A stretch of 64,000 bases of DNA, taken from assembly GCA_028278335.1 (NCBI GenBank), contig JANQEN010000063.1:1-64000 (forward strand), given 5' to 3'. Both the position numbers and the translations under genes were made by a program. The notes below the pieces were generated by a model. It saw only the letters and a program-made list of their open reading frames with translations, did not search any database and was not told the origin of the DNA. Source of the stretch: Chitinivibrionales bacterium (GTDB lineage Bacteria; Fibrobacterota; Chitinivibrionia; Chitinivibrionales; JANQEN01). How positions within the stretch are numbered: the first letter of the stretch is position 1; each line of letters begins with the position of its first letter. Shown here one piece after another: positions 1 to 64,000 of this stretch.

Positions 1-434
1 CAACAAAGAAGAAAGAAAAAAGAATCAAAAAAGAAAGAAGAAATTTCTCTAACTAAACATCTTTCATTTTAATGAGAAATAAACATACAAGGTGTTTAAG
101 AGCAAAAATAAGGTTTTTAAAATCCTGTTTATTTATAATATCATTAAAAATTATTCTAATTCCCAGGGTGTTGCCCATCGCTACAATATGATGCGCCATT
201 GGCACTTTATAATCTAATCAAGCATATTAAAAACTCTCACAATGTTAATATAATTCAATTGTCCTAAAAATCAAATCAAACCGTTTTAATGAATCTTCAC
301 AAATGAGGCATTTAGTGGTATCCTACAAATACTATAACCTCCCTCTTGAATAAATAAAAATCAGGTGACATCCTTAAATAACGCACAACAGTTAAATATT
401 TTTTAAATTCAGCCCTTTACTTGTACCAGAGTAG
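1..434. other. AT-rich intergenic stretch, nothing recognised
   Basis: This opening stretch is strongly AT-rich, with a purine-rich run in the first 45 bases. I see no open frame with a ribosome-binding site, no stable hairpin and no RNA gene. It leads directly into the 42-bp tandem array, whose first recognisable unit begins at about 447. Confidence 0.5.
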
Positions 435-782
435 GTTGAAATAAATGAAGCCCGTCTAGGGCTTTTACCTAGAAGTGTAGAATTTTATGAAACACACCGA
501 GGCTTTTTACCTGGAGGTGCAGAAATTGTTGAAACAGGCCTAGGACGTTTACCTGGGAGTGTAGGAATCTTTGAAACAGTATTAGGTCTTTTACCAATGG
601 TAGAAGAATTTTCTGAAACACAGCAAAGTCTTTTCCCTAGAGCGGCTGGAATTGTTGAAACATCTCTAGTCCTTTTACCTAGAGCTGTTGAAATTATTGA
701 AACACAACTAGTCCTTTTTCCAAGATGGGTAGAAAATGTTGAAACATCTTTCGGTTTTTTGCCTAAGGGTGTTTGTTTTTTT
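435..782 (+). repeat. 42-bp tandem array 1 (about eight units)
   Basis: Eight consecutive units begin at 447, 489, 531, 573, 615, 657, 699 and 741, so the period is exactly 42 bp with no indels. Seven of the eight units begin with GAAACA (the first with GAAGCC). A T-rich core TTTTACCTAG and a tail near GTGTAGAAATTGTT recur in degenerate form. Bases 7-13 of each unit vary most. In unit 1 the segments CTAGG and CCTAG flank the core and could pair. Because 42 is divisible by three the frame stays open from 435 to 848 and would read as 14-residue repeats (ET..L..LPR..E.V). I read this as a DNA or RNA repeat array, not as a gene, because there is no convincing start signal. It lies 373 bp upstream of the helical protein gene at 1156. 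A second array of the same period precedes that protein's paralog. Confidence 0.85.
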
Positions 783-1155
783 CCAACCCTACTAGCCCCT
801 TTTATTTGGATATATTCTACTTTATATATAACCTCGTTACTTTATTAATTACATAACCTTACAATGTTTATCGGAAATTGATTTGATATCATATCCTCAT
901 TAAAGTTGGACTGGATTGGACAAACATGCAATACATAAAATGAAATTTCTATAGATTACAAAAAATTATTAAAAAAAATACAATATTCATCCCAACTCAC
1001 TCGTAATGATTACCAGAGGACAGTAACAGAGTGCAGTAGCAAGGAACAGTTCCTCTCCTGATAGATGTTCAGCTGAAAAGTCGTCATAAAAAGTTGTTAG
1101 TGCTTTTTTAGTGTAATTACTTGTGATATGTTTTACTCAATTATGGAGGTGCATC
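783..1155 (+). other. Leader between array 1 and its gene
   Basis: This 373-bp spacer separates the repeat array from the helical protein gene. It contains CAGTAACAGA at 1021-1030, a 10-mer also present at a similar distance upstream of the paralogous gene (54647-54656). It also contains a small perfect inverted repeat, GGAAC-A-GTTCC, at 1043-1053. No open frame with a ribosome-binding site is visible. It may hold a promoter or a non-coding RNA, but nothing here proves either. Confidence 0.4.
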
Positions 1156-1857
1156 ATGGCTCGCATGGTAAGTCGATATATTTCACCCAAAAAGTGTCTT
1201 GAAACAGGAGAGAGACACATTCACTTAGCAAATCAGGAGTGTGGCCTTGACAACAAATACTCCCAGGCGTTTAAACCTAAATATGATACTCTCAAGGAGA
1301 AGTTAGAAAAGTGGGATGAAATGCGTAGGAGCTGTCTCTTTGCATATGATAAGGTGTATATATCCAAAAAACGATTACTCAATGCTACCCGTACCTGTTT
1401 AGAGCATATTAAACAGTTTCGACGTGATAATCATGGTGCTATTATTCACGCCTCCTTTGACGAAATAGTTACCTATAGTACCTATTCGAAAATGAAATTA
1501 ACCAAATTGCTTAGTGCAATCGAGAACTTAGTGTATCGTTTCAAACAGCTTGATGACGGCCACCCACTCTACCATTTTACAGATGACCTTGGGAACGTTG
1601 TAAACACTACCAAATTAGCCATAGCAGCCTATGAAGAGGCACAATATAACAGCGCAAAAGCCAAAGTTGAAACACAATGTGCCCAGGACGAAGTTATCAA
1701 ACAGTATAAAAGAAATTACTTCGAAGCAAACATAGAAATGGGAAGAGACTGTGCAGATGATCTGTTCCCTATTCTTCGGCGAAAAAAGTTAGTCAATGAT
1801 ATTGAAGAAGTTGAAGTGGAGGATATTTCAGAGGATAGGGCAACTGAAAGTGAGTAA
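1156..1857 (+). CDS. Array-associated helical protein, paralog A
   Basis: This 233-residue protein has no signal peptide and no membrane segment. It is highly charged and appears almost wholly alpha-helical. I chose the ATG at 1156 because GGAGG (1145-1149) lies just upstream; an in-frame start at 1123 has no such site. It is clearly related to the gene at 54767. Both begin with M-A/P-R-M, both have a central L..L...I..L pattern followed by a HPLY/HGLYPL segment, and both end with an alanine-rich helix leading to a C.Q.....Y..NYF.A...MG motif and then LFP. The C-terminus here is extended and acidic. Size and layout recall DUF6261-type proteins of Bacteroidota, but that is an unverified recollection. 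The function is unknown. Both copies sit downstream of a 42-bp array on the same strand, which suggests the array and the protein work together. Confidence 0.85.
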   Translation: MARMVSRYISPKKCLETGERHIHLANQECGLDNKYSQAFKPKYDTLKEKLEKWDEMRRSCLFAYDKVYISKKRLLNATRTCLEHIKQFRRDNHGAIIHASFDEIVTYSTYSKMKLTKLLSAIENLVYRFKQLDDGHPLYHFTDDLGNVVNTTKLAIAAYEEAQYNSAKAKVETQCAQDEVIKQYKRNYFEANIEMGRDCADDLFPILRRKKLVNDIEEVEVEDISEDRATESE

Positions 1858-1872
1858 GTCTGAAAAAAAAAC

Positions 1873-1910
1873 AGCACTCTTTATTTAAGATGAAGGTGCT
1901 ACTTTTTTTT
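1873..1910 (+). terminator. Rho-independent terminator after paralog A
   Basis: An AGCAC/GTGCT stem with a long loop is followed by a run of eight T at 1903-1910, 16 bp after the stop codon of the upstream gene. The stem is short but the T tract is good. Confidence 0.6.
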
Positions 1911-1973
1911 AAACTATTTACCTAACCAATATCAAATTGTAAATTTATTTGCCTAGGATAACTCCTGTGATAT

Positions 1974-2546
1974 TTACTGTGTAAAAACAGGGTAATCCAC
2001 TTCCCGTGGTTGAATAGTGGAGTTCCAATCCTCTGGTGGTACAGAACCAGTGTAGCGGGTATAATAGTTCGTTAAGGTGAAGGTCCGCTGTTTTTTAGTA
2101 TGGCTCTGTATAATGTCCTCCTTAAGTACGTATTGAATGGTAAGATGGTTTTGATCTATAATAGCATAGGTATACCATTTAACATCATCTCCTGTACCAT
2201 AGAAAATATCCCTTCCAGGATTTTCACGATGCAAGGTATCAATTTTTATTGCATAATTATGACTGCTTAGACAACTTTGTCCCTTTTCTTGCCAAAACAT
2301 ATTATACTCCGATTCACCCACTGCGCAAAACAAATCCGCTGTTGGAAAGCGGGTCGTATCATAGGCATATTCTAAAATAACATCCCATATAGTAATACAA
2401 TCTCGTTCATGAATTTTTGTAAGCTTCCAGGTGCCGGTGATGTCAATTGAAGCTGGATCCTTTTTGCTCACAGAGCTTGAATTGCTGCATTGTAAACCAA
2501 AGAGAACAAGAATAAGGATTCCAATGACAGCTCTGTAGTAATGCAT
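1974..2546 (-). CDS. Lipocalin-like lipoprotein
   Basis: This 190-residue protein has a short hydrophobic N-terminus ending in LQC (Cys20), a plausible lipobox. The mature protein is therefore probably lipid-anchored in the envelope. Just after the anchor comes the segment ITGTWKLTKI, the usual first strand of lipocalin-like domains, and the rest has alternating beta-strand patterns. The start is supported by GGAGG upstream of the ATG. No catalytic motif is visible. It stands alone, divergently oriented from the gene at 2801. Ligand and role are unknown. Confidence 0.7.
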   Translation of the reverse strand: MHYYRAVIGILILVLFGLQCSNSSSVSKKDPASIDITGTWKLTKIHERDCITIWDVILEYAYDTTRFPTADLFCAVGESEYNMFWQEKGQSCLSSHNYAIKIDTLHRENPGRDIFYGTGDDVKWYTYAIIDQNHLTIQYVLKEDIIQSHTKKQRTFTLTNYYTRYTGSVPPEDWNSTIQPREVDYPVFTQ

Positions 2547-2800
2547 GGAATACCTCCAGAGTGTTAAGTATGTGTGTTCGTTTGTAAATATCTATACTTT
2601 CGATTGCTCTAATATCTATGTATTACAATATAATACAATGTTTCTATGAATAAGAATTTATAAAATAGTAATTTTTAATGAGTTGTTTTCTAAAGTCTTC
2701 CAATGTAACTTTCTATAAAAGAAATAGTTGTATTACATTTATAATTACCTTATATTAGTAATATAACAGTAAGTCTAATCCTGTTAACCTAGGAGTCTTT

Positions 2801-3727
2801 ATGAAAAATTTGTCTTTTACATCACTCTTTGTTTTAGTTATTATGGGTACTTCCTTTTGTCAAATTATTAAAGGATTTCATGATTATAAGATTGGTGACT
2901 CATTATTCTTTATTGTTAAAAAGGTGGAGCAATCACAGACTAGCAATGACACCATTCTAAAGTATGTAACCAAATCAAAACGTACGTATATTGTTGACTC
3001 AATAATAACCAAAGGAGATTCTACACGTTACGTAGTAGCTTACCATGAAAAAGGGACCATAGTATATTTCAAATCAGGTAATGCTTATGACACCGTACCT
3101 GTAAACAGTAACGAGGTAGGCGTTTATCTAACGTATAAAGGAAAACGAATCAAATATCAACACAATGAATTTTTTCCTAAAAAAGCAAGTTACTCTGAAA
3201 ATGAACTTTGGGACACAGTCACAACTCGCTATGGAAATTTATATTACAATGGATCATTACGCGATTATGTTCGTTTTTATTATTGGTCTGGAGGTCCTGG
3301 AGGTGCTACCAATATAGTTTCATTCTGTTATCTGTCTGGTTTTGGTACTGTATATTGGGATAGACTGTGTAGTCATGCCACAACCAATATGGTTAACGAT
3401 TTAACAATGCAACTGATACGGTATAATGATATTGTTATAAATCCTGATGATCTTGATACGCTTCTATTACCAACAGCAATAGAACCAAAGCAAAAGCAAA
3501 TTAAAATCAATAGCATACGCTCAATGCATGAGCTGCATTCAATAGTTAATGCAAAAAAGTCCACCTATTCTATTGCCTTTTATTCTTTAAATGGCCGTAT
3601 CGTTCAAACAAAGATCTCTAACAATGAAATTAACACTCTATTAAAATTAATACCCTCAGGAGTATATATCATAAAAGGAAAGGTTAATGATATCCCCTTC
3701 TCTTTTAGACAAGTATTTACTCATTAA
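2801..3727 (+). CDS. Secreted protein with C-terminal sorting-type domain
   Basis: The 308-residue product begins with a signal peptide ending near CQIIKG. The central 200 residues are beta-rich and match no family I recognise. The last ~70 residues have the pattern of a type IX/FlgD-like C-terminal domain: YS..FYSLNGR, then an IPSGVYIIKGK segment, then a final strand. This suggests export across the outer membrane or surface anchoring. AGGAG precedes the ATG. Its stop codon overlaps that of the convergent esterase gene by a few bases. Confidence 0.75.
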   Translation: MKNLSFTSLFVLVIMGTSFCQIIKGFHDYKIGDSLFFIVKKVEQSQTSNDTILKYVTKSKRTYIVDSIITKGDSTRYVVAYHEKGTIVYFKSGNAYDTVPVNSNEVGVYLTYKGKRIKYQHNEFFPKKASYSENELWDTVTTRYGNLYYNGSLRDYVRFYYWSGGPGGATNIVSFCYLSGFGTVYWDRLCSHATTNMVNDLTMQLIRYNDIVINPDDLDTLLLPTAIEPKQKQIKINSIRSMHELHSIVNAKKSTYSIAFYSLNGRIVQTKISNNEINTLLKLIPSGVYIIKGKVNDIPFSFRQVFTH

Positions 3728-4569
3728 AACTTTTCAAAGAAATTCCATATGCGATCAGTAGCAGACCAATTGGTTCTATCAATAGAGGGCCAATCATGCC
3801 CAGCATTATAGAGATAGCATAGCACAATATCTCCCGTGCCCTCGGTGGATTTCCATCGTACCTCATGATGCAGCGTATCTTTGAGAATGGTGTCACAGGT
3901 TGTTGAACACTTATTCCATTGTTGCCAGATTTTTAGAATAGAGTCTTGTGGTGGGCAAGGCATCCTTCCTGCAAGCAATCCTCCCTCATAGGGAACAACA
4001 TGATCCTTAGCTCCGTGTATATGCATTAAGGCAACTGAAGAGTTTGGTGTTGGGATAGGGCTATACATGGGGCCTGCAATACAGGCCATGGCAGTAATTT
4101 TCTCGGGAATATTGGCACTGAGCTTGTAGGTCATCATGGCGCCATTGGAGTGACCCGCAACAAAGACCTTAGTCTCATCAATCATATACGCGCCCAATAA
4201 GGTGTCTATCAATCCAGAGAGGAATCCCACATCATCGGCATTGCGACTCCCCTGCTCAAAATGAATACCAGCATTCCACACATAATTACGATTGCCAAAA
4301 TCCTCACGAGTACCAATAGGGTAGGCAACGATGAATCCCTCGGTATCAGCTTTTTTACTAAATTCGGAATACTCAGGCATGCCACTGACATCAAAATGGT
4401 AGCCGTGAAGCACCAGTACCAGCGGGACTTTGTTAGCCCCAGTGTAGGATTGAGGAACGTGGATTTTATATTCACGGCCCTGGGTTTCAACTATGGGTGT
4501 GTTATCTTCACAAAAAAGAAATAGCAGAGAACAAATAATGAGTGAGAATATAGTGTGACACATCTTCAT
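3724..4569 (-). CDS. Esterase, PHB-depolymerase/CE1-like (LpqC family) lipoprotein
   Basis: This is an alpha/beta-hydrolase of the polyhydroxybutyrate-depolymerase/feruloyl-esterase type. The nucleophile motif GHSNG has Ser141 (numbered from the ATG at 4569). A later HGAKDHVVPY segment supplies the probable acid Asp, and NAGHDWP near the C-terminus supplies the His. An oxyanion-type HGY follows VPLVLVL. The N-terminus is a lipoprotein signal with Cys20, so the enzyme is probably envelope-anchored. A GTG at 4578 is in frame, but AGGAG overlaps it, so the ATG at 4569 is the better start. It lies 14 bp downstream of the GH16 gene on the same strand. This suggests a two-gene polysaccharide-degradation operon in which the esterase removes acyl groups. 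Confidence 0.85.
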   Translation of the reverse strand: MKMCHTIFSLIICSLLFLFCEDNTPIVETQGREYKIHVPQSYTGANKVPLVLVLHGYHFDVSGMPEYSEFSKKADTEGFIVAYPIGTREDFGNRNYVWNAGIHFEQGSRNADDVGFLSGLIDTLLGAYMIDETKVFVAGHSNGAMMTYKLSANIPEKITAMACIAGPMYSPIPTPNSSVALMHIHGAKDHVVPYEGGLLAGRMPCPPQDSILKIWQQWNKCSTTCDTILKDTLHHEVRWKSTEGTGDIVLCYLYNAGHDWPSIDRTNWSATDRIWNFFEKF

Positions 4570-4583
4570 AATCGACACTCCTG

Positions 4584-5438
4584 TTATTTATAGACCCGCA
4601 CCCAGTCAACGTACATTTTAATATCTTTTTTACGGTAATTTTTAGCGATCGGATTATCCGAGCGAGGATAGTCACCGCCAACAGCAACATTTAAAAGTAT
4701 GTAGAGCGGATTATCTACAAAGGCTTTTTCCTTTTCAGGATTATCTATGGCAAAGGTATGGTAGCAACTGTCATCAATATATCCTTTGATCTCCTTCTCG
4801 GTCCAATCAACACGAAACACATGATAGTCCTTGCCACTGTATTTGGCATAGCTTCCTTCGTGTCTATTGTTAGGCCAAGCAGTATAGTGTTGCGTACAAC
4901 CCACGACCATTGGCGTTGCACCACCCTGTTCCATAATGTCAATTTCTCCGCATTCAGCCCACTTTGTTTTTTCAGGAGGCTCCCCTGCATTGGAGCCCAT
5001 CATCCAGAAGGCAGGCCAAAGACCTACATCACCATAGGGTAATTTAATACGGGCCTCAACGCGTCCATAGGTTACATCAAACTTTCCCTTGGTAACGATC
5101 TTTCCCGAGAAATAATTCTTTCCCTCTTTCACTTTCCTTTTATAGGTTGTGGCTATCACTAAGTTCCCCTTTTCAACGGTCACGTTTTCAGTACAATAGT
5201 ACTGCAACTCATTGTTTCCCCAGCCATCCATAAAGGGATAGTACTCTTTGCCGGTTCCATTTTCATAGGACCATTTGCTGGTGTCAAGCGCACCGGACTC
5301 AAACTCGTCACTCCAGACCAGAGAGTCAAAGGTTTGTTGTTCATCAGTATTCACATCTTGCCCATCTACGGCAAAGCTTGTTACACAAAAAAGAAAAATT
5401 ATTACGGCTATAAAAAAAGCGCCATATCTACTGTCCAT
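4584..5438 (-). CDS. GH16 endo-beta-glucanase (laminarinase/lichenase type)
   Basis: The 284-residue secreted enzyme has a signal peptide and a single GH16 domain from about residue 40 to the end. It begins with VWSDEFESG.LDTSKW. The catalytic motif GEIDIME places the nucleophile Glu165, Asp167 and the acid/base Glu170 as usual for the family. The FWMMGSN and YHVFRVDWTE segments are also typical. GH16 enzymes of this kind cleave beta-1,3 or beta-1,3-1,4 glucans; substrate cannot be fixed from the sequence. AGGAG precedes the ATG. It is first in a probable operon with the esterase at 3724. Confidence 0.93.
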   Translation of the reverse strand: MDSRYGAFFIAVIIFLFCVTSFAVDGQDVNTDEQQTFDSLVWSDEFESGALDTSKWSYENGTGKEYYPFMDGWGNNELQYYCTENVTVEKGNLVIATTYKRKVKEGKNYFSGKIVTKGKFDVTYGRVEARIKLPYGDVGLWPAFWMMGSNAGEPPEKTKWAECGEIDIMEQGGATPMVVGCTQHYTAWPNNRHEGSYAKYSGKDYHVFRVDWTEKEIKGYIDDSCYHTFAIDNPEKEKAFVDNPLYILLNVAVGGDYPRSDNPIAKNYRKKDIKMYVDWVRVYK

Positions 5439-5713
5439 GATGTGTCTCCTTTGTAAGAATCACAAAATCTATCTAATCTCTTAGCATCTTGTGCAATATG
5501 ATGAATTAGTCGCTGTGAATATAGTACCTTCAAATTCTTGCTGCAAGTATTTTATCGTTCTCAAATAATAACAAAATTCAAATATTAATTTATTGAATTT
5601 TAAATGAACTTAAAGGTATATTGAAATAAATAAATTGCCACGTTGAAAACAAATGATAACCTCAGTTACATTGTTTCGCTGGTTCACATCCAACTTTAAC
5701 GTAGGAGTATAAA

Positions 5714-6100
5714 TTGAATATCTACGTAGGGAATTTCCCCAAAACCATCGATGATGAAGCGATCCGCAACCTTTTTTCAGCACACGGCGAGGTGACTGAA
5801 GTAAAACTACTTAAGGATCGATATACTGGTGAACTTAGAGGTTTTGGTTTTGTTATTATGGATTCGAAAGATGACGCCTTAAAGGCCATTGAAGCAATCA
5901 ATGGTTCCGAGCTTGAAGGGCGTAAGCTTGTTGTCAATGAAGCCCGTCCCAAAAGAGACAATCGCGGCGGCGGCGGCGGTGGTCGTGGAGGTTTCCGCGG
6001 CGGCGGCGGCGGTGGTGGCGGCGGTTACCGCGGTGGCGGTGGTGGTGGCGGCGGTTATCGCGGTGGCGGTGGTGGCGGCGGCAACCGCAGTCGTTATTAA
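5714..6100 (+). CDS. RRM-domain RNA-binding protein with glycine-rich tail
   Basis: The first ~80 residues form a single RNA-recognition motif. RNP2 is IYVGNF at residues 3-8, and RNP1 is a RGFGFVIM segment around residue 43. The remaining ~45 residues are an RGG/YRGG tail of almost pure Gly and Arg, encoded by near-identical GGT/GGC blocks. Start is TTG at 5714, with TAGGAG at 5702-5707. Proteins of this type bind single-stranded RNA and are often cold-induced in bacteria. The 275-bp upstream region may carry its control, but I see no definite element there. A strong terminator follows. Confidence 0.93.
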   Translation: MNIYVGNFPKTIDDEAIRNLFSAHGEVTEVKLLKDRYTGELRGFGFVIMDSKDDALKAIEAINGSELEGRKLVVNEARPKRDNRGGGGGGRGGFRGGGGGGGGGYRGGGGGGGGYRGGGGGGGNRSRY

Positions 6101-6138
6101 TCAACACCCCTTGCTAATTAGTGTACTTAAATAGATTG

Positions 6139-6170
6139 CCTGAAGGGATCATCCCTTCAGGTTTTTTTTA
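6139..6170 (+). terminator. Rho-independent terminator of the RRM gene
   Basis: CCTGAAGGGAT pairs with ATCCCTTCAGG and is followed by eight T residues. It lies 38 bp past the RRM stop codon. It is among the clearest terminators in the window. Confidence 0.92.
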
Positions 6171-6332
6171 GGTATTATCTAAAAAATCATTTCCTACTGC
6201 GATTGGCTCCAACATACTTTAGATTTCGTTGCATTCAATCACGGATTCTCACCGAGCTTGGCTCTTTCCTGTGCCTCATCAAAAGGTTTTTTACTCAGCC
6301 TCAAAATTAAACTGGTTTATTAGAGTTCACCT

Positions 6333-6854
6333 TTAATTATTTCCAGAAAAGAGTTCAGACTGAAGTTTACAGTAAGTGTTTTGAAAACAGGTCCCACATT
6401 CCCCGCAACAACCATCGATTATATGACAAAAGGCTCCCGAATGTGGTGGATAGGTCATTGTGTAGGGAATGACTTTCTGCGTTAAATGATGGTATAGTTC
6501 TTTGTCCGGCACATTGCCGTAGACAATTATCTGAATATTGTGCTCCTTGAACACCCCTAAGATATACCTGACCTTCTGTTTAATCTCTTTAATCCCTAAT
6601 GTTTCAACTGCGGGAAAGGAGGGAGCTTCGTAAAAAAGCGTTTGCATAGGACGTTTAGGAGCAGCCTCTAACTCTTCGATAGAGGAAAAGCTGTACTTAG
6701 GTAGATTGTCAGTTTTATGCCCAAGAGACTCTCCTCTTTGCGATACAGAATGAGAGCTTAATTGCAGTGAAAGATCCAAGGCACTTTTTTCTAACACCTT
6801 ATCCAGCTCTTTCTCCTCATCGCTTTTCCATAGATCATCATCAAATAAGTTCAT
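6333..6854 (-). CDS. Uncharacterised cytoplasmic protein with C-terminal Cys cluster
   Basis: This 173-residue protein has no signal peptide. The N-terminal half is acidic and polar and probably disordered. A folded segment from about residue 90 (IKEIKQKVRYIL) leads to a C-terminal cluster of six Cys, GCCGECGTCFQNTYC. That spacing could bind a metal or an Fe-S cluster. A GGGGGA site precedes the ATG. I do not recognise the family. It is a single gene with no obvious operon partner. Confidence 0.7.
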   Translation of the reverse strand: MNLFDDDLWKSDEEKELDKVLEKSALDLSLQLSSHSVSQRGESLGHKTDNLPKYSFSSIEELEAAPKRPMQTLFYEAPSFPAVETLGIKEIKQKVRYILGVFKEHNIQIIVYGNVPDKELYHHLTQKVIPYTMTYPPHSGAFCHIIDGCCGECGTCFQNTYCKLQSELFSGNN

Positions 6855-7169
6855 AATTCCCCCGAATTTTGTCTACTTATTCATTAGCTGATAGGAAACA
6901 TTTACTCACCCTCAGAGCCTAATATCTCTCTATTAATTATACAATATACTCCCCTTATTAAAGCACTCTAATTTAGCCAGTCTCAAGACAAAACTGAATT
7001 ATTAGAGGTCACGTAATGATAAAAATAGTATTTTGTAAAATAGTTTACATATTGATAACAGCAAAAACCTCAGGCTCCTTACAAATAGTGGTTGGTTGAG
7101 GAAGAGCACAGATGTATAATAAAAACAGCTATTAACAATGAATGCGCTATGAATTCGTACCTAAGACAT

Positions 7170-8642
7170 ATGATGAAACCCATACTTCTTGTTATATCAC
7201 TGCTTAGTATCACCTTCTCTGTAGAACAAACAGAGAAAACACCTTTCAGTATCAATGCTTTACAATATTTAATTGACAGAAAAGAGTACGACCGCTTTGA
7301 TTGGTTTATGAGCTGCTATCTTAAACGCCATCCAGACACTGCCGATCTGCATCGTATAAACGCACAACGCCTTTTTGATGAAGCAAAAACTATACGATCC
7401 TTAAAGACTACCGTGTTATATAATCGCACCGGTGGTATTCCAAGAAAATATCCCTCCTTTTTGTCAGCAGTTAAACCCTATACCACCGATGCCATTGCAG
7501 CACAGTTTAATGACTCCCTTTTGAATGAGGCGTTCACAGCTCTCAGATACGCACGCACCCTCTCTCCTGGTAGAAAAGAGATATATTGGGATCTGTGCAC
7601 TATGGCCGCCCAGTCAGGCAGATCGGACATCCTATTACAGGAGGTACGTCGATACGCTGCACCCTTTGGCTATTCACAGAAAGTAAAGGATCTTGTCTAT
7701 TCCTATACACAACGAATCATCAAGGAACGAGCAGACTCAAACACAATAGCCCTGTTACGGAATTACATTTCCAACAATCCTGCTGATAGCAAGACACATC
7801 TGCTTATTAGTGACAACTTCTCCTTTGCTGGCGAGGTGGATAGTGCCTTCCAGTATACCCTTTTTGCACTCAAGCATGACAGCAGCAATGTAGCTCTTTG
7901 CAGGCGAGCAATAAAATTAGCCACTATTCGTGGTGATTACGCAAAGGCCTCAGAGCTTGCCCGTAAATGCTTTCAATTATCAAACAATCTATCAGACTTA
8001 GAACAGGCAGCAATTTGTTCCTATGCTTTTGATCGTTTTCAAGGGAAAATTATTTACAAAGAGATAAAAGAGTCTCCAGGTTATGTTGACACACTATCTA
8101 TCAGTCGATGGGTTTTTGAAGATCTATTATCACTTACCAATGATTCCTTAGGAACACATCTCTTTACTGGTGAGCTCTTTCATTTAAATTTTCCTTTGTT
8201 TTACATACTCTATCGGCAAACCAGTGACCAAACCTCTTATTTCCATAATAAAGCTGGAGCGTACTATATCCATGGGCTCTATGATAGTGCGGCATATTAC
8301 AATTTAAAGCTCATTCGCACGCTCAAAGATAACATGGCAATTGGAAACAAGGCAATATATAACCTTGCTGCAGAATACTATGCTTCAGGAAAATATCTAC
8401 TCTCCTTCCAGCTCTTTCTTTGGATCTATCACTATTTTCATGGCTGGCAAGATCTTGCGGTGAGCTATGGTCTGGGCGTCAATTACGAACGATTAGGGGA
8501 TTATCTACGTGCAAAAAAGTATTATCGAAGCATTATTAAGAAGGCCAATGTAAATAACAAAGAGAGCAAAACCCTAAAGGATTTGGCTCTCTATCGTATA
8601 AAGTATATCAAAAAGTTGAATCCAATTATTTATACGGAATAA
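7170..8642 (+). CDS. Secreted TPR-repeat protein
   Basis: The product is about 490 residues and rich in helical repeats, with TPR-like A/Y/L spacing. Examples are the KTHLLISDNFSFAGEVDSAF and FQYTLFALKHDSSN segments, and later a GVNYERLGDYLRAKKYYRS repeat. A signal peptide begins at the MMKPILL segment, so I prefer the ATG pair at 7170/7173. An in-frame TTG at 7092 or ATG at 7149 would add residues before the hydrophobic core, and none of these has a strong Shine-Dalgarno site. It probably acts as a periplasmic or envelope scaffold; no enzymatic domain is visible. Confidence 0.75.
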   Translation: MMKPILLVISLLSITFSVEQTEKTPFSINALQYLIDRKEYDRFDWFMSCYLKRHPDTADLHRINAQRLFDEAKTIRSLKTTVLYNRTGGIPRKYPSFLSAVKPYTTDAIAAQFNDSLLNEAFTALRYARTLSPGRKEIYWDLCTMAAQSGRSDILLQEVRRYAAPFGYSQKVKDLVYSYTQRIIKERADSNTIALLRNYISNNPADSKTHLLISDNFSFAGEVDSAFQYTLFALKHDSSNVALCRRAIKLATIRGDYAKASELARKCFQLSNNLSDLEQAAICSYAFDRFQGKIIYKEIKESPGYVDTLSISRWVFEDLLSLTNDSLGTHLFTGELFHLNFPLFYILYRQTSDQTSYFHNKAGAYYIHGLYDSAAYYNLKLIRTLKDNMAIGNKAIYNLAAEYYASGKYLLSFQLFLWIYHYFHGWQDLAVSYGLGVNYERLGDYLRAKKYYRSIIKKANVNNKESKTLKDLALYRIKYIKKLNPIIYTE

Positions 8643-8643
8643 A

Positions 8644-9456
8644 TTATTCGACTGGGATTTCTGGTTTATTTACTGCATATCCTTTAGGAGCCTCAAACAG
8701 GGTGGGAGCCAACTTTTTCTGCTGCACCTTGTTAAATGTTGTTTCTAACCGAGCTAGGCCCTCTTCATATTCAATTACCTTTACGGGAAATCCATCAATC
8801 TCTTTACTGTGAGTATAGGGGTTATCAAAGGAGTTGTACATGGGGCTATTTTGAAAGGTGGCAAAGAGGTCTTTAAGAAAATCACTCATCATAACAAATG
8901 CCTCAAGGAGTTTTTTGCTATGTTTGAGATTGTTCCATTTTGTCACCCATAATGCACGGACCTTTTTATTATTGAGCATTACCTCATATAATTCACAGTT
9001 GTAAGGGCCAATCTTCGCGGTTTTACCGACCTTTACAACAGAGTAGCTAGCTTTTGAAGCCTGACCCAAGGCGAGCATTTGCTGGTTCATCATCCCCTCC
9101 ATCATGGCCCGCTGTTCTGGAGGCATTTGTGCCAGTTGTGCTTCCATTTGTTTCATTGCCTTTTGCATAGTTTGACCCATCTTATCCATTGTGGCTTTAT
9201 CAATTTCAGTACACTCTTTTTTTATATCATCCACAGCAAGGATCAACTCTTTATCGCCTCTAAATATGGTATAAGCTTTTTGTTCACTTTGTAACATTTT
9301 CATGGCAATTTTCTTGCCACTAATAAACATCTCCCCAGTAGTAGGAGCTGCCTTTTTGTCAGCTAGGTCCTTGCTGGTAAAGGATAATACTAAATCATTG
9401 GAAAAAATGGAAATGGACAGCAAAAGTACATTAATACATATAACAAAGGACTTCAT
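8644..9456 (-). CDS. DUF4412-like secreted protein
   Basis: The 270-residue protein has a signal peptide (cleavage near IFSND). A beta-rich region follows that resembles DUF4412: GEMFISGKKIAMKM, then a segment reading out a redox or metal-like state variable (TIFRGDKELILAVDD). The central part is a Met/Gln-rich helix (residues ~90-130: MEAQLAQMPPEQ, MMEGMMNQQ). The end is a YEVM..N.K..ALWV domain. Such proteins are periplasmic with unknown role. GGGGAG precedes the ATG. It converges on the TPR gene, with its stop codon a few bases beyond that gene's stop. Confidence 0.75.
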   Translation of the reverse strand: MKSFVICINVLLLSISIFSNDLVLSFTSKDLADKKAAPTTGEMFISGKKIAMKMLQSEQKAYTIFRGDKELILAVDDIKKECTEIDKATMDKMGQTMQKAMKQMEAQLAQMPPEQRAMMEGMMNQQMLALGQASKASYSVVKVGKTAKIGPYNCELYEVMLNNKKVRALWVTKWNNLKHSKKLLEAFVMMSDFLKDLFATFQNSPMYNSFDNPYTHSKEIDGFPVKVIEYEEGLARLETTFNKVQQKKLAPTLFEAPKGYAVNKPEIPVE

Positions 9457-9822
9457 GCATTACTCCCCTATTGTTTTTTAGAATTACATTTATTTAAAAA
9501 TAATTATTACTCGGAAATAAGCAATTTTTTATGTATTCTCCTTTAGTTCAAAATTTATTACTACCATAAGGCATACCCATATGAAACTTACTTTTCAATG
9601 TATAATTTTACCCTTCCTTACCTCATAGTAACATTGGTAATTGCCATTTGTCTTTTATTTATTCTATTTATTTACACAAATGGACAGATTTAGGCCTAAC
9701 AACAGGAATAAAACTCTCAAACATATGGAAAGCATAGGCTATTTTGGCACACAAATTGATCCTAATTATTAATGAAGGGATAGGATAAAATATGTTTAAA
9801 GTCAAATACAAAGGAGGCTCCC
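9457..9822. other. Intergenic region, nothing recognised
   Basis: This AT-rich region of 366 bp separates two divergent genes and must contain promoters for both. I see no clear operator, RNA element or small gene. Confidence 0.4.
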
Positions 9823-10566
9823 ATGAAAAAGCTATCAGCAATTTTCGTTTGGGTAATTCTGCTTGCCTCATACGTGCTGGTCCAAGCAGATGATTTTGAA
9901 GCAGTAAGAAAGATGCTCTCACTCAATAACCTCAATTGGGAAATTAATGAGAGAGTCACCACAAAGAACGGTCGAATAACTCGATTAGACTTAAATAACC
10001 AGGAAGTTGGAAAAGAAGGTATTACATTTCTACCTTCCCAGATAGGAACGTTAACAGAGCTAGAGGTGCTCACCATTAATGACAATGATTTATCAGATCT
10101 ACCCAATGAACTTTTTGGCTTAGAAAAGTTAAAAACCTTAGAAGTCCAAAACAATGATATCACAAAACTTAGTAAAAGGGTTGGAAATCTTTCAGACCTC
10201 CTAGTGCTTGATTTAAGGAATAATGAGCTACGGGTTTTACCAGAACAAATCTCAAAACTAAGAAAACTTGAAATACTTCAGTTGTGGGGAAATGATCTGG
10301 AATATCTTCCAAAATCTGTAGCAAAGCTCTCATCCCTTAAAGAACTCTATTTACGGGGAAATAAATTGCTTAACCTTCCCTCAGGAATTACAAAATTGAG
10401 ATTGACCTACCTCGATATCCTTGACAATTACATTTGTGAGGTCGATAAAAAGGTAGATTCCTGGATAAAAAGATACGATCCCAAATATAAGGATTTACAA
10501 CTTTGCATTATTTATTACAAACAGAGAAATAGATTAGATGAATATTACAATGGATTTAAATGGTAG
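9823..10566 (+). CDS. Secreted leucine-rich-repeat protein
   Basis: The 247-residue protein has a signal peptide ending near VQADD. An N-terminal cap region is followed by about six LRRs of ~23 residues with the bacterial pattern LP..I..L..L..L.L..N.L. Examples are LPNELFGLEKLKTLEVQNND and LPKSVAKLSSLKELYLRGN. A C-terminal cap holds Cys residues. Such domains bind proteins or glycans outside the cytoplasm; the ligand is unknown. AAAGGAGG precedes the ATG. It is transcribed alone, with a terminator following. Confidence 0.88.
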   Translation: MKKLSAIFVWVILLASYVLVQADDFEAVRKMLSLNNLNWEINERVTTKNGRITRLDLNNQEVGKEGITFLPSQIGTLTELEVLTINDNDLSDLPNELFGLEKLKTLEVQNNDITKLSKRVGNLSDLLVLDLRNNELRVLPEQISKLRKLEILQLWGNDLEYLPKSVAKLSSLKELYLRGNKLLNLPSGITKLRLTYLDILDNYICEVDKKVDSWIKRYDPKYKDLQLCIIYYKQRNRLDEYYNGFKW

Positions 10567-10580
10567 ATCTTTAAAAAGAT

Positions 10581-10630
10581 AGAGACAATCACAAATATAA
10601 GGGGAGGAGGAAGGGTGATTGTCTCTTTTT
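10581..10630 (+). terminator. Terminator with purine-rich loop after the LRR gene
   Basis: AGAGACAATCAC pairs perfectly with GTGATTGTCTCT over 12 bp and is followed by a T run. The 22-nt loop contains AGGGGAGGAGGAAGG, a Shine-Dalgarno-like purine tract. It acts as a terminator for the LRR gene; the loop could bind something, but that is speculative. Confidence 0.85.
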
Positions 10631-11068
10631 ACAACAACCATCTTGTCTAACATATTGATTCATACAGTAAACAAGATTTTTTATAAAATTGAAATTTATT
10701 TGTGAAGCTATCAAACCACACCTTTATTAACATCGTATTATATTCATTATAACTATTAGCACAGTGGTTATTATTTGTTCTTAAATCTTTTGAGACGTTT
10801 TTTAGTCGGCCACAATCTAATATAGCTTAATTTTATTTATTTGTGGTAATCATTTTTATTATACACAGTTTTTCAGGAGAATCTATGTTTTTATTTTGCG
10901 TTAACCTGAATCTATATTATTTATATACTGTTTCTCAAAAGTTTTGTCCCATGATTTTTGACAAAACTCTTATAGAAACAGTTATACCGCAACACAACAT
11001 AGGACAAGATTGTTGAGAAGCGGAACAATTATAATAATGGAAGTATTCCTTAACACTGAGGGATCAAC
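10631..11068. other. Intergenic region with a long inverted repeat before deformylase
   Basis: The stretch is AT-rich without a gene. At 10928-10981 the arms CTGTTTCT...AGAAACAG and AGTTTTGTC...GACAAAACT form a long imperfect hairpin with an A/T-rich loop. It lies about 90 bp upstream of the deformylase start. It lacks a T tract, so it may be a small palindromic repeat or a regulatory hairpin. Confidence 0.5.
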
Positions 11069-11581
11069 ATGGCAATCAGAGATATTCTCAAATTGGGAAA
11101 CCCAAATTTGTATACCATGTGTGAGCATGTTCATCTTCATGATATGAATGAAATTAATGCAATTGTCACAAACCTTAAGGATACTCTTTTAGATTTTCAG
11201 AATCGTTTTAATCGAGGGCGAGCTATTGCAGCACCTCAGGTTGGAGCATTTAAACGCATTATTTTCATGCACATAGACAAACCTGTTGTTTTTCTCAATC
11301 CCATTATCGACCTAAAAAGTAAAGAACTCATGGAGATATGGGATGATTGCCTAAGTTTTCCTGATTTACTTGTTAAAGTTCAGCGCCATTGGGAATGCAG
11401 AATCCGCTATTTTGATATGGATTTTAAAGAGCAGGAGATGGATTTGGTTGGTGACCTTTCTGAACTGCTCCAACATGAGTATGATCATTTAGACGGTATT
11501 CTTGCTGTATCCCGTGCCATTGACAATAAATCCTTCGCCCTACGATCTGAAATCGATCATATCCCAGAACAATCAAATTAA
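11069..11581 (+). CDS. def: Peptide deformylase (divergent)
   Basis: The enzyme removes the N-formyl group from nascent proteins, using a metal held by one Cys and two His. All three family motifs are present in altered form. Motif 1 reads GRAIAAPQ with Gln57 (usual GxGxAAPQ). Motif 2 reads DDCLS with Cys94 (usual EGCLS). Motif 3 is the intact QHEYDHLDG with His136, Glu137 and His140. The 170-residue length fits. The altered motifs make a non-housekeeping paralog or a type III-like deformylase possible. It is followed 20 bp later by a PLP decarboxylase and may be co-transcribed with it. GAGGG precedes the ATG. Confidence 0.88.
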   Translation: MAIRDILKLGNPNLYTMCEHVHLHDMNEINAIVTNLKDTLLDFQNRFNRGRAIAAPQVGAFKRIIFMHIDKPVVFLNPIIDLKSKELMEIWDDCLSFPDLLVKVQRHWECRIRYFDMDFKEQEMDLVGDLSELLQHEYDHLDGILAVSRAIDNKSFALRSEIDHIPEQSN

Positions 11582-11601
11582 CCCTCAATCAGTTTCATTA
11601 C

Positions 11602-13035
11602 ATGAAAGAATCACATTCATTTCACATGACCCCTGAAGAGTTTCGGTATCATGGGAAAAAGGTTATTGATTGGATTGCTGATTATTACGAGAAGATTGAG
11701 TCTTTCCCTGTACTCTCCCCTGTCGAGCCCGGCGAAATTCGGTCTCAACTTCCCAATGACCCTCCATTAAAAGGTGAAGAATTTTCCTCTATTCTTAAGG
11801 ATATGGAATCGGTAATTCTCCCTGGGGTTACCCATTGGCAATCACCTAACTTCTTTGCCTTTTTTCCTGCAAATGCCTCCGGCCCATCGATTCTTGGTGA
11901 TCTTCTTTCATCAGGACTTGGTGTGCAGGGAATGATTTGGGCTACAAGCCCTGCCTGTACAGAAGTTGAAACCCATGTGCTCGACTGGCTTGTTGAAATA
12001 ATGGCATTGCCAAGAGCCTTTAAATCAGAAAGCACCGGTGGTGGTGTTATTCAAGATACTGCCTCAAGTGCTGCTCTCAGTGCTATTCTTTCTGCTCGAG
12101 AAAAAATAGCCGGTTTTTCTGCTAACAAGTCAGGTGTTGTAGATAAACTTGTTGCTTACACCTCAAGTCAAACCCACTCATCCGTGGAAAAGGGTGTGAA
12201 AATTGCCGGTATTGGAGCTGATAATCTGCGAGCAATTTCCGTTGATAGCACTTTTGCCATGGATCCGCAAGCACTCAAGCAGCAAATAAAAAAAGATAAG
12301 GAAGATGGAACAACACCCTTCTTTGTCTGCGCAACTATTGGAACCACCTCATCCAATGCAATAGATCCAATCAAAAAAATTGGGGAAATATGTAAAGAGG
12401 AGGGACTTTGGCTTCATGTAGATGCGGCCATGTCTGGAACTGCTGCTCTTTGTCCTGAATTTCAACATTTACATGAGGGACTTCATTTAGCTGACTCTTA
12501 CTGTTTTAACCCACATAAATGGATGTTTACCAACTTTGATTGCAACTGTTTTTTTGTGGCTGATCGATCAATTCTAATCAAAACAATGAGTATTCTTCCA
12601 GAATACCTAAAGAATAAAGCAACTGAGTCTGGAGCGGTTATTGACTATCGTGATTGGCATGTACCGCTGGGAAGGCGTTTTAGAGCCTTAAAGCTTTGGT
12701 TTGTACTGCGATATTATGGTGTTGAGGGACTTCAATATCATATCCGGGAGCATGTCAGATTGGCACAGGAGTTTGCCTCATGGATTGAAGGGAGCAATGA
12801 ATTTGAACTGGTAGTGAGGCCACCCTTAAACCTAATCTGCTTTCGTCATATAGCAGGAGATGAATTCAATAGGAAGCTAATGGAGTCCCTTAATTCGAGT
12901 GGAAAACTCTACCTGACACACACCATGCTTAATGATATATTTGTCCTTCGTTTTAGTATCGGTCAAACCAATACGGAAAAGAAACATGTTGAAAGGGCTT
13001 GGGAGTTGATTAAAACCACAGCTAAAAAGTTATAG
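11602..13035 (+). CDS. PLP-dependent group II decarboxylase (aromatic-L-amino-acid type)
   Basis: The 477-residue protein follows the aromatic-amino-acid decarboxylase family along its full length. The N-terminus has the typical HGKKVIDWIADYY, the PNFFAFFPAN segment and the TSPACTEVE active-site region. The PLP lysine is Lys306 in NPHKW, preceded by HVDAAMSG with the conserved Asp. The enzyme would decarboxylate an aromatic amino acid such as Trp, Tyr, Phe or DOPA to its amine; substrate cannot be read from the sequence. It follows deformylase by 20 bp. A shared bidirectional terminator separates it from the convergent gene at 13113. Confidence 0.92.
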   Translation: MKESHSFHMTPEEFRYHGKKVIDWIADYYEKIESFPVLSPVEPGEIRSQLPNDPPLKGEEFSSILKDMESVILPGVTHWQSPNFFAFFPANASGPSILGDLLSSGLGVQGMIWATSPACTEVETHVLDWLVEIMALPRAFKSESTGGGVIQDTASSAALSAILSAREKIAGFSANKSGVVDKLVAYTSSQTHSSVEKGVKIAGIGADNLRAISVDSTFAMDPQALKQQIKKDKEDGTTPFFVCATIGTTSSNAIDPIKKIGEICKEEGLWLHVDAAMSGTAALCPEFQHLHEGLHLADSYCFNPHKWMFTNFDCNCFFVADRSILIKTMSILPEYLKNKATESGAVIDYRDWHVPLGRRFRALKLWFVLRYYGVEGLQYHIREHVRLAQEFASWIEGSNEFELVVRPPLNLICFRHIAGDEFNRKLMESLNSSGKLYLTHTMLNDIFVLRFSIGQTNTEKKHVERAWELIKTTAKKL

Positions 13036-13065
13036 AATATATGAACAAAATCTATAGACCCATTA

Positions 13066-13102
13066 AAAAAAGGGCATAACTCATTCAGCCATGCCCTTTT
13101 TT
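13066..13102. terminator. Bidirectional terminator
   Basis: AGGGCAT pairs with ATGCCCT; six T follow on the plus strand and an A run precedes on the other side. It serves the decarboxylase (plus) and the gene at 13113 (minus). Confidence 0.85.
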
Positions 13103-13112
13103 AGGTTAATAT

Positions 13113-13952
13113 CTACTTCAAAAGTGAAACTGGTCTGACTGAACCAATTTGTTTCGAATCAGTTAAATTATATACTTTAAATAGGTAAACCCCTGATGAA
13201 GAGCCACGTGTGCCAATTTCACTGGAAGGTAGTGAGAGTTTTTGAGTAGTAATAGATTCAGCTGTCCAAACCTTTTTGCCCTTTAAATCGAAAACATCAA
13301 CACCAAAAGGTACCTGCTTTTGTAATGTAAGAGTCACAAGGCCATAAGAAATCTCTGCATACCATGCGCTTTGTTTGTGTTTGACCTGTGGTACGGCAAT
13401 AGCAGTATTAGGATCGTAGGATGCCTTAAAGCCGGAAAAACAGGTGTCAGAGATGGTGTCGCCGAGGACCTCCTTTTTCTCGTCGTCAATTACTATGGTA
13501 CCCTTGGAATATCGACCTATGTACACCTCATTAGGATCATGAATCTTCCAATAATATTCACTTTCTGCCATCTCCACACAAAATTCATAGGTTCCATTAG
13601 GCACTGCAACACCATTAGTATCCTTGCAATCCCAGACGACCTTTAATGCCTTTGTGTGATCAGCTAACGTAGCTCCAGTTTCTCCATCATACTCACCGTC
13701 AATTAAGAGGCCAGTGACTGTACGCCAATTCATTAGACAAAAGTTATAGCCATAACTCCAGAGTCCCAATGTTTTTACGTATTTATTCCCCGGTTGTTGA
13801 ATCCAAATACTGGCAGTATGACGAGGAGCTGTTATTCCTCCATAGCTTTTAGTTTTAACAGTTACTTCCATCTTCTTACTGAAACTTAGGGTAAATAGTA
13901 AGAGTAGTGCAATGCAACATGCCCTGTTGCGTCTCATCTTTTTTTGTAGCAT
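13113..13952 (-). CDS. DUF2271-like secreted protein with C-terminal sorting domain
   Basis: The 279-residue protein has a signal peptide (cleavage near SFSKK). A domain at about residues 28-170 then reads TASIWIQ.PGNKYVKTL, DGETGAT and an H.....VWDCKD segment. That matches the beta-sandwich of DUF2271/FlgD-Ig-like predicted periplasmic proteins. The last ~75 residues resemble a type IX-style C-terminal domain, ending in GVYLFKVYN and a final strand. GAGG lies upstream of the ATG. It is last in a row of three minus-strand secreted-protein genes (16138 to 13113). DUF2271 proteins often occur with flavin-dependent or thiol redox proteins, which fits the deiodinase-like neighbour; that link is inference. 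Confidence 0.78.
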   Translation of the reverse strand: MLQKKMRRNRACCIALLLLFTLSFSKKMEVTVKTKSYGGITAPRHTASIWIQQPGNKYVKTLGLWSYGYNFCLMNWRTVTGLLIDGEYDGETGATLADHTKALKVVWDCKDTNGVAVPNGTYEFCVEMAESEYYWKIHDPNEVYIGRYSKGTIVIDDEKKEVLGDTISDTCFSGFKASYDPNTAIAVPQVKHKQSAWYAEISYGLVTLTLQKQVPFGVDVFDLKGKKVWTAESITTQKLSLPSSEIGTRGSSSGVYLFKVYNLTDSKQIGSVRPVSLLK

Positions 13953-13986
13953 TAATCACCTCGTAGTTTAACTGAAAAAGTGCATT

Positions 13987-15021
13987 TTATCTATTGTAAA
14001 GTATAGGAATTGTTGTTGTCTCTTTATCGAATGTAATTGTTAACAGGTACATACCATCACCAAGATTTTTAGGTAATGTGTATTGATAATCTCCTGTTTT
14101 CATTTTGTTATTTCTTAAAGTGAAGACCTTTTTACCAAGAAGAGTGTACATATGTGTAGCAAACTGACCATTTTTATGTAATGTGTAGTGCAATTTTCCA
14201 TGCTGTAATAGTCTTGAGTCGCAGGAAAATCCATGGATAGACCTATTTTTTCTCAATGGTCTACCAATGTTATTTGACCCAGAAAGAAGATATTTCATGT
14301 ATATTTTCATTAGTTTATTTCGTTTATTTTCATCCCTCAGAGCACCAAATAAGACACTTGAATGAATGGTGCGATATCGTTCATCCACTCCTTCGTAGGA
14401 AGAGGTTCGCCCTTTATCTTTTTCACATTTAAAAAGCAACCTAGCCTTTCCCCCATCAATCTCACTTATCCAATAATTAGTAAGACATTCTGGCAAATAC
14501 TCCATAGTAACATTTGACACGATAGTATTGGCTTGGCCCTTCAAGGTATTCAAATTTGTAGTAGTATCTACACCGGGTCCAACATATGTACAACCAAGCT
14601 TATTAAAAAGGTCATTATCGGAATTGTTGTAGGCGTATGCTGTGCCTTCCAAATAGAGTCCCTTACCGTGTCTTAAAAATGAAATGAGTTTTTCCCGATC
14701 CACCGGATCTATAATTTGGTGATCCTCTCAACAGTGGTAAAAGCCTAAAGTGCCAATAATTACCTTGTAAGAACTGATCTCCTCTGGCAAAGTAATCCCA
14801 TAGTGGTAATCATAGGAATACCCATTGGCATCAAGGCTTTTTTTAATCCAATATGCACAATCAATTGTATCATCGATCTCAGGTTCATAGTATCGATCAT
14901 ATTCAAAGGGATCAAAGTGCCACAGAAGAATGTTATTTTTTCCAAAAGCCTGCGAGGGTATCATAATAGTACATGATAAATAAATAATCAGGCATTTGAA
15001 AAATTTATTCATTCTATTCAT
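13987..15021 (-). pseudogene. Secreted C-terminal-domain protein interrupted by one in-frame TGA
   Basis: Two pieces in the same frame, 14728-15021 and 13987-14727, join across a single TGA at 14728-14730 with no frameshift. Together they give 344 codons. The first has a signal peptide and a segment leading to VIIGTLGFYHC. The second continues EDHQI, then KLISFLRHGKGLYLEG, the pattern of a family common in secreted proteins of FCB bacteria (LG.Y...H.., then L..FL..GG.LY.EG). It ends in a sorting-type domain with a DGMYLLTI segment. The stop falls in a variable loop, so a nonsense mutation is the simplest reading. Selenocysteine is the alternative, since the neighbouring gene has a convincing Sec codon. 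A hairpin downstream of this UGA (GATCACC with GGTGGATC, one bulge) is not a good bacterial SECIS. Confidence 0.6.
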
Positions 15022-15169
15022 TCTTCCAAGTGTTTCATAGTAAAAAATAGAAAGAACTATCCCTTATACAAGGGATAATTCTTCTACTTTCCATAACAGA
15101 TGCATTGAATAGTGCCCAGGGCTGCACCTTTTCAGATTATCTGTTTGATTTCCTGTTCTAAGCCAGTAT

Positions 15170-16138
15170 CTATTGCTTTGCAGTCACCCGGATTTTGGAA
15201 CTAAAGGTTCCATTTCTTGTCCTTAAATGTGCCACATACACACCTGAAACAGATCGAGCAGCAAGAAGATGTTTACCTGGTCCTTGCCCATACCACGTGG
15301 CAACACGCTTTCCTAAGGTATTAAAGAGCTCCATGGAGTAGTGCGTCTCTTGAGGCAAAGTAACAGAGACAACTCCCCTATTATCAATGCGTAATATTTT
15401 ATCAGGTGTACTTGAAAAATCATTCACATTTATTATAGGTGTTGGCATATTTTCTGTAAGAATTTTATCCAATCCCTTATAGGTGGTATCTACCCAAATC
15501 TTTGCACCCTGAACAGTTCCACCCGGTCCAGGAGGCCAATGGGAAATATAGAGGAATTCACCATCCAAACCAACAACATACACTGAGGTATAACTGGCTT
15601 TAAATTTCTTTGAAACAATGCAGCCTGTATTCAATTTGGGGTTGGCACCATCAGGACCATCATCAACCAAAGCCGGTATTTTTATTTCTGGATAGGCTTT
15701 CATGTAACATTCATGATGTTCAATACGATGTTCCAAGCCATTCGGCTTTGTAAATGGTTGCTGGTACCACCAGTCCCCACTTACTTCTCTAAACCTATGA
15801 CTGTCATTATTTCGCGAAGGATGCGCCTCCCAATGATATACCTCATACATGGAAAACAGAGGGTGATCCTTAAACTTATTGTAAATCTTCATCTTTTTAG
15901 TGTTGACGCCTACAGCGTTGATCTCGTGACAGAAAGGCTGTCAAGTAATACTACCGAAAATCAAACACAACACCTTTTTTCCATAAATGGAATCAGTGGA
16001 AAAAGTTTTGTCCTTATATTGATACATGGTGAATTCCGGTGCCGGCGCATGCAGTGTAATGGCATTTTCTGCAAACAGTGGAGACAGGAATAATCCCACG
16101 ATCAATAGAGAGGATCTAAGCTTTTTTAAAGTAACCAT
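15170..16138 (-). CDS. Deiodinase-like thioredoxin-fold selenoprotein, secreted
   Basis: Reading through a TGA at 15941-15943 gives one 322-residue protein; stopping there would leave two fragments with no sense. AGGAGG precedes the ATG at 16138. A signal peptide ends near LFAEN. The fold then reads APAPEFTMYQ, VLCLIFGSIT, the UGA codon (residue 66), and QPFC. FGS-x-T-U-x-P-F is the active site of the iodothyronine-deiodinase/redoxin-like family, with Sec at exactly this position. Residues 104-108 read EAHPS, a second family signature. A hairpin with an apical UGUAG loop lies about 26 nt after the UGA, within the known range for bacterial SECIS elements. The last ~70 residues are a sorting-type domain (GVYVAHLRTRNG). 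Bacterial relatives are probably thiol- or selenol-dependent reductases; the true substrate is unknown. Confidence 0.85.
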
Positions 16139-16503
16139 GATACCTCCTGCTAGGGCAGAGCATTTAAGTATGTATTGTATGTTTTTAATTATTACTGAAA
16201 TTATATATCTATAAAATAGTACAATTTTTAATAAATGATGGATTTATTTATATTTTTTTGTACACTGAACTCTTTTATTATTATGGATATTACCCTTTAA
16301 TTTCGGAGAAATATCGTTTTTAGGGTTAATTTTTCATGTATTCTTTAGAATTGCTAATGATTTTTAATCTCACTGCCATCCCCTTAAATGAGCAAGTGCT
16401 TCAGCTCCGAAAAACCAACTTCCTACTTGATCAGCTTTATGCCTTTGACACAAGAGGCTCCAATATAGTACCATTTGTATAAATAAATCACTTAGACAAA
16501 GTA
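16139..16503. other. Intergenic region with a possible 41-codon ORF
   Basis: The region is AT-rich up to about 16350. From 16357 to 16482 an ATG opens a 41-residue frame (MIFNLTAIPL...), where base composition becomes more coding-like. It has no Shine-Dalgarno site. It could be a leader peptide or a gene remnant ahead of the methyltransferase at 16504. I do not count it as a gene. Confidence 0.3.
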
Positions 16504-17586
16504 ATGTTACGGGGTACCAACTGTATGCAGGATAAGACATTTACCATATTTCCAGGGAATAAACTCTATGAAATTTCAATGGAAATGGAATCCTTCACCT
16601 GGGGTGAAGAGCTAACGGTAGCTTCACGAAGCAAGCGCCCCTGGTATCATCCTGTGATTGCATCCTATGTCAATAGGACCATTTCCGGGAACGAGCAGAA
16701 GACTTGGCACACCTATATTAAAGAAAAGTATGACCATTTTGATCATGGTTGTTCTTTAGGAAGTGGCATTGGTTTTGAGGAGGAGAAGTTAATAAAATTA
16801 AACCTCTTTGATAAACTTGATTTATATGAACTTAGTGAAACCGCTATGAATAAATTTAAAAATCGAGTTCTGAGTCAAGATGATCTTAAAACCCAATTTA
16901 ACACCACTATTACAGACCTCAATTTTATTTCACTACCAGAAAATCAATATGATTTTATTCTCTGCAATACAATTCTCCATCATGTCATTAATTTGGAGCA
17001 TGTTTTAAATGAAGTAAATAAAGCACTCAAACCAAATGGGATTTTAGTCATAAATGACTATTGTGGAGAGGACCGGTTTTTCTGGACTGAAGAGAAACGA
17101 TCCTTTTTAAATGCAACCATATCGTTGATGAATTCTAAATATGGCACAATATTAAATCCTGTTGTAAAGCATCCTAATGCTGTTGTCTCTGCTGTCACTC
17201 CCTTTGAAGCCATTCGTTCAAGCAAGATTATCCCACTTGTAAAAACTCTCTTTAACGAGACAACCATTATGCAAAGGCAACTCTTTAGTGCTCTCTTTCC
17301 AATTTTTGGGTGTAGAAACTTTTCTGACTGGGATGCCCCTGCAACAACATTGATTTTTCAACACTTTGTACTTTTAGACCAAGTTATTTCTGCAACACAA
17401 CTTCTTAAACCTTGCCACTTTTTTGGCATATTTGAAAAATCAAATCTATGTCTCAAAGATATTTCACCCTGGGATGAACAAAGAATAAAGGATGAATTTT
17501 TACCCTTTATTGAGTATTACAAAGAATACGGCAAAAAGATGAATTTGAAAACACCTGAGGAAAAAGGCCATCAATCAAAAAAATAA
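16504..17586 (+). CDS. Class I SAM-dependent methyltransferase
   Basis: The core domain lies at about residues 70-190. The SAM-binding loop is HGCSLGSGIGFEEE, an acidic residue ends the second strand (DLYELSE), and NTILHHV is motif post-I/IV of methyltransferase type 11/12 enzymes. KPNGILVINDY is the motif after it. The 360-residue length means a long C-terminal extension that I do not recognise; it may bind substrate. No signal peptide. The ATG at 16504 has no good ribosome-binding site; one at 16525 is a possible alternative. Substrate unknown; small-molecule or sugar methylation is most typical. Confidence 0.85.
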   Translation: MLRGTNCMQDKTFTIFPGNKLYEISMEMESFTWGEELTVASRSKRPWYHPVIASYVNRTISGNEQKTWHTYIKEKYDHFDHGCSLGSGIGFEEEKLIKLNLFDKLDLYELSETAMNKFKNRVLSQDDLKTQFNTTITDLNFISLPENQYDFILCNTILHHVINLEHVLNEVNKALKPNGILVINDYCGEDRFFWTEEKRSFLNATISLMNSKYGTILNPVVKHPNAVVSAVTPFEAIRSSKIIPLVKTLFNETTIMQRQLFSALFPIFGCRNFSDWDAPATTLIFQHFVLLDQVISATQLLKPCHFFGIFEKSNLCLKDISPWDEQRIKDEFLPFIEYYKEYGKKMNLKTPEEKGHQSKK

Positions 17587-17590
17587 AGAG

Positions 17591-17617
17591 AGTGTCAGCA
17601 AATATCCTCAGCTGACA
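17591..17617. terminator. Hairpin between methyltransferase and RND pump
   Basis: GTGTCAGC pairs with GCTGACAC across an 11-nt loop, between convergent genes. On the minus strand it is followed by a T-rich stretch, so it can end the efflux cluster. On the plus strand the T tract is weak. Confidence 0.6.
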
Positions 17618-17632
17618 CCCGAGTAATCTCAC

Positions 17633-20600
17633 CTAGACTTTTTGTGTTTCCTTTTTCCGACTTTCTATCCAGAGATAGAGCGTTGGAATCACCAACAATG
17701 TTAATGTAGTAGAAGAGGCCAATCCACCAAGGACAACAATTGCTAATGGTCTCTGCACCTCAGCTCCTGGTCCTGTTGCCAAAATCATGGGCAACAGACC
17801 CAGAAAGGTAGTAACAGAGGTCATGAGTACGGGACGTAGTTTAGAGATTGATCCCTGGACAACAGCGTCTTTCAGGTCCGATCCAACATCTCGCAAATAC
17901 TGAATCCGTGCTAAAAGCACCAAATCATCCTCAATTGCAATACCAAAGAGTACAATAAATCCAATTGATGCGGGGATACTTAAATATTCACCCCAAAGCG
18001 CCAATGAAATAACACCTCCCACAAAGGATAGGGGGATATTTAAGAACACAAGCAATGTTTTAGACATTGAATTAAAGGCGCCAAAGATCATCATAAAAAT
18101 GAGAAAGAGGGTGATAGGCACGATAATAGCCAACCGTTTATTCGCCTCTTTTCGAAGTTCAAACTTACCTCCATAGGTAATAACATATCCCGGAGGCAAC
18201 TTTACCCGTTTCTTAATATACTCCCTCAATTCTTCAACAAAGCTTCCCTCATCTCTACCAGTCACATTACATTGGACAGCAACTAACCGGCTTCCATTTT
18301 CATGGCTTGATTGGCGCATGCCTTCGACAAGCTTGATTTCAGCCAACTCTGCTAAAGGAACCTGCTCACCCTGCGGAGTATTAATCAGCAGGTTTTCATA
18401 GGCTTCCACGTCTTTACGATGAGATTCGTCAAAAATGACTGTGATGTCAGTTGTTTTATCTTGCTCAAATACGCGACCAACCCGCTTACCACCAATCGCA
18501 TCATGAATGAGCCGTTGCACATCGGCAATATTAATGCCATATTGGGCAACTTGATCCCTTAACAAGGTTATTTGTAACTGTTTCTGACCAGCGACTTGCT
18601 CTAAGAAGATATCAACAGCTCCCTTTTTTGCAAATTCTAAAAAGAGAATGGAGTCACGAATCATGGTAGCTTTCTCTTCAAGTACTTTGATATCCGGCCC
18701 AAAGATGCGAATTGACACCTGCGATCCAGTGCCGGCAACTAAATCGTCTAGTTCATGCTGAATCGGTTGTGACATGTTAAAGGCAACACCAACATATCCT
18801 TTTAACTTGCCCCTAATCATATTCGCAATATCTTCCTGAGATTTAGCTGTTTTCCACTTCTTTTTTGGGTGCAGTCCAATTTGAATACAGGAGAAATTGG
18901 TTTGATGAACATGGGGTCCCACTTCTCCATAGCCAATATCAGAAGTAGCATAACGAACCTCTGGTATCTCTAAAATCTCCTTTTCAATACGGGATGATAC
19001 CCGGCCAATCTCATTGAGAGAGATGTTTGGATCAAAATAGGCTAATAAATCAATGGTTCCCTCTTTTAAAACTGGTTGAAATATTTTCCCCATTTTTGTA
19101 ACAAGGAATAATCCGGAAATCAAAAGCACGACTGAAATGGTTATAACCATCTTCCATCGACCAAGCAACCAGAGTAATACCTTTTCATAATGCTTGTTAA
19201 GAAAAAATTCTGATTTGTCACGCCCCCGTACTTTTTCAGGGAATAGGCTATAAAGAACCGGCGCAACAATGAGTGCATAAATAAGTGAGCCAATCATTGC
19301 AGTGCATACGGCAAAGGCTAGGGGGCGAAACATCTTTCCCTCAATGCCTTGGAGCGTAAATATTGGTAAGAAAACAAATATAATGATTCCAATAGCAAAG
19401 AATATGGGCCGTCCGACCTCTTTACATCCGTCAAGAATCAATTTTTGCGGCGGTAAAGAGAGTGACTCAGTATGGAGTTTACGATGCATCTTTTCCACAA
19501 TGATAATGGTTGCATCCACAATCATACCTAAGCCAATTGCCAATCCTCCCAGTGATAGAAGGTCTCCCGAGATACCACCTACATAAAACACAATAAAGGA
19601 GAGTAGCAATGCAAAGGGTAAGGACATGACAACCACAATAATATTTTTTACTCTTCCCAAAAAGAGCAATGACACGATGCAAACAAATAACAAACCTTGA
19701 AGAAGTGTGTTTGATATGGTGCGAACACTATTCTTTACCAATTTTCCTTGATCATAAATTGGATAAATCTTCACACCTTCCGGAAGAGTTTGATTTATCT
19801 CATCAATACGTTTGCGCAGTTGCTTGATAACCTCAAAAGAGTTAGCACGATGGAGTTTGTATACCCATCCTACAACAATCTCCTCTTTACCATTCATTGA
19901 GGCAATACCCCGCCTGAACCCTCCCTCTATTGACACATCAGCTACATCGCGAACGTAGACTGGATTATCCTGATAAAAGCCAACAACAATACCAGCAATA
20001 TCGTTTACATTAGAAATACTGCCAATACTTCGAACGATCCACTCTTCCTCACCCTTTTCAATGAGTCCAGCCCCAACGTCTTGATTGTTCTCCTCGATTG
20101 CAGTGGTAACATCATCAAGAGTAATGCCATAGCCGGTTAATTTATAGGGTGATACTTTGACGATAAACTGTTTCACATTGCCACCCTGACTAACCACATT
20201 GGCAATACCAGAAAGGCTTTGGAGGTTAGGTTTGACAATTTCATCCTGAAGAGCACGTAATTCAGTGTTGTCAAGCTTTTTCCCTTCCAGGCGATAATAG
20301 AAGAGCGCTCCAGTTCCACTTGCAACAGAGCCCATTTCCACGCCGTGAGGCATATCAAGCCCTTTAGGAATGTGCTCCTCTGCTTCCACAATTTTTTCAG
20401 CCACCAATTGCCTTGCCTTGTAAATGTCAACCTTGTCTTCAAAGTACACGTTTACCCGTGAAAGACCAAAGGTGGTGATACTCCGAATCCTCTTGACACC
20501 GGGTACTCCAAGCATGGCTGACTCAATTGGTCGAGTTACCATTTTTTCAACGATTTCAGTTGGTGTTGATTCCACCTCTGCAAAAACTTGCACTAGATTG

Positions 20601-20731
20601 GGACTCAAATCAGGAAATGCATCGATAGGTAAATTGATTACTGCAACCGTACCACCAATGCAGACTGCGATAAAAATAAGCACCACAAACATGCGATGCT
20701 TTAAGGCAAATTCTATTAATTTATCAATCAT
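17633..20731 (-). CDS. Heavy-metal RND efflux pump, CusA/CzcA family
   Basis: This 1032-residue inner-membrane pump belongs to the heavy-metal efflux branch of the RND superfamily. The N-terminus has the characteristic first TM helix, then PIDAFPDLSP, VE...M and a PGV segment. The proton-relay helix reads GGLAIGLGMIVDATIIIVEKM with a central Asp, closer to CusA-type than CzcA-type proteins. The duplicated architecture of two 6-TM halves and two large periplasmic loops is complete. It would drive proton-coupled export of Cu/Ag or of divalent metals. AGGA precedes the ATG. It is the last gene of a minus-strand cluster, separated from its adaptor by a repeated structured element. Confidence 0.93.
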   Translation of the reverse strand: MIDKLIEFALKHRMFVVLIFIAVCIGGTVAVINLPIDAFPDLSPNLVQVFAEVESTPTEIVEKMVTRPIESAMLGVPGVKRIRSITTFGLSRVNVYFEDKVDIYKARQLVAEKIVEAEEHIPKGLDMPHGVEMGSVASGTGALFYYRLEGKKLDNTELRALQDEIVKPNLQSLSGIANVVSQGGNVKQFIVKVSPYKLTGYGITLDDVTTAIEENNQDVGAGLIEKGEEEWIVRSIGSISNVNDIAGIVVGFYQDNPVYVRDVADVSIEGGFRRGIASMNGKEEIVVGWVYKLHRANSFEVIKQLRKRIDEINQTLPEGVKIYPIYDQGKLVKNSVRTISNTLLQGLLFVCIVSLLFLGRVKNIIVVVMSLPFALLLSFIVFYVGGISGDLLSLGGLAIGLGMIVDATIIIVEKMHRKLHTESLSLPPQKLILDGCKEVGRPIFFAIGIIIFVFLPIFTLQGIEGKMFRPLAFAVCTAMIGSLIYALIVAPVLYSLFPEKVRGRDKSEFFLNKHYEKVLLWLLGRWKMVITISVVLLISGLFLVTKMGKIFQPVLKEGTIDLLAYFDPNISLNEIGRVSSRIEKEILEIPEVRYATSDIGYGEVGPHVHQTNFSCIQIGLHPKKKWKTAKSQEDIANMIRGKLKGYVGVAFNMSQPIQHELDDLVAGTGSQVSIRIFGPDIKVLEEKATMIRDSILFLEFAKKGAVDIFLEQVAGQKQLQITLLRDQVAQYGINIADVQRLIHDAIGGKRVGRVFEQDKTTDITVIFDESHRKDVEAYENLLINTPQGEQVPLAELAEIKLVEGMRQSSHENGSRLVAVQCNVTGRDEGSFVEELREYIKKRVKLPPGYVITYGGKFELRKEANKRLAIIVPITLFLIFMMIFGAFNSMSKTLLVFLNIPLSFVGGVISLALWGEYLSIPASIGFIVLFGIAIEDDLVLLARIQYLRDVGSDLKDAVVQGSISKLRPVLMTSVTTFLGLLPMILATGPGAEVQRPLAIVVLGGLASSTTLTLLVIPTLYLWIESRKKETQKV

Positions 20732-20767
20732 ACATTTAATCCTAATTTTTTATTTATTTATTTACAC

Positions 20768-20911
20768 GGGGGGAAGGGTCCCCCCACAGCAAGCTTCCTT
20801 CACACTTTTTAACAGTCTTCATTCAAAAGATTAGTTTCACCTACACGGTGAACCTAATCTTTTGAGCAGACTGGATAACAAAACTGTTCAGGTGATCTTG
20901 CTGATTCCCCC
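20768..20911 (+). repeat. Structured ~142-bp intergenic element, copy 1
   Basis: The element starts GGGGGGAAGGGTCCCCCC and ends ATTCCCCC. An outer long-range stem pairs AGCAAG near the left end with CTTGCT near the right end. A central hairpin pairs CAGTCT with AGACTG, then TCAAAAGATTAG with CTAATCTTTTGA, then TTCACC with GGTGAA around a small loop. The same plan, with different bases in the stems, recurs at 49329 (inverted), 54022 and 59063. This copy sits between the RND pump and its adaptor, so it lies inside the operon's transcript. Confidence 0.9.
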
Positions 20912-20989
20912 TCAAATAGTTCAATTTTTTAGCAACAAACTTTAAGAGGAGTTAAATGAAGTTTTAGTATGCAATAAAGAGTGTTCACA

Positions 20990-21697
20990 TCAGTGAGCAT
21001 GACCGTGGCCACCAAAGTCGGATTCTGGTTTAAGAAGTTCTGCACGGAGATGGAAGCTACCATCAGTTACAATTTCTTCGCCACCTTTTAGTCCTTTGGT
21101 GATTTGGGTAAAGCCATTGGCTTTAAAGCCAGTTTGTATTTCACGCAATTCATATTTGCCATCTTTACCAGTGCAAACAAAAACACACCGTCTATGGAGA
21201 ATCACATGGATTGCACCATTGGGAACAGAAACAACCTTTTCAGGAGTTTTAAAATTAATGGTACCATTGAGAATTGTTCCCGATATTAAAGCACTACCAT
21301 TGGCATCAAAAGCTGCGATGGCTTCATAAACTCTGCGTTTGGTTTCACTCTCTTTTCGAGTCAAGGAAACAACGTTACCTTTTAATACTTTATCCTTTAA
21401 AAGTGGTGTTTCTGCAGAAACTTCCTGTCCAGCTGAAACAAATTTCTTGTCCTTTTTATGGACGGTAAAAAGAGCCTGATACCGTGCACCTTTTTTTGCA
21501 GTCACTTTTCCTGTAAGCCGAACCTTTTTCTCCATTACCATAGGTTCAACTTTCTCATATTTTAATTTCATCTTTTCTTTTACATTTGAAGGCAACTCTG
21601 TTATCACATGGGAGCCCTCACCCATTTTCCATTCTTCCCCAATTATTGAAAAAGTGAACATAAGTAACAACACCAAAACAGTTATTTTTGCTTTCAT
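20990..21697 (-). CDS. Short periplasmic adaptor-like protein (CusB-type C-terminal region)
   Basis: The 235-residue protein has a signal peptide (cleavage near IIGEEW). The beta-rich segments KVRLTGKV, KKFVSAGQEV, and then LVSVPNGAIHV and LKGGEEIVTDG, resemble the membrane-fusion proteins that partner RND pumps. It lacks the long alpha-helical hairpin and full lipoyl half-motifs that contact TolC-type channels, so it is about 100-150 residues shorter than usual. The C-terminus is His-rich (GGHGHAH), suggesting metal binding. The start is supported by AGGAG. It follows the barrel gene by 15 bp and so is co-transcribed with it. Confidence 0.8.
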   Translation of the reverse strand: MKAKITVLVLLLMFTFSIIGEEWKMGEGSHVITELPSNVKEKMKLKYEKVEPMVMEKKVRLTGKVTAKKGARYQALFTVHKKDKKFVSAGQEVSAETPLLKDKVLKGNVVSLTRKESETKRRVYEAIAAFDANGSALISGTILNGTINFKTPEKVVSVPNGAIHVILHRRCVFVCTGKDGKYELREIQTGFKANGFTQITKGLKGGEEIVTDGSFHLRAELLKPESDFGGHGHAH

Positions 21698-21712
21698 TTT
21701 TTCTCCTTTTTA

Positions 21713-23743
21713 CTATTCGCCAAAATGGTTAAAGGTATCGAAATTTCCTTCAAGTGATAAAAATATGTAGATATCACATTTATCATCATCCTCGATGGCA
21801 TCGTTGTAAAAATGCACTTTCCACTGTTTACCAGTGGCAAACTTTTTCTTTTCCGCACTATCAGGTGGAATATTTTTCCAAGATTCCTCAACCTTCCCTT
21901 CTTCAATAAGCTTGGCAAGCTCCATAGCAGCTTTTGCCATAGCCTCCTCTTTGTTAATTTTAGGAAGAGGTGCTGACATTCTTCCAGCAGAGGAGAAGGT
22001 ATGGAATAGGTTTGTTGAAAATGCAAAATTGGAGTGATACTTTTTAAACTCCCCATGGCGACGAATCTTTCGGTCATAGATCCCATGAGACCAGGTGAGC
22101 TTTAGATTTAATAGATCTCTAATATTTAAGGTGACATGAGGAGAAATGACATGGGCATTCACTGCCTCCATGTCCCATTTAGATCGAATATGTCTAGGTT
22201 CATCAAGTTCAAATAATTGTGGATGAGCATAATAGAGGTTTAATTCTTCATCTCTTTCCATTTCCCAAGTATTTGATTTTGCATCTGGATTAAAATAGTA
22301 TATAAAATCATACCTTAAACCTATTTGAAAAAGCTTGTTGATTTTGTACATTGGGTCAAGGGCAAATCGTAGGGTACTATAATCCTCTGTCGATGCAGAC
22401 AAATAGTCAGGTAACTCCGTAATAGAGTTATACCCCGGATGCAAGAGTTGAACAAGAGAATCAGCTAAAGGCATTGGGTCACCTCTTTTATCATATTTAT
22501 TTCGATTCAACAATTTAACATCAGCATCTGATGGTTTATGATAAGAAAACCAAATACCCCAATCCATCTGAAGCTTCTTTTTTGAAGCAGTAGCCCAATA
22601 AACAAGGTTAGTAAGTGAACTACCGTTTCTAGAAAAATAGGCTGAGTCAATAGTGGTTGTGTCAATTTTTCTCTGTTTATACACATAGTCCGGAGCCCCC
22701 CACCCCATGGTAACATCTCCTGATCCATGAATAACTGATAGTACATGATCAACAATTCCAGTTTTAAATCCACTCTCAAGGCCAATGGTCCATCCTAAAC
22801 CTTTTTCATGAATATCCACTTTATTTAATTCGTACACTCTTTTCTTATACGAAGTTGCACTAGGAATTCCTTGTATTCCGGTAACAAAATTAAAGTTTAA
22901 TTTATCACTTACATTTAGTTTACAATCTGCATATAAAAATGTACGAATCCTAGAATCTTCCCAAATTCCTTTAACAAAGGGTACATTGTCAGTTGGGTAA
23001 CTCCATAAAACTCTATCAATGAAACTGGCACCACCGGAAACTTCAACAACTAACCTATTTAGTTTTTTGAGTTTTTTGTCAAATTTTAGTGCAGCTCCCT
23101 GATAAACGTTGTTTAACAAGGGTGTTTGACCAAAAAGCATAGAAAACTCACTATAGTCCATTAAATGTCCAACCCGTAAACTAAGTTCATTAGCATTTCT
23201 TGGTTCCCACTTAAAGGCTAATTGATTAAGTGATGCAGTCCATGAGGCCCCAGCATTGATAGTCTCTTTTTCTTCAATAAACCCAAAGTCAATAAGAGTT
23301 GATAGTTGTGTATCAAATCTGTACTTGAGACGGAAACTAAGTTCTGATGGGTCCCAAACGGGAATATAACTAAAATTAGATTCACCTATTCTTGATTCTA
23401 AAATAACAGGAGGACTGTGGAAGGGATTGTCAAAACAACTACTAGCGCTATAGAACCAAGAATCCATACCTCCAGTCCCTAAAGGATCGCCACCAAGAGT
23501 TCCTCGTCCACCAAAATCTGGTGCAAGAAATAAGCCAATATTTCCATACATATCTATAACAATTTTTGAAGTATCTTCCTCTGAAAAATCGGATTTTATC
23601 AACCCTCTACCACGAGCTCCACCTTTACTCCTTGAGCCACCATGGCTATGACCGGCATGAGAAAATGCTTCATTTAGTCCGATGAACAGAAACAAAAAGA
23701 TAACAACAATACACGAAAAATTTCGTTGTCGAATTATATTCAT
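21713..23743 (-). CDS. Large outer-membrane beta-barrel with His-rich N-terminus
   Basis: The 676-residue protein has a signal peptide followed at once by HAGHSHGGSRSKGGARGRG, a His/Gly-rich metal-binding-type segment. The rest shows repeated alternating aromatic/polar strands typical of an outer-membrane barrel (for example LRYDFIYYFNP, LKLTWSHGIYD). There is no TonB-dependent plug and no TolC-type helical barrel. It lies immediately upstream of the short adaptor, so it probably takes the outer-membrane place in the efflux system; that role is inferred only from position. The last ~90 residues are mixed charged helices and end with a short YIFLSLEGNFD segment. Start has GGAG. Confidence 0.72.
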   Translation of the reverse strand: MNIIRQRNFSCIVVIFLFLFIGLNEAFSHAGHSHGGSRSKGGARGRGLIKSDFSEEDTSKIVIDMYGNIGLFLAPDFGGRGTLGGDPLGTGGMDSWFYSASSCFDNPFHSPPVILESRIGESNFSYIPVWDPSELSFRLKYRFDTQLSTLIDFGFIEEKETINAGASWTASLNQLAFKWEPRNANELSLRVGHLMDYSEFSMLFGQTPLLNNVYQGAALKFDKKLKKLNRLVVEVSGGASFIDRVLWSYPTDNVPFVKGIWEDSRIRTFLYADCKLNVSDKLNFNFVTGIQGIPSATSYKKRVYELNKVDIHEKGLGWTIGLESGFKTGIVDHVLSVIHGSGDVTMGWGAPDYVYKQRKIDTTTIDSAYFSRNGSSLTNLVYWATASKKKLQMDWGIWFSYHKPSDADVKLLNRNKYDKRGDPMPLADSLVQLLHPGYNSITELPDYLSASTEDYSTLRFALDPMYKINKLFQIGLRYDFIYYFNPDAKSNTWEMERDEELNLYYAHPQLFELDEPRHIRSKWDMEAVNAHVISPHVTLNIRDLLNLKLTWSHGIYDRKIRRHGEFKKYHSNFAFSTNLFHTFSSAGRMSAPLPKINKEEAMAKAAMELAKLIEEGKVEESWKNIPPDSAEKKKFATGKQWKVHFYNDAIEDDDKCDIYIFLSLEGNFDTFNHFGE

Positions 23744-23899
23744 TATCCTTGTCTCCTACAAGAATGTTTCATAGAATCAAAATTGATTTGAAAGACAGTA
23801 CAATTATAAATGCAGAAAAATCTGCTTACTATCTTCAACATAATGCTAATCAATCAATGAATTAAACGTTGAGATCCCCTAATCTCAATAATTTCACCT

Positions 23900-24580
23900 T
23901 TACTTTGTCAAGTTTATCTTGTATGTGGCATTATTAGTTTGAGTTTTGAATTTCAACAAATATATTCCACTCTTTATTTGGTTGTTGAGTTCCTTAACAG
24001 TTATATTGTTATTCCCCTCTAAAACTAATTGCCCATTAAGATCAAATACTTTAAAAGGAATTGGGTTATTTGAAAAAAGAAGATTGTTTTTATTGATTGA
24101 ATAATTTGGTAATTTAATACTTGTACCAGGAACAATCTTAAAATACCTACCTTTCAACATGCCTCCCTTTCCCTCATAGCTAGTAGTGTTTGATCTATGA
24201 AATAAAAAAACACGACACTTTTCAGAGGGTTCACAATCTACTGTCCAGGTTGTTTTTCCACCTTTACCAACAACATAATTGGGTAAGGGGACCGTATCAA
24301 CTGGCACAGAATCACGGCGGGAATTGGCATCAGTGATGAGATAGAGTATTACCCGGTTATTCCTGGGCTGAGTACCGTGCACGTGACCATCATCATCCCA
24401 TTCTATGGTTTGCTCAGTTCCAATTTCCCACACATCACCATGTTTTGGTTTCTCAACAGTTAATTTGAGACCGTGCTTTGGCTGATCACCAGCAAATGAA
24501 CCTTGAATAAAAATCAAGGTAGCAAGAACCATTAGAATAATGGTAAGCTTAACATTGGTTAATTTTAATGTGCCCTTCAT
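23900..24580 (-). CDS. Secreted Kre9-like/beta-sandwich protein with C-terminal sorting domain
   Basis: The product is 226 residues from the ATG at 24580, which GGGAGG precedes; an in-frame ATG at 24592 is less likely. After the signal peptide (ending near SFAGD) the segment LTVEKPKHGDVWEIGTEQTI.WDDD resembles the Ser-Thr-rich/Kre9-type beta-sandwich domain seen in secreted bacterial proteins. His residues (HGLK, DDDGHVHG) may bind metal. The last ~65 residues form a sorting-type domain with IKSGIYLLKFK near the end. It is the second gene in the metal cluster. Confidence 0.75.
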   Translation of the reverse strand: MKGTLKLTNVKLTIILMVLATLIFIQGSFAGDQPKHGLKLTVEKPKHGDVWEIGTEQTIEWDDDGHVHGTQPRNNRVILYLITDANSRRDSVPVDTVPLPNYVVGKGGKTTWTVDCEPSEKCRVFLFHRSNTTSYEGKGGMLKGRYFKIVPGTSIKLPNYSINKNNLLFSNNPIPFKVFDLNGQLVLEGNNNITVKELNNQIKSGIYLLKFKTQTNNATYKINLTK

Positions 24581-24592
24581 TGTACCTCCCAT

Positions 24593-24999
24593 TTAAAGAT
24601 AAAGTTAATTTGTAATTTTTATACAATTTTTAAATTTGTTTTAATCAGACAAATGACAAACGAAAAAGGAACTTAAAGAAAGCTATTTACTCTGATTAGT
24701 CTGATTAGTATTCTGGCAGGATATTCAGCGTAACGCGTCTTCCTGGTAGATTAAACCTCCCCTCCGAGATTAAACAAACCTACCATTATCGTATGGTGTA
24801 CTTAATGTTCACAAGCACCATAAGCTTCATTATTATAATATATAGAATTAAATGTCATTTCGCTAAAAATATAGCCTAACCTGCTAGCATATATATCTGC
24901 TGTGACTTCCTGTAACCCCTTTTTTATTAAAAAGGTTACACTTTCTAAAACATGTTCATCACTCAGAGAAAAACCAACAAAAAACGAACTTCTAATTAA
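24593..24999. other. Intergenic region in the metal cluster, with one hairpin
   Basis: No gene is visible. At 24911-24940 the arms TGTAACC and GGTTACA (with internal CCTTTTT and AAAAAGG) form a near-perfect hairpin. It could end the transcript of the small gene at 25000 or be a regulatory stem. A GC-richer patch at 24710-24780 may hold the promoter for the downstream cluster. Confidence 0.4.
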
Positions 25000-25329
25000 T
25001 TAAGCAAGAGGAGGAGCGCGGGAAAGTGTTGAAGAACGAATATTTTGTGAACGCACACTTTTGTATGTAATAAAATAGACCTTTTTTTCACAATCTTGCA
25101 GAGGTAAGCTAAACTTGTAACTGCGCGGAAAAAGTTTAACTTGTTTGGACATGTCACAAATAAAACAATGCACCTCCTCATGATCATGACCTTCATAATC
25201 ATAGGAGTGCATACCTTCAATCATAGAAATGATACCATTTACCATTTCTAGATCATGCATATGAAGATGGAACTCAGCAAACACATGAACATTAAAAAAG
25301 AGCATTAATATGATTGCTGTTTTCTTCAT
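25000..25329 (-). CDS. Small His/Cys-rich secreted protein of the metal-efflux cluster
   Basis: The 109-residue product has a signal peptide (cleavage near VFAEF). A His/Met-rich patch follows (HLHMHDLEM), then an acidic-His stretch (HSYDYEGHDHEEVH) and the CFIC pair, all likely metal ligands. The C-terminus ends in SRAPPLA, a short tail often seen in small proteins encoded with heavy-metal efflux systems. The function is unknown; a periplasmic metal chaperone or sensor is plausible. No strong Shine-Dalgarno site precedes the ATG. It is the first gene of the cluster running to 17633. Confidence 0.75.
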   Translation of the reverse strand: MKKTAIILMLFFNVHVFAEFHLHMHDLEMVNGIISMIEGMHSYDYEGHDHEEVHCFICDMSKQVKLFPRSYKFSLPLQDCEKKVYFITYKSVRSQNIRSSTLSRAPPLA

Positions 25330-25489
25330 GGTTTACTTTTCATTTAAAAATTGAGTGATAATATAAGTACTTCATAGCTTATAGGTTATATAAATAAAGG
25401 TAGTAAAAAGAGTCAAATTATACTGAAATATTTTTCTATTATAATAAATCCCAATATTTTAATAAATTCAAGATAACCAATAAATTTTC

Positions 25490-28015
25490 TTATTTCCCAA
25501 TAACTTGAAATCCCAGATCTTGTAATTGTGCAGCAACATCAGGTGAAAAATATTCAAAAAATTGTTTAAAGTATTCCTGCGCTTCATTGTTTTTTTTATC
25601 ATCCTTAAGAACAGCACCCTTAAAGTAAGTATACCCTGCATGAACTGCATCCTTATGCTCATCAGACAAGGTCGCAAGAAAGGGATCGCTCTCTGGAGGA
25701 GTTTTTTCTCTTAAGGCATCGTAAAATTCAAGCAATTCATAGGATCCAAACCAGTCTGTTTTTTGTATGCTTTGATTTCTATGGGTAATAGGTGAAAGAT
25801 ATTCAATAATTGGTCGGTTATCGGTGTTTATGGCAATTGAGTCAAAGAGTTTCTTATTTTCACTAAGATTCCCACCGTAAAAAATTAGTGGAATTGAAAT
25901 TGCTACATCCTCTGACTGATTTGAATAGTACTCAAGGGCTTTCATCTGTTTTATCATAGATTTTTCAGATACTGGCTCAGTGCTTACATGACCAATTAAT
26001 ACAACGATAACGTCCTTAGCAAAAAGATCTCCTCGCCACATCGTTACTAAAGGAAATACCTCGAGCATAGTTTTCGCGATGATATCAAATTCTCTTTTTG
26101 ACAACTGATAGAGCGGTAGCCACTGGGCAAGCACACCCTGGTTTGTAAGATGCTTTTTGATAGTTATAAAATGTTCCTTTGTGTAAAGGTTTCCAGTGCC
26201 TGCCCCCCAGGGGGTAAAAAGGTCGCTTACTATGACATCATATTGTTCATTGGTTCCTAAAAGGAAATTTCTTCCATCTTCGGCAATCACTTTTGAACGC
26301 TTGTCTGTAAAAAGACCTGTGTTGTAGGGTGAAAAATACTTTTGAGCTGCAGTAATTACTTCAGGTACTAATTCGCATGTAGTAACCGAGGAGATGGGAT
26401 GCAATAGAGCGGCTCCAGCAGTAATACCAGTACCCATACCAAGGAAAAACACATTTTTAGGGTCATGATGCAATAACAGAGGCAAATGGGCCTGCATTCG
26501 CTCATATTTATACGCGCTGAGGTCACCCAGTGTGTAGTAATTGTCAAGAACAAGCGTTAGATTGTTCCCACCTTTCACAACAGCAACACTACCATGACTC
26601 CCCTCCCACATATCCAGCAATTCTTCACCGTCATTGATTTTTATTAGGGGAAAGTGTCTGGGGTTTAACCAGGTAACCAAGGAGATAACGCCAACCACAC
26701 TAACTATAATGAAGGTTACTCTCTGTTTGTCAGCTCTTAGGGCAAGCAACAGTGCTATACAGAGATACAGACAAGCAATAAGAATAACGCTTACCCAAAG
26801 TCCCACAAAGGGTAATAAAACAAATCCAGCGGTTGTTGCACCGATGGCAGACCCTATTGTATTAATAGAGGAAACATTTCCAATGATTCGTCCTGTGTTG
26901 TATCCCGTTGTATTCTGTGACACTTTGAGTAAGTAGGGAAAAATGGTACCAATGATAATCCCTGGTACTAAAAAAACTGCGCAGGCTTTAATGACTATTG
27001 AAAAGATATAGCCATACCATCCAGCATCAGGTGCAGAATAACTTAGATCTTGAGTAATGAGTTTGAACAAAGTGGGAGTGAGTCCCACAGATAATCCGGA
27101 AAGGATAAAAAAGAGACATAAAACGTTAAACTCTGTAGTCTTTAAATTACAAAGACGATTTGCCACTAACGATCCTAAAGCAAGGGCTATAATAAAAATT
27201 ATAAGAACGACTGAAAAGGAGTATACCGAGTTATGTAGAACTAGAGCAAACATACGAATCCATAACACTTCTAAGCCTAAGGCTAAGAAGCCAGAAACAA
27301 AGGCTAACCCTAGAATAAATCGTTCTTTAATGGGCGTCTCATGCAAGCTCCCTGGGATTGTGTTCTCCTTATACACTACCTGTGATTGACTCCTTGTTCG
27401 TAAAAAAAACCAAACAAAAAGCGCCACTAAACAGTTCAGGATCAATGCGATATACAAGGTATTATAAATTCCAAAGTGGATGATTAAGAAAAAACTCGTA
27501 GCAAAGGCTCCTAAAGCGGCACCAATTGTGTTTATGGCATATAAAAAACTTGCCTTAATCCCAAGACTCTGTCGAGTATTTACAAAAGCATTTAATAAAA
27601 CTGGCATAGTTCCACCCATAAAAAAGCAGGGCAGTATTAGTAGAACAAAGGAGAGAATAAACTTTACTAGGGTAAAAAGCTGTGGTACATGGCCAAATAG
27701 AGAATAGAGAGGTGTGTATAGGAGAGCGTATATCTTGTAAATTATAAGGAATAGTAAGGCAGAAGCAGCAATTCCAAGCTCCAACAATGCATACACAGTA
27801 AGAGAGTTGGTGAATTTTTTAGACCACTTCCCCCACAAAAAACTACCCAAAGCCAATCCAGTAAAAAATGCACATAGGGTTGCAGAGGATGCATAGGCAG
27901 TATTACCAAATAGTTGCCCTAATTTTTTAAGCCAAAGTACCTCATACATAAGTCCAGCAAACCCAGATAACAGAACCGGGATTGAAAAAAGGAGTGTTGA
28001 CTTTTCTTTATTCAT
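25490..28015 (-). CDS. Membrane-bound spermidine-synthase-like protein (MFS/SpeE fusion)
   Basis: The product is about 840 residues. The N-terminal ~450 residues contain about a dozen membrane helices in two similar halves, each starting with a GLMYEVLW / GLALEVLW-type segment. The C-terminal part from about residue 490 carries a Rossmann methyltransferase-like fold of the spermidine synthase family, with VFFLGMGTGITAGAAL, CELVPE and DGRNFL, then ISDLFTPW. A final helical tail contains a TPR-like motif. Such proteins are widespread and uncharacterised. The first start is a TTG at 28027; I use the ATG at 28015, with GAAG six bases upstream. Substrate unknown. Confidence 0.88.
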   Translation of the reverse strand: MNKEKSTLLFSIPVLLSGFAGLMYEVLWLKKLGQLFGNTAYASSATLCAFFTGLALGSFLWGKWSKKFTNSLTVYALLELGIAASALLFLIIYKIYALLYTPLYSLFGHVPQLFTLVKFILSFVLLILPCFFMGGTMPVLLNAFVNTRQSLGIKASFLYAINTIGAALGAFATSFFLIIHFGIYNTLYIALILNCLVALFVWFFLRTRSQSQVVYKENTIPGSLHETPIKERFILGLAFVSGFLALGLEVLWIRMFALVLHNSVYSFSVVLIIFIIALALGSLVANRLCNLKTTEFNVLCLFFILSGLSVGLTPTLFKLITQDLSYSAPDAGWYGYIFSIVIKACAVFLVPGIIIGTIFPYLLKVSQNTTGYNTGRIIGNVSSINTIGSAIGATTAGFVLLPFVGLWVSVILIACLYLCIALLLALRADKQRVTFIIVSVVGVISLVTWLNPRHFPLIKINDGEELLDMWEGSHGSVAVVKGGNNLTLVLDNYYTLGDLSAYKYERMQAHLPLLLHHDPKNVFFLGMGTGITAGAALLHPISSVTTCELVPEVITAAQKYFSPYNTGLFTDKRSKVIAEDGRNFLLGTNEQYDVIVSDLFTPWGAGTGNLYTKEHFITIKKHLTNQGVLAQWLPLYQLSKREFDIIAKTMLEVFPLVTMWRGDLFAKDVIVVLIGHVSTEPVSEKSMIKQMKALEYYSNQSEDVAISIPLIFYGGNLSENKKLFDSIAINTDNRPIIEYLSPITHRNQSIQKTDWFGSYELLEFYDALREKTPPESDPFLATLSDEHKDAVHAGYTYFKGAVLKDDKKNNEAQEYFKQFFEYFSPDVAAQLQDLGFQVIGK

Positions 28016-28396
28016 TGGTGTCTTCAATAAATAATGTTAATTAAGCGTATATAACATCTTTAATTCTCATCACAAATACCATCATCTAATTTACATTGAT
28101 GAGATAAAATTTACAAATTCTTCAAATAAAGTTCTTGATTCACCAAATTAAGATAAACAATCAAGTGTTGTTCTATTTTCAAATTCCTATTATTATACAG
28201 AAAAAAATTGCCATTTTAACGATAACATTCAATTTATCCAAAAATCCCGTATAATATTCCATAGGGTTATCTTAAAATTCTGCCGTTTTGTAGCTATTTC
28301 CAAGGATATTTCGGGATTTCTTTGCTATATTATATATGTAGCCAAGAATATTTAAACAACTATTTTTCTAACTCAATTACATAGGGTGGGGCTGTA
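28016..28396. other. Divergent intergenic region, nothing firm
   Basis: This AT-rich region contains promoters for two divergent transcripts. AAATCCCG at 28242-28249 and CGGGATTT at 28312-28319 are a spaced 8-bp inverted repeat with a 62-bp gap. That could be a hairpin in the leader of the gene at 28397, but I see no named element. Confidence 0.35.
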
Positions 28397-29038
28397 ATGA
28401 ATAGAATAATCTTTCTCTTTTCATCTTTCCTTTTATTTTCCTTAGTTTATGCAGATGAGTCAGTGTCAATAGCAAAGCGCTTTTATTCCACTGACAATTC
28501 TATTGAAAAAAGATCTGCACTAAAGTCATTAAAGGGTGTTGCTATTCCCGAAGGACAAACATCTCCCAAATGGATCAGTGATCTTCTTGGTAATGCACTC
28601 AATGATGAAAGTCCATCGGTCGTTGCAGAAGCTTCACGACAAATTGGGCATTTTACTGTAGTGGAGCATTCAAATTCCCTTGTTAATCTTTTTAAAGATT
28701 CCCATGCACGGTTTGGTTCCTCTGGATATACCCAGAAAGTGCAGTATGCTGTGGTTACTGCCTTAGGCAAACTTGGAACAAATAAAGCAAAAGAGTTGGT
28801 TGTATCGGAATTGCAGAAAGATGAAGGATCTGTGATGGGTGAGTATCTCCTTTTAGCAATTCAGGAATTTGGCGATCTCTCATTGATCAACGAAGTGAAA
28901 GTATATCGGTCCAAGATGGATGAATATATTAAAGATGCAAAAGCTAAAGAGTTAGATCCCATTTTATATTCGAGAAATATCACTTACAGTAACCTTACTC
29001 GTACCATTGAAGAAGAGCTTTCAAAGGGAGGTAAATAA
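28397..29038 (+). CDS. Secreted HEAT-repeat-like protein
   Basis: The 213-residue protein has a signal peptide (cleavage near VYADE). The rest is alpha-helical with ARM/HEAT-like repeats: LGNALNDESPSVVAEASRQI and YAVVTALGKLGTNKAKELVV. It probably binds proteins. Its stop codon overlaps the ATG of the next gene (TAATG), so the two are translationally coupled. It may help the coupled peptidase, as a chaperone or inhibitor; that is inference. Confidence 0.8.
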   Translation: MNRIIFLFSSFLLFSLVYADESVSIAKRFYSTDNSIEKRSALKSLKGVAIPEGQTSPKWISDLLGNALNDESPSVVAEASRQIGHFTVVEHSNSLVNLFKDSHARFGSSGYTQKVQYAVVTALGKLGTNKAKELVVSELQKDEGSVMGEYLLLAIQEFGDLSLINEVKVYRSKMDEYIKDAKAKELDPILYSRNITYSNLTRTIEEELSKGGK

Positions 29039-30459
29039 TGAACAGAAAATTATTAATCCCCTGTATGCTCATAGTTTTGTCTTTGCTCTTTATAAGTTCA
29101 AATGCAAAAATTGGCATAATTGTTAATAAGGATCTTTATCCATCTATTAAAAATTCTATAGATCAATACATTGCGGACCTTGAGAAAGTTGAAGGAAAAA
29201 AGGCCTGGCTCGATAAGGATAATTTTTCCGATAGAAGTAGAACCTCAGCATTGAAAAATGCATTAAAGGAGCGCTATCAAAATGATGATCTTGAAGGCGC
29301 GGTTTTAATTGGAGACCTGCCGATTCCTATTTATTACTTTAATGATAAATTCCAGGGAAAAACAAAAAGAGAGAAGTTTGCCTGTGACCTCTATTACATG
29401 GACTTAGACGGTACTTGGAAAGATTCTGCCAATCTCTTAGTAAGACATACGGGGGAACGTAAGGCTGAGATTTGGGTTTCCCGTATCACTGCCAGTGTTT
29501 TAGAAGACTATGGGAGATTCGGTACGGAAATCGATATAGTCAACAAATATTTTGCCAGGCTTCACAAAAGGATGTATGGTCTTGACCCGCAACCGAGGAA
29601 ATATGTCATTGCCGGCCAAAAATGGGAGTGGCGCAATCTTGAAAGTGAAAACATCGGTGATTTAGGTTATAATGAAACTAACCGGGAGACCTTTAGTAGT
29701 ACATCTCATACAAGCTCAAGTGACAAGGCCTGCGGTGCAAAATGGCTAAAAGCTATTAAAGAGGGTCGTGAATACGGATTTGTCTACTCTCATTCCAGCC
29801 CGACCTCCCATTCAATTGGTGTCACACTTAGGACACTACGGGATAACGATATAAAATGTCGGTTCTTTAACTGCTATGCCTGCTCAAACGCAGACTATGA
29901 ACGAGCAAATATGGCCGGTGCCTATGCCTTGACAGATGAGGGTTTAGTCTCTGTGGGAAGCTCAAAAACCGGTAGCATGATTCCTGGAAGCTTTCGCTAT
30001 TACAATAGACCGCTTGGTGCTGACACTAGTTTTGGTAATTCCTATAAAGAGTGGTTTAATGATCGCGGTATTAGAGAAGGAAGTAGCAGAGTATCCTATA
30101 TCTATTGGCATTATGGCATGACTCTTCAAGGTGTTGGCTCCCTTTTTCTTAAGCCCTATGATGCTGTATCAATTGATCCTGTGATATTAAAAAAAGCAAC
30201 TACACCATGTAATCTCCGTATTGTCAAATCTCAACTCAAATATAATCTCCCAAACAGTAGCAGCAAAAAATCATACGTAAATATTAGCTTATATACTACA
30301 AAGGGGATTTTGGTAAAAACATTGGTAAACGAAGTGCAACGTGAAGGTGCTCATACAATTAGTTTACAGGGTGCTGGCACTCCCCTTCCAGCTGGAGTAT
30401 ATCTGTGCAAACTAACTGTTGGAAACCAGCATGAATCAGTAAAGTTTGTGTTTAGATAG
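29038..30459 (+). CDS. C25/caspase-like secreted cysteine peptidase with C-terminal sorting domain
   Basis: The 473-residue product has a signal peptide. A domain follows that resembles the gingipain-like clan CD fold: GAVLIGDLPIPI, later AEIWVSRI, and then the presumed catalytic pair. His252 lies in YSHSSPTSHS and Cys279 or Cys282 lies in FFNCYACSNADY, about 27-30 residues later as clan CD requires. The Ala-Gly-rich VSVGSSKTGSM segment follows. The final ~75 residues are a FlgD-like/sorting-type domain ending in LPAGVYLCKLTVG. It would act outside the cell. The upstream gene overlaps it by one base. Confidence 0.82.
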   Translation: MNRKLLIPCMLIVLSLLFISSNAKIGIIVNKDLYPSIKNSIDQYIADLEKVEGKKAWLDKDNFSDRSRTSALKNALKERYQNDDLEGAVLIGDLPIPIYYFNDKFQGKTKREKFACDLYYMDLDGTWKDSANLLVRHTGERKAEIWVSRITASVLEDYGRFGTEIDIVNKYFARLHKRMYGLDPQPRKYVIAGQKWEWRNLESENIGDLGYNETNRETFSSTSHTSSSDKACGAKWLKAIKEGREYGFVYSHSSPTSHSIGVTLRTLRDNDIKCRFFNCYACSNADYERANMAGAYALTDEGLVSVGSSKTGSMIPGSFRYYNRPLGADTSFGNSYKEWFNDRGIREGSSRVSYIYWHYGMTLQGVGSLFLKPYDAVSIDPVILKKATTPCNLRIVKSQLKYNLPNSSSKKSYVNISLYTTKGILVKTLVNEVQREGAHTISLQGAGTPLPAGVYLCKLTVGNQHESVKFVFR

Positions 30460-30514
30460 ATCATTTTGGTTCATAGTTTTATAAGTGCATTAGTATAGAA
30501 CTGTGAATGATAAA

Positions 30515-30679
30515 CCCAGATTATGCAATAGGAAGCAGTGTAGAAGCACAATCTTATGCCCATTAAGACTTTCAGGCTTTTCGGGCATATCACCTTGTAG
30601 ATATGCCCTTCAAAACCTTCAAGTCTTACTAAATCATACCCTTGCACTTCTGCATCTACTCCTACTGCACAATCTGGGA
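30515..30679. mobile_element. MITE-like element with 19-bp terminal inverted repeats, copy A
   Basis: The ends are CCCAGATTATGCAATAGGA and TCCTACTGCACAATCTGGG, which pair at 16 of 19 positions. Inside, AAGACTT pairs with AAGTCTT and GGGCATATC with GATATGCCC around a small loop, so the whole element can fold into one structure. It has no coding capacity. ATAAA precedes the left end and follows the right end, a possible 5-bp target duplication. A longer relative lies at 63276. It sits between two genes, after the peptidase. Confidence 0.82.
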
Positions 30680-30689
30680 TAAATAAAAA

Positions 30690-30725
30690 AGGAAGCACTT
30701 CTATTTAGAAGGCTTCCTTTTTTGT
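30690..30725. terminator. Bidirectional terminator between peptidase and serA
   Basis: GGAAGC pairs with GCTTCC and the inner TTCT pairs with AGAA; T runs lie on both outer sides. It can end both the plus-strand transcript and the minus-strand serine operon. Confidence 0.85.
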
Positions 30726-30742
30726 ATTGTTTTCAAAGCTGC

Positions 30743-31666
30743 TTAGTTTACTTTAAAAGTTGTATCTCCCTTTTCTAAGAAGTTGACGATCTGATTTGCT
30801 GCAGCAATACCAGCATTGATATTGGCTTCAGCAGTTTGTGCGCCCATCTTCTTAGCTGTAAAGAAACAGCGATCTGGGTACTTCTCTCGTAACTCCTCAG
30901 CACAGACCGGGGCAACATCAGACACATAGCAAAAATCTGGTCGCTCTTCCATCATTTTTTTAAGTCCCTCCTCGTCAACAACCTCTTTGCGAGCTGTGTT
31001 CACAAGGACTGCACCTTTTTTAACGGCAGAAAGGAGATCATAGCTAACGCTTGCTTTGGTCGTCTCATTTGATGGTATGTTAAGAGAAATATAGTCACAA
31101 TTGGCATAGAGATCAGCAACACTCTGTGAGGCGACAGCACCATCATCAAGCGATTGACCCGGTGTAAGTGAGCGGCCAAAGGCCTCCACTTCCATACCAA
31201 ATCCCTTGGCAATTTTTACCATACATTTTCCAATATTACCATATCCATGAATACCAATCCGTTTTTCTCGAAGCTCAGTACCACTTTTTCCCTGATATTG
31301 CTTACGAGAAATAGTTACCATAAGGCCAAAGGCAAGCTCTGCAACGGCATTGGAGTTTTGGCCGGGCGTATTCATTACAACAATGTCTTTGGCTGAAGCT
31401 GCAGCACAATCAACATTGTCGTATCCCGCACCGGCCCGCACCACAATCTTTAGGTTTTTTGCTGCTTCAATTACATCACTGGTGACTTTGTCACTGCGAA
31501 CAATCAAAGCATCGGCATTTTCCACTGCTGCGATAAAGGCTGCCTTGTCCGTATACTTTTCTAAAAGGGCAACCTCATAGTTAGCCTGTGAAAAAACTGC
31601 CTTGATTTGCTCCACTGCTGCCGGAGCAAAGGGTTTTTCTGTAGCAATTAATACAGTCTTTGACAT
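30743..31666 (-). CDS. serA: D-3-phosphoglycerate dehydrogenase (short form)
   Basis: This 307-residue enzyme is the first step of serine biosynthesis from 3-phosphoglycerate. It has the D-isomer hydroxyacid dehydrogenase pattern. VVRAGAGYDNVD lies in the substrate domain. GIHGYGNIGKCMVKIAKGFG is the NAD-binding fingerprint in the middle. LVNTARKEVVDE carries the conserved Arg. There is no C-terminal ACT domain, so the usual allosteric serine feedback is absent. AGGAGG precedes the ATG. It lies 28 bp downstream of serC in one minus-strand operon. Confidence 0.9.
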   Translation of the reverse strand: MSKTVLIATEKPFAPAAVEQIKAVFSQANYEVALLEKYTDKAAFIAAVENADALIVRSDKVTSDVIEAAKNLKIVVRAGAGYDNVDCAAASAKDIVVMNTPGQNSNAVAELAFGLMVTISRKQYQGKSGTELREKRIGIHGYGNIGKCMVKIAKGFGMEVEAFGRSLTPGQSLDDGAVASQSVADLYANCDYISLNIPSNETTKASVSYDLLSAVKKGAVLVNTARKEVVDEEGLKKMMEERPDFCYVSDVAPVCAEELREKYPDRCFFTAKKMGAQTAEANINAGIAAANQIVNFLEKGDTTFKVN

Positions 31667-31694
31667 TAAGTCCTCCTGGTTAAACTATAATGTA

Positions 31695-32786
31695 TTAACT
31701 GTTTTGTTTTTCAAACTGTTGCATAAACTCAACGAGTTTTTTTACACCCTCCTCAGGCATGGCATTGTAAATACTAGCACGCATTCCACCAACACTGCGG
31801 TGGCCCTTCAAGGTGACAAGCCCAGCCTCTGTTGCTTCTTTAATAAATTGAGCATTGAGGTCATCTGATCCAGTGACAAAGGGAACATTCATGAGTGAAC
31901 GTTGTGCCTTATTCTCAACCGTGCAACTAAAGAGTGGCGAATTGTCAATGGCATCATAAAGCAGACCAGCTTTACGTTTGTTCACCTCTTCAACTGCCGC
32001 AACACCACCGAGTTCCTTGATATGCTCAAAGACTAATTTGGCAATGTAGATACCATAGGTTGGAGGTGTGTTAAAGAGCGATCCAGCTTTCACATGGGTC
32101 TGATAGTTAAGCATGGTTGGTGTATCATCGGTACAGCGTTCAAGCAGTTTCTCATCAACAACAACAACCGTCACTCCAGCAGGACCAATATTTTTCTGTG
32201 CACCGGCATAAATCATACCATACTTTGATACGTCAATGACCTCGGAAAGAATATTGGAGGACATGTCGGCAATAATCGGCACAGATCCAGTTTCTGGAAG
32301 TGATGCAAAGTAGGTACCATAAATGGTATTGTTACTGGTAATATGAAAGAAATCCGCATCAGCGGTGAAGGTTGATGGGTCCAATTCCGGTATATAGGAA
32401 AAGGTCTTGTCCGATGAATCACCGACAACCTTAACCTCGCCAAAACGAGCAGCTTCAGCCTTTGCCTTTTTTGCCCAGGCCCCGGTTACTACATAATCGG
32501 CCTTTTTCGAGCCTTTCATGAAGTTCATGGGAGCCATACAAAATTGAGTTGATGCGCCACCTTGTAAAAAAAGTACCTTGTAATTTTCAGGAATGTTCAT
32601 GATTTCACGAAGTGTCGTTTCAGCGCCCTCAATGATTTCGGTAAACCATTTGGAACGATGACTCAACTCCATGACGGACATTCCACTGCCCTTATAATTG
32701 AGCATTTCACCAGCAGCCTTTTTCAAAACTGCTTCCGGTAGCATTGCCGGTCCGGCAGAGAAATTATATACTCTGTTTTCAGGCAT
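31695..32786 (-). CDS. serC: Phosphoserine aminotransferase
   Basis: The 363-residue class V aminotransferase converts 3-phosphohydroxypyruvate plus glutamate to phosphoserine. The start YNFSAGPAMLPE and the following MELSHRSKWF are SerC hallmarks. GAQKNIGPAGVTVV contains the PLP lysine. The C-terminal GGMRASIYNAMPEE is also typical. A TTG at 32798 is in frame, but GGAGG lies directly before the ATG at 32786. It is 68 bp downstream of the cysteine-synthase-like gene and upstream of serA. Confidence 0.95.
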   Translation of the reverse strand: MPENRVYNFSAGPAMLPEAVLKKAAGEMLNYKGSGMSVMELSHRSKWFTEIIEGAETTLREIMNIPENYKVLFLQGGASTQFCMAPMNFMKGSKKADYVVTGAWAKKAKAEAARFGEVKVVGDSSDKTFSYIPELDPSTFTADADFFHITSNNTIYGTYFASLPETGSVPIIADMSSNILSEVIDVSKYGMIYAGAQKNIGPAGVTVVVVDEKLLERCTDDTPTMLNYQTHVKAGSLFNTPPTYGIYIAKLVFEHIKELGGVAAVEEVNKRKAGLLYDAIDNSPLFSCTVENKAQRSLMNVPFVTGSDDLNAQFIKEATEAGLVTLKGHRSVGGMRASIYNAMPEEGVKKLVEFMQQFEKQNS

Positions 32787-32853
32787 AGTACCCTCCAAAA
32801 GTGTTAAAGTGAAAAATGCATTTATTCATTCTATTACTATTCGAATGTTGTAT

Positions 32854-33969
32854 CTAGGCTAAACGACGAGGGCAATGTGGTAATACACCACCTTCGTTAA
32901 GGAAATCGATCGGTTCATGCTCAGCACACTCGTTGGGATCGCAACAGGTGTGACAAACCCGTTTAAATGCGCTAAATCCAGTTAGTTCAATGTCCGGCGC
33001 ATAAAAATCATCCTTCACAGGCTCATCCCGAAGAAGGTCGGTGCTAAGATACTTTTTATTATCATCAGCAAACACAGTTACCACAATAGCATCTTTCCCA
33101 ATCATCTCCTGAACCTTAAGAGCGCCAATAAAATTGGCTCCTGAGGATATGCCCACAGCAATACCTAATTGATTCGAGAGCTTCTGGGCCATGATTATTG
33201 AATCTCCATCATCAACGCTCACAATATCGTCAAGTTCCTCAAGATTGACAATAGGAGGAATAAACTCATCAGAAATTCCCTGGATACGATGTTTACCAAC
33301 TTTACACCCCGTAGACATGGTGGGTGAATTGGAAGGTTCTAAGGGATACAGCTTTACCTGGGCTCGCTTCTGCTTCAGATATCGTCCAGTTCCCATAATG
33401 GTCCCGCCAGTACCGACACCAGCAATAAAAGCATCGGGATACAAGGAATGGAACCGTAACTGCCACCAAATCTCAGGACCGGTTGAGGAGTAATGGGCAT
33501 TAACGTTATCTTCGTTAGAGAATTGACAAGGTAAAAACGCTCCCTCTTTCTCAGCAAGCTCCTCGGACATTTTTATACTACCTAAAAAGCCTCCCTCATC
33601 TTTACTGACCAGATTAATTTTTGCACCCAAACTCTGTATGAGGTTTATTCGCTCATTGCTTAGCCAATTGGGCATGAAAATGGTAACTGGATGTCCCATA
33701 GCACGGCCAATCGCTGATACTGAAATACCGGTGTTACCGCTGGTGGCCTCAGCAATGGGCTGCCCCGGCTTAAGCTCTCCCCGCTTGTAGGCATTACGAA
33801 TGATGTGCAAAGCCATTCTATCCTTAATACTACCTGTCATATTAAGGTTTTCCGCTTTTGCGTATATTTTTCGTTTTTCTCCTTTGTAAGTAAAACAGAT
33901 GGCAAGGAGCGGGGTGTTACCCACCAGTGATTTTAATCCCCGGATGCGTTTGTCCAATAGTTTGTCCAT
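32854..33969 (-). CDS. Cysteine synthase-like PLP enzyme with Cys-rich tail
   Basis: The 371-residue protein belongs to the fold-type II O-acetylserine sulfhydrylase/cystathionine beta-synthase group. The PLP lysine lies in NMTGSIKDRMA. TSGNTG and GVGTGGTIMGTG bind the cofactor phosphate and substrate. Beyond residue 320 there is a ~50-residue extension with a dense Cys set (CHTCCDPNEC, then HCPRR) that standard CysK lacks; it might bind metal or a cluster. The neighbours make phosphoserine, and I see no serB nearby, so an O-phosphoserine-using enzyme is possible; that needs enzymology. The distance to serC is 67 bp. Confidence 0.85.
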   Translation of the reverse strand: MDKLLDKRIRGLKSLVGNTPLLAICFTYKGEKRKIYAKAENLNMTGSIKDRMALHIIRNAYKRGELKPGQPIAEATSGNTGISVSAIGRAMGHPVTIFMPNWLSNERINLIQSLGAKINLVSKDEGGFLGSIKMSEELAEKEGAFLPCQFSNEDNVNAHYSSTGPEIWWQLRFHSLYPDAFIAGVGTGGTIMGTGRYLKQKRAQVKLYPLEPSNSPTMSTGCKVGKHRIQGISDEFIPPIVNLEELDDIVSVDDGDSIIMAQKLSNQLGIAVGISSGANFIGALKVQEMIGKDAIVVTVFADDNKKYLSTDLLRDEPVKDDFYAPDIELTGFSAFKRVCHTCCDPNECAEHEPIDFLNEGGVLPHCPRRLA

Positions 33970-34036
33970 AAAAAATATTCCTTAGCGTCTCAGGTTATGG
34001 GAACGATTATCTAATCGCTCCCCTATCATGCGGTTG

Positions 34037-35278
34037 CTAATCTTGTAAGCTGCGTGTTACCATTCCAGACCGCAATTTTGGCTCAAACCAAGTTGATTTA
34101 GGCGGCATAACTTCCCCGCTGTCAGCAACACTCATCAATTGGTTTATACTGGTTGGGTAAAGTGCAAAGGCAACCCGCATATCTTCATTGCATCGTTTTT
34201 CTAATTCCTTTGTTCCACGGATACCACCAATAAAATCGATTCGCTTATTAGTGCGAATATCCTGTAAATCAAGAACCGGCTCTAAGAGGTTCTTCTGAAG
34301 AATCGAAACATCTAAACTGAGGACTGGATCATCTGCAGGAAAGGTTCCCTCCTTGGGAACAAGCGAATACCAGGTCCCATCTAAAAGCATGGTAAAGTGT
34401 CCCACACGTAATGGAGTTGGATCATTGGTCTGCTCAACGGAAAAACGCTCGGAAACTTTTGCGATAAATTCATTGGGTGACATATTATTGATGTCTTTGA
34501 CTGCGCGAAAATAGCCAAGAATCTGTAGTTGGTTATCAGGAAAGGTAACTGCTAAAAAGTAGTTGTAAAGCTCATTTCCTGTGTGATCCTCATTATTTTG
34601 ACGACGTGCATTTCTTACTCGAAAGGCTGCAGCACTGCGATGATGACCATCGGCAACATACATGGCGTCAACCCTTTTAAAATTATCCACAATAGTTTGA
34701 ACATCATCGGGATTCGAGACTACCCACATAACGTGGCGAATTCCATCCTCTGCAGTAAAATCATAGTTTGGCTCATTTGCTTTACAGATCGATTCTAAAT
34801 GGAGATCAACCGCTTCATTTGCATGGTAGGACAGCATGACAGGACCGGTATTGGCATTGAGCACGTCCACATGATGAGCCCGATCATCTTCCTTATCAGG
34901 ACGAGTAAACTCATGCTTTTTTATAAGTCCCTGATCATACTCTTCAACACTGGCGCCAATCATAAGACCCCGTTGAGTATGGTCACCCATGGTTATTTCA
35001 TATATATAAAAGCAGGGAGTTTCATCTTGTATTAGAACACCTTCCTGAACAAAGTTTTGTAAGACATAGGCGCTTTTTTGATACACCTCTTCACTATGGG
35101 GATCAACCTCTCTATCGAAGTTGGTTTCAGCCTTAACAACGCGAAGATAGCTGTAGGGATTGTTTTCTGCCAATACTTTAGCTTCCTTTGAGTTAAGTAC
35201 GTCATAGGGTGGCGACGCTACTTTCTGAACAAGCTCGGCTCTTGGTCGAATCCCTCTGAAAGGTTGAATATCAGCCAT
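34037..35278 (-). CDS. DUF1015 family protein
   Basis: The 413-residue cytoplasmic protein starts IQPFRGIRPRAELVQKVASPPYDVL, the signature N-terminus of DUF1015. It also has YVADGHHRSAAAFRVRN in the middle and an RID..GG.RG segment. In several phyla DUF1015 lies next to serA/serC, as here, so a link with serine metabolism is likely though its reaction is unproven. GAGGG precedes the ATG. It is probably first in the four-gene operon. Confidence 0.92.
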   Translation of the reverse strand: MADIQPFRGIRPRAELVQKVASPPYDVLNSKEAKVLAENNPYSYLRVVKAETNFDREVDPHSEEVYQKSAYVLQNFVQEGVLIQDETPCFYIYEITMGDHTQRGLMIGASVEEYDQGLIKKHEFTRPDKEDDRAHHVDVLNANTGPVMLSYHANEAVDLHLESICKANEPNYDFTAEDGIRHVMWVVSNPDDVQTIVDNFKRVDAMYVADGHHRSAAAFRVRNARRQNNEDHTGNELYNYFLAVTFPDNQLQILGYFRAVKDINNMSPNEFIAKVSERFSVEQTNDPTPLRVGHFTMLLDGTWYSLVPKEGTFPADDPVLSLDVSILQKNLLEPVLDLQDIRTNKRIDFIGGIRGTKELEKRCNEDMRVAFALYPTSINQLMSVADSGEVMPPKSTWFEPKLRSGMVTRSLQD

Positions 35279-36289
35279 AGGTTCCCTCTTTTCTGTTAAG
35301 TGAATAACAAAATTATCGATTTAATTTTCAATGGTGGGTAGGCAAATTGCTTTGGCAATAAAGAAATTAGATATCTCTTAGTAATGATGAAGGCTATAGT
35401 TCTTCTGTTCATGCTAGGTATTAAACTTTCATCCAATCTTAAGCTCACTCACGGGTTGGTTTTTCTGAGTGATTACTTTAGTACTGAACAGCTTTGCTGC
35501 TCTTAGAAATCTAAATTTCCTTTCATACAATACTGTATGAAGCCATTTTTATTCTCTTATACCACTAACTGCTTAGTCGTACATCGGCCCCTTTTTACTA
35601 CTCTCAATCCTCTATAAAAATCGTATTGAAAAATATTAAAAAAATCAAATAGGCAACATGAAAAGTTTATTTTTTTTAGGTTTATTCACACATTATTTAT
35701 ACAACATTCATAAGTTTGCAATATCTTTTCTCTATTTAAAATTCACCATATAATTCCAATTATCACCAATTGTCCTTCGGCAAATTTCCGGTAACCTCCC
35801 TTAGAAAATCCCTGCCAATGCAATTAAACCTCATTTTTCCTAGTTTTTCCTTATACTTCAATTTTCAATTTTACCCAAGTTCAATCTTGGGATAGTGTCT
35901 CATTTTCAATTCTGATCAATAAATATTGAAAGGGATTAACAGAGATATCTAAAATTTTATTTTGGGTTAATTCTTTGCAAATTGCAGTTTTGACGAATTT
36001 CCCTATTTTTATATCCTTATTAAAGTCTTATAATTTTACCTATAATTATTACGTTTAACGAAATATTTTCAGAGCATATCTATACATTGATTAATAATGA
36101 ATCATAGCAACCAATCAATCCTTAGATAAATAATTATTCAAAACTCCCTTATAACAGTAAATCTTTTAAATATTTAATCACATTAAATTATATCGAAAAT
36201 AATAGGTGGTTTCTCTTTTTCTGTCATTCCATATCAACTATATTCTTTTTATAAAATCATCACGGATATCTTAAGTGAAGTGAGGGTAC
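35279..36289. other. AT-rich intergenic kilobase
   Basis: This 1-kb region divides two divergent transcripts and has no acceptable gene on either strand. At 35522-35541 TTCATAC pairs with GTATGAA around a 6-nt loop. I see no RNA element I could name, and no T-box or SAM-like core. Very high A+T continues from 35600 to 36240. Confidence 0.45.
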
Positions 36290-36484
36290 ATGAAAGCATC
36301 AAAAGAGTGGGGGTATTGCAGTTGCGAGTGCGGAAACAAAATTATGCCTGGCGATGAGATGGTTAATGTGGACGGCTTTCTCTTTCTTGCAGGTCATGAA
36401 GAAAACAAACGAACTCGCTTTACAAAAACCATTAAAAAAGAGAAAAAACCTACCTACAAACCTAATGACAATGTAGAGAAATAA
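36290..36484 (+). CDS. Small Cys-rich protein, possible zinc-binding
   Basis: The 64-residue protein has Cys9, Cys11, Cys13 and a later His (LAGHEE), and a Lys-rich basic tail. The start is supported by GAGGG just before the ATG. The stop codon lies 3 bp before the next gene's start, so the two are one transcript. It is too short to assign; a zinc or iron-sulphur site is possible. Confidence 0.65.
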   Translation: MKASKEWGYCSCECGNKIMPGDEMVNVDGFLFLAGHEENKRTRFTKTIKKEKKPTYKPNDNVEK

Positions 36485-36487
36485 TCT

Positions 36488-38026
36488 ATGACAAACAATA
36501 AATCGAATGATTATGATGTGGTCGTAATTGGAGCGGGTTTAGGAGGACTTTTTGCTGGTGCTAAGCTTGCTAAGGAGGGCAAACGGGTATTAGTTGTTGA
36601 GCAGCATAGCATACCCGGTGGCTATGCAACACAATTTAAGAGAAAGGGTTTTGTTTTTGAAGCAGGGTTGCATGCCTGGGATGGCTTGTTTAGCGATACC
36701 AATCCAAATCTTGCAATTCTTGATGATCTGAACATTCGTGACAACCTCTCCTTTGTTCGATTACCCGAATTTTATCATGTTCAGAGAGGTGACCTTGGTT
36801 TTACGTTGGCCGATGATATTGCCCTAGCAGAAAAAGAGCTGTGCCAACGTTTTCCTCGCGAACCGAAAGCCATTAAACGATATATGGAGCTTCTTGTGCG
36901 ATTGCGCAAGGAGATCCTCAATTTTCCCATAACACCGGGCAAAACTCTAGCCATGTTACCCCTAGCACCTATTCTATATCCAACTATCCTTAAAAATATT
37001 TTCTCGACACTTCACAATTTCTTAGACCGATTAACTAACAATGAAGATTTAAAACTGATTTTATCGGCAAACACAGCCTACTATCATACGGACCCTAAAA
37101 AATACGCCTTACTCCATTATGGAGGCGCTCAAAGTATCTATCTCTCAGGAGGTTGTGCTTATATTAAGGGAGGTTCCTATAAATTAGCTCAATATGTAAG
37201 CTCCTTTATTGAAAGTCATGGTGGTACAGTTCTATTTAATACTTCGGCAACAAAAATACCCTTCCGCAATAGTGCAATTTCAGGAGTGACCATGCAGTCT
37301 ACTCGTGATTCCTCCCAGATAAATGAAGTTTCCTGTGAGGTCGTTGTTGCCAATGCAAACATGCCCACGGTTATCAACTCACTTCTGCCAAAGGAGAAGA
37401 GTGCAAAGCTTCAAAAACGATTTGGCACCTACCAATTAAGCCACTCTGCCTTTTGCATTTATCTGGGACTAAAAAAGCCACTCCATACTATTGGTAATAA
37501 TCGCTATTGTGCCTTTATTCTTCCCAAAGAACTTACTCGCTTTTCTGATCTTGGGCATCATAATACTACAAAGGATTATACTAAAAAAATCATCTCCTTG
37601 GTTGATTATAGTCTGATCGAGGCAAATCTCAACGAAGATAATGCACCCACCGCATCAGTCATGGTTGTAGATGAAATAGATCAATGGGAAGGTCTCTCCC
37701 CTTCTGAATACAAGGAAAAAAAGGAGAGGGTTGCTGACAGCCTCATGAAAGAGATGGAAAACTATTTACCTGGGATAAGCCAATTAGTTGCGCATCGGGA
37801 AATAGCTACACCCAAAACATTTGAACGGTATACCTTAAATCCTGGTGGCTGTATTTATGGGTATGCCCAGAGTGTAAACCAAATTGGACCAAAACGTCCC
37901 AACATATACTCTTCAATTCCCGGTCTCTATTTTGCATCGGCCTGGACAAAACCGGGTGGTGGTTTATCACCAGTGTCAAAATCAGGATATACTGCAGCCT
38001 GCCAAATTTTAAAAAAGTATTCCTGA
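36488..38026 (+). CDS. FAD-dependent oxidoreductase, CrtI/RetSat-like
   Basis: The 512-residue enzyme begins with the dinucleotide-binding fold DVVVIGAGLGGLFAGAKLAKEG, then VEQHSIPGGYATQFKRKGFVFEAG. That is typical of phytoene desaturase/retinol saturase-like flavoproteins. The C-terminal segment PGLYFASAWTKPGGGLSPVSKSGY is the second flavin-binding motif of the family. It probably reduces or desaturates an isoprenoid-like or other hydrophobic substrate, but no isoprenoid genes are adjacent. It is second in an operon with the small Cys-rich protein. Confidence 0.88.
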   Translation: MTNNKSNDYDVVVIGAGLGGLFAGAKLAKEGKRVLVVEQHSIPGGYATQFKRKGFVFEAGLHAWDGLFSDTNPNLAILDDLNIRDNLSFVRLPEFYHVQRGDLGFTLADDIALAEKELCQRFPREPKAIKRYMELLVRLRKEILNFPITPGKTLAMLPLAPILYPTILKNIFSTLHNFLDRLTNNEDLKLILSANTAYYHTDPKKYALLHYGGAQSIYLSGGCAYIKGGSYKLAQYVSSFIESHGGTVLFNTSATKIPFRNSAISGVTMQSTRDSSQINEVSCEVVVANANMPTVINSLLPKEKSAKLQKRFGTYQLSHSAFCIYLGLKKPLHTIGNNRYCAFILPKELTRFSDLGHHNTTKDYTKKIISLVDYSLIEANLNEDNAPTASVMVVDEIDQWEGLSPSEYKEKKERVADSLMKEMENYLPGISQLVAHREIATPKTFERYTLNPGGCIYGYAQSVNQIGPKRPNIYSSIPGLYFASAWTKPGGGLSPVSKSGYTAACQILKKYS

Positions 38027-38072
38027 TTGAATGTCCATTTTTAAATGCGTCGGTTAATTATTTTACTCTTCT

Positions 38073-41000
38073 ATGTCAGGAATACAGCTTTATACCAGTA
38101 ATCAGTTAGAACAGCTCACAGAGCAACTGGTTGCAATGATCTCAAGAGAGCCTCTTCCGCCAATGGAGTCTGAGATTATTGCTATTCCCTCTGGAGGGAT
38201 GGAACGGTACATTTCCTTTGCCCTGGCAGAAAAGCTTTCGGTTTGTGCCCATGTATCATTTCCCTTTCCCAAAGCACTAATTCAGTCAATTTACAAATTA
38301 ATTTTTCCTGAGATGTGTGACTGGTCGCTCTATCAAAGAGAAATGATGACCTGGAAAATCATGGAGCTGCTCCCCTCTTTATACAATGAATCCAGCTTCA
38401 GCACTCTAAAATCGTATCTACAATCAGACGTTGCGCAAAACAGATTGTTTGAACTCTCTCTAAAAATTGCCGACCTCTTTGATCAATATCTGATTTTTAG
38501 ACCAGACATGCTTTTACAATGGGACCAAGGCAAGGAGAAGCGTGGTAACAATGAGCAATGGCAGGCTATTCTTTGGCGAGCCCTTGTTGACTCCTTTGAA
38601 ATAAGACATCAGGCGCAATTACAAAAAGACCTCTTTGCAAAGCTTAGCCAAAGGGGCTCCTTTACCAATCTACCATCTCGGATATCACTTTTTGGCATAT
38701 CCTATCTCCCACCACAATACCTTCGAATTCTAGATGCACTGGCACAGCATTGCTCCATATATCTCTTTAGCATTAATCCCTGTAAACACTTTTGGGACGA
38801 TATTATTTCATCAAAAAAATTATCAAAGGTGTCTGTCAAACAGGCCACCTCTATCCAGCAAGATCTTTTTCTTCATTATGAAACCGGAAACCGTCTACTC
38901 TCTTCCCTTGGTAGCTACGGAAAGGAATACTTTTCCCTATTGCATGACCTTGACTGTGAAGAAGAGAGCCATCATATAGACCCAAGGGAGAATTCTCTTT
39001 TATCAACAATTCAAGGGAACATTTTAAATCTCTATGAGCAAAAATCACCCAAACCAATTGACCTAAGCGACGATTCTATCCAAATTCATAATTGTCACAA
39101 TGCACTTCGAGAAATTGAAGTGTTACACGATACAATTCTAGCGCAATTTGATAAGGATAGCTCTCTGGCTCCCCACGACATTATTGTTATGTCTCCCGAT
39201 TTGGACCACTATGCTCCCTATGTTGAAGCGGTTTTTAAAACTCCTTCAACTGCGGAAGCCTATGTTCCCTATACCATTGCAGATACTCACACCCAAAACG
39301 ATAGCCGAGTCATTCAAGACTTTTTTGAGCTCACTACCATTGGTGAAAAAAGATTTAGTGCTACTGCACTCTTCTCTCTTTTGGAATCACCAATTATACA
39401 GGAGACATTGGGAATCGATCAAGAGGAGCTCCAACGCATCCGTCAATGGATAGAACAAACAGGAATTCGCTGGGGCATTGATGGCACCCATCGCAAGGAG
39501 ATCGGACTGCCAGAACAGCATGAGAATACCTGGTATGCAGGCTTAGATCAACTGTTCCTTGGTTTTGCCATGGAACCCCAGAAACAGGAATTATTTAAGG
39601 GAATTATACCAAACATTTCTATTGATGAAGGTGATACTCCCCTCTTGGAAAAGCTCACCTGGTTTATTGAAAAGCTTATCTACTTTTCCAAAGAGTTAGA
39701 GACCGATCGTCCTCTATCAGCTTGGAGCGATCTATTACTCACCTTTATATCTACCTTTTTAAAGGGAGCACAATCATCCTCTCAATCAATCGAACTTTTG
39801 CGCAAACACATTCTTTCACTAAATGAACAGGGTTCTGCTGTATCATTTTCGTTACCCCTATCCTTTTCTGTGATAAGGGAGTTTTTACAAAGGGGACTCT
39901 CAAAAAAGCAGTATGGGAGTGGATTTATCACCGGTGGAGTAACCTTTTGCACCCTACTCCCCATGCGTAACATCCCCTTTAAAGTGGTTTGCCTTATTGG
40001 CATGAACCATGCGACTTTTCCTCGAAAAGAGAGAAGTACCAGCTTTAATGTAATGCATTCAAATCCACTCATTGGTGATCGTTCTTTGCGAAAAGAGGAT
40101 CGGTACTGTTTTTTAGAGGCACTACTTTCAGCCCGTCAAACCTTTATTATCATCTATCAGGGCAGAAATTGTTCTGATAACAGTATTATACAACCGGCTA
40201 CTCCGGTAACCGAATTGATCGACTATATTCAAAAAAACTTTTCCATAGATTCTCATACCGATGCGTCTATTGTCAACCACATTACCTGGAAACATAGACT
40301 TAATGCCTTTAGTGAGGAATACTTTTTACCAACTTCACATAAGTATTTCAGCTATTCCAAAGCAAATTTTGAAGCGACCCAAAAGCAAAGCTTGGCACAT
40401 ACACCACAGAAGATCACACCAATTTCTGTTCCCCTTGAATCTCCTGTAAAAACAATATCTCTTCAACAACTGTGCGCCTTTTTCTTTCACCCAGTGAAAC
40501 ATTTTTTAAAAAATCAACTGGGAATCTTTCCACCCCAAATCACCGACTCACTCCGCGATGAAGAACCCTTTACTCTTGAGGGTTTATCCTCCTATACCTT
40601 AAATGAGTTTTTAATCTCCCAGAGGATTAATGATGCACCGACAAAGGAATCCTACGAATACGTCAAGTCCTTAGGGATGTTACCTCACGGAGAAGCTGGT
40701 CGTACTCTTTTTCAATCATCTCTTCAGGAGGCCGACTTTTTTGTATCAGCCCTACAATCATCCCAACCTCTTCAAAATGTGGCTATAGACAAAAGCGTCT
40801 CTCTAAGCATTGACGACTTGTCCCTTACTGGTAACTTCTCCCATATCACCGAGCAGGGCCCTCTGCTTTTTAGAACAGGAAGAATCCGTGCAAAAGACCG
40901 TATTTGGTTGTGGCTTCATCATCTTATCTATTGTGCTACCACTGATGGATCCTGCGTAAGCACCTTTATCAGTAAAGAGAGCTCCGATTCAATCAAAAGC

Positions 41001-41327
41001 GTTCAATTTCAGCGAATAGATGGGGCAACACAATATTTAAGGGAGCTTATTACTCTGTATAAGGCAGGTATGAGCCTACCACTCCCTTTCTATCCAGAAA
41101 CATCCTTTGCCTTTGCCCGCTCACATTGTAAAGGCAACTCTGCAGAAAATTCACTTAGATACGCTGAACAATCCTGGTTTGGTACAGATTATTTACGTGG
41201 CGAGAGAAATGATCCCTATTATCGGATTTATCCTGGAAAGAGCATTGACTACAATGACTCCTTTATGGAACATGCCCAGGTGATGTTTAGGCCCATTCTT
41301 CAAAATGCGCAGGAGTCCTCTTTGTGA
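38073..41327 (+). CDS. recC: Exonuclease V gamma subunit
   Basis: The 1084-residue protein starts IQLYTSNQLEQLTEQLVAMI and contains IPSGGMERYISFALAEKL, the conserved RecC N-terminus. Later it has VCLIGMNHATFPR, LLPMRNIPFKVV and the FF.HPVKHFLKNQLGI segment. RecC is the catalytically dead helicase-like subunit that recognises Chi. No Shine-Dalgarno site is visible before the ATG at 38073. It overlaps recB by 4 bp (41324-41327), the usual order. RecBCD repairs double-strand breaks and degrades linear DNA. Confidence 0.93.
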   Translation: MSGIQLYTSNQLEQLTEQLVAMISREPLPPMESEIIAIPSGGMERYISFALAEKLSVCAHVSFPFPKALIQSIYKLIFPEMCDWSLYQREMMTWKIMELLPSLYNESSFSTLKSYLQSDVAQNRLFELSLKIADLFDQYLIFRPDMLLQWDQGKEKRGNNEQWQAILWRALVDSFEIRHQAQLQKDLFAKLSQRGSFTNLPSRISLFGISYLPPQYLRILDALAQHCSIYLFSINPCKHFWDDIISSKKLSKVSVKQATSIQQDLFLHYETGNRLLSSLGSYGKEYFSLLHDLDCEEESHHIDPRENSLLSTIQGNILNLYEQKSPKPIDLSDDSIQIHNCHNALREIEVLHDTILAQFDKDSSLAPHDIIVMSPDLDHYAPYVEAVFKTPSTAEAYVPYTIADTHTQNDSRVIQDFFELTTIGEKRFSATALFSLLESPIIQETLGIDQEELQRIRQWIEQTGIRWGIDGTHRKEIGLPEQHENTWYAGLDQLFLGFAMEPQKQELFKGIIPNISIDEGDTPLLEKLTWFIEKLIYFSKELETDRPLSAWSDLLLTFISTFLKGAQSSSQSIELLRKHILSLNEQGSAVSFSLPLSFSVIREFLQRGLSKKQYGSGFITGGVTFCTLLPMRNIPFKVVCLIGMNHATFPRKERSTSFNVMHSNPLIGDRSLRKEDRYCFLEALLSARQTFIIIYQGRNCSDNSIIQPATPVTELIDYIQKNFSIDSHTDASIVNHITWKHRLNAFSEEYFLPTSHKYFSYSKANFEATQKQSLAHTPQKITPISVPLESPVKTISLQQLCAFFFHPVKHFLKNQLGIFPPQITDSLRDEEPFTLEGLSSYTLNEFLISQRINDAPTKESYEYVKSLGMLPHGEAGRTLFQSSLQEADFFVSALQSSQPLQNVAIDKSVSLSIDDLSLTGNFSHITEQGPLLFRTGRIRAKDRIWLWLHHLIYCATTDGSCVSTFISKESSDSIKSVQFQRIDGATQYLRELITLYKAGMSLPLPFYPETSFAFARSHCKGNSAENSLRYAEQSWFGTDYLRGERNDPYYRIYPGKSIDYNDSFMEHAQVMFRPILQNAQESSL

Positions 41328-44300
41328 ACACCTTTAATCTTATCACCTGTCCTTTACAAGGGACGCATTGCATCTCTGCTGGCGCAGGAACCGGAAAGAC
41401 CTATGCCATCGCCCACCTAGTCTTACGACTACTTTTAGAGTGTGAACTTCCTTTGGACTCTATTTTGGTAGTGACCTTTACCGAGGCTGCCACTGAAGAG
41501 CTACAGGATAGGATTCGACAACTACTTGGGGAGGCACTTACCTGTCTTGACAATCCCTCAAACTGTACAAATGATAATTTACTGGCAATCATAACTAAGC
41601 AGCGCCAAAGCAAACAGGTAACCTCTATACGTAACCTGTTGGAACGAGCACTCTACTCCTTTGATGAATCTTCTGTCTGTACCATCCATAGTTTTTGTCA
41701 TCGCATACTTAATGACAATGCCTTTGAAAGCAATGTCTCTTTTGATACAGAGTTAGTACCCAATCAAGATGTGCTTATTAGAAAGGCTGTTATTGACTTC
41801 TGGCGACTTCTTATTGACAAAGAGTCTCCACTCTTTATTCGATTTTTATTGGAGAGCAACTGGAACCCAAAACGTTGCTTTGATCTCGTATATAATCGGT
41901 TAGGCCAGATCGATATAACCGTAACACCACAGAGGATTGAGTGTGACACAACTCAACAGGAGAATCATTTCTTAAAGGCCTTTCAGGTTGTATCTAAGAT
42001 GTGGGCCCACGAAAAAGAGGCCATTGAGCAGCTTCTTCTTACCAGTAACTCTCTCAGTCGCATCAAATACAATATAAAAAGAGTTCCCCTACACATTCGT
42101 GCCATGGATACCTATCTAAAAAATGATCTGGCAACACCAAGTCTCTTCCCCTCCTTTGTCCGGTTTACTGCATCAGCAATTGTGGATGCTACAAAAAAGA
42201 GATGTGACCCGATAGTGCATCCCTTTTTTGACCTCTGTGAAACAGTACATGCCAATGCTCAAGAGTTACAGAAGGTCCTGCAAGCCAAGTTAGTTCAAAC
42301 AAAGATTAATCTCTTCTCCTATGTAAAAGATCAATTAGATAAAAACAAACATGAGAGTAACCTCTGTACCTTTGATGATCTTCTTATCAATCTTTATCAA
42401 GCACTCCATCACGGAAAAAGTAGCGCTCTTAGTACATTTATCAAGAGTAAATACACAGCAGCTCTGATTGATGAATTTCAAGATACCGACCCAACTCAAT
42501 ATGCCATATTTAATGCACTTTTTTCCAATAGCCATGTACCCTTATTCCTGATTGGTGATCCTAAACAGGCGATTTACAGCTTTCGAGGAGCAGATATCTT
42601 CACCTTCTTTAAGGCAACAGAGCAATCACCCAAGACTAACCAACACACTCTTTCAACAAATTATCGTTCACACCAACGCTTGATAAAAGCTTTCAATACC
42701 CTCTTTGCCCAGCATAGAGATACCTTTATCTATCCAGAGATTCCCTATCATACTCTTGACACACCAGACTCATTGCACAGTGATGTTGCTCTGCACATTG
42801 CCAACAAACCGATTTGCTCTTCCCTAAAAATTATTTTTTGTAAGAAGAATGAGTCCGATGCAAAACCTATATCTAAAGTGCACGCACAATCACTTATTGG
42901 TGATGCGATTATAAAGGAAATCATCCTATTACTGAGTAAAGGCTCCATTGCAACTAAAGAAAGCAATAAGTCTGTCACTCCGGAAATGATTGCCATTTTA
43001 GTACGCACTCGAGCACAAGCTCGATTTCTTAAGGAGATGCTTGCTCAAAACCATATCCCTGCAGTGCTGCACAGTGCTGGCAATATTTTTGACACAACAG
43101 AGGCTCTCACAATACATACGGTACTCTCTGCTATTGCCCATCCTAAAAACCATGGCACAGTTAAGGCTGCACTCTGTACGACGCTCTTTGACATTGGTGA
43201 TACTGCTCTCTTTACTCATGAGGATCAACAGACGATTTTTGAAGAGTATTTTAGCACCTTTCAACGATATTATGATCTTTGGGATCGATTTGGTTTTGTG
43301 CGTATGATGTCGACCCTCTTTGATGAACAACAGGTGCGCCAAAGAGTGTTAGCGAGTTTGGATGGTGAGCGACAGCTGACCAATTTTTTGCACGTGCAGG
43401 ATTTGCTTTCCCAGAAGAGTAAAGAGAATCACTTGGCAATGCCGCAACTACTTAACTGGTTTACGCAGCAGTTAGACCCTTCCACACCCCGTCTTGAAGA
43501 GCATGAATTACGCTTAGAAAAGGATGACAGAGCAGTCACCATTGTTACCATGCACAAATCAAAGGGATTGGAATATCCTATAGTTTTTTGTCCCTTTACT
43601 TGGGGTAGCTCGAACATTTCTGATAAGGAAGTTCTCTTTCATAAAAGTGGTCAGCGAATATTTGATGTGGGAAGTGACCAATTCAACGAACACAAATCAA
43701 TGGCTGAAAAAGAGCTTCTTGCAGAAAACATCCGTTTATTCTATGTGGCATGTACCCGCGCAAAATATCGTTGTTATCTCTATTGGGGACGATTTAGCAC
43801 TGCCGAAACTTCTGCACCAGCCTTTATTTTTCATCGTCCTTCAACGTGGAACAGTGAGGCTTCCTTAGATGATCTTGAGCGTCATGTGAAATCCTTAGAT
43901 GAAGCAGCCCTGTATGCTGACTTAAAGGCGCTGGCAAAAAAATCGGACCAAACCATAGGTATACACTATTGCAATGATGAACCCGCAACAGAACTTACCC
44001 CACCTATTATTGAAGCTCCTACATTGACTTATAGAACATTTACCCGATCAATTCAACCGGGAAAGCATGTATCAAGTTTTTCCGGGCTTACCCATACTAC
44101 TCCCTCTTCAACACCTTTCTATGAATCCACTTTTTCACCAGCCTCTACCCTTTCGCAAAGAGAGCAGACTCTTAAAAGCATTTTCACCTTTCCCTCTGGT
44201 GCAACCAGTGGATCGATGATACATAGCATATTTGAAAAGTGTGACTTTACTCAAGCAGAATCGGAAGAGACATCAGTACTTGTCACCCAAACTTTAGCTT

Positions 44301-44902
44301 CCTATGGATTTGATCATCTCTGGGTCGACGTGATTAAGGATATGGTACTCACTACTCTCGCCCATCCCTTATCAACACCCTCTGAAACATTCTCTCTCAG
44401 TAGAATACTGCAACAGGACACCATACGAGAGTTAGAATTTTATTACCCACTCAGTGAGATTAATCAAAAAGAACTTCAAACACTCTTTAAAGAGGTGGGA
44501 TACAATCATCTGGCAACTAGAATGGAAGAGTTAGAGTTTCAACCCCTCTTGGGATATATGCATGGATTTATTGATCTCGTTGTTCACCACAATAATAAGT
44601 ATTACATTATTGACTGGAAGTCAAATCATTTGGGGGCAAACTATAGTGACTATGATCAGCAGAATATCAAGAAATCAATGGGTGATAACAATTATGATTT
44701 ACAATACCTTATTTATACACTTGCTGTAGATCGATATCTGCACTCTCGCTTGCCCCACTATTCCTATGCAAAAAATTTTGGTGGTGTATACTACCTTTTT
44801 GTACGAGGTCTCTCCGATTCTCCTAATCAAACAGGCGTATTCTTTGACAAACCAGGTGACAATATAATCCATCAACTCTCTAAAAGACTTATAAATCCAT
44901 AA
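41324..44902 (+). CDS. recB: Exonuclease V beta subunit (helicase-nuclease)
   Basis: This 1192-residue UvrD-like helicase has Walker A at about residues 18-28 (SAGAGTGKTYAIAHL). The Walker B-type motif DEFQDTDPTQY starts at Asp383. GDPKQAIYSFRGADIFTF is motif III, and VTMHKSKGLEYPIVF is the late helicase motif. The C-terminal nuclease domain carries GFIDLVV and then IIDWKSN with Asp1097 and Lys1099. The protein is therefore complete and active by sequence. No recD follows; the next DNA is a repeat-like region. RecD may lie elsewhere in the genome. Confidence 0.96.
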   Translation: MNTFNLITCPLQGTHCISAGAGTGKTYAIAHLVLRLLLECELPLDSILVVTFTEAATEELQDRIRQLLGEALTCLDNPSNCTNDNLLAIITKQRQSKQVTSIRNLLERALYSFDESSVCTIHSFCHRILNDNAFESNVSFDTELVPNQDVLIRKAVIDFWRLLIDKESPLFIRFLLESNWNPKRCFDLVYNRLGQIDITVTPQRIECDTTQQENHFLKAFQVVSKMWAHEKEAIEQLLLTSNSLSRIKYNIKRVPLHIRAMDTYLKNDLATPSLFPSFVRFTASAIVDATKKRCDPIVHPFFDLCETVHANAQELQKVLQAKLVQTKINLFSYVKDQLDKNKHESNLCTFDDLLINLYQALHHGKSSALSTFIKSKYTAALIDEFQDTDPTQYAIFNALFSNSHVPLFLIGDPKQAIYSFRGADIFTFFKATEQSPKTNQHTLSTNYRSHQRLIKAFNTLFAQHRDTFIYPEIPYHTLDTPDSLHSDVALHIANKPICSSLKIIFCKKNESDAKPISKVHAQSLIGDAIIKEIILLLSKGSIATKESNKSVTPEMIAILVRTRAQARFLKEMLAQNHIPAVLHSAGNIFDTTEALTIHTVLSAIAHPKNHGTVKAALCTTLFDIGDTALFTHEDQQTIFEEYFSTFQRYYDLWDRFGFVRMMSTLFDEQQVRQRVLASLDGERQLTNFLHVQDLLSQKSKENHLAMPQLLNWFTQQLDPSTPRLEEHELRLEKDDRAVTIVTMHKSKGLEYPIVFCPFTWGSSNISDKEVLFHKSGQRIFDVGSDQFNEHKSMAEKELLAENIRLFYVACTRAKYRCYLYWGRFSTAETSAPAFIFHRPSTWNSEASLDDLERHVKSLDEAALYADLKALAKKSDQTIGIHYCNDEPATELTPPIIEAPTLTYRTFTRSIQPGKHVSSFSGLTHTTPSSTPFYESTFSPASTLSQREQTLKSIFTFPSGATSGSMIHSIFEKCDFTQAESEETSVLVTQTLASYGFDHLWVDVIKDMVLTTLAHPLSTPSETFSLSRILQQDTIRELEFYYPLSEINQKELQTLFKEVGYNHLATRMEELEFQPLLGYMHGFIDLVVHHNNKYYIIDWKSNHLGANYSDYDQQNIKKSMGDNNYDLQYLIYTLAVDRYLHSRLPHYSYAKNFGGVYYLFVRGLSDSPNQTGVFFDKPGDNIIHQLSKRLINP

Positions 44903-44977
44903 CACTCCTTCAATGCTAGCAATTTCATTCTAACAATTCAGAAAAAGTACAAAATAAAACGATTTTAATCCCCTTCA

Positions 44978-45147
44978 ATCGCGCCGCCGAATGGTTCAGA
45001 AAAGCACGAGTGGTTGTCCGAGGGGAAGCCGAGTTTAACGAGTGCCTGAACCTGAGGCGAAAAGGGCGATTGCGGGGCGGTGTTTCTTTGCATACTTTCT
45101 TTGCACAAGCAAAGAAAGTATGTCTGCTGTCGGGCAGTATCCCGACG
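44978..45147. repeat. GC-rich structured element downstream of recB
   Basis: This element is much richer in GC than its surroundings. It contains a perfect 14-bp hairpin, CATACTTTCTTTGC/GCAAAGAAAGTATG with loop ACAA (45091-45122), then a smaller TCGGG/CCCGA hairpin. The preceding 100 bases have other paired segments, among them GGTTCAG and CTGAACC. Such intergenic elements occur in many bacteria; I cannot name this one. No gene is supported. Confidence 0.7.
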
Positions 45148-45387
45148 ATTTTATTATTTAAAAAACATCTCACCTATGTATAGAATAATATCCTGGATTA
45201 AGTTTCAGTAATTGGATCCCCGTCCACGCGAGCATGACAGTCCACATATTATTAAAAACCAAAAAAGTAGATGAATTCAAAAGTAATTTTCCATCAAAGA
45301 TCGATCTTTAAATATTAATTCCAATATGATATAATCAAAATTCAAAAATCCTTATTGGGGTTGGAACGAATTATCAAGGGGAACCAC

Positions 45388-46044
45388 ATGAATATTGCCA
45401 TGGTTGGTGCAGGTAAAGCCTCGGTTATATTAATCGACCAGTTTGGAAAATTGCCAAACATCTCAATTAGTCTTGTTGTTGATATTGATAGAGCTGCACC
45501 GGGTATTAGGAAGGCGCGGGAAAAGGCCATTCCTGTTTCAGAAAAGGTTGAAGATATTGCACAACTTACCAATGTAAAATTAATTGTTGAACTAACTGGA
45601 AATAATTCGGTCTTTGAAAAGTTAAAATCAGTTGCCAGAGAAGACCAAATCATCATTCCTGCCTGGGCATCGAAGCTCTTTTATGATCTTATTGAAACAC
45701 AACACCAGCATATACAGGATTGTTCATCCATATTTTTAGCTGATATTGACCAGGTAAAAGACCAGATTAATGGCGCATTGCAACCAATCAATGAGGCGCA
45801 AGCCAATATAACCGACCTTTTAGAAGAGGCGCAAATCATCTCAATGAACGGCAAAATCCAGGCTACAAAAGCTGGTCAGTATGGCAAAGCCTTTAAAGCG
45901 GTGATTGACCGTATTGAAGGACTCATTGACGAAATAGAAAAAGCGATTAACCTCTTTGATACAGCTCAGGAGAGTTCACAGGCAGCATTGGCCAAAATTG
46001 GAGAGTCAAAAAATCGCATGTTAAAGGAAATTGAGAGTTATTAA
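45388..46044 (+). CDS. Rossmann-fold protein fused to a chemoreceptor-type signalling tip
   Basis: The product is about 218 residues; the ATG at 45388 has AAGGGGAA upstream, better than an in-frame start at 45355. The N-terminus (NIAMVGAGKASVILIDQFG, then LVVDID) is an NAD(P)-binding Rossmann fold like that of oxidoreductases and homoserine dehydrogenases. From about residue 125 the protein is a helical hairpin reading IISMNGKIQATKAGQYGKAFKAVIDRIEGLI. That copies the chemoreceptor tip ([20 protein letters not shown]...). There is no membrane helix, so it would be a soluble receptor sensing a nucleotide or metabolite. I do not know a named family with this fusion. Confidence 0.8.
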   Translation: MNIAMVGAGKASVILIDQFGKLPNISISLVVDIDRAAPGIRKAREKAIPVSEKVEDIAQLTNVKLIVELTGNNSVFEKLKSVAREDQIIIPAWASKLFYDLIETQHQHIQDCSSIFLADIDQVKDQINGALQPINEAQANITDLLEEAQIISMNGKIQATKAGQYGKAFKAVIDRIEGLIDEIEKAINLFDTAQESSQAALAKIGESKNRMLKEIESY

Positions 46045-46569
46045 TTCATGTACGAGAGGAACTTTTTCTTCCTTAGTGCGACTATGAGCCCATTTGCAAT
46101 TTCTCTGGGGAGATTGTATATTTCATTCGCTTAAATTACAGTGCATGCCTAAAAACAGTTATAATCTTACGAATTCTCATATTTTATACACTGTAAAGAA
46201 TCTGTTCACAGCCTAGCACCATTGCATGCATTTAACATCGTATACTACACAGTATAGCAACCTAGCAAAGTAATACAGTACTTTTCAATAAAGTTTTACG
46301 TAATAAGAGATGATTGATTTGTAAGGAATTCTTACTGGTTGATCGACAGGAGGGGTGTCGAACAAACCAAAACAGTGTAAGAGTTCCTCATCATAAGAGA
46401 AGATCTTTAAAAGTCTAGCTAAGATTATTCTCTCAGACACACACCCTTGATCATTGTTTGCCGCAATCAAAACTCTTCTTACGCAGTAGATACCATTTTT
46501 TAACTAATGTTTTACAGCATACATTGGTTATAAACCAATTAGAATTGGGATAGAAAGGATAACACATAG
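46045..46569. other. Intergenic region before kamA-like gene
   Basis: The 525-bp region has no gene I trust. A 61-codon minus-strand frame at 46285-46470 (with a TTG start) shows no ribosome-binding site and no family. No hairpin terminator is obvious after the gene at 45388. Confidence 0.4.
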
Positions 46570-48363
46570 ATGCTTGATAAGGTAAAGTATACACCGGACT
46601 ATATAAAACTACATTCACCGGAAGTCTTCAAGCTTGCCGAAGCTTCAGAAAGTGTAACCCATTTACGAAAGAGTCTCTCCCAATTCGCCTACAAAATGGT
46701 GTATGATACATTTAAAAACTATGATGATTTTTCAGAGGGATCCATTATCCGGGTGCGAGACTGTGCTCGGAGTTTAACGCGAATACTAACCAGACGATCC
46801 GAAGATAAGGCTAAATTTTCCTTTGCCAAGGCTGTGCGAGATATTGCCAAAAATAAACCCCGACCTGATCTTACGCCTGCCTTCTATGCTGAGCTTTTGC
46901 ATTTGTTGATTGGTATTCAAGGACGAGGTCAGGGACGCTCCCTTTCTGACATGCACCTTTTTCCTACTAAACTCAAAGGAAGAAATGCAGCCCGCTACCG
47001 GTCTCGTCAACTTGATGAGCTGGATAGTGAGATGCAGGTGCGATTAGACCGTTTTAAGCATGGTTTAAAACGAAGCATCATCAAGAAACGTATGGAAAAC
47101 CGTAGCAGGATTCTATCATATTTCAACGCCACTGAACGGCAGTGGTTTAAATGGGAGTGGCAGGTAAAGCATATTCTCCGTGACGCAAAAACGATTTCCC
47201 AATTGGTCTATCTTTCCGATGAGGAAAAGAGTACCATTGAGCGAGCAGAATCAGAGAACATACCCTTTGGTATTACACCCTACTATCTCTCGCTGATGGA
47301 TAATTCACCCAAATCAAAAAATGATAAAGCAATCAGGGCCCAAGTAATTCCCCCTTCCGACTATATCACCTCACTGATCAACACTGATCGCCACGATGGC
47401 TGTATGGATTTCATGAAAGAGTCCGACACATCACCGATCGACTTGATAACAAGACGGTATCCAACGATTTGTATATTCAAACCCTTTAATACGTGCCCAC
47501 AAATCTGTGTATATTGTCAACGTAACTGGGAAATTAAGGATGCCATGGAACCTAACTCCTTAGCACCCTTAGAAAAAATTGATGACGCTATTCAGTGGAT
47601 CAAGGATCATCCCTCAATACAGGAAGTATTGATCACTGGTGGTGATCCCTTTGCCATGTCTGATAGCACTCTTAGATCGATCCTACAAAAGGTTGCTGCT
47701 ATTCCAAGTATCGAACGAATTCGCATAGGCTCTCGTACTCTTGTAACCATGCCCATGCGTTTCACCGATAAACTTGCCGCCATGCTTAAAAGACTTCGTC
47801 TGCCGGGAAAACGCCAGGTTGCAGTGGTAACCCATGTGCAACATCCCTATGAAATTACTCCTGAGATGACTGAGGCTGTTGAAAAATTACGCAGCATTGG
47901 TATTCCTGTTTACAATCAGTTGGTGTATACGTTTTTCTCGTCCCGCCGTTTCGAAGCCTCTTCATTGCGTCGAATATTGGCTCGTGTCGGGATTGAACCT
48001 TACTACACATTCAATACAAAAGGTAAAGAGGAGACCAGCGATTATCGCGTGCCCATTGCACGGCTTCTGCAAGAGCAAAAAGAGGAGGCCCGATTATTAC
48101 CTGGTATTTCGCGTACTGATGAAGCGGTCTATAATGTGCCTGGCCTGGGTAAAAACTATCTCCGCGCTCGACAGAACCGTGATTTAGTATCAATCCTTCC
48201 CAACGGTGCGCGCCTCCATGAGTTTCACCCCTGGGAAAAGAAAATCTCCTCCCATATCCAAACTCATATTAGTGAAGATGTACCAATTTTAGACTACCTA
48301 GAACGCTTAGAAGCGATGGGTGAGGATATCTCAGACTATCAGACAATCTGGTACTATTTCTAA
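46570..48363 (+). CDS. KamA-family radical SAM protein (lysine 2,3-aminomutase-like)
   Basis: The 597-residue protein has the radical SAM cluster motif CxxxCxxC at Cys309 (CPQICVYC). It is followed by the KamA-type segments QEVLITGGDPFAMSD, RIGSRTLVTMPMRFT and YNQLVYTFFSSRR. The last part has PGLGKNYLR, typical of lysine 2,3-aminomutase-like enzymes that use PLP and SAM. The N-terminal ~240 residues are a helical extension longer than in classical KamA (about 420 residues). Substrate may differ from lysine. AAAGGAT lies 14 bases before the ATG. It stands alone. Confidence 0.88.
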   Translation: MLDKVKYTPDYIKLHSPEVFKLAEASESVTHLRKSLSQFAYKMVYDTFKNYDDFSEGSIIRVRDCARSLTRILTRRSEDKAKFSFAKAVRDIAKNKPRPDLTPAFYAELLHLLIGIQGRGQGRSLSDMHLFPTKLKGRNAARYRSRQLDELDSEMQVRLDRFKHGLKRSIIKKRMENRSRILSYFNATERQWFKWEWQVKHILRDAKTISQLVYLSDEEKSTIERAESENIPFGITPYYLSLMDNSPKSKNDKAIRAQVIPPSDYITSLINTDRHDGCMDFMKESDTSPIDLITRRYPTICIFKPFNTCPQICVYCQRNWEIKDAMEPNSLAPLEKIDDAIQWIKDHPSIQEVLITGGDPFAMSDSTLRSILQKVAAIPSIERIRIGSRTLVTMPMRFTDKLAAMLKRLRLPGKRQVAVVTHVQHPYEITPEMTEAVEKLRSIGIPVYNQLVYTFFSSRRFEASSLRRILARVGIEPYYTFNTKGKEETSDYRVPIARLLQEQKEEARLLPGISRTDEAVYNVPGLGKNYLRARQNRDLVSILPNGARLHEFHPWEKKISSHIQTHISEDVPILDYLERLEAMGEDISDYQTIWYYF

Positions 48364-48366
48364 TCC

Positions 48367-49236
48367 CTAATTAATTGGTTTATCATTAACATGGACATAG
48401 GGTATTACTGTTGTATCCTTATTTGAATTTATCCGCGTGAACATTTCCTCAAAATCTTGGATCTCCTTGTCTGAGTCTATACCAAAATAATCCTTGAACT
48501 CCTTCAGTGGCACTCTTCGAGTCATAGTAACAAAGAAGCTTATTGCAACATAGGTAATACAGGCAAAGATGGTAGCTCCTAAACTTATCATACTGATAAA
48601 AAAGAATACTGACAAAATCATAAGCATTGCCCCAAAGGAGCCAAATCGAACAGACCAATCAATAAGTCTGAATCTACTTTTTATGGGAATGATTGGTGTT
48701 TGTGTATTGATGTGCAAAAGGTCTGCATAGTAAAGAAGTACAGCGCTCACTGACATAAATCCAAGAGCAAAATAGAGTAATGTTTTATTTGAATCATCAA
48801 TTTTATCAAATTCGATAACTAACATGGTAATGGAAAGCAAAACCATACCAATTGTTATTGCCGCATAATTTCCCCAATTGTACTGCGAGTGATACTCAAG
48901 CATATCCTCAAGTTTTAATCTCTTAAGATTAAGAAGGGTCTCCTCATAGGGACGATAGATAGTAACCAGCTTTTTTGTTCCTAATTTTAAATTTATTAGG
49001 ATTATTGCAATTAAAGCAATAAGCGTCATCAAAACACTCAGTACACCCCAGAATTTGCTTTTAGTTAGCCCCCATATGATTGCTTTCTCTACTTCAGTCT
49101 TCTCAAGCATATCATTTTGATCCTGTTGAGAGGATACACTTATTTCCTTATTTGCATTGTTACTCTGTGAATGACTTGTATACATCAAAAAGAAAAGAGG
49201 TAGTATAAAGATTAATAGGATATGGGGTTTACGCAT
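48367..49236 (-). CDS. Multi-pass membrane protein of unknown function
   Basis: The 289-residue protein has an N-terminal signal or first helix, then about five further membrane segments (residues ~65-85, 125-145, 152-168, 195-230). The region between helices 1 and 2 and the C-terminus is charged and cytoplasmic or periplasmic. I recognise no family. It converges on the kamA-like gene with stop codons 3 bp apart. Confidence 0.65.
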   Translation of the reverse strand: MRKPHILLIFILPLFFLMYTSHSQSNNANKEISVSSQQDQNDMLEKTEVEKAIIWGLTKSKFWGVLSVLMTLIALIAIILINLKLGTKKLVTIYRPYEETLLNLKRLKLEDMLEYHSQYNWGNYAAITIGMVLLSITMLVIEFDKIDDSNKTLLYFALGFMSVSAVLLYYADLLHINTQTPIIPIKSRFRLIDWSVRFGSFGAMLMILSVFFFISMISLGATIFACITYVAISFFVTMTRRVPLKEFKDYFGIDSDKEIQDFEEMFTRINSNKDTTVIPYVHVNDKPIN

Positions 49237-49328
49237 TGCCTAATCCTTTACTAGAGTGTCAATTTTTACCTGGGTAATTGGAATGTGTATTGCACAGTCT
49301 TCCTATTTTAAGCAACATCTGATTTTTT

Positions 49329-49470
49329 GGGGGAATCAGCAAGATCACCTGAGCACTTTTGTTATCTGCTTGCCCATAAAGACAGGTTGACCGAGCAGGT
49401 TAAACTGGATTTATGGATGCAAGCAGTTAAAAAGCGTGAAGGAAGCTTGCTGTGGGGGGAGAATCCCCCC
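49329..49470 (-). repeat. Structured ~142-bp intergenic element, copy 2 (inverted)
   Basis: Read on the minus strand this copy has the same plan as copies 1, 3 and 4: a GGGGGG...CCCCCC block, then AGCAAG pairing with CTTGCT near the far end. CTGCTTGC pairs with GCAAGCAG, and CCATAAA with TTTATGG. Its apical stem is weaker than in the others. It lies between two divergent genes rather than after a stop codon, which argues against a simple terminator. Confidence 0.88.
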
Positions 49471-49611
49471 GAAAACTCTACATTTGCTTATAGCTTAATA
49501 TACATTTTTTATATATAACGATTTAAGAAGATTATATATTATCCTTTGAGCTGGCGTCCTCAATGTTTTTCCTATAAGAAAACCTGAAATAAGTTATCTT
49601 TAATAATTGAA

Positions 49612-50445
49612 ATGAAAACAAAAACAATTTTTATTCCTTTAATAAGACTGAAATTAGTACAACTCATGCTTCCTATCCTCCTATTAAACCTATTCTCCTT
49701 TGCAGCAAATAAAAAAGAGGCTCTTTGTACTATCCTCTCCCCTACTCCCTTAGGTGAAAAGAAATATACCCCCCAGGGAATGACCTGGGTCGACAGTACC
49801 TTGCTATTTGCAAATACCTGGAAGAACAAAAAGAGTCGTGTCTACCATCTTGAAACTGACTCGCTTTCTATTCTCTCATACTTTGACATGCCTAAAGAGG
49901 CGGTGCACACCAGTGGTCTTTGTATTATTGACGGTTTTCTTTGGGGAGTGGACTACAAATCGAATCGGGCCTATAAAATTGACTACAAACAATCCTTTGC
50001 CGATAAGAAGTGCGCCCTTGTGGGTTCTTTTGATACTGGCCTTAAGGGCACCAGTGCCTGTTGTGCTGTGCACTACAAAGGACAAAGTCTCCTTGCAATC
50101 TCTGACTTCATGCGCACCCGTAAAGTGATATTTGTTGATCCTGAAAAGTGTTTGAAAGCAGGATCAACAGGCAACAATGTACTATACTTTTACAAAAACC
50201 AGGGCTTTTCCCAGGGACTTGAATGGGACGGGACCTATCTCTACGAGTCGGAAAATAAATTACCCCGTGCAATTATTAATAAGATCGATTTGGAAAAGGT
50301 CTGTGCCACCCATAAAGTAAAGGATGGACTCATCCAGCAGTATACCTTACCAGTAAAGGGAATCGAGGACCTTGCCTTTGACGGGGAGAAGTTCTGGTCC
50401 AGTGATGAGATCCTTTTTAAGTTTTTAACCATAACCCTTCCATAA
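49612..50445 (+). CDS. Secreted beta-propeller-like protein
   Basis: The 277-residue protein has a signal peptide (cleavage near SFAANK). Repeating segments have the shape of a propeller blade: GMTWVDSTLLFANTWKNKKSRVYHLE, LCIIDGFLWGVDYKSNRAYKID, GLEWDGTYLYESEN and IEDLAFDGEKFWSSDE. Such folds often bind sugars or act as enzymes such as glutaminyl cyclase, but I see no active-site residues. The start lacks a Shine-Dalgarno site. The gene at 50475 follows within 30 bp. Confidence 0.7.
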   Translation: MKTKTIFIPLIRLKLVQLMLPILLLNLFSFAANKKEALCTILSPTPLGEKKYTPQGMTWVDSTLLFANTWKNKKSRVYHLETDSLSILSYFDMPKEAVHTSGLCIIDGFLWGVDYKSNRAYKIDYKQSFADKKCALVGSFDTGLKGTSACCAVHYKGQSLLAISDFMRTRKVIFVDPEKCLKAGSTGNNVLYFYKNQGFSQGLEWDGTYLYESENKLPRAIINKIDLEKVCATHKVKDGLIQQYTLPVKGIEDLAFDGEKFWSSDEILFKFLTITLP

Positions 50446-50474
50446 CTACATTCATTTCTTTTGGAGGAAGATCT

Positions 50475-50933
50475 ATGCGACTAAAAAAATTAATTCTAAT
50501 AGTTCTTATTCCCCTCTTTGCCTTTGGTACTGACTATGCAAAAAAGTTTGGCTTCGAGTTCATGGCTGGCCGCACTGGTGTTGTTAATTTCAAATACCAC
50601 ATTAACAGTGTCTACACAATCAACCCCGGTATTTCCTTTAATCTAACCAGTGGCGATAACAATGATTATGTTGTGGCGGGTTTTCATTTTGGTCAGCAGT
50701 TTTTTCTTAAGGAGATCAATGCCCTTGATCAATTCATCTTTGCCGATGTTGGTCTTATGATTTACGATGACGTAGATGTTCAATTCAGAATCGATGCAGG
50801 GTATGGTCTGCAATATTCCTTTAATGAGCGACTCGCCTGTTTTGGTAGGCTTGGCCTTGGTATGATTATCTCTGATAATGTTAACGTCTCCCTTAGCAAA
50901 TCCGGTGCTGGATTAGTATTCTATCTTAAATAG
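50475..50933 (+). CDS. Small outer-membrane beta-barrel-like protein
   Basis: The 152-residue protein has a signal peptide ending near FAFGTDY. The remaining alternating strands (FEFMAGRTGVVNFKYHI, YVVAGFHFGQQFF, LACFGRLGLGMII) suggest a small 8-stranded barrel. GGAGG precedes the ATG. It lies between the propeller gene and crcB in one probable operon. The role is unknown. Confidence 0.72.
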   Translation: MRLKKLILIVLIPLFAFGTDYAKKFGFEFMAGRTGVVNFKYHINSVYTINPGISFNLTSGDNNDYVVAGFHFGQQFFLKEINALDQFIFADVGLMIYDDVDVQFRIDAGYGLQYSFNERLACFGRLGLGMIISDNVNVSLSKSGAGLVFYLK

Positions 50934-50955
50934 AGACAAAAACTATAAAGCAAAC

Positions 50956-51351
50956 ATGAAAATAGTACAGCAGATTCTCATCGTTGGTTGCGGAGGCTTT
51001 TTAGGAAGCATAGCACGCTATGTTTTGGCTCTCTTTTCTACCAGTCTCTTTAAATCAGCCCCCTATCCTTTGGGTACCACTGTGGTGAACATGATTGGCT
51101 GCCTTATTATAGGACTCTTAGCTGGATTTACCGAGCACAACCATCCCTTTTCTCCCTCAGTGAGACTATTTCTCTTTATTGGACTCCTCGGAGGATTTAC
51201 CACCTTCTCCTCCTTTGGATTGGAGACCTTTACCTTACTTAAAAACAAGCATCTATGGCTTGCCAGCATCAATGCCTTTGGCCAACTCTTTGTTGGACTC
51301 CTTGCGGTTGCCCTTGGTTACTGGCTTATGCAGCTAACGCAATCGCGATAA
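50956..51351 (+). CDS. crcB: Fluoride ion channel
   Basis: The 131-residue protein has four membrane helices and the Fluc motifs GGFLGSIARYVL near the N-terminus, GTTVVNMIGCLIIGLLAG in the middle and GLLGGFTTFSSFGLE in helix 3. The Asn and the FTTFSSF phenylalanine box line the pore. It exports fluoride as a dual-topology dimer. I looked for a fluoride riboswitch just upstream and saw none. It lies 22 bp after the small barrel gene. Confidence 0.95.
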   Translation: MKIVQQILIVGCGGFLGSIARYVLALFSTSLFKSAPYPLGTTVVNMIGCLIIGLLAGFTEHNHPFSPSVRLFLFIGLLGGFTTFSSFGLETFTLLKNKHLWLASINAFGQLFVGLLAVALGYWLMQLTQSR

Positions 51352-51352
51352 C

Positions 51353-51766
51353 TCACCACTCTTTCCCACAATGGGTGCACTCCCTTTGATGCACTGAAAC
51401 AATGTTGTTACAGTGCTTGCATTGCCATTTCATTTTTTGCTCTGCAACAAAGGATCGAATTCCCTTTTCTTTAATAGTAGTAAGGTTTTCAATCAAACTC
51501 ATGTGATACTTTGTATGGTAGCTTTTATCAAGTTGCTTTAATCGTTTACAGGGGAATGTGGCACAGGCAAAGCAAAAATCAACGTTCCTAGTTTTTCTAT
51601 TCTCACACAGTTTGATAGGACAGGCTGAGCAGGATTTTCGTTTATCTACACCATCAATACGACAACCGGGGCACTGCTTTTTCTCCCTATGATGGCCAAT
51701 GCACAATGCGCAGTTCATACCGCAGGGTGCGATCATTTTTGAAGTTATTGTAACTTTAGTTTTCAT
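51353..51766 (-). CDS. DUF3795 cysteine-rich protein
   Basis: The 137-residue protein starts MIAPCGMNCALCIGHHREKK after a short lead, then CPGCRID and SCSACPIKLC, the conserved pattern of DUF3795. A second Cys set at the C-terminus (CKHCNNIVSVHQRECTHCG) is a zinc-ribbon. It is probably a small metal-binding cytosolic protein. GGAAGAG precedes the start. It converges with crcB, the stops touching. Confidence 0.88.
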   Translation of the reverse strand: MKTKVTITSKMIAPCGMNCALCIGHHREKKQCPGCRIDGVDKRKSCSACPIKLCENRKTRNVDFCFACATFPCKRLKQLDKSYHTKYHMSLIENLTTIKEKGIRSFVAEQKMKWQCKHCNNIVSVHQRECTHCGKEW

Positions 51767-51956
51767 TCTTGCTCTTCCACCATTTAAATGAGCAATACAA
51801 ATAATATTTAATGTTTATCGTTAACATGCTATATATATATTACTTTTTGATTGTACTGATTATATTAAACATCAAAACCTTATCTAGAAAATAACTTTAA
51901 AAATAGTAAAAATATCATCATTCAAAATAACACTCATATTAGCAAGGAGTTATCTG

Positions 51957-53027
51957 ATGTCAAAAAATGTATTATGCCTAATCTTTCTAATCTCTTTTAT
52001 GATAATAAATTGCGAACAGGCTTTACAAACAGAACAGGATCCACAGCAAACCATGTATGCGGTTGGGATGTATCTGAATAAATACGGTAAAGACCAAATT
52101 GCCTGTGTTTGGAAGGATGGAGTCCGTATTGACCTAAAAGAACCTGGGTATAACTGTGCAGCCCACTCCTATTTCACCATTGATGGTGATGAATATGTCA
52201 TTGGTACAAGAAAGCTCGGTTTTGGCACAATTAAATCAGCAGTCTGCTGTTGGAAAAATGGAAATATTAGCTACATAACTGACACTAACGATATTTGCAA
52301 TTACAACATTCGCTCTACAGCAGTGAATGGAAACGACATCTATATTATTGGATCCAAAACATTCAATTCTGGGGCAATGGACGATCCTGTTATCTGGAAA
52401 AATGGTGAAGAGGTGTCTATTATTGGCTTGCAAGATAAGGCAACTCTTCATGATATTGTGATTGTCAACAATGACATCCTAATCTGTGGCTCTGTGTTTC
52501 AAGCAAATGAAATTCGCGCTTGTTATTGGAGAAATAGTTATCCTCACATTTTAAAGGCTAATGATAAAGAGTGTGTTGCCACAAAATTGTTTGTTCAAGG
52601 AAGCGATGTTTACATAGCAGGATATACAATAAATTCGGCGGAATCCAAAATGAGTGCTGGATATTGGCATAATGAGACCTTTGCAGCACTACCAACTGGT
52701 AACACCTCCTATCAACGATATGTTGCCACAGGAATTGCAGTGCACAATAAAACTGTCTACACAATAGGTCATTACATAACTGACGATTATTTTCAACAGG
52801 GGCTCTTTTGGAAGAATGATGAGGTAACAATCCTTGCTGATTCGGAAAAGTATGTTAGTTACTATGGCATTCAAATTCAAAATGAAGATATTTACCTTTT
52901 TGGGTTTGAAGAGACAGCATTACATACTACAGGATACGCCTGCTATTGGAAAAACAGTGTAAAAACCTATCTTGATAATACCAACTATTTTTCTGTAGCC
53001 TATGATATGAGTTTTAATTCAGATTAG
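51957..53027 (+). CDS. Lipoprotein with repeated propeller-type blades
   Basis: The 356-residue protein has a lipoprotein signal (INC, Cys19). The rest consists of about seven repeats of 40-45 residues with the pattern YVIG......ACCWKNG.....L, for example ISYITD, VSIIGLQDKATLHDI and KTYLDN. That is typical of a seven-bladed propeller with a Trp-Lys-Asn motif. No catalytic site is obvious; surface glycan or protein binding is likely. AAGGAG lies before the ATG. It lies 30 bp upstream of another lipoprotein gene. Confidence 0.78.
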   Translation: MSKNVLCLIFLISFMIINCEQALQTEQDPQQTMYAVGMYLNKYGKDQIACVWKDGVRIDLKEPGYNCAAHSYFTIDGDEYVIGTRKLGFGTIKSAVCCWKNGNISYITDTNDICNYNIRSTAVNGNDIYIIGSKTFNSGAMDDPVIWKNGEEVSIIGLQDKATLHDIVIVNNDILICGSVFQANEIRACYWRNSYPHILKANDKECVATKLFVQGSDVYIAGYTINSAESKMSAGYWHNETFAALPTGNTSYQRYVATGIAVHNKTVYTIGHYITDDYFQQGLFWKNDEVTILADSEKYVSYYGIQIQNEDIYLFGFEETALHTTGYACYWKNSVKTYLDNTNYFSVAYDMSFNSD

Positions 53028-53057
53028 ATTTTTGTTCTGCAGTATATATTTTTAGGT

Positions 53058-53993
53058 ATGATAAAATCATTCATTTTTATTGCTATTTGTTTTGTACTCT
53101 GTTTTAACTCCTGTAATAGCACCACAAAAAACATATCAGTAGCACCGGAGTATAAAAATCAAAAGATCCGCGACGCCTCTTTGGCTATTGTTTTTGCTGA
53201 TTCATTACCAAATTGTAAGAGCTATCTTACCAGTGCAATTAAAGAAAATTTCACAATTTCTTTAGAGTCACCTAAAAGCGAAGGTCTAACACCATCTACA
53301 ACGTTATTCACCAAAAATTCAATTGTCCGCGAACAATTCTTTGATAATGAGGCTATGAGGATTCCAGAGATTGAGCCAAACAATCTAGTTGCAGAACCTA
53401 TGCCAGAAACTGGATTTTTAGTAGATGGTAGACTAATTGTCTATTACTTTATTAAGTCACAAACAGTGAATAATCTCTTACAAAAAAGCTTTATTAAAAA
53501 GGTCTCTGTTCCAAAGCTAGCTAATAAAAACAATTTCAATTTTACACCAAAACAATTGATAACAAATAAGAGTGACACAATCAGTGTAGAGGTTCCCATA
53601 GAGGATACAGAGTTCTTGTTTCGTGATTTCGATGCTGAATTAGTTCTTTACATTACAAACTTGTCTCTTATATTCAAAGAAAAGGAAGCTAAATTAGTAG
53701 AAACAGATCTTATTACTGGTGAATCATCTAGCGATGAAATTGATTATAGACATCTTATTCAATTTTTCTTTCCTAATATGCAAGAAGGTTCTAATATCTA
53801 CTTTCAATCACAGTTTTTTATCTGGGATAATAAGCTTAAAAAACTGGTCTCCTATGGTATTGCAAAATCTTCAACTCGTTTATCCGGTATTTTTTCTCAG
53901 ACAGCCTGGAAACATTCAATAAATAAATTCATTGGCTCCATGTTTGGAAATTCATCTTTTATATATTCAGATTCGAATTATAAAGTTAAATAA
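53058..53993 (+). CDS. Lipoprotein of unknown family
   Basis: The 311-residue product has a lipobox-like FNSC at the end of a hydrophobic N-terminus (Cys19). The mature protein is beta-rich with a central charged region (IFKEKEAKLVETDLITG). I recognise no family. It follows the propeller lipoprotein by 30 bp and may be in the same transcript. A structured repeat element lies shortly after it. Confidence 0.65.
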   Translation: MIKSFIFIAICFVLCFNSCNSTTKNISVAPEYKNQKIRDASLAIVFADSLPNCKSYLTSAIKENFTISLESPKSEGLTPSTTLFTKNSIVREQFFDNEAMRIPEIEPNNLVAEPMPETGFLVDGRLIVYYFIKSQTVNNLLQKSFIKKVSVPKLANKNNFNFTPKQLITNKSDTISVEVPIEDTEFLFRDFDAELVLYITNLSLIFKEKEAKLVETDLITGESSSDEIDYRHLIQFFFPNMQEGSNIYFQSQFFIWDNKLKKLVSYGIAKSSTRLSGIFSQTAWKHSINKFIGSMFGNSSFIYSDSNYKVK

Positions 53994-54021
53994 TTACATC
54001 ATAATTCAATATAAAGCCTCC

Positions 54022-54162
54022 GGGGGGAAAATCCCCCCATAGCAAGCTTCCTTCATGCTTTTTAACTGCTTGCATCTATATAACCTGTTTCACCTAGCCG
54101 GTGAACCAGTTTTTATAGGCAAGCAGATAACAAAACCACTCAGGTGATCTTGCTATTCCCCC
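54022..54162 (+). repeat. Structured ~142-bp intergenic element, copy 3
   Basis: It has GGGGGGAAAATCCCCCC at the left and ATTCCCCC at the right. Paired segments are AGCAAG/CTTGCT (outer), CTGCTTGC/GCAAGCAG, CTATA/TATAG and TTCACC/GGTGAA (apical). It lies 28 bp after the stop codon of the lipoprotein gene and just upstream of the second 42-bp array. Confidence 0.9.
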
Positions 54163-54184
54163 TTAAATCAAACACTTTAAATTG

Positions 54185-54504
54185 TTTCCAAATTTGTGAC
54201 GATTATTATTTATGCATGCAAATCCATCGCCATAATTGTGGAATGCCCTCCTCATCCTTGCATACCCCCTTCCGCATATGTGGAATAGGGTCTGCACGCT
54301 TACATCACCCGTTCCACAAATGGGGAAGCATAGATGCTCTCTTGCAGAGGCTTTTCCGCAAATGCGGAATTGGTGATGCATTCTAACAGAGACCTTTCCA
54401 CAAATGCGGAGTTGAGTGTGTAAACTAACATACCCCTTGCCACATGTGAGGAAAGATGTTTGCCTTCTTACAACACCCATTCCGCATTTGCGAAGCGTCA
54501 TTTG
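54185..54504 (+). repeat. 42-bp tandem array 2 (about eight units)
   Basis: Units begin at 54185, 54227, 54269, 54311, 54353, 54395, 54437 and 54479, exactly 42 bp apart. Each carries a 16-bp palindromic core of the type TTCCGCAAATGCGGAA and, near its end, a CTTACAnnnCCC tail. The 14 bases between vary most. The core is unlike that of array 1, but the period and the position upstream of a paralogous protein are the same. The array also keeps a frame open on the minus strand, giving 14-residue repeats (ICGK....). I take that as a by-product of the 42-bp period. Confidence 0.88.
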
Positions 54505-54766
54505 CTTGCTCGAGGATCTATGGGCACTGAAAAAATTGATAGAATGAAAAAAAGAGAATTATTTCAGCAATAAATATGAAAGTCCATACGTATTTGTGAT
54601 TGAGACGTCATGAATAGAGCAAGATGATTGCACAAACAAGTCTGGCCAGTAACAGATCCGAAACAGCTTTTGTAAGCTTGCATGCTCTATTGATATTAAA
54701 AAGACTCTTGATGCTATTCATGGAAAAGCTCATGAACGTTTAACGACTGGGAAAGTGAGGTTTATT
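54505..54766 (+). other. Leader between array 2 and its gene
   Basis: The 262-bp leader contains CAGTAACAGA at 54647-54656, identical to a 10-mer in the leader of the first locus and about the same distance from the gene (120 versus 135 bp). No other gene is supported. Confidence 0.4.
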
Positions 54767-55426
54767 ATGCCTCGTATGATTCGTGAAAAAGATTCCTCAA
54801 GCATGTGCATAAGCATTTGTCGCCGACATTGCCGCTTATCTAAGCAGAATAGCTATATCAGCAAAGATATCGACACACTAACCAAGCTCTGTAACAGCTT
54901 AAAAATTAAAGAGCAAGACCGTATTACCGCACAAACTACTTGCATGGATCAGTATGATGACATCATCAACAAAGATTATGAATTGAATGATATGATTCGT
55001 ACTATTTTCGAAAAATGCAAGCAGTATGATCGTGAGCATATGTTCGATCAGGTGCTTGAGCACCTGTTTCCCACTAAAACCTATGGCTATCTTCTTCGTC
55101 AAAACCGTCATAAACAACTGGTGCATCTGGAAAAGATCGTTACAAAGCTGAAATCCTTGGGTGAGTCCCATGGATTATACCCATTGGTTGACAGGCTACA
55201 AAAGCAGATGCAGAGTATTGCCCAGTCAATAGCGTTGCATAAGAATGCCCTTCGTATGGTTCAGGCAGCAAAGGCCCAAGAACAGATAGCAAAGGAGAGA
55301 GTGTGCACTCAATACGCCGTCAACTATTTCAATGCCTGTGCACAGATGGGTAAGAAGAGGGCTGCTCGGCTTTTTCCTAAGCGGATTAGTCGTAAAGTTG
55401 CAGAAAATATTGAAGATAAAAAATAA
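54767..55426 (+). CDS. Array-associated helical protein, paralog B
   Basis: The 219-residue protein is highly basic and almost entirely alpha-helical. It has no signal peptide. The ATG at 54767 has GTGAGG just upstream; a GTG at 54755 is in frame but less likely. It is a paralog of the gene at 1156: both start M-x-R-M, share LxxLxxI..L.SL...H.LYPL in the middle and a C.QYAVNYF.ACAQMG segment near the end, then LFP. It adds a Lys/Arg-rich tail, where paralog A has an acidic tail. The function is unknown. Its presence after a second 42-bp array makes a joint role for array and protein likely. Confidence 0.85.
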   Translation: MPRMIREKDSSSMCISICRRHCRLSKQNSYISKDIDTLTKLCNSLKIKEQDRITAQTTCMDQYDDIINKDYELNDMIRTIFEKCKQYDREHMFDQVLEHLFPTKTYGYLLRQNRHKQLVHLEKIVTKLKSLGESHGLYPLVDRLQKQMQSIAQSIALHKNALRMVQAAKAQEQIAKERVCTQYAVNYFNACAQMGKKRAARLFPKRISRKVAENIEDKK

Positions 55427-55836
55427 AACTCTGTAGATCACTACAAATCGTATTGTATTTGAACTTTGTATTACGAAATCGAGCAATTGAAGGAGTTCAT
55501 TCCAACTGTTTTTACTGTTTTCTTGTTAAATTACAACATGTTATAAAGATATTTAATTATTTTACATCACATTCAAATATAGTTTTTTTGACCTATTTTT
55601 CTGTATATACCTTATAATAGCTTGGTGTATTTATGTTTTAAACCAAGCTAATCAATGTAAACTCTTTTTGTTACGCATGAGAATTTATCTGTAGATTGAG
55701 TTGTCTGTTGTAATTATTTGAAACATAAATAGATTTCCGAATCAGGAAATTGATGTGTATTTCCATACAATTGGCATTTCCTTTTGATAATGTGTCTCAT
55801 GTGTCTATTAGAATTAGCAATGTTAAGGAGTAATAT
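55427..55836. other. Intergenic region, nothing recognised
   Basis: The 410-bp stretch is AT-rich. I see no gene, no strong terminator and no named RNA. Confidence 0.4.
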
Positions 55837-56949
55837 ATGAATGCACTGATAACTGGTGGATTTGGTTTCTCTGGGCAATATCTTGTATATGGTTTATTGC
55901 AAAAGGGATATACTGTTGTGATGATAGGCAGAGAGACTGAAACACAAACAGTAAATGACCGTCTAAAATTACTGGTTGAAAATAACAATCATGTAAACAG
56001 CACCTTCTCTGTTCCTAAGGAACGGTTTAAAAACATTACTGTCCTACAGGGAGATATCGCAAAGGAGAATTTTAATTTATCCAAATCAGATTCTGATTAT
56101 TTAAATAGCATCAAAATTGATGAAATTTATAATCTTGCCGCGTTTTTACGCTATGAGGATTCATTTCGAGATCAAATCATGCAAACAAATGTTAACGGTA
56201 CTGAAAGACTGATACAATTGGCCTGCAAAAATAACAGTCGATTTGTGCATGCCTCTACAGTTTACATTGCAGGTAAGCAGATAGAAGAGAGTGCTCCAAT
56301 TAAAGAAATGTTTTATGATACCAACAAACACCTCAATGCCTATCTTGAAAGCAAATCACTAGCAGAGTCGATAATAAGAAATTATGGCAAAGAAAATGGT
56401 TTAGATTACCTTATTTTTAGGTTTCCCACCTTAATTGGTGATTCAAAAACTGGTTATACAAACTCACTGTTTGCTTTTTATGAATATTTATGGGCATTGT
56501 CAACTATAAGAAGCAAAGTGAAAAAAAATATAGAGATTAGGTTTAATGCTTCTCCAAAGGGCACAGTAAATTTAGTACCCACAGATATTGTGATAGAGTG
56601 TCTCTTAAAAATTTGCTGCAACGCTCACTATGATAATAGAATATTTAATCTGACTGACGCACACCCTTTAAACCATTACGCATTGTCAAAACAGTTGAAC
56701 AAGCTCTTTGATTTAACCATCATTCCAAATAATAATGAGAATTATTTGTTACAGGGTACAAAAACCGAAAAGCTTTTTGCTCGGTTAACAAGAAAGAATG
56801 CAAGTTTTGCCCAACAACAATATCAATTTGACAGTAGCAACAGTGAAAAATTCCTTGGTCACCCAGTTTCAAAGGGATGGGAAAAGGGAGATGACTATTT
56901 TACCTTACTAAAGCAAGGCTATGAAAATCACACCGCAAAATTTAATTAA
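55837..56949 (+). CDS. SDR-family NAD(P)-dependent epimerase/reductase
   Basis: The 370-residue protein starts NALITGGFGFSGQYLVYGLLQKG, the extended short-chain dehydrogenase nucleotide-binding loop. It has LQGDIAK, then YNLAAFLRYED, and the active-site YLESKSLAE pair (Tyr and Lys). Downstream segments (FRFPTLIGDS, NLVPTDIV) resemble thioester-reductase-like or epimerase domains. Substrate may be a nucleotide sugar or an acyl thioester; I cannot tell. AAGGAG precedes the ATG. Confidence 0.87.
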   Translation: MNALITGGFGFSGQYLVYGLLQKGYTVVMIGRETETQTVNDRLKLLVENNNHVNSTFSVPKERFKNITVLQGDIAKENFNLSKSDSDYLNSIKIDEIYNLAAFLRYEDSFRDQIMQTNVNGTERLIQLACKNNSRFVHASTVYIAGKQIEESAPIKEMFYDTNKHLNAYLESKSLAESIIRNYGKENGLDYLIFRFPTLIGDSKTGYTNSLFAFYEYLWALSTIRSKVKKNIEIRFNASPKGTVNLVPTDIVIECLLKICCNAHYDNRIFNLTDAHPLNHYALSKQLNKLFDLTIIPNNNENYLLQGTKTEKLFARLTRKNASFAQQQYQFDSSNSEKFLGHPVSKGWEKGDDYFTLLKQGYENHTAKFN

Positions 56950-57069
56950 ATTTCCCTTTTTAAGAAAATGTAGTCTTTTTTGTTATAGGTGAAAATTAAT
57001 ACGTATATTTATAGTATACCGCAATAAAAAGATCATCTTTTCACCGATTTCAATAAACTGGGGGTTATT

Positions 57070-59037
57070 GTGTGTAAAAGATTTCAACTCCTTCTAGTTC
57101 ATCTAACCATTGTTCTGTTATGTACGTTCCACACTGTTACAGCCTGTTATGTTATTGCTGCAGGAAAGAAAGCAACCGCTGACGGTTCGGTTATTTTTGG
57201 TCATGTTGAGCAGAATTATACTGACTGTGTATTGAATTTTCGATACATTCCTAAACGGACATATGGTCCCAACACATCGATTACACTCTATCGCGGTGGT
57301 AAACTTGCTCAAGTTACAGAAACCAATGCGCTTTTGTGGACACAGAACATCAAACAGGAGTTTGCCGACGGCTTTATGAATGAGTGGGGTGTGGGCATCT
57401 ACACAAACCTTTGTAATGCGAAGGAGAACCGGCCCCAATTAACTGATGGCGGCATTGGTTTTCTGTTACGTCGATTGGTTGCAGAGAGAGCTAAAACCGC
57501 ACGACAAGGGGTCCATGTGGCAGCCTCATTGGTAGAGAAGTTTGGCTATGCAGCACCAACCGGTAGAACCTTGACTATTGCTGACCCTAATGAGATCTGG
57601 CTTGTTGCGCTCTGTAAAGGCAAACACTGGCTTGCACGGCGTGTTCCCGATGATCAAGCCATTGCCATGCCCAATACGTTTATCATTCGTGATGTCAATT
57701 TAGCTGATACCATGAACTTCTTGGCAAGTGACAACCTTATTGAGTATGCTAAAAGCCGTGGATGGTATAGTTCCGGTACGTTTATCTTTACTAATGTCTA
57801 TGGCACCGGTTATAACAGTAGTGAATATGATCGTCAATGGAAGGGACAGAAGGCGCTGACCAGGTCTGTAGTGCCCCATGGTAATACCATGCCCTTCTCT
57901 GTAAAACCGGATAGAAAGCTCACTGTGGCTAATGTCGCAGCAATCTTAAGAGAGCACGACAACTATGCCACCCAGGAGATCACCGTGTATCAATTGCGCA
58001 ATCAGAGCATGCGTGAGATAGACTGCATTTTCTGGCGTACCACAGCCCAGGGAAAGTATAGTGCTCTGACTCCATGGTATGCAGGAATAACTAAAACACC
58101 AGAGTATTACTGTAAAAAGGTGAGTGTTGAGCAGCAACTAACCCTTGATTATCATTTTAAGCCGCCCCAGGGAACCTTTTCTCAGGACCCTAATTTGATT
58201 TGGTGGGAATACCTTGGTTTACAGAAACGAGTTCAAAACAGCGCCAAGGGACAACAACGAGTAATCCAGGTATGGGAGGAGTTTGAAAGTCGCACCTTTG
58301 GACGACAACCCCATTATGAAGTGGATATGCGTAAGATGTATCCAACACAAAAGGACTCTGTTCGATCAATGCTCACCACCCTGTGTAATCATAGAGCCCA
58401 TACTGCAGCGACCCTTGCTAACAAGATGAATAAAAGTTGGATCACAAATAACTCAAGCAACTACTGCGTTGCCCTGGCAACAGCCTATCCTCTAACAGGC
58501 ACGCAGCCACACACTGTACTCTTTGACGGGTTTAGTTGCTCAAATGAGAGGATTTCCTCAAAAACCTGGGATATGGGTAATGGAACCACCTATAACAATG
58601 CCATTCCAGTGTACACCTATAGAGATACAGGCACCTTTTATGCAACCTATACGGTTAGAACAAGTCAAAATGCAATTGATATAGACACGGTGATAATCAA
58701 AGTGAAGCCGGGCGCCGTTCATAATAATAACTTCAAAAAGATTACCTCTGCTGTAAACAGAAAAGATTGTCATATACATTTTGATAATGCTTCACAGAGC
58801 ATTATGATTGAGTGGAATCGGTCAACATCGGTGCAAAGTCCAACTTTTGCTCTCTATTCACTTAAGGGCAGCCGTGTATTTGAACTAACTCTCGGTTCCA
58901 TATCAAAGGGAAAGCATTCTATTGCATGGTATGGTGATAATCATTTGGATAGGAAGATTTCATCGGGAACGTATGTGGCAGTTTTAATGGTGGATCGAAA
59001 TCGAATTATTAAAGCGCCGATTCACATTTCAAATTGA
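57070..59037 (+). CDS. C69-family dipeptidase with PKD and sorting domains
   Basis: The 655-residue product starts at a GTG with GGGGG upstream. A signal peptide ends just before Cys26, which is the N-terminal nucleophile of an Ntn-hydrolase (ACYVIAAGKKATADGSVIFGHVEQN). C69 peptidases (PepD-like) are dipeptidases that mature by autocleavage to this Cys. The domain covers residues 26-440. A PKD-type domain follows at about 475-545 (DGFSCSNERISSKTWDMGNG, then YTYRDTGTFYATYTV). The last ~75 residues are a sorting-type domain. Secretion and anchoring make it likely to act on peptides outside the cell. Confidence 0.9.
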   Translation: MCKRFQLLLVHLTIVLLCTFHTVTACYVIAAGKKATADGSVIFGHVEQNYTDCVLNFRYIPKRTYGPNTSITLYRGGKLAQVTETNALLWTQNIKQEFADGFMNEWGVGIYTNLCNAKENRPQLTDGGIGFLLRRLVAERAKTARQGVHVAASLVEKFGYAAPTGRTLTIADPNEIWLVALCKGKHWLARRVPDDQAIAMPNTFIIRDVNLADTMNFLASDNLIEYAKSRGWYSSGTFIFTNVYGTGYNSSEYDRQWKGQKALTRSVVPHGNTMPFSVKPDRKLTVANVAAILREHDNYATQEITVYQLRNQSMREIDCIFWRTTAQGKYSALTPWYAGITKTPEYYCKKVSVEQQLTLDYHFKPPQGTFSQDPNLIWWEYLGLQKRVQNSAKGQQRVIQVWEEFESRTFGRQPHYEVDMRKMYPTQKDSVRSMLTTLCNHRAHTAATLANKMNKSWITNNSSNYCVALATAYPLTGTQPHTVLFDGFSCSNERISSKTWDMGNGTTYNNAIPVYTYRDTGTFYATYTVRTSQNAIDIDTVIIKVKPGAVHNNNFKKITSAVNRKDCHIHFDNASQSIMIEWNRSTSVQSPTFALYSLKGSRVFELTLGSISKGKHSIAWYGDNHLDRKISSGTYVAVLMVDRNRIIKAPIHISN

Positions 59038-59062
59038 TTTAGTAGAACATAAAGACTTGACG

Positions 59063-59204
59063 GGGGGAAATTTCCCCCCACCCCAAGCTTCCCTCACTCT
59101 TTTTAACTTCTTGCATCCTCAAAATCTGTTTCACCTAATCGGTGAACCAGCTTTTGAGGGCAAGCAGGTAACAAAAGAGCTCAGGTGATCTTGGGGATTC
59201 CCCC
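59063..59204 (+). repeat. Structured ~142-bp intergenic element, copy 4
   Basis: The plan matches the other copies. The outer stem is CCCCAAG/CTTGGGG here, where the others have AGCAAG/CTTGCT; both sides changed together. CCTCAAAA/TTTTGAGG and TTCACC/GGTGAA form the inner hairpin. It starts 25 bp after the stop codon of the dipeptidase gene. Confidence 0.9.
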
Positions 59205-59357
59205 TTAAACCATTACTAATGGTTCATTAAATAATTAAATTATCGATAAATAACTATATAGTTGTTGCATTAAACTCCCTTAAAATGTACCATAATAATA
59301 ACTTCCGCAGGATACAATTTGGAAATCAAACATTCATACCTAATTTCAGGAGGTTTT

Positions 59358-59951
59358 ATGCACAAGTTTCTCTCATATATTATTCTTATTATATGTGTCT
59401 CTCTCCTTTCAACAGCTGTTGGAGAGGAGTGTAAAGAGTGTGTCGAAGTTGCCAAGGGAAAGATTCCCGCCAACCATCTTGATGAATCATTAAAAGAACT
59501 TCCCTCGGGAATCCCCATCTGGGACTTAGAAGAAGTGATGCCCGCCTTAAAAAATGCTGAAGCTAAAATTCTCTGGGTTGACACACGGCCAAACTCCTTC
59601 TTCAAGCAGGGCACGATAAAAAAAGCGGTACTGTTAGTATGTGATTTAATGGGTGTGCCCATTCCTGATGCAGACAAGGGTAATGCCATATCTAAAGAGA
59701 AACTGACCGCAGAGATGAAAAAGATTGATGCAGATATAAATAAGGTTACCGTGGTCTTTTTCTGTCAAGGCCCGAAATGTCATCGTAGTTACAATGCTGC
59801 CATTCGTTCGGTTAAGGAGTATGGCCTTAATGAATCAAAGGTTGTCTGGTTTAGAGCGGGGTATCCCAATTTAGAAAAGCATATCAAGGAAGATCCAAAA
59901 TTAAACAAGCGAATTACAAAATACTTAAAAGGATCAACAGTAACCGATTAA
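59358..59951 (+). CDS. Secreted rhodanese-like protein
   Basis: The product is 197 residues from the ATG at 59358, preceded by AGGAGG; an in-frame start at 59319 is weaker. A signal peptide ends near AVGEE. A CKEC pair lies right after. The rhodanese domain has WDLEEVMPAL, ILWVDTRP, a charged middle and VVFFCQGPKCHRSYNAAI with the active-site Cys. Rhodaneses move sulphur or bind persulfide. The periplasmic location and the extra CxxC suggest a thiol-redox role. Confidence 0.85.
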   Translation: MHKFLSYIILIICVSLLSTAVGEECKECVEVAKGKIPANHLDESLKELPSGIPIWDLEEVMPALKNAEAKILWVDTRPNSFFKQGTIKKAVLLVCDLMGVPIPDADKGNAISKEKLTAEMKKIDADINKVTVVFFCQGPKCHRSYNAAIRSVKEYGLNESKVVWFRAGYPNLEKHIKEDPKLNKRITKYLKGSTVTD

Positions 59952-60050
59952 CTATGCTCTCGGGTGATCCGATTTATATATGACAGTGACAGGAGGACCA
60001 CGGCCTTCTGTCGCTGTTTTAACAGAATAAAACCTAAGTGGATTTGAAGT

Positions 60051-62006
60051 ATGAACTTAAAAGTTACCTCTCTAAAGATGAAGATTATTGTCGGTGCTGC
60101 GCTTATTATGATTGGCTGTATTGGCAGCTACGTTCTTTTTAGTGCATTCATTCAAAGTAAGCGAGAAAAGGTGACTGATGCGAATATTAGTCAGATCTAT
60201 GACAATGTCCGTCTTGACAATCAAGATTTTCATATCAACTTGGTTGAAAAATCCTGTAAGAAACTCTATCACTTAGATGAGCTTTACACCTTTGTAAATG
60301 CTCCTCAAGCGAGTAGTGATATTGTTATTCGTGGTATGTACCTATCCATTGAAAAAAGTTGCAACCCCTCTCGACTCATTATAATAGATACAAATTTAAA
60401 ACCCCTTTTAATTGAAAAAGGGACCGATGTTACTGATTTACCACCCTCCTTTTATGAGACAACCTGCTTGGTCAACCTTACGGCAAAGGCAAAGGAGACC
60501 TGGGAATATGAGGGATGTCTGATTAATTTCGAAGGTGATCTGGTGTTTATCGTCATTACTGCAATTTTTAATGATAATGATGAGGCAATTGGCTACATTG
60601 TTGTTACTCTCCCTGGAGATATTCTTGCCAAGACTCTTTCGGAAAAGATTGATTGCCCGGTAGCATTCGTAAGTAAAGACGGCTCCCTAGCCGGATCTTC
60701 AAATAGTGACCTCTATTCACCAAAGACACTAAAAAAACTCAATGCCATTAAGGATTGCGAAAGCGGTGTATTGCAGAAGGATAAAAAGGCCTATCTGACC
60801 CATTCAATTTTTATCAATGATCCCTATGACAACTTTATCGGTAAATGTTTTGTGAGTAAAGACTTCACCGATGCCTACAGAGCAACCCGTGTTATGTCAC
60901 TGATACAAAAATTATCCATAATTGCAATAATTATTGTTTCACTGGGCCTTCTTTCTACCTTCCTCACCATACTTTTTAAACCTCTGGGTGAAGTTGTTGC
61001 TGTTTTAAAAGATATAGCCCAGGGTGAAGGTGATTTAACAAAACGGATCGCAATTACAGGCAAGGATGAAGTGGCGGAACTCTCCTCCTGGTTCAACACC
61101 TTTATTGAAAAGTTACAGGAAATAATTAGCGAGATTACCAACAGTGCAACTCAGGTATTTAACTCCTCTCAAGAGCTGGCCGGATCATCAAATCAGATTG
61201 CCAGTAAAACCTCTGAGGTCTCCTCACGAACTGAGAAGGTGTCCCAAGCCACACAACAGGCCACCGATAACGTGGATTCGGTTTCTGGGGCAGCAACGGA
61301 GATGTCTGCTTCTGTATCCTCTGTAGCAACAGCCATTGAGGAGATGAGTGCGACGCTCAATGAGGTAGCCAAGAGCTGTCAGAAGGAGTCAGAGATTGCT
61401 GCAGAGGCTAATACTCAAACCCAGTCTACACAAGAAAAAATGGACAAACTGGGAACAACCTCAAAGGAGATCACAAAAATTATTGAGGTCATTAATGATA
61501 TAGCAGACCAGACAAATCTCTTGGCATTAAATGCCACCATTGAAGCAGCCTCTGCTGGAGAAGCGGGTAAAGGATTTGCCGTGGTTGCCAATGAGGTTAA
61601 AGAGTTGGCAAAGCAGACTGCACAGGCAACCTCGGAGATCGAAGAACAGATCCAGGAAATGCAACTCATCAGTATTGACTCAATTCAGTCGATAAAGGTT
61701 ATTTCCAATATCATTCATGAGGTCAATATGATATCGCAGACCATCGTCTCTGCTGTGGAAGAGCAATCAGCAACGATCAACGAGATTGCCAGCAATGTTA
61801 CCAATGCAAGTACTGCTGCAGATGAAATTGCACGGAATGTTCATAGCACAGCCAATGATCTTTCGAGCATCTCCTCCAATATCACCACGGTCAATACTGA
61901 TGTTGGAGAAACAGCTAGCGGTGCAGAGCACATAAAGGACAACACGCAAAAGCTCCGTTTACTTGCGGAAGGCCTAAAACGTATTGTTAGTCAGTTTAAG
62001 ATGTAA
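60051..62006 (+). CDS. Methyl-accepting chemotaxis protein
   Basis: The 651-residue receptor has a first membrane helix near residues 10-30, a periplasmic sensor of about 250 residues, a second helix near 285-310, a HAMP linker and a complete signalling domain. The tip reads [37 protein letters not shown]. Ligand unknown. It ends in a normal C-terminus without a CheR-binding pentapeptide that I can see. It implies a chemotaxis system elsewhere in the genome; no che gene is in the window. Confidence 0.96.
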
Positions 62007-62107
62007 CTTATAGTTATGATGTAGAATATAGGTATATGGAAGGGTCTCTCCCCCTCTCATCAAACTCGCACATACATCGATAGTTAAAAAGCCGATGTTG
62101 CAATCAA

Positions 62108-62611
62108 CTACTCGTCCATTGCTATTCGAACAATCTCACCATAGTAGATACGATGATAATCCTTTTGGGGATATTGCTTCTCGATATCAGAATCGAGAAA
62201 TCCCTTTGGATCCATATCTTGCCAGTAGCTCTTTTTACACTCCAACACCAATTGGGCCTCTTTAAAAGAGGGTGCTTCAACTGAGGCTGATTCAACAACA
62301 GTCAATCCAGCCTCTGCAATTTTATCACCATCACGACCAGAGCGCGTACCTAAAATATTGAGAGCAGCTTTATAGGTATCATCAAAGGCACAAATCGTAA
62401 AGGTTGGAAACTTTTCCATGAACTCATAGGTGTACCGATTAGGTCGTACCACTACCTGTACAAAGGGTTTATGCCACATGCCACCTATACTACCCCAGGC
62501 AATAGTCATAGCATTATGGTTCTGCATATCACCGGATGTCAAAGCAAACCACTTTTTTAACCATAGGGATATGGGTTTTTCCATAAAATCATGAACAGAA
62601 ATCTCTTTCAT
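62108..62611 (-). CDS. Flavin-reductase-like protein
   Basis: The product is about 167 residues from the ATG at 62611, preceded by AAAGGAGA; a longer frame to 62653 is not supported. It has the split-barrel flavin-binding fold: MTIAWGSIGGMWHKPFVQVVVRPNRYTYEFMEK, then FTICAFDDTYKAALNILGTRSGRDGDKI. Such enzymes reduce FMN/FAD with NAD(P)H or bind flavin. It stands alone, divergent from the lipoprotein at 62772. Confidence 0.88.
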   Translation of the reverse strand: MKEISVHDFMEKPISLWLKKWFALTSGDMQNHNAMTIAWGSIGGMWHKPFVQVVVRPNRYTYEFMEKFPTFTICAFDDTYKAALNILGTRSGRDGDKIAEAGLTVVESASVEAPSFKEAQLVLECKKSYWQDMDPKGFLDSDIEKQYPQKDYHRIYYGEIVRIAMDE

Positions 62612-62771
62612 AGTATCTCCTTTTTGTGATACTATAAAATAACATTGCGCCACAACTTCTTGTCATGAATACACTGGGCATATTATTTTCTATTACTGAT
62701 GTTATTATTTTATGAAAAGGATTAAACACATAGGACCAATTTAGCGTGTATCATTGTCATTAGGAGGATAT

Positions 62772-63194
62772 ATGAAAAATCTTGCCTTGCTAATACTGTC
62801 ACTCTGGATCGCTGTAACTGTTCTAAGTTGTAAGCCTAAAAAACCTGATCTTATCGTAAAGCACTTAGAGTTTGTCTGGGACGAAGAAAACAAAATTGCT
62901 GTTGCAGAAATTACCAACATTGGTGGTGCCGAGGCAACAAATGTAGAAGTTCTCTTTCATGGGGTCGAGGAACCGGTATCAAAGAGCAATGTTCCGCAAA
63001 TCACGCAAACTATTCCCTCTTTAGCAAAAGGGAAATCAATTACCTTGAAGGCTGACTTTTCCACAGTGTCTCACCCAGCCAACTATCAGCTTAAATATCT
63101 TTACAAAGTTACCCTACTTGCTGATCCCTCTGATGCCATTGTAGAAATCGATGAGAATAATAATGGCTTTGAGAAGGAGACACCGCTGTTATAA
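62772..63194 (+). CDS. CARDB-domain lipoprotein
   Basis: The product is 140 residues from the ATG at 62772, with AGGAGG just upstream. It has a lipobox LSC (Cys20). The domain then reads KPDLIVKHLEFVWDEENKIAVAEITNIGGAEATNVEV, the signature of a CARDB-type adhesion or sugar-binding Ig-like domain, and DPSDAIVEIDENNNG near the end. It is probably a small periplasmic or surface Ig-like protein. Confidence 0.85.
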   Translation: MKNLALLILSLWIAVTVLSCKPKKPDLIVKHLEFVWDEENKIAVAEITNIGGAEATNVEVLFHGVEEPVSKSNVPQITQTIPSLAKGKSITLKADFSTVSHPANYQLKYLYKVTLLADPSDAIVEIDENNNGFEKETPLL

Positions 63195-63275
63195 AATCAT
63201 TCTAAAATTTGTATTTATTCACTAAAATTGATTATATCAATTGATCTTTTATGTTAAGATTTTTTTGTGATTTAA

Positions 63276-63480
63276 CCCAGATTATGCAATGGGAAGTAGC
63301 GCAGAAACACACCACGACTTTGACCGGATGTACGCTTGGGAAGTAGCCTGTAACCCTATGCCCATTAAGACTTTCAGGCTTTTCGGCCATATCACCTTGT
63401 GGATATGCCCTTCAAAGCCTTCGAGTCTTACTAAATCATAATCTTGCACTTATGCATCTACTCCTACTGCATAGTCTGGG
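63276..63480. mobile_element. MITE-like element with terminal inverted repeats, copy B
   Basis: The ends CCCAGATTATGCAATGGGA and TCCTACTGCATAGTCTGGG pair well. The interior matches copy A at 30515 from CCCATTAAGACTTTCAGGC onward. Copy B is about 40 bp longer because of an insertion in the left arm that repeats GGGAAGTAGC. There is no coding capacity. Two copies 33 kb apart suggest a small non-autonomous transposable element. Confidence 0.8.
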
Positions 63481-63533
63481 TTTTAGAATCGTCGTTTCTT
63501 TATCTGTAGCAGCTTTATTTTTTATCTTTTGCG

Positions 63534-63640
63534 CGAGGGATGTGTAAGGTGCAAAGCAGTGTTTTGGCGAATGCCAAAATACCGAAGCGAACGCGGAGCC
63601 TGAAGCAGCCCGACCTGAGCTTGCGAAGGTCGCGCCCAAA
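63534..63640. repeat. GC-rich structured element near the window end
   Basis: It contains TTTTGGC/GCCAAAA (63562-63579) and CGACCT/AGGTCG (63611-63632) hairpins and is much more GC-rich than the flanks. It lies directly next to MITE-like copy B. It resembles repeat-associated intergenic DNA seen in several phyla, but I cannot name it. No gene is supported. Confidence 0.55.
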
Positions 63641-63862
63641 TAAATATTTATCCTTTATGAATCATATGTTTTCATCATCTCATTTAAAACCATAGCATTA
63701 CCAGGATTTTATTGCGATATTCGGATATTATTTTAAAATTATTTCATTTATCCTCATTTTTTAATACAATTTTTATTTTTTTGGATTATATTATGAGAGC
63801 ACATCATTATCCGAGTTTAAGCAAACATCCTTTCACCTAAAGTAATGCAATGGAGATCATTC

Positions 63863-64000
63863 ATGGCAAAATTACTGTTTCCGGGAAGAGTTCCAATCAA
63901 TCTGAGACGGGAAAACATCAAATTAAAAACCTGTCTTTTCTGCGGTGCATCATTAAACCAACCAAACCTAAGCAAACGACTACGATGCTCCGAGTGTGGC
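63863..64000 (+). CDS. Zinc-ribbon protein, truncated by the window end
   Basis: The ATG at 63863 has TGGAG upstream. The 46 visible codons read MAKLLFPGRVPINLRRENIK, then LKTCLFCGAS and LRCSECG. Two CxxC pairs 18 residues apart are a zinc-ribbon. The frame runs on past 64000, so the rest is unseen. Confidence 0.7.
   Translation, partial: MAKLLFPGRVPINLRRENIKLKTCLFCGASLNQPNLSKRLRCSECG

Follow-up and report, generated by a model that had tools for sequence, protein, structure and literature searches.

Tandem palindromic arrays of 41-43 bp often adjoin the genes of two helical protein families, one of them DUF6261, in Fibrobacterota and Bacteroidota

The window analysed here, a stretch of 64,000 nucleotides from the genome of a Chitinivibrionales bacterium, contains two loci in which a tandem array of 42-bp units precedes the gene of a small protein modelled as helical. 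Along the window the features are:

446..781, no strand assigned: array 1, eight degenerate 42-bp units (TRF and lag analysis)
782..1155, + strand: leader of 374 nt from array 1 to its gene
1156..1857, + strand: gene of a 233-aa window-family protein, helical by the model of its 219-aa paralog
54215..54508, no strand assigned: array 2, seven 42-bp units (TRF and lag analysis)
54509..54766, + strand: leader of 258 nt from array 2 to its gene
54767..55426, + strand: gene of the 219-aa paralog of the 233-aa protein, all helices in the AlphaFold2 model (pLDDT 78.8)

Both TRF and lag analysis give a period of 42 for the two arrays, and no other array of lag 41 to 43 passes a score of 0.45 in the window; the threshold lies above 0.427, the maximum reached over 87 Markov shuffles of 29 other loci. 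A sequence-only reading had described array 1 as eight exact units. Its period and unit number hold, whereas its exactness does not: the mean identity of units to their consensus is 0.78 in array 1 and 0.71 in array 2, and because the units are degenerate only the spacing is exact. The better units of array 1 carry a palindrome of the type CTAGG-N7-CCTAG, and the palindrome of array 2 is of the type TTCCNCA-AA-TGNGGAA; measured against column shuffles, dyad symmetry gave z 3.4 and z 4.8, respectively. The second locus near 54 kb had been proposed to encode a paralogous protein, and this was borne out, since the products of 1156-1857 and 54767-55426 are 27% identical over their full length. By eye, the leaders of the first gene of the window (1015-1105) and of the paralog on contig C176 (L002 2200-2330, reverse strand) have in common an TTCCTCTC...TTCAGCTGAAA...GTCGTCA element directly 5' of the start. 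A G+C-rich tandem repeat (GGCGGCGGT) is located at 5963-6082 of the window, inside the open reading frame 5714-6100.

The source genome (6.33 Mb in 301 contigs), searched with either window protein, encodes five full-length paralogs and a contig-edge fragment, and hence holds five such loci instead of the two seen at first. The paralogs are about 23-53% identical in pairs, and all five have an array upstream, of period 42 in four cases and, in the fifth, weakly detected at 41 nt, the half period being 21 nt. With a profile built from the five, two of the 167 genomes of the phylum gave a match, the source genome counted. In the second genome the homolog is accompanied by a nine-unit 43-bp array with two clear dyads per unit, which begins about 250 nt downstream of the gene. 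Among the window-family loci the similarity of the units is 0.36-0.46, that is, at background level. No relative was found in a first scan of genome contigs with a single protein, nor in viral, phage and plasmid collections scanned with single queries (the window-family protein P0002, one DUF6261 alignment and one DUF6261 protein).

Arrays of the same kind accompany a second protein family, DUF6261 (PF19775), for which a full-text search of 5.39 million open papers lists a single one, on daptomycin resistance in Streptococcus. The resemblance of the window protein to DUF6261, suggested beforehand, did not extend to membership by sequence and proved useful as a lead: DUF6261 is absent among the Pfam matches of all five paralogs up to E 1, and a profile comparison of the window family with the eight DUF6261 proteins of the source genome gave E 0.2, with a probability of 0.3 on the 0-100 scale of hhalign. 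In the source genome eight DUF6261 genes lie above the Pfam curated cut-off, all eight listed places exceeding 27 bits (best 75.1), and at threshold seven of these genes are accompanied by an array with a period of 41 or 43, among them a weak one at a distance of 1.5 kb. DUF6261 matches occur in 39 of the 167 genomes of the phylum. A canonical DUF6261 alignment found 23 loci in named genome contigs, some of them from Bacteroidota MAGs whose titles read Prevotellaceae, Bacteroidales and Alistipes, and many of these loci have an array directly 5' of the gene. Judged by sequence comparison, then, the window family and DUF6261 appear to be different families with the same kind of putative partner array. 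Two MAGs, G169 (Alistipes) and G170 (Bacteroidales), hold 18 and 24 DUF6261 matches, partly fragments, an unusual expansion, whereas among 198 evenly drawn genomes from a single class four are carriers, the centre genome counted; the system is therefore patchy and can be multi-copy where it is present.

Several further elements were noted near genes with arrays and elsewhere. By eye, short TGTCGC or TGTCCG repeats with a spacing of about 11 nt precede four DUF6261 genes in the interval between array and gene (L035, L036, L037 and L039), and three of these loci have a short open frame of the MKxLKLP type, perhaps a remnant N-terminus or a leader peptide. An inverted repeat of about 25 bp (GTCTGAATCAGAATTGGCCAG...), also seen by eye, follows the array directly 5' of the gene at L040:354-442. 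A period-36 repeat lies downstream of the DUF6261 gene in L072 near 4663 (a Fibrimonas MAG) and also in L041.

Taken over all loci examined, an array was detected at 83 of 109: at 6/6 window-family loci, 59/77 DUF6261 loci of Fibrobacterota and 18/26 DUF6261 loci of Bacteroidota. All 83 periods fall within 41-43 (41 in 21 arrays, 42 in 44 and 43 in 18), periods of 40 and 44 having also been permitted in the search. The array lies upstream of the gene in 78 cases and downstream in five. The functional pairing of array and protein that had been supposed from two loci thus holds as a linkage in two families and not as a universal rule, 26 of the 109 loci being array-less at the threshold used. 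Six of these 26 have less than 300 nt of upstream DNA in the sequence examined, several show a 41-43 signal slightly below threshold, and the search window under-detects arrays with no more than three units. The distance from upstream array to assigned start codon has a median of 234 nt; it exceeds 500 nt in 7/79 upstream arrays, and 11/79 end 16-51 nt before the start, start codons having been assigned by a simple rule.

Homologs without an array, or arrays scattered without the protein, had been named at the outset as what would speak against the pairing. The former are the 26 loci just described; the latter are represented by one gene-less array, and arrays are rare in control DNA. In 387,496 bases of the source genome away from the loci then known, two lag-41-43 sites passed the threshold. 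One is a glycine-rich stretch, probably coding and thus a false positive; the other is a real-looking 41-bp array (L164:4161-4497) that runs into the edge of the window's own contig (C115), so that its gene, if any, is unassembled. The same DNA contained seven further sites at other lags (21-23, 36 and 48), and periodic DNA as such is therefore not rare. The gene-less array (L162:4147-4620, source-genome contig C148, about 91146-91620) consists of about 11 units of 43 bp, with a dyad resembling that of the DUF6261 array on C123; no family gene was found in the 10 kb around it, by the list of open reading frames or by tblastn with nine family proteins. We take the array and the helical protein to be cognate partners.

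Some features of the sample bear on these numbers. Loci are often orthologs in related genomes and not independent (for example L050 and L051, or L112 and L113); the 77 Fibrobacterota DUF6261 loci are part of all DUF6261 places listed in the phylum, and the Bacteroidota loci were drawn from pattern matches and top-scoring matches. L166, L167 and L082 were left out of the counts as places already counted, and L091 as a gene fragment, though its locus has a 41-nt array. L060, L051, L055, L057, L058, L104 and L113 were dropped from the array statistics as near-duplicates, together with L091 in the dyad-symmetry test and in the looser mismatch set. L173 is the same Bacteroidota place as L086 and was removed from the totals of 109 and 83 (otherwise 110 and 84), whereas this place is counted twice in the statistics of start-codon distance, Fourier analysis, palindromes and mismatches, unit similarity and terminators.

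The unit is palindromic. Dyad symmetry was measured about a pair of axes separated by half a period; against shuffles of the array's own columns it reached z > 2 in 41 of 65 non-redundant arrays, and over all 65 the mean z was 2.8, with eight arrays below zero. A stricter test, requiring the palindrome to exceed all 20 own column shuffles, was passed by 43 of 77 arrays and failed by 34. Averaged over the 41 arrays, 3-4 nt at the centre of the stronger axis are unpaired, the arms on either side, each about 7 nt long, pair at j-i = 4 to 17, and the linkers beyond them (j-i 18-22) are unpaired and contain the least conserved columns; the second axis is weaker and is raised chiefly near its own centre. 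The variable part of the unit is therefore not confined to bases 7-13, as had been read from array 1, and corresponds to the inter-dyad linkers. The typical unit is a strong palindrome of about 18 nt together with a weaker symmetric element about 21 nt off, faint in many arrays. Arrays contain up to 13 units, and in 32/73 of them the identity of units to the consensus is 88% or more. In a helical-phase test, the Fourier spectrum of column conservation had harmonic 4 (10.5 nt) only slightly raised, with a mean power of 1.40 against 1.93 for harmonic 1, and this harmonic was the largest in 8/71 arrays; DNA-face readout is therefore not proven by it. A unit built of four alike half-sites was considered and rejected, the half-period identity of the consensus being 0.264 against 0.256 when shuffled. 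A clear 21-nt lag is present in several single arrays.

The sequence of the unit turns over fast. Among DUF6261 loci unit similarity was 0.90 for proteins at least 90% identical (17 pairs), 0.47 at 70-90% (3 pairs), 0.48 at 50-70% (49 pairs) and 0.41 below 20%, and graded coevolution of protein and array is weak, with a Spearman coefficient of 0.10 across 2,850 DUF6261 pairs. Units are thus much alike only between proteins at least 90% identical; hence the architecture is conserved while the sequence is free.

The proteins themselves were modelled with AlphaFold2. From 16 DUF6261 sequences an all-helical model was obtained (pLDDT 87.8, pTM 0.55), and the model of the window family, made from two sequences, has long helices at 32-90 and 138-194 plus smaller ones (pLDDT 78.8). 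No Foldseek match reached E 0.001 for either family, and no sequence relative in the PDB was found at E below 0.4. Among the structural alignments listed, the best are to helical-bundle sensors (McpS, McpZ, TorS, PilJ), LemA and designed bundles, with Z of about 8-11, values which according to the tool's own warning are common for helical bundle models. The window-family model aligned with 2yfa_B at Z 10.6 (rmsd 3.1 over 189 residues) and the DUF6261 model with 2yfb_B at Z 9.1 (rmsd 4.7 over 188 residues). Helical sensor domains (McpS, TorS, PilJ) are thus among the best alignments of both families, a hint, and no more, that the modelled proteins may share one architecture.

Among described systems the stem-loop arrays of TIGR-Tas would seem, by analogy of layout, to be the nearest. 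According to PMC12045711, these are arrays of palindromic elements of variable sequence beside a nuclease-less TasA; the Tas protein carries a Nop domain, and the array is processed to protein-bound small RNAs, the 36-nt tigRNAs. The same paper describes a unit of near 36 nt with two alternating repeats of 8-12 nt and variable spacers of about 9 nt, and, for the stem-loop type, variable but palindromic edges, two spacers of 8-12 nt and boxes C and D (PMC12045711). Both kinds of system place one small protein beside a tandem array, with no adaptation genes described, and in both palindromy is kept over varying sequence, with two pseudo-symmetric elements per unit (PMC12045711). The present arrays differ in their period, 41-43 in 83/83 arrays against the 36-nt tigRNAs (PMC12045711), and many of them lack hypervariable 8-12-nt spacers, only the linkers of about 3-4 nt being clearly less conserved; the present loci are in genome assemblies, the single-query scans of viral, phage and plasmid collections having given no relative. 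Palindromy combined with free sequence between loci, as in the stem-loop type, was found in about half of the arrays (43/77), and spacers were not seen. Neither the Pfam matches of the window family nor the structure rows listed for both families include a Nop entry, although such lists do not prove its absence. The longer unit, the lack of variable spacers and the failure to find a Nop domain led us not to class the arrays as TIGR.

CRISPR arrays resemble the present ones as tandem units of fixed length adjoining an associated protein and differ in that the arrays laid out here have no unique spacers between identical repeats; on this anatomy a CRISPR array was rejected, in agreement with the sequence-only reading. 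PADLOC gave no match for eight proteins (five family members and three neighbour genes), and no cas-like gene was found among three neighbours by PADLOC models or eight by Pfam. Partition- and iteron-type arrays (parS, parC, iterons) are tandem binding sites near the gene of their binder which diverge between paralogous copies. The present loci are similar in having a tandem array near a protein gene, with sequence diverged between paralogs; they differ in the absence of any ParA-, ParB- or Rep-type match above the Pfam cut-off, in the many copies per genome and in the palindromic 41-43-bp units. The pairing of array and protein did not appear among the papers listed for tandem palindromic arrays beside unknown proteins in Bacteroidetes or Fibrobacter or for TIGR follow-ups (PMC5704556 included), and within this scope we therefore regard it as probably unreported.

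We propose that each locus would be a two-part cassette, in which a helical protein, from either the window family or DUF6261, is joined by an array within about 1.5 kb, and that the array would be the nucleic-acid partner of the neighbouring protein, bound most likely as duplex DNA; we put this model forward tentatively, at somewhat less than an even chance. In the model, a protein dimer would sit on each palindrome of about 18 bp, its two 7-bp half-sites lying about one helical turn apart, and successive units, four turns apart, would create a one-faced nucleoprotein array. The complex might have a silencing, self-marking or partition-like function, although this cellular role is a guess, and the unrelated array sequences of the five paralogs would prevent cross-talk between them.

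Three observations count for duplex DNA: (i) mismatches in the arms on the gene strand show no preference for G·U, with 42 G.T against 45 A.C and symmetric background substitutions, as duplex DNA predicts, and in a looser set A.C exceeds G.T (135 against 97, p 0.015); (ii) the period of 41-43 equals 4 x 10.25-10.75, about four helical turns; and (iii) the place of the array is flexible, and the C148 array has no gene. The first of these makes us lean slightly to the DNA level over the RNA level. Against the DNA level, the 10.5-nt harmonic is not dominant in conservation, the unpaired centre of 3-4 nt has the size of a hairpin loop, and units are nearly unrelated in proteins 50-70% identical (0.48 against 0.41), which would be unexpected if binding were sequence-specific. 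Acidic proteins are frequent (pI at or below 6.0 for 10/16, 6/8 and 2/6 in three alignments), and no known DNA-binding fold was found. The arrays that end 16-51 nt before the start leave little room for a promoter and are therefore probably transcribed, which also counts against the DNA reading.

The same arrays support a reading at the RNA level, in which the array would be transcribed, in most cases as the leader or precursor of the gene that follows it, and the chain of stem-loops would be cut at 41-43-nt steps to form a ribonucleoprotein with the protein, TIGR-like, in a guide or scaffold role. We consider this quite possible, if doubtful. The palindrome centres are hairpin-sized, palindromy is retained during sequence turnover, and some arrays fold far better than shuffles (array 2 as a whole z -6.0; on the gene strand L077 z -7.6 and L023 z -12.7, on the other strand z -6.8 and -9.5), whereas array 1 folds no better than shuffles (z -1.6; in a second test z -0.7 and 1.3). 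Besides the missing G·U preference, covariation inside arrays is not seen over all pairs of both axes (observed 751 against 756.7 expected, 215 pairs); a modest excess in selected strong arms (289 against 265.5, 73 pairs, z 3.1), which would speak against DNA, is biased upward because the best axis was chosen. In the 32/73 arrays of nearly uniform units there is no guide diversity. Terminators after arrays are not enriched on the gene strand (7/77 against 33/409 control windows) and occur on the non-gene strand in 13/77. No array had an Rfam match in the five sources scanned, 94,497 bases including the window, where the gathering score returned a single tRNA. Bacteroidota promoters follow the motif TT, 19-23 nt, TAnnTTTG; among 19 Bacteroidota rows it was never found between array and start codon, and in four it was found 5' of the array.

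That the array does no more than regulate its own gene, as an operator or attenuator without any wider role, we judge improbable. Its upstream position in 78/83 cases, at a median of 234 nt, is what such an element would show, whereas the five downstream arrays, the 7/79 more than 500 nt away and the gene-less C148 array do not fit, and up to 13 units seem, in our judgement, beyond the need. More improbable still is a reading of the arrays as passive minisatellites that travel together with a hitch-hiking family of genes: homogenisation of units within arrays and fast turnover are in keeping with minisatellites, but the period is fixed at 41-43 across two phyla despite unrelated sequences, palindromy is kept, and such arrays are nearly absent from the 387 kb of control DNA, the two sites there being the array at the contig edge and the coding false positive. 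A coding repeat of 14 residues can hardly be credited and is refuted as a general reading, since the frame would shift with each unit in the 39/83 arrays of period 41 or 43, and the 137-codon open frame through array 1 (435-845, + strand) has no start codon ahead of the units and probably arose by chance, the period being divisible by three.

That two helical families between which no sequence relation was detected share a single kind of array points either to a superfamily of great age or to convergence upon the same nucleic-acid architecture. Guide and self-recognition systems likewise combine a conserved architecture with free sequence, and there is a minor chance, which we hold to be unlikely, that the loci represent a programmable or self-specific nucleoprotein system of a new class, spread over two phyla, in which a helical protein would use its own palindromic array, as 41-43-nt hairpin RNAs or as DNA, as an exchangeable specificity module. 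If this were true, the turnover of the array would far outpace that of the protein while the architecture is kept, and up to two dozen mutually distinct systems could coexist in one genome. DUF6261, a family without assigned function, gains a candidate partner in a pairing that is common (83/109) and present in two phyla, and that makes the family directly testable.

Follow-up and report, generated by a model that had tools for sequence, protein, structure and literature searches.

A probable deiodinase-like selenoprotein with a predicted T9SS export layout in a marine Fibrobacterota genome carrying two Sec-decoding systems

Introduction

Deiodinase-like selenoproteins of bacteria were reported in 2005 in a survey of the Sargasso Sea (PMC1088965), and a 2026 inventory of 119 selenoprotein families includes them (PMC13188914). 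In the animal deiodinase Dio2, the relay and catalytic residues are Ser127, Thr129, Sec130, Tyr157, Glu160, His162 and His182 (PMC11592359).

Here we describe a gene from a marine member of the Fibrobacterota that very probably uses UGA as a selenocysteine (Sec) codon and encodes a deiodinase-like protein flanked by predicted export signals. The window, i.e., the whole stretch of DNA analysed, comprises 64,000 nucleotides.

Results

Gene structure

The gene starts at an ATG (16138-16136), ends at a TAA (15172-15170) and encodes 322 residues plus the stop. The single frame with one TGA at 15941-15943 claimed by the original prediction was borne out, and it lies on the minus strand, which that prediction had omitted. 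The gene has the following features:

15170..16138, minus strand: deiodinase-like selenoprotein gene, 322 aa, UGA very probably read as Sec (frame, homologs and codon comparison)
15941..15943, minus strand: in-frame UGA, predicted Sec66 (aligned UGA in nine of nine family members)
16143..16148, minus strand: Shine-Dalgarno sequence AGGAGG, 4 nt 5' of the ATG (sequence)
16070..16138, minus strand: putative N-terminal signal peptide MVTLKKLRSSLLIVGLFLSPLFA (read by eye from the sequence)
15536..16048, minus strand: thioredoxin-fold/deiodinase-like catalytic domain, residues 31-201 (Dio3 4tr3 profile, E 3e-10; NF038285, E 6e-9)
15191..15373, minus strand: T9SS type A sorting domain, residues 256-316 (TIGR04183, 26.6 bits vs. 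a cut-off of 23)
15906..15918, minus strand: SECIS-like hairpin ACGC-UGUAG-GCGU (family signal significant; own copy p 0.19)

The protein reads FGSIT-U66-QPFC around the UGA, and EAHPS begins at residue 104, 38 residues further on; both motifs and their spacing had been given correctly.

The in-frame UGA and its decoding

Among 167 genomes of the phylum, the catalytic domain was found in only two, which belong to the same taxonomic family: the genome under study and a relative from a sister genus, the Fibrobacterota MAG CSMAG_2808. Nine members of the protein family were recovered, five in this genome (one each on contigs C115, C18 and C222 and two on C148) and four in the sister MAG, with 23-62% identity to the window copy. 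All nine contain exactly one TGA within the domain, in the same alignment column. TGA is aligned to TGA in the sister-genus ortholog, and identity between the two proteins is 50% upstream and 52% over the 256 codons downstream. The third codon position is the most diverged on both sides of the UGA, which, together with the level of identity, indicates that both halves form one protein under selection. A homolog with a stop or an unrelated residue at this position had been named beforehand as evidence against Sec; every homolog found has UGA, and in none does unrelated sequence come after an ordinary stop. The nine-member alignment has no stretch of sufficient conservation for a scan of genome collections. 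When a narrower family alignment was scanned against public genomes, the only match was in the sister MAG, and neither viral contigs nor plasmids gave a match.

SelA, SelB (both over the cut-off) and tRNA-Sec (anticodon UCA) are each present twice in the genome, in two selA-selB-selC operons (C244:31447-35026 and C6:8636-12088; loci L007 and L008). There are also two SelD, both with Sec (C13:59470-60402, L084; C179:5103-6026, L085), and the check for selA, selB, selC and selD suggested with the original prediction thus returned two of each. The SelD encoded on C179 carries a Cys-rich N-terminal extension. SelA was detected in 14 of 40 genomes of the order, and only this genome has two. In the SelA tree the C6 copy is similar to the other copies from the order, and the C244 copy is placed far apart (36-41% identity). 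Judged from these sequences, the genome has two full selA-selB-selC sets that differ in ancestry. Contamination as the origin of the second operon is unlikely because the C244 contig is of similar composition and carries a protein with the sorting tail typical of the phylum. With two divergent complete Sec systems in one genome, the coexistence of two SelB/SECIS codes becomes a question that can be addressed.

Since the standard code reads UGA as a stop and a 240-codon ORF opens at an ATG ∼50 nt downstream, the gene could in principle have suffered a recent nonsense mutation or consist of two separate ORFs. We consider such a plain stop very improbable: the active-site codon is UGA in all nine copies from the two genera, the codons past it are constrained, and the genome has the full Sec machinery. 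Genome-wide reassignment of UGA to an ordinary amino acid (e.g., Trp), which would mean that there is no selenocysteine, gained no supporting point in this analysis and is to us almost inconceivable. Out of 164 in-frame TGA positions scanned, those that have known homologs and a coding signal to either side were the redox-site ones; ordinary genes are free of interior TGA, the C18 deiodinase-like paralog itself terminates at TGA, and two tRNA-Sec and SelB are present. From the UGA column shared by all nine members, the Sec machinery and the coding conservation through the UGA, we concluded that the UGA of the window gene is very probably a Sec codon.

The hairpin with a UGUAG loop that had been noticed ∼26 nt past the UGA is present at 15918-15906; counted from the U of UGA, its loop begins at nt 30, which places it 26 nt beyond that codon. 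Taken alone, the hairpin was non-significant in synonymous shuffles (p 0.19), so for this gene we rate it as plausible and not as proven; the close ortholog of the window gene gave no hairpin that passed the search. Hairpins with a loop starting with GG were found at nt 24-30 from the UGA in 8 of the 12 selenoprotein genes of both genomes (six of them exactly at nt 27), compared with 2.2% of 34,532 control codons. Synonymous-codon shuffles of the selenoprotein gene set gave a combined p of 1.6e-6, which is optimistic because the orthologs are not independent. Rfam gave no match within the window.

Relation to deiodinases

The deiodinase relation proposed for the fold gained profile evidence. 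A profile built from the nine domains placed mouse Dio3 (4tr3) first among solved structures, and the UGA fell on the catalytic residue of Dio3 in the profile alignment. Pfam PF00837 matches six of the nine family members (best 1e-8), and the window protein alone scores 12.6 bits, below the cut-off of 27. NCBIfam NF038285 matches the window protein over its catalytic domain, but its score of 35.8 bits, where the cut-off is 250, makes it a non-member. As it stays under both cut-offs, the protein is called deiodinase-like here and not a deiodinase.

Residues S63, T65, U66, Y101, E104 and H106 of the window protein align with S127, T129, U130, Y157, E160 and H162 of Dio2. Six of the seven residues of the Dio active-site set are thus kept, and the relay is incomplete, Dio His182 being replaced by Pro128. 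The candidate resolving residue Cys70 is absent from most paralogs, and several of these have a Cys directly before the Sec codon (C-U, not T-U). AlphaFold models of the window and neighbour proteins, made from two-sequence alignments, had a mean pLDDT of ∼40 and were unusable.

Export signals

The sorting-type C-terminal domain reported earlier scores over the TIGR04183 cut-off. Tails like it end proteins throughout the phylum, including secreted ones, and a hydrophobic N-terminal stretch also opens the other family members with complete N-termini. The SprA translocon is encoded by a 2144-codon frame, which passes the model's cut-off together with the neighbouring matches in that frame. In the open-licence literature, we found no paper linking T9SS with a selenoprotein. 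T9SS export, the expansion into paralogs and the neighbour family described below appear to be new. The signals flanking the fold had been put forward as unfamiliar for this family: the export layout does appear new, but bacterial deiodinase-like selenoproteins themselves have long been on record (PMC1088965), so that novelty is limited to the export architecture and the expansion.

Neighbouring genes

The adjacent gene, which the original prediction overlooked, appears to encode a second selenoprotein. The features of this region are:

13987..15021, minus strand: second predicted selenoprotein gene, 344 aa, GTLGFYHC-U98 (ortholog with UGA and same gene order in the sister genus)
14728..14730, minus strand: in-frame UGA, predicted Sec98, vicinal C97-U98 (sequence and ortholog)
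14697..14709, minus strand: SECIS-like hairpin GAUCC-GGU-GGAUC belonging to the second gene, with its loop at nt 27 (the sister genus has GAUCC-GGC-GGAUC in the corresponding position)
15051..15084, minus strand: strong terminator-like hairpin separating the two selenoprotein genes (15 pairs and a T-run)
13113..13952, minus strand: third gene in the conserved cluster, for a secreted DUF2271 protein whose sorting tail is weak (PF10029, 29.7 bits vs. 27.3)

The GTLGFYxC-U protein matched no Pfam or NCBIfam model except a sorting tail below the cut-off. We detected no relation between it and the deiodinase-like domain and found no matching entry for it in the 119-family inventory (PMC13188914). 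Because of the strong terminator-like hairpin between the two selenoprotein genes, a single operon is not assumed. The DUF2271 gene comes after the second selenoprotein gene in both genomes; its orthologs adjoin deiodinase-like genes in loci L066 and L061, and a paralog adjoins the two deiodinase-like copies on C148. A second conserved neighbourhood of deiodinase-like genes is that of the C222 copy and its sister-MAG ortholog (L063:1689-3875, L064:2910-5090), each of which has as its neighbour a long, secreted repeat protein bearing a tail of the sorting type. On the other side of the window gene, a heavy-metal efflux RND transporter of the CusA/CzcA type (above the cut-off of TIGR00914) and an adaptor subunit are encoded at 17633-21697 (minus strand), separated from the selenoprotein cluster by a plus-strand methyltransferase gene at 16504-17586.

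Other selenoprotein genes

Gene callers halt at UGA, and selenoproteins are therefore easily missed. A codon-score scan for UGA genes recovered most of the known cases and found an additional one, an Omp28-like gene (L081:10411-11556 on C244, UGA at 10549) that adjoins the second sel operon. Its UGA replaces the first Cys of a CxxC motif. The protein has a T9SS-like tail, and a comparison with the deiodinase-like domain revealed no relation. Homologs in the sister MAG (L092) and in a genome of another family (L091) keep the UGA (UGSC and UHAC), and a more distant homolog has CAWC; the genome of the other family has a tRNA-Sec over the cut-off. No paper on an Omp28 selenoprotein was found in the open-licence literature.

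The genome contains at least nine selenoprotein genes, which is a lower bound. Seven of the products appear to be exported, with predicted T9SS-type tails of varying strength.

Discussion

UGA conservation, the Sec machinery, Dio homology, the sorting domain and SprA are directly supported by the sequence data; from these we infer actual Sec insertion, export, the reaction and the substrate of the window protein. It is likely, in our judgement, that the gene encodes a Sec-containing deiodinase-like protein whose UGA is decoded and which, exported by T9SS, acts as a selenol reductase at the surface. Such a protein would contain Sec and, within the thioredoxin/peroxiredoxin fold, belong to the deiodinase-like branch. 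Resident SelB and tRNA-Sec would decode UGA66, helped by the hairpin about 22-35 nt downstream. The product would cross the inner membrane via its Sec signal peptide and the outer membrane via T9SS, and would be located on the surface of the cell or outside it. At this site the Sec66 selenolate, activated by Ser63, Thr65, Tyr101, Glu104 and His106, may reduce a substrate that is oxidised or halogenated. The enzyme would be resolved by a thiol, for which Cys70 is a candidate.

As a surface selenol-dependent dehalogenase, the protein would strip iodine or bromine from halogenated aromatics, as the animal deiodinases do; Dio3 is its best solved relative, it retains the greater part of Dio's proton relay, and the isolate name of the sister MAG (CSMAG) suggests cold-seep sediment, presumably a haloaromatic setting. 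However, the relay His182 is lost, the Dio omega-loop region is not demonstrably conserved, single family members also match AhpC/TSA and redoxin, and CU in place of TU in several paralogs suggests disulfide chemistry. We regard a dehalogenase as improbable, and peroxide or disulfide reduction is the likelier reaction. AhpC-TSA and redoxin models match 4-5 family members and Dio itself is peroxiredoxin-like (PMC11592359), which would fit a T9SS-exported peroxiredoxin-like scavenger shielding surface enzymes from peroxide with no substrate specificity. This is conceivable but doubtful, as the PxxxTxxC/U peroxiredoxin motif is absent and Dio is the better profile match. The surface selenol reductase described above is the reading that we prefer.

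The apparently exported selenoproteome and the two Sec systems are more surprising than the window gene itself. We tentatively suggest an extracellular selenoproteome in which mutually unrelated deiodinase-like, GTLGFYxCU and Omp28-like proteins would be sent out across the outer membrane by T9SS for redox or dehalogenation reactions at the surface, with the two Sec systems of different origin sharing or dividing their clients within the same cell. If these proteins are exported, selenium chemistry would extend to the outer surface of T9SS bacteria. The family also adds bacterial comparisons for the origin of the animal deiodinase fold.

Comparison with known systems

Compared with the described bacterial deiodinase-like selenoproteins (PF00837; PMC1088965, PMC13188914), the window protein shares the predicted Sec at the Dio catalytic position, UGA decoding and a Dio-like sequence. 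It differs in its motif, which is UxxC in Table 1 of the inventory (PMC13188914) and UQPFC (Cys at U+4) or C-U in the window family. The putative signal peptide, the T9SS tail and the five paralogs in a single genome seen here are undescribed in the accessible parts of these sources. The vicinal Cys-Sec of the neighbour protein and of some deiodinase-like paralogs is also found in the CU-motif selenoproteins listed in the accessible part of the inventory (SaoL, SaoC, HgcA, MbdU and KCU-star; PMC13188914), from which the neighbour stands apart in its lack of model matches beyond the weak sorting tail. With T9SS type A sorted proteins (TIGR04183), the window protein has in common a C-terminal domain over the cut-off, and SprA is present in the genome. 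With animal Dio1-3 (4tr3 and others), it shares FGSxTU, Tyr-x-x-Glu-x-His and the profile match (E 3e-10), whereas Dio1-3 are membrane-anchored and the window protein is predicted to be exported, has 8 extra residues between Sec and Tyr relative to Dio2 and, unlike the animal enzymes, is not expected to act on thyroid hormones.

Follow-up and report, generated by a model that had tools for sequence, protein, structure and literature searches.

The window, that is, the whole stretch of 64,000 nucleotides analysed here, contains four copies of an element of about 142 bp, at the places given in the earlier note and with ends that we refined in the sequence (Table 1). The contexts described there, with the copies at 54022 and 59062 preceded by stop codons (at 53993 and 59037, respectively), a copy between divergent genes that start at 49236 and 49612, and a copy that lies upstream of an RND pump gene (PF00873 match) inside a minus-strand cluster, agree with the sequence, and the stem pairs quoted are present in the copies. 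We do not count the plus-strand ORF 20424-20834 (136 aa), which overlaps the copy at 20768, among the genes, since most of it is opposite the RND pump gene. A pattern search of the window for G5+/C5+ hairpins returned the four copies only. These copies are real and share one fold, as had been claimed, but they are a small part of a larger family.

Table 1. Parts and contexts of the element copies in the window (window coordinates), and copies elsewhere in the genome that carry the 3' module (contig handles, with position where given).
Feature	Position	Sense strand	Basis	Context or detail
Copy 1 (type I)	54022-54162	minus	R1 match 54034-54163, minus, 140.5 bits	
G5 block, sense-strand 5' end, copy 1	54158-54162	minus	sequence	
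P1 base stem, 5' arm, copy 1	54149-54155	minus	fold; alignments A3 and A5	
Internal-loop strand beside P1, conserved, copy 1	54142-54148	minus		AUCACCU on the sense strand
Apical hairpin region, copy 1	54085-54110	minus	fold; A3	
P1 base stem, 3' arm, copy 1	54040-54046	minus	fold	pairs with 54149-54155
G6/C6 hairpin, sense-strand 3' end, copy 1	54022-54038	minus	fold	
Copy 2	20768-20911	minus	R1 match	between 20990-21697 (minus) and RND pump gene 17633-20731 (minus)
Copy 3	49329-49470	plus	R1 match	between divergent genes 48367-49236 (minus) and 49612-50445 (plus)
Copy 4	59062-59204	minus	R1 match	start 25 bp past the stop of 57070-59037 (plus)
Copies with the 3' module	C117:2972, C119:35879, C134:4967, C60:1860, C7, C15, C128			

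The host genome is a draft of 6.33 Mb in 301 contigs, 90.48% complete. Eight matches to FISUMP domains, which also turn up in a Bacteroides control, point to a Fibrobacterota-like host; the assembly gave no 16S match. A first DNA search of this genome returned at least 40 places (the best 40 of 81 candidates scored). The covariance model R1 was built from 38 of the 41 copies viewed, the other three, whose ends the pattern did not recognise, being left out of alignments A1-A3. Searching the genome with such a model was the check that the earlier note had proposed, and it yielded further copies, at least 73 places at 53.9 bits or more among the best 150 of 2531 candidates scored; the 126 matches comprise these 73 places and 53 opposite-strand readings of them. 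Beyond the R1 places, pattern search added a contig-end fragment (C107:1-80) and a relic (C18:8441). An R1 scan of 386 kb of the same genome, 280 kb of it from one large contig and the rest from contigs partly chosen for holding copies, gave 18 sense matches, all previously listed, and missed a copy of a second subfamily in stretch L158 (5578-5712). Patterns for the 5' half matched 48 and 75 times, compared to 7 and 2 for control patterns, and the matches were listed copies, the fragment and the relic just mentioned, plus some others. Two of these (C183 and C300) are unlike the element on reading, and the remaining extra matches, judged from their matched letters alone, are taken as chance. 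A split autonomous element found no support. A copy lies no more than about 300 bp from the start of eight contigs (C18, C48, C267, C217, C122, C223, C19, and C128), in some cases with other repeats there, so the assembly may lose copies. We also observe a cluster in L158 (C34), where four type I copies and one second-subfamily copy lie within 5.5 kb (3550-9054) among ordinary-looking genes.

On the sense strand, the element is made up of a G5 block, a base stem of seven pairs (P1), an internal loop, a rod of interrupted helices with variable sequence, a tip, the second arm of P1, and a G6/C6 hairpin, in this order. In 68 of 71 copies, the 5' strand of the internal loop has AUC with A or C as the next base. 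In the flank logo, the 3' flank past the G6/C6 hairpin begins with G (91%) and continues with a loose A-rich and then T-rich stretch (T at 66-69% at the seventh to tenth base), and the last two bases of the 5' flank are A (78%) and A (61%), with no fixed target motif beyond. Three of the 74 copies were left out of this logo, and hence of the pair, duplication, flank-pairing, and spacing tests described below.

The length is 139-148 nt in 62 of 71 copies and 165-214 nt in eight, and the last one is a mini copy of 74 nt that keeps P1 and the loop and has no rod. Two extra modules occur at fixed joints, and nine copies carry one or both: a tip module of about 45 nt (C59, C89, C7, C15, and C128) and a 3' module, a hairpin with a GUGA-type loop beside P1, in seven copies. 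In a tree of 70 copies, from which the mini copy and C128 were left out, the long copies are scattered, but shuffled labels are equally so, and for the four copies with the 3' module alone 385 of 500 label shuffles do as well. The well-supported branches are compatible with one origin of the long copies; repeated loss or exchange of the modules is only suggested. The second subfamily, with at least four copies (in stretches L037, L021, L013, and L061), has the G block, P1, the AUC loop, and the 3' hairpin in common with type I and differs in its rods. Its copies are absent from the best 150 of 2531 candidates that make up the R1 listing of the genome, and two of them score 50.7 and 57.9 bits with R1 when their own stretches are searched.

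Each of the four window copies folds 6.65-7.93 standard deviations better than its shuffles. In alignment A3 (38 copies), the source of the fold, 94.7% of the cells pair, and 158 cells are changed on both sides and still paired, compared to 37.2 after shuffling, with none of 500 shuffles as high. Alignment A5, comprising 24 copies outside A3, was fitted to R1 and therefore leans towards the model; it shows 92.6% paired cells, 160 two-sided changes against a shuffled mean of 44.8, and a covariation score of 0.458, where slid registers reach 0.110 at most. None of the 500 shuffles and no slid register comes up to the observed two-sided stem changes. In P1, 99.6% of the cells are paired in A3 and 94.0% in A5. 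Selection on structure, which the earlier note had read from four copies, is thereby seen also in 24 copies that were not used to derive the fold. The note had named two outcomes that would speak against it, namely no significant covariation in a larger alignment and no further copies; since the selection is confirmed and more copies were found, neither occurred.

The wobble pairs are unevenly distributed between the two strands. Counted on the sense (reverse-complement) strand, G-U pairs outnumber A-C mismatches by 41:6 in A3, ambiguous loop pairs excluded, and by 37:10 in A5, and the excess of sense-strand wobbles persists, at 38:24, when the structure is derived from the opposite strand. 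The folded strand of three of the four window copies is therefore the minus strand; in these three, the G-U-bearing strand is the reverse complement of the one on which the element had initially been described. A strand-specific mutation bias is a possible mimic of this asymmetry. Positions that do not belong to the counted pairs, among them the G block, are less diverged than the stems in five of six divergence bins, the exception being a bin of 7 close pairs in A5.

The balance between compensated and broken pairs changes with divergence. Among A3 copies that are at least 85% alike, two-sided paired and one-sided broken differences stand at 128:143, and among those 70-78% alike at 1884:645; in A5 the ratio goes from 13:18 among copies at least 85% alike to 1232:623 among distant ones, the copy pairs in all of these counts being non-independent. 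The trend is compatible with a fold that is kept in a mobile lineage and decays in settled copies. Compensation that rises with divergence would also be expected if selection acted at each locus, and whatever the selection for pairing, changes in two steps take time to accumulate; the trend is therefore not decisive.

Outside the host genome, the element is nearly absent from what was searched. Besides the own genome, a blastn search of 41 genomes (the own genome and 40 relatives) found a single eroded match of 39 bases at 85% identity, in a different genus of the family. R1 on 167 genomes of the phylum gave a single positive, the own genome, under stricter filters that also miss the eroded copy, and under laxer filters it gave no convincing match in 39 relatives. 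Weak R1 matches in four relatives from the order (G028, G031, G006, and G016) are unlike the element on reading. GTDB genomes, in collections that may omit the own and very near records, were scanned with an exact pattern (in its narrower form it fits 28 of the 41 own copies); the one hit, in Sphingorhabdus, comes without the remainder of the element and is attributed to chance. Neither this pattern nor a second one matched viral contigs, and plasmids and phages held no match to one copy used as query, the same records being possibly omitted there too. No Rfam family reached its gathering score in the whole window. Permissive Rfam searches of three stretches (one copy, a long variant, and a second-subfamily copy) gave sub-threshold matches only, mostly to microRNA families, the best being MIR7994 for the second-subfamily copy (E 1.4e-05, 35.2 bits against a gathering score of 100). 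By title or abstract, we found no open-licence paper describing the repeat.

Relative to genes, which were predicted by our own ORF scoring and not taken from annotation, the element is intergenic: none of 74 copies shares more than 30 bp with a predicted gene, and one shares 21 bp. The spacing test includes the 64 copies with both neighbours (a neighbouring gene is missing for the other ten of 74). A stop codon faces the sense 3' end in 29 of these 64 copies, and in 23 of the 29 it lies 14-55 bp away, whereas copies placed uniformly within those gaps would give 5.0, with none of 20000 draws as high; the distances are approximate and, where the 3' module is present, overstated by as much as about 25 bp. 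For stops that face the 5' end, the same interval holds 1 of 36. This oriented spacing behind stop codons is unusual. The 35 copies without any stop facing their 3' end uphold the earlier view that the element is not a simple terminator, but many of the other copies are found where one would expect a terminator.

The spacing nevertheless raises the question of whether the structure works in the mRNA of the preceding gene, as a terminator or 3'-end stabiliser, and owes its spread or retention to this role. The excess of stops at 14-55 bp favours this explanation, and so do the surroundings of the 24 copies that we call tail-on (the 23 in that interval and one at 70 bp). None of the 24 has a terminator-like hairpin between the stop and the element, and one of the 24 has such a hairpin in the 120 bases beyond the element, compared to 13 of 34 gene ends in the window, one of which is the element itself (p 0.004), and 1 of 60 random places. 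When the 120 bases past the stop are compared like for like, element included, the counts are 3 of 24 and 13 of 34 (p 0.04). However, the 34 control genes were picked by ourselves, from 47 predicted in the window, as genes not closely followed by another. Moreover, the G-U pairs favour the strand opposite to the gene's mRNA, in tail-on copies too (14:3), T-tracts do not differ between tail-on and other copies, and more than half of the copies tested, 35 of 64, have no stop at their 3' end. We therefore consider a role at gene 3' ends unlikely to explain the family. Insertion into terminator stems is not supported either: the two flanks of the tail-on copies pair with each other no better than shuffled ones do (z 0.59), whereas those of the remaining 47 copies pair a little better (z -2.11).

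A small structured RNA, made from the sense strand at many dispersed loci and acting in trans or as part of a ribonucleoprotein, would account for the strand-specific wobble pairs, the conserved unpaired positions, and the modular extra hairpins, including the GUGA-type loop of the seven 3'-module copies. Against this, the upstream signal consists of A-richness only, and there is no strong orientation bias with respect to the upstream gene (36 on the same strand, 28 opposite, n=64), which leaves an RNA at each locus weakly supported; the Rfam results given above do not point to an RNA family. The unnamed RNA class suggested in the earlier note thus appears quite improbable. An integron-like recombination site is a third explanation for a rod-like imperfect hairpin with a strand preference that often lies behind a gene. 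By inspection, the element's termini are G and C blocks and lack the core motifs of attC sites, and its copies occur on many contigs in both orientations. As far as the cited text describes them, attC sites such as VCR are likewise folded single strands with a variable tip, whose strand choice comes from unpaired features (PMC2727003); the element differs from them by its other termini, its scattered orientation, and the lack of a cassette array. From its termini and arrangement, an attC-like site seems a very remote prospect.

The closest copies speak for mobility of the element. The three closest copy pairs are 97.9, 93.7, and 93.0% identical, and their flanks (up to about 150-195 bases) are without similarity. 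Unrelated flanks were seen in 24 of the 25 closest pairs, the exception being C60:4400 and C122 (92.2% identical), which have a 28-base upstream match in common. No target-site duplication stands out among 71 copies (best z 3.2 among several hundred comparisons), and a TTTAT-type motif is absent from the flank logo. The G5 and C5-6 ends could pair, as in a classical MITE, but the target-site duplication of such elements was not found. GC skew is positive at 37 of 74 copies, which gives no sign of a replication-strand bias.

None of the enzymes considered for this movement could be linked to the element. PF00078 (RVT_1) has no matches in the genome, and a reverse-transcriptase route or a group II intron derivative is therefore unsupported; since the genome is a draft, a reverse transcriptase gene may be missing from it. 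A TnpB omega-RNA or IS200/IS605 element is likewise not indicated, with no matches to the TnpB zinc ribbon (PF07282) in the genome and no fixed 5' target motif. There are eight Y1_Tnp matches in the genome, and the element was not seen flanking any of these eight genes, four of which are so close to a contig start (about 180 bp or less) that one flank is unseen; mobilisation by a flanking Y1/RAYT gene thus finds no support. About 0.85 kb separates one divergent copy, of the second subfamily, from a Y1 gene with repeats of its own. At L061:1423-2200, a Y1 (IS200/REP-type) transposase gene is accompanied by its own CCCTCACGGTCGGGGCACGG-type repeats, which are distinct from the element.

Among known repeats, bcr1 carries no gene of its own. 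According to the cited text, bcr1 and the other Bacillus cereus repeats measure 100-400 bp, are restricted to one bacterial group, and have features of mobile DNA, with a mean bcr1 copy number of 39 per strain and a mobility linked to a TTTAT motif (PMC6542083). Compared by description only, the element resembles bcr1 in size class, high copy number, restriction to one group, and mobile features, and it differs in that no duplication was found here, whereas bcr mobility is TTTAT-linked. The oriented stop-codon spacing, the optional extra hairpins, and the G/C end blocks are features observed in the element described here. REP elements are given as 21-65 nt long (PMC6006769), and those with a RAYT (TnpA-REP) as having a GT[AG]G foot and lying near the transposase gene, in the cited parts of PMC6006769 and PMC12306157. 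By these accounts, the element is like REPs in forming many species-specific intergenic hairpins, some close behind stop codons, and in folding as a single strand. It differs in its size (139-148 nt in most copies), in its foot, where the bases before P1 are GAAT or similar by eye in the listed copies and not GT[AG]G, and in that no Y1 gene was seen flanked by it, given the one flank unseen for four of the eight. The earlier term "mobile REP-like" is accordingly apt for a dispersed, intergenic repeat with near-identical copies in unrelated flanks, but not for its size, its foot, or its relation to Y1 genes. In a survey whose cited text reports 92 stem-loop repeat families from 40 genomes, two thirds of them intergenic and with a shared predicted fold (PMC2267715), the likeness is that of a family with a common predicted fold, and the cited text does not name this element.

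The element is probably a non-autonomous, structure-dependent mobile repeat confined to this lineage. Its behaviour is best read as REP- or bcr1-like, although it lacks the REP features that we looked for. One strand, the minus strand in three of the window copies, folds as a long interrupted hairpin with a separate G6/C6 hairpin at its 3' end. We hypothesize that a protein acting in trans would recognise this folded single strand, be it DNA or RNA, through the loop beside P1 and the G/C ends. The same putative protein would move the folded strand, and the copies would drift afterwards. The placement behind stop codons may come from a site preference, or from tolerance of the element as a stand-in for the gene's 3' end. 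It is conceivable, if doubtful, that the element represents a new class, in which an enzyme new to such repeats acts on the folded strand of about 142 nt via the P1-side AUC(A/C) loop common to the two subfamilies, and places the element one-way, 14-55 bp behind stop codons, where it takes over the 3' end of the gene.

With more than 70 copies of one fold in one genome, the family amounts to a natural covariation experiment, and the copy set can show whether mobility, rather than each locus, preserves the fold. The oriented stop-codon spacing leads to a concrete prediction on 3' ends or on target choice.

The window also contains other repeats. An intergenic repeat of about 120 bp occurs at 30564-30683 and 63366-63482 and resembles, at 85-91% likeness, copies next to several loci and at a number of contig ends. 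Further short dispersed repeats, common to several loci, are found at 10938-11021 (about 84 bp) and 44963-45169 (about 70-210 bp).

Follow-up and report, generated by a model that had tools for sequence, protein, structure and literature searches.

The repeat array at locus 2 of the window (the whole 64,000-nucleotide stretch of Chitinivibrionales DNA that was analysed) and the gene that follows it are a real and recurrent unit. Genes of this family are linked to such arrays in two phyla. The unit length of the arrays is nearly fixed, and the better arrays carry two dyads half a period apart. The arms of the dyads do not covary, further arrays of the same type are present where no family gene could be detected, and the protein, which is predicted to be all-helical, is internally duplicated. 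The best explanation, and the one towards which we lean, is that the family consists of putative architectural DNA-binding proteins that would coat their arrays both in cis and in trans.

The array and the leader at locus 2

The array (W2 type, 54185..54520; neither the arrays nor their dyads are assigned a strand) is made of about eight units of 42 bp and has degenerate edges. The original prediction of eight such units starting at 54185 is borne out by the self-match of the sequence at a lag of 42, which is 0.49 compared to a mean of 0.25 (z = 5.3; the runner-up is lag 84), and by Tandem Repeats Finder, which also gives a period of 42 bp. Eight cores follow each other in 42 bp steps from about 54186 to about 54495. 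The proposed 16 bp dyad core does contain the strongest dyad centre of the unit (z = 4.3), but only two of the eight cores (54270 and 54354) match TTCCRCAWATGYGGAA exactly, and cores 1, 2 and 8 are degenerate. This dyad (dyad A) has the exact match TTCCGCATATGTGGAA at 54270..54285, and other A cores are found, in 42 bp steps, at 54228, 54312, 54354, 54396, 54438 and 54480. The 14 variable bases noted between the cores are not free spacers. The inter-core segment (54286..54311) contains a second dyad (dyad B), TGnA....TnCA within GG..CC, with its centre 21 bp from that of dyad A. Dyad B is the weaker of the two, and its centre ranks first of 67 as the partner of dyad A; the same is true of the array on contig C222. 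The predicted tail of the unit, CTTACA..CCC, is present but only loosely kept; it reads CTTRCATACCCC in the cleaner C222 copy.

The leader between the array and the gene is about 250 bp long. An alignment of five leaders reveals a GAGACGTCATGAA block (54602..54614, plus strand), perhaps promoter-proximal, which is similar at the C225 paralog and looser at the other paralogs. The array also contains an open frame of 112 residues on the minus strand. A coding function of the arrays was rejected, because 43 bp arrays cannot hold a frame, the open strand differs in other arrays, and the codon-phase signal is marginal at this array only (p = 0.04, compared to p >= 0.31 in the other four arrays tested).

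The family protein

The gene at locus 2 (54767..55426, plus strand, with the ATG at 54767, the stop at 55426 and GTGAGG upstream of the ATG) encodes a protein of 219 residues, which belongs to no database family. It is indeed a paralog of the 233-residue protein encoded at 1156..1857 on the plus strand (27% identity). The contrast that had been noted between a basic and an acidic tail is also correct, the net charge of the 25 C-terminal residues being +7 at locus 2 and -6 in the paralog. The charge of the tail varies across the family and is not conserved, and the pI of many family members, at 5.5-7, is in the neutral or acidic range.

The AlphaFold2 model, for which the input was three sequences (the window proteins and L029, a homolog described below), is all-helical (pLDDT 85, pTM 0.71), with helices predicted at residues 11-27, 32-90, 114-130 and 139-194. 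The protein contains an internal duplication of about 100 residues. Its two halves, each of which ends in FP, are homologous by profile comparison (94% probability, E-value of 8.5e-8 over 90 columns); this E-value is possibly inflated by the coiled-coil composition common to both halves, but the FP motifs are nevertheless in register. The best conserved columns in the alignment of 33 members are F203, A55, F101-P102, A168, A175, L45 and L144. As none of the polar residues is invariant in this alignment, the protein is probably not an enzyme, and the pattern of conservation is more like that of a scaffold.

Searches of Pfam, NCBIfam, PHROGs, PADLOC and the PDB sequences returned only weak chance matches to the family protein, and none of the 14 members searched matched Pfam. 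Foldseek found nothing at E <= 0.001 for the model among the PDB and viral structures, and no DNA-binding domain was recognised in the protein. Like the neutral or acidic character of many members, this counts against the binding of DNA. The queries tried gave no homologs in phages, plasmids or IMG/VR, so that nothing points to an origin from phages or plasmids.

Paralogs in the same genome and relatives in other genomes

The assembly searched (6.33 Mb in 301 contigs, 90% complete and broken at some arrays) contains five complete paralogs and a sixth truncated by a contig end. The C-terminal end of the sixth gene is found at the start of its contig (L010, G000:C258:1-160), where any array is unassembled. 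An array is located upstream of all five complete paralogs, with a period of 42 bp (41 bp at C176) and a different sequence in each case. The expectation that each array goes with its own protein is thus correct as far as the pairing of loci is concerned. Array 1 of the window (W1 type, 441..790) consists of 42 bp units with the dyads CTAGG.CTTTTACCTAG and TGTnnnAA.n.TTnnnACA, 21 bp apart. Its repeats are unrelated to those of locus 2, as had been proposed, and both arrays have a period of 42. The window contains one further tandem repeat, a GC-rich one of 30/33 bp at 5963-6082 (GGCGGCGGT...), which looks like a glycine-rich coding repeat.

The paralog profile led to a member of the family in a genome from another family of the same order (G029), with a 43 bp array downstream of the gene. 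A scan of the collection led to another on a contig of a Myxococcota MAG (L029), with a 42 bp array downstream. L029 was assigned to Myxococcota from a contig of 3.7 kb with a frameshifted gene, but other Myxococcota genomes agree with this label, and a wider profile identified more members of the family in this phylum.

The 28 loci found by the protein alone were scanned blindly for periods of 30-60 bp. The top period is 42 or 43 bp at 21 of these loci, while a top period of 41-43 bp is found in four of 18 control stretches drawn from the same genomes (Fisher p = 7e-4). Since coding DNA favours multiples of three, 43 bp gives the cleaner signal. Periodicity at 43 bp is raised in the test set only, the mean best score being 0.436 compared to 0.371 in the controls. 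The other top periods at the remaining seven loci are partly due to a contig end near the gene or to an array beyond the flank that was retrieved. Array-like scores at 41-43 bp are also seen in two of the 18 controls, one of which, when inspected, seems to be a coding repeat. The matches at L032 and L025, which are weak, helical and without an array, were left out of the counts. The MAG of L029 encodes a distant helical protein as well (L033, 1-4797; E-value of 6e-5), without a 42 bp array, and this match between coiled coils may be due to chance.

Arrays of the same type elsewhere in the genome

A second W2-type array of about eight units, cleaner than the window copy, is found on C222 between two unrelated genes, and no family gene is detectable near it by an HMM search at E <= 1. 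The C225 type recurs on C206 (94%), C228, C230 and at the ends of C162 and C161, and the C161 type recurs on C17 (75%) and C149 (69%). There is no further full copy of the W1 or C176 type in the genome. Arrays of a known type without a detectable family gene are present on C222, C206, C228, C230, C17 and C149, and at about eight places in G029; the absence of the gene is judged by HMM search in a draft assembly with 90% completeness and with breaks at some of the arrays, and the other genomes are likewise drafts that are interrupted at arrays. Wherever both flanks of a solo array were assembled, the array is intergenic. Unit length and dyads are retained in the solo arrays. The single site at C261:24451 is located inside a hydrogenase-like coding gene and was taken as chance. 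A search of 168 genomes of the phylum gave such arrays in just two, G000 and G029, both of which have the gene; this co-occurrence is weak evidence, because the repeat types are genome-specific and only two candidates were scored per genome.

Several other features accompany these arrays. The contigs C228, C230, C162 and C161 (L110, L111, L112 and L113) stop inside C225-type arrays with an identical end of 94 bp, so that the assembly graph branches at the arrays and the copy number is underestimated. Other dispersed repeats (e.g. CGCTTTGCTCCTCGCAATGACCAATGTAGG, with matches of about 90-175 bp), unrelated to the 42 bp units, are situated near several arrays and genes at L007, L107, L108 and L114. 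The solo array of C149 (L109, 895-1330) has A-tract/T-tract centres of the CAAAAAACTTTTTG type at nearly every unit, and phased A-tracts could bend the DNA.

The distribution of the arrays might be that of a mobile system similar to REP/RAYT, in which the protein copies and spreads the arrays as non-autonomous elements and binds them for their mobilisation, not for the organisation of the chromosome. One gene-linked array is accompanied by arrays of the same type elsewhere, the types are genome-specific, the gene is sporadic (with the cut-offs applied, three of 168 and eight of 379 genomes), and RAYT genes and REPs have the same layout (PMC2817692). Such a system is nevertheless unlikely, as neither a HUH motif nor an invariant polar residue is seen in the protein, the copies of the arrays share flanks of unequal length and have no clear termini, and their number is low (1-4 per type in this genome).

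It is also conceivable, with a rather small probability, that the array is simply the operator of its own gene and that the other arrays are leftovers of duplication. Plain autoregulation would agree with the position of the arrays in this genome, all five of which are upstream of the gene and are followed by a leader with common promoter-like blocks. The side of the array varies in the family, however. G029, the MAG contig, G189 and others carry it downstream, and in G397, where three 41 bp arrays have common GAACTTTCAAGTTC-like dyads, the gene lies between arrays. Moreover, the solo arrays have kept both unit length and dyads.

Symmetry of the repeat unit

Every possible dyad centre was scored in six arrays with no motif assumed. 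In five of the six, a partner of the strongest centre is found at a distance of half a period, and its rank among some 67 other centres is 1, 1, 1, 2 and 5. The strongest centre of W1 has no such partner (rank 17), and its second and third centres are exactly 21 bp apart. The combined significance of the half-period dyads is p = 6.6e-5 (Fisher) over the six arrays and p = 0.003 over 17 Myxococcota arrays, several of which, GC-rich ones, show the signal weakly or not at all. With two dyads 21 bp apart in each unit, the unit behaves as a 42 bp palindrome, and the array is therefore directionless. BLAST gives independent evidence of this, as whole arrays of G029 match their own reverse complement at 67-69%. 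One 41 bp unit of G397 (L042, 4400-4770) is an almost perfect palindrome of 40 bp (GCGGAATACGGCACTTGAACTTTCAAGTGCCGCATTCCGCC). In B-DNA, 42 bp correspond to four turns of the helix and 21 bp to two, and the helical phase would be the reason for the 42 bp period.

The dyad had been thought capable of forming either a hairpin in RNA or a protein-binding site in DNA. Compared to the expectation from shuffled units, there is no compensatory change between the arms of the dyads, with 533 complementary cells observed and 534.4 expected in 12 arrays, and 549 observed and 552.8 expected in six solo arrays. The sole exception is one dyad of L029 (p = 0.003, one of 18 tests). As the arms do not covary, the symmetry is kept via conserved half-sites. 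Sites in DNA that are bound by a protein are thus favoured, and the hairpin part of the proposal is not. An RNA system (type III toxin-antitoxin-like or other), in which transcribed hairpin repeats bind the protein, appears very improbable: although the array is directly upstream of a gene for about 220 residues here and the dyads could fold as hairpins, the arms are without covariation, the arrays have no match in Rfam and are located on either side of the gene, the units are only about half alike, and the protein, predicted to be all-helical, has no ToxN-type match in Pfam, NCBIfam or PADLOC.

Spacing and turnover of the arrays

Units in which about half of the bases have changed remain in exact register. 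The close copies on C233 and C8 of G029 differ by 39 substitutions and no indel, C233 and C59 by 28 substitutions and one 2 bp gap, and C225 and C206 by 24 substitutions and one 1 bp gap. The comparison is confined to close copies, global alignments of more diverged ones having been discarded for their out-of-register gaps. The pattern of many substitutions and few or no indels suggests selection on the spacing of the units.

The sequence of the arrays turns over faster than that of the proteins. For proteins that are 52-75% alike, the similarity detected between the arrays is mostly slight: the L064 and L074 proteins are 75% alike and their arrays are weakly similar, and the W2 and C225 proteins are 52% alike and their arrays are not detectably so. 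Over 351 pairs, the similarity of the proteins and that of the arrays are not correlated (Spearman 0.07, p = 0.19), which leaves a strict one-to-one match between the sequences of protein and array, as the original prediction implied, unsupported. Either the protein can readily acquire a new specificity, or it is symmetry and pitch, more than bases, that it recognises.

Unequal crossing-over alone can give arrays with homogeneous centres and degenerate edges. The edges observed here could have been made in this way, but inert satellite DNA lying near the genes by chance is scarcely credible, as one protein family is linked across phyla to arrays of unrelated sequence and the same unit length, and few or no indels accompany the many substitutions between close copies.

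A possible mechanism

The architectural explanation makes it possible to describe how protein and array might work together. The protein would be a non-enzymatic, internally duplicated helical DNA binder, and the array would be its polyvalent binding platform. If the 42 bp unit is a palindrome of two inverted 21 bp half-units, successive half-units would lie on the same side of the DNA helix. The two halves of the protein and the two inverted half-units in 42 bp suggest that one unit might be occupied by one two-half chain or by a dimer. The long helices of 56-59 residues would measure about 84-88 Å, which is of the order of the length of 21 bp (about 71 Å). Neighbouring chains would then assemble, along the eight or so units of an array, into a regular and continuous nucleoprotein lattice. 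The same protein would also cover, in trans, the arrays of its type at other places in the genome, and distant loci would be brought together or marked, possibly for nucleoid organisation, segregation or regulation. Several protein-array pairs could operate side by side in one genome.

Carried further, the system might be satellite-like, with a helical protein that packages the arrays at a fixed pitch of four turns. The sequence would turn over by concerted evolution while the unit length is held, and independent pairs would mark or cluster different sets of loci. This extension is tentative, and we rate it as doubtful. If the reading of the system is true, at least two phyla contain an unrecognised protein family with DNA arrays of its own, and the combination of fixed unit length and free sequence is one that is typical of satellite DNA and the proteins packaging it, not of operators. 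The several independent pairs per genome would be a natural set of separate address labels. The question is raised whether unit length and symmetry, and not the base sequence, can specify binding.

Comparison with known systems

No description of this protein-array system was found in the literature searched, the coverage of which is incomplete. CRISPR was rejected, as the repeats are only about half alike, the inter-core segments are conserved among units, and the protein has no cas-type match. ToxIN can be set aside as well. No ToxN-type endoribonuclease was found (no Pfam, NCBIfam or PADLOC match, and no PDB fold at E <= 0.001), and the arrays do not resemble an upstream tandem-repeat antitoxin RNA, being downstream in several genomes and having arms without covariation.

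Plasmid iterons and centromere-like repeats consist of sites about two helical turns apart beside the gene of their binding protein. The arrays are similar in spacing and position, but no replication initiator, ParA or other motor is encoded next to the family gene in the stretches read, and there are several unlinked pairs per genome. MatP recognises short palindromic sites, matS, over the chromosome; the matS sites are single, and MatP is a conserved, single-copy protein. The system described here has similar short palindromes spread over the chromosome, but they are grouped into arrays, there are several paralogs, and these have no sequence match to MatP.

KfrA, an alpha-helical protein from a plasmid setting, is composed of a globular DNA-binding head at the N-terminus and a coiled-coil tail and binds a repetitive operator (PMC7783346). 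The combination of a helical protein with repetitive DNA is common to both systems, but none of the 14 family members searched in Pfam matched KfrA, and no plasmid homolog was found.

RAYT (TnpA_REP) genes are located beside their cognate palindromic repeats (REP/BIME), which are dispersed, alternate in orientation and have a genome-specific sequence (PMC2817692). All these features, including the dispersed copies of the cognate repeat, are shared by the family. The family protein, however, is no HUH tyrosine transposase, having neither a HUH motif in the alignment nor a Pfam or NCBIfam match. Instead of two inverted flanking repeats, an array is found on one side of the gene at nearly all loci (on both sides in G397), and the repeats form fixed 42 bp head-to-tail lattices of about eight units in low copy number. 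The system is new, relative to the literature searched, in its parts and in its layout, but the physical principle behind it, that of a protein bound to repeated palindromes, is probably familiar.
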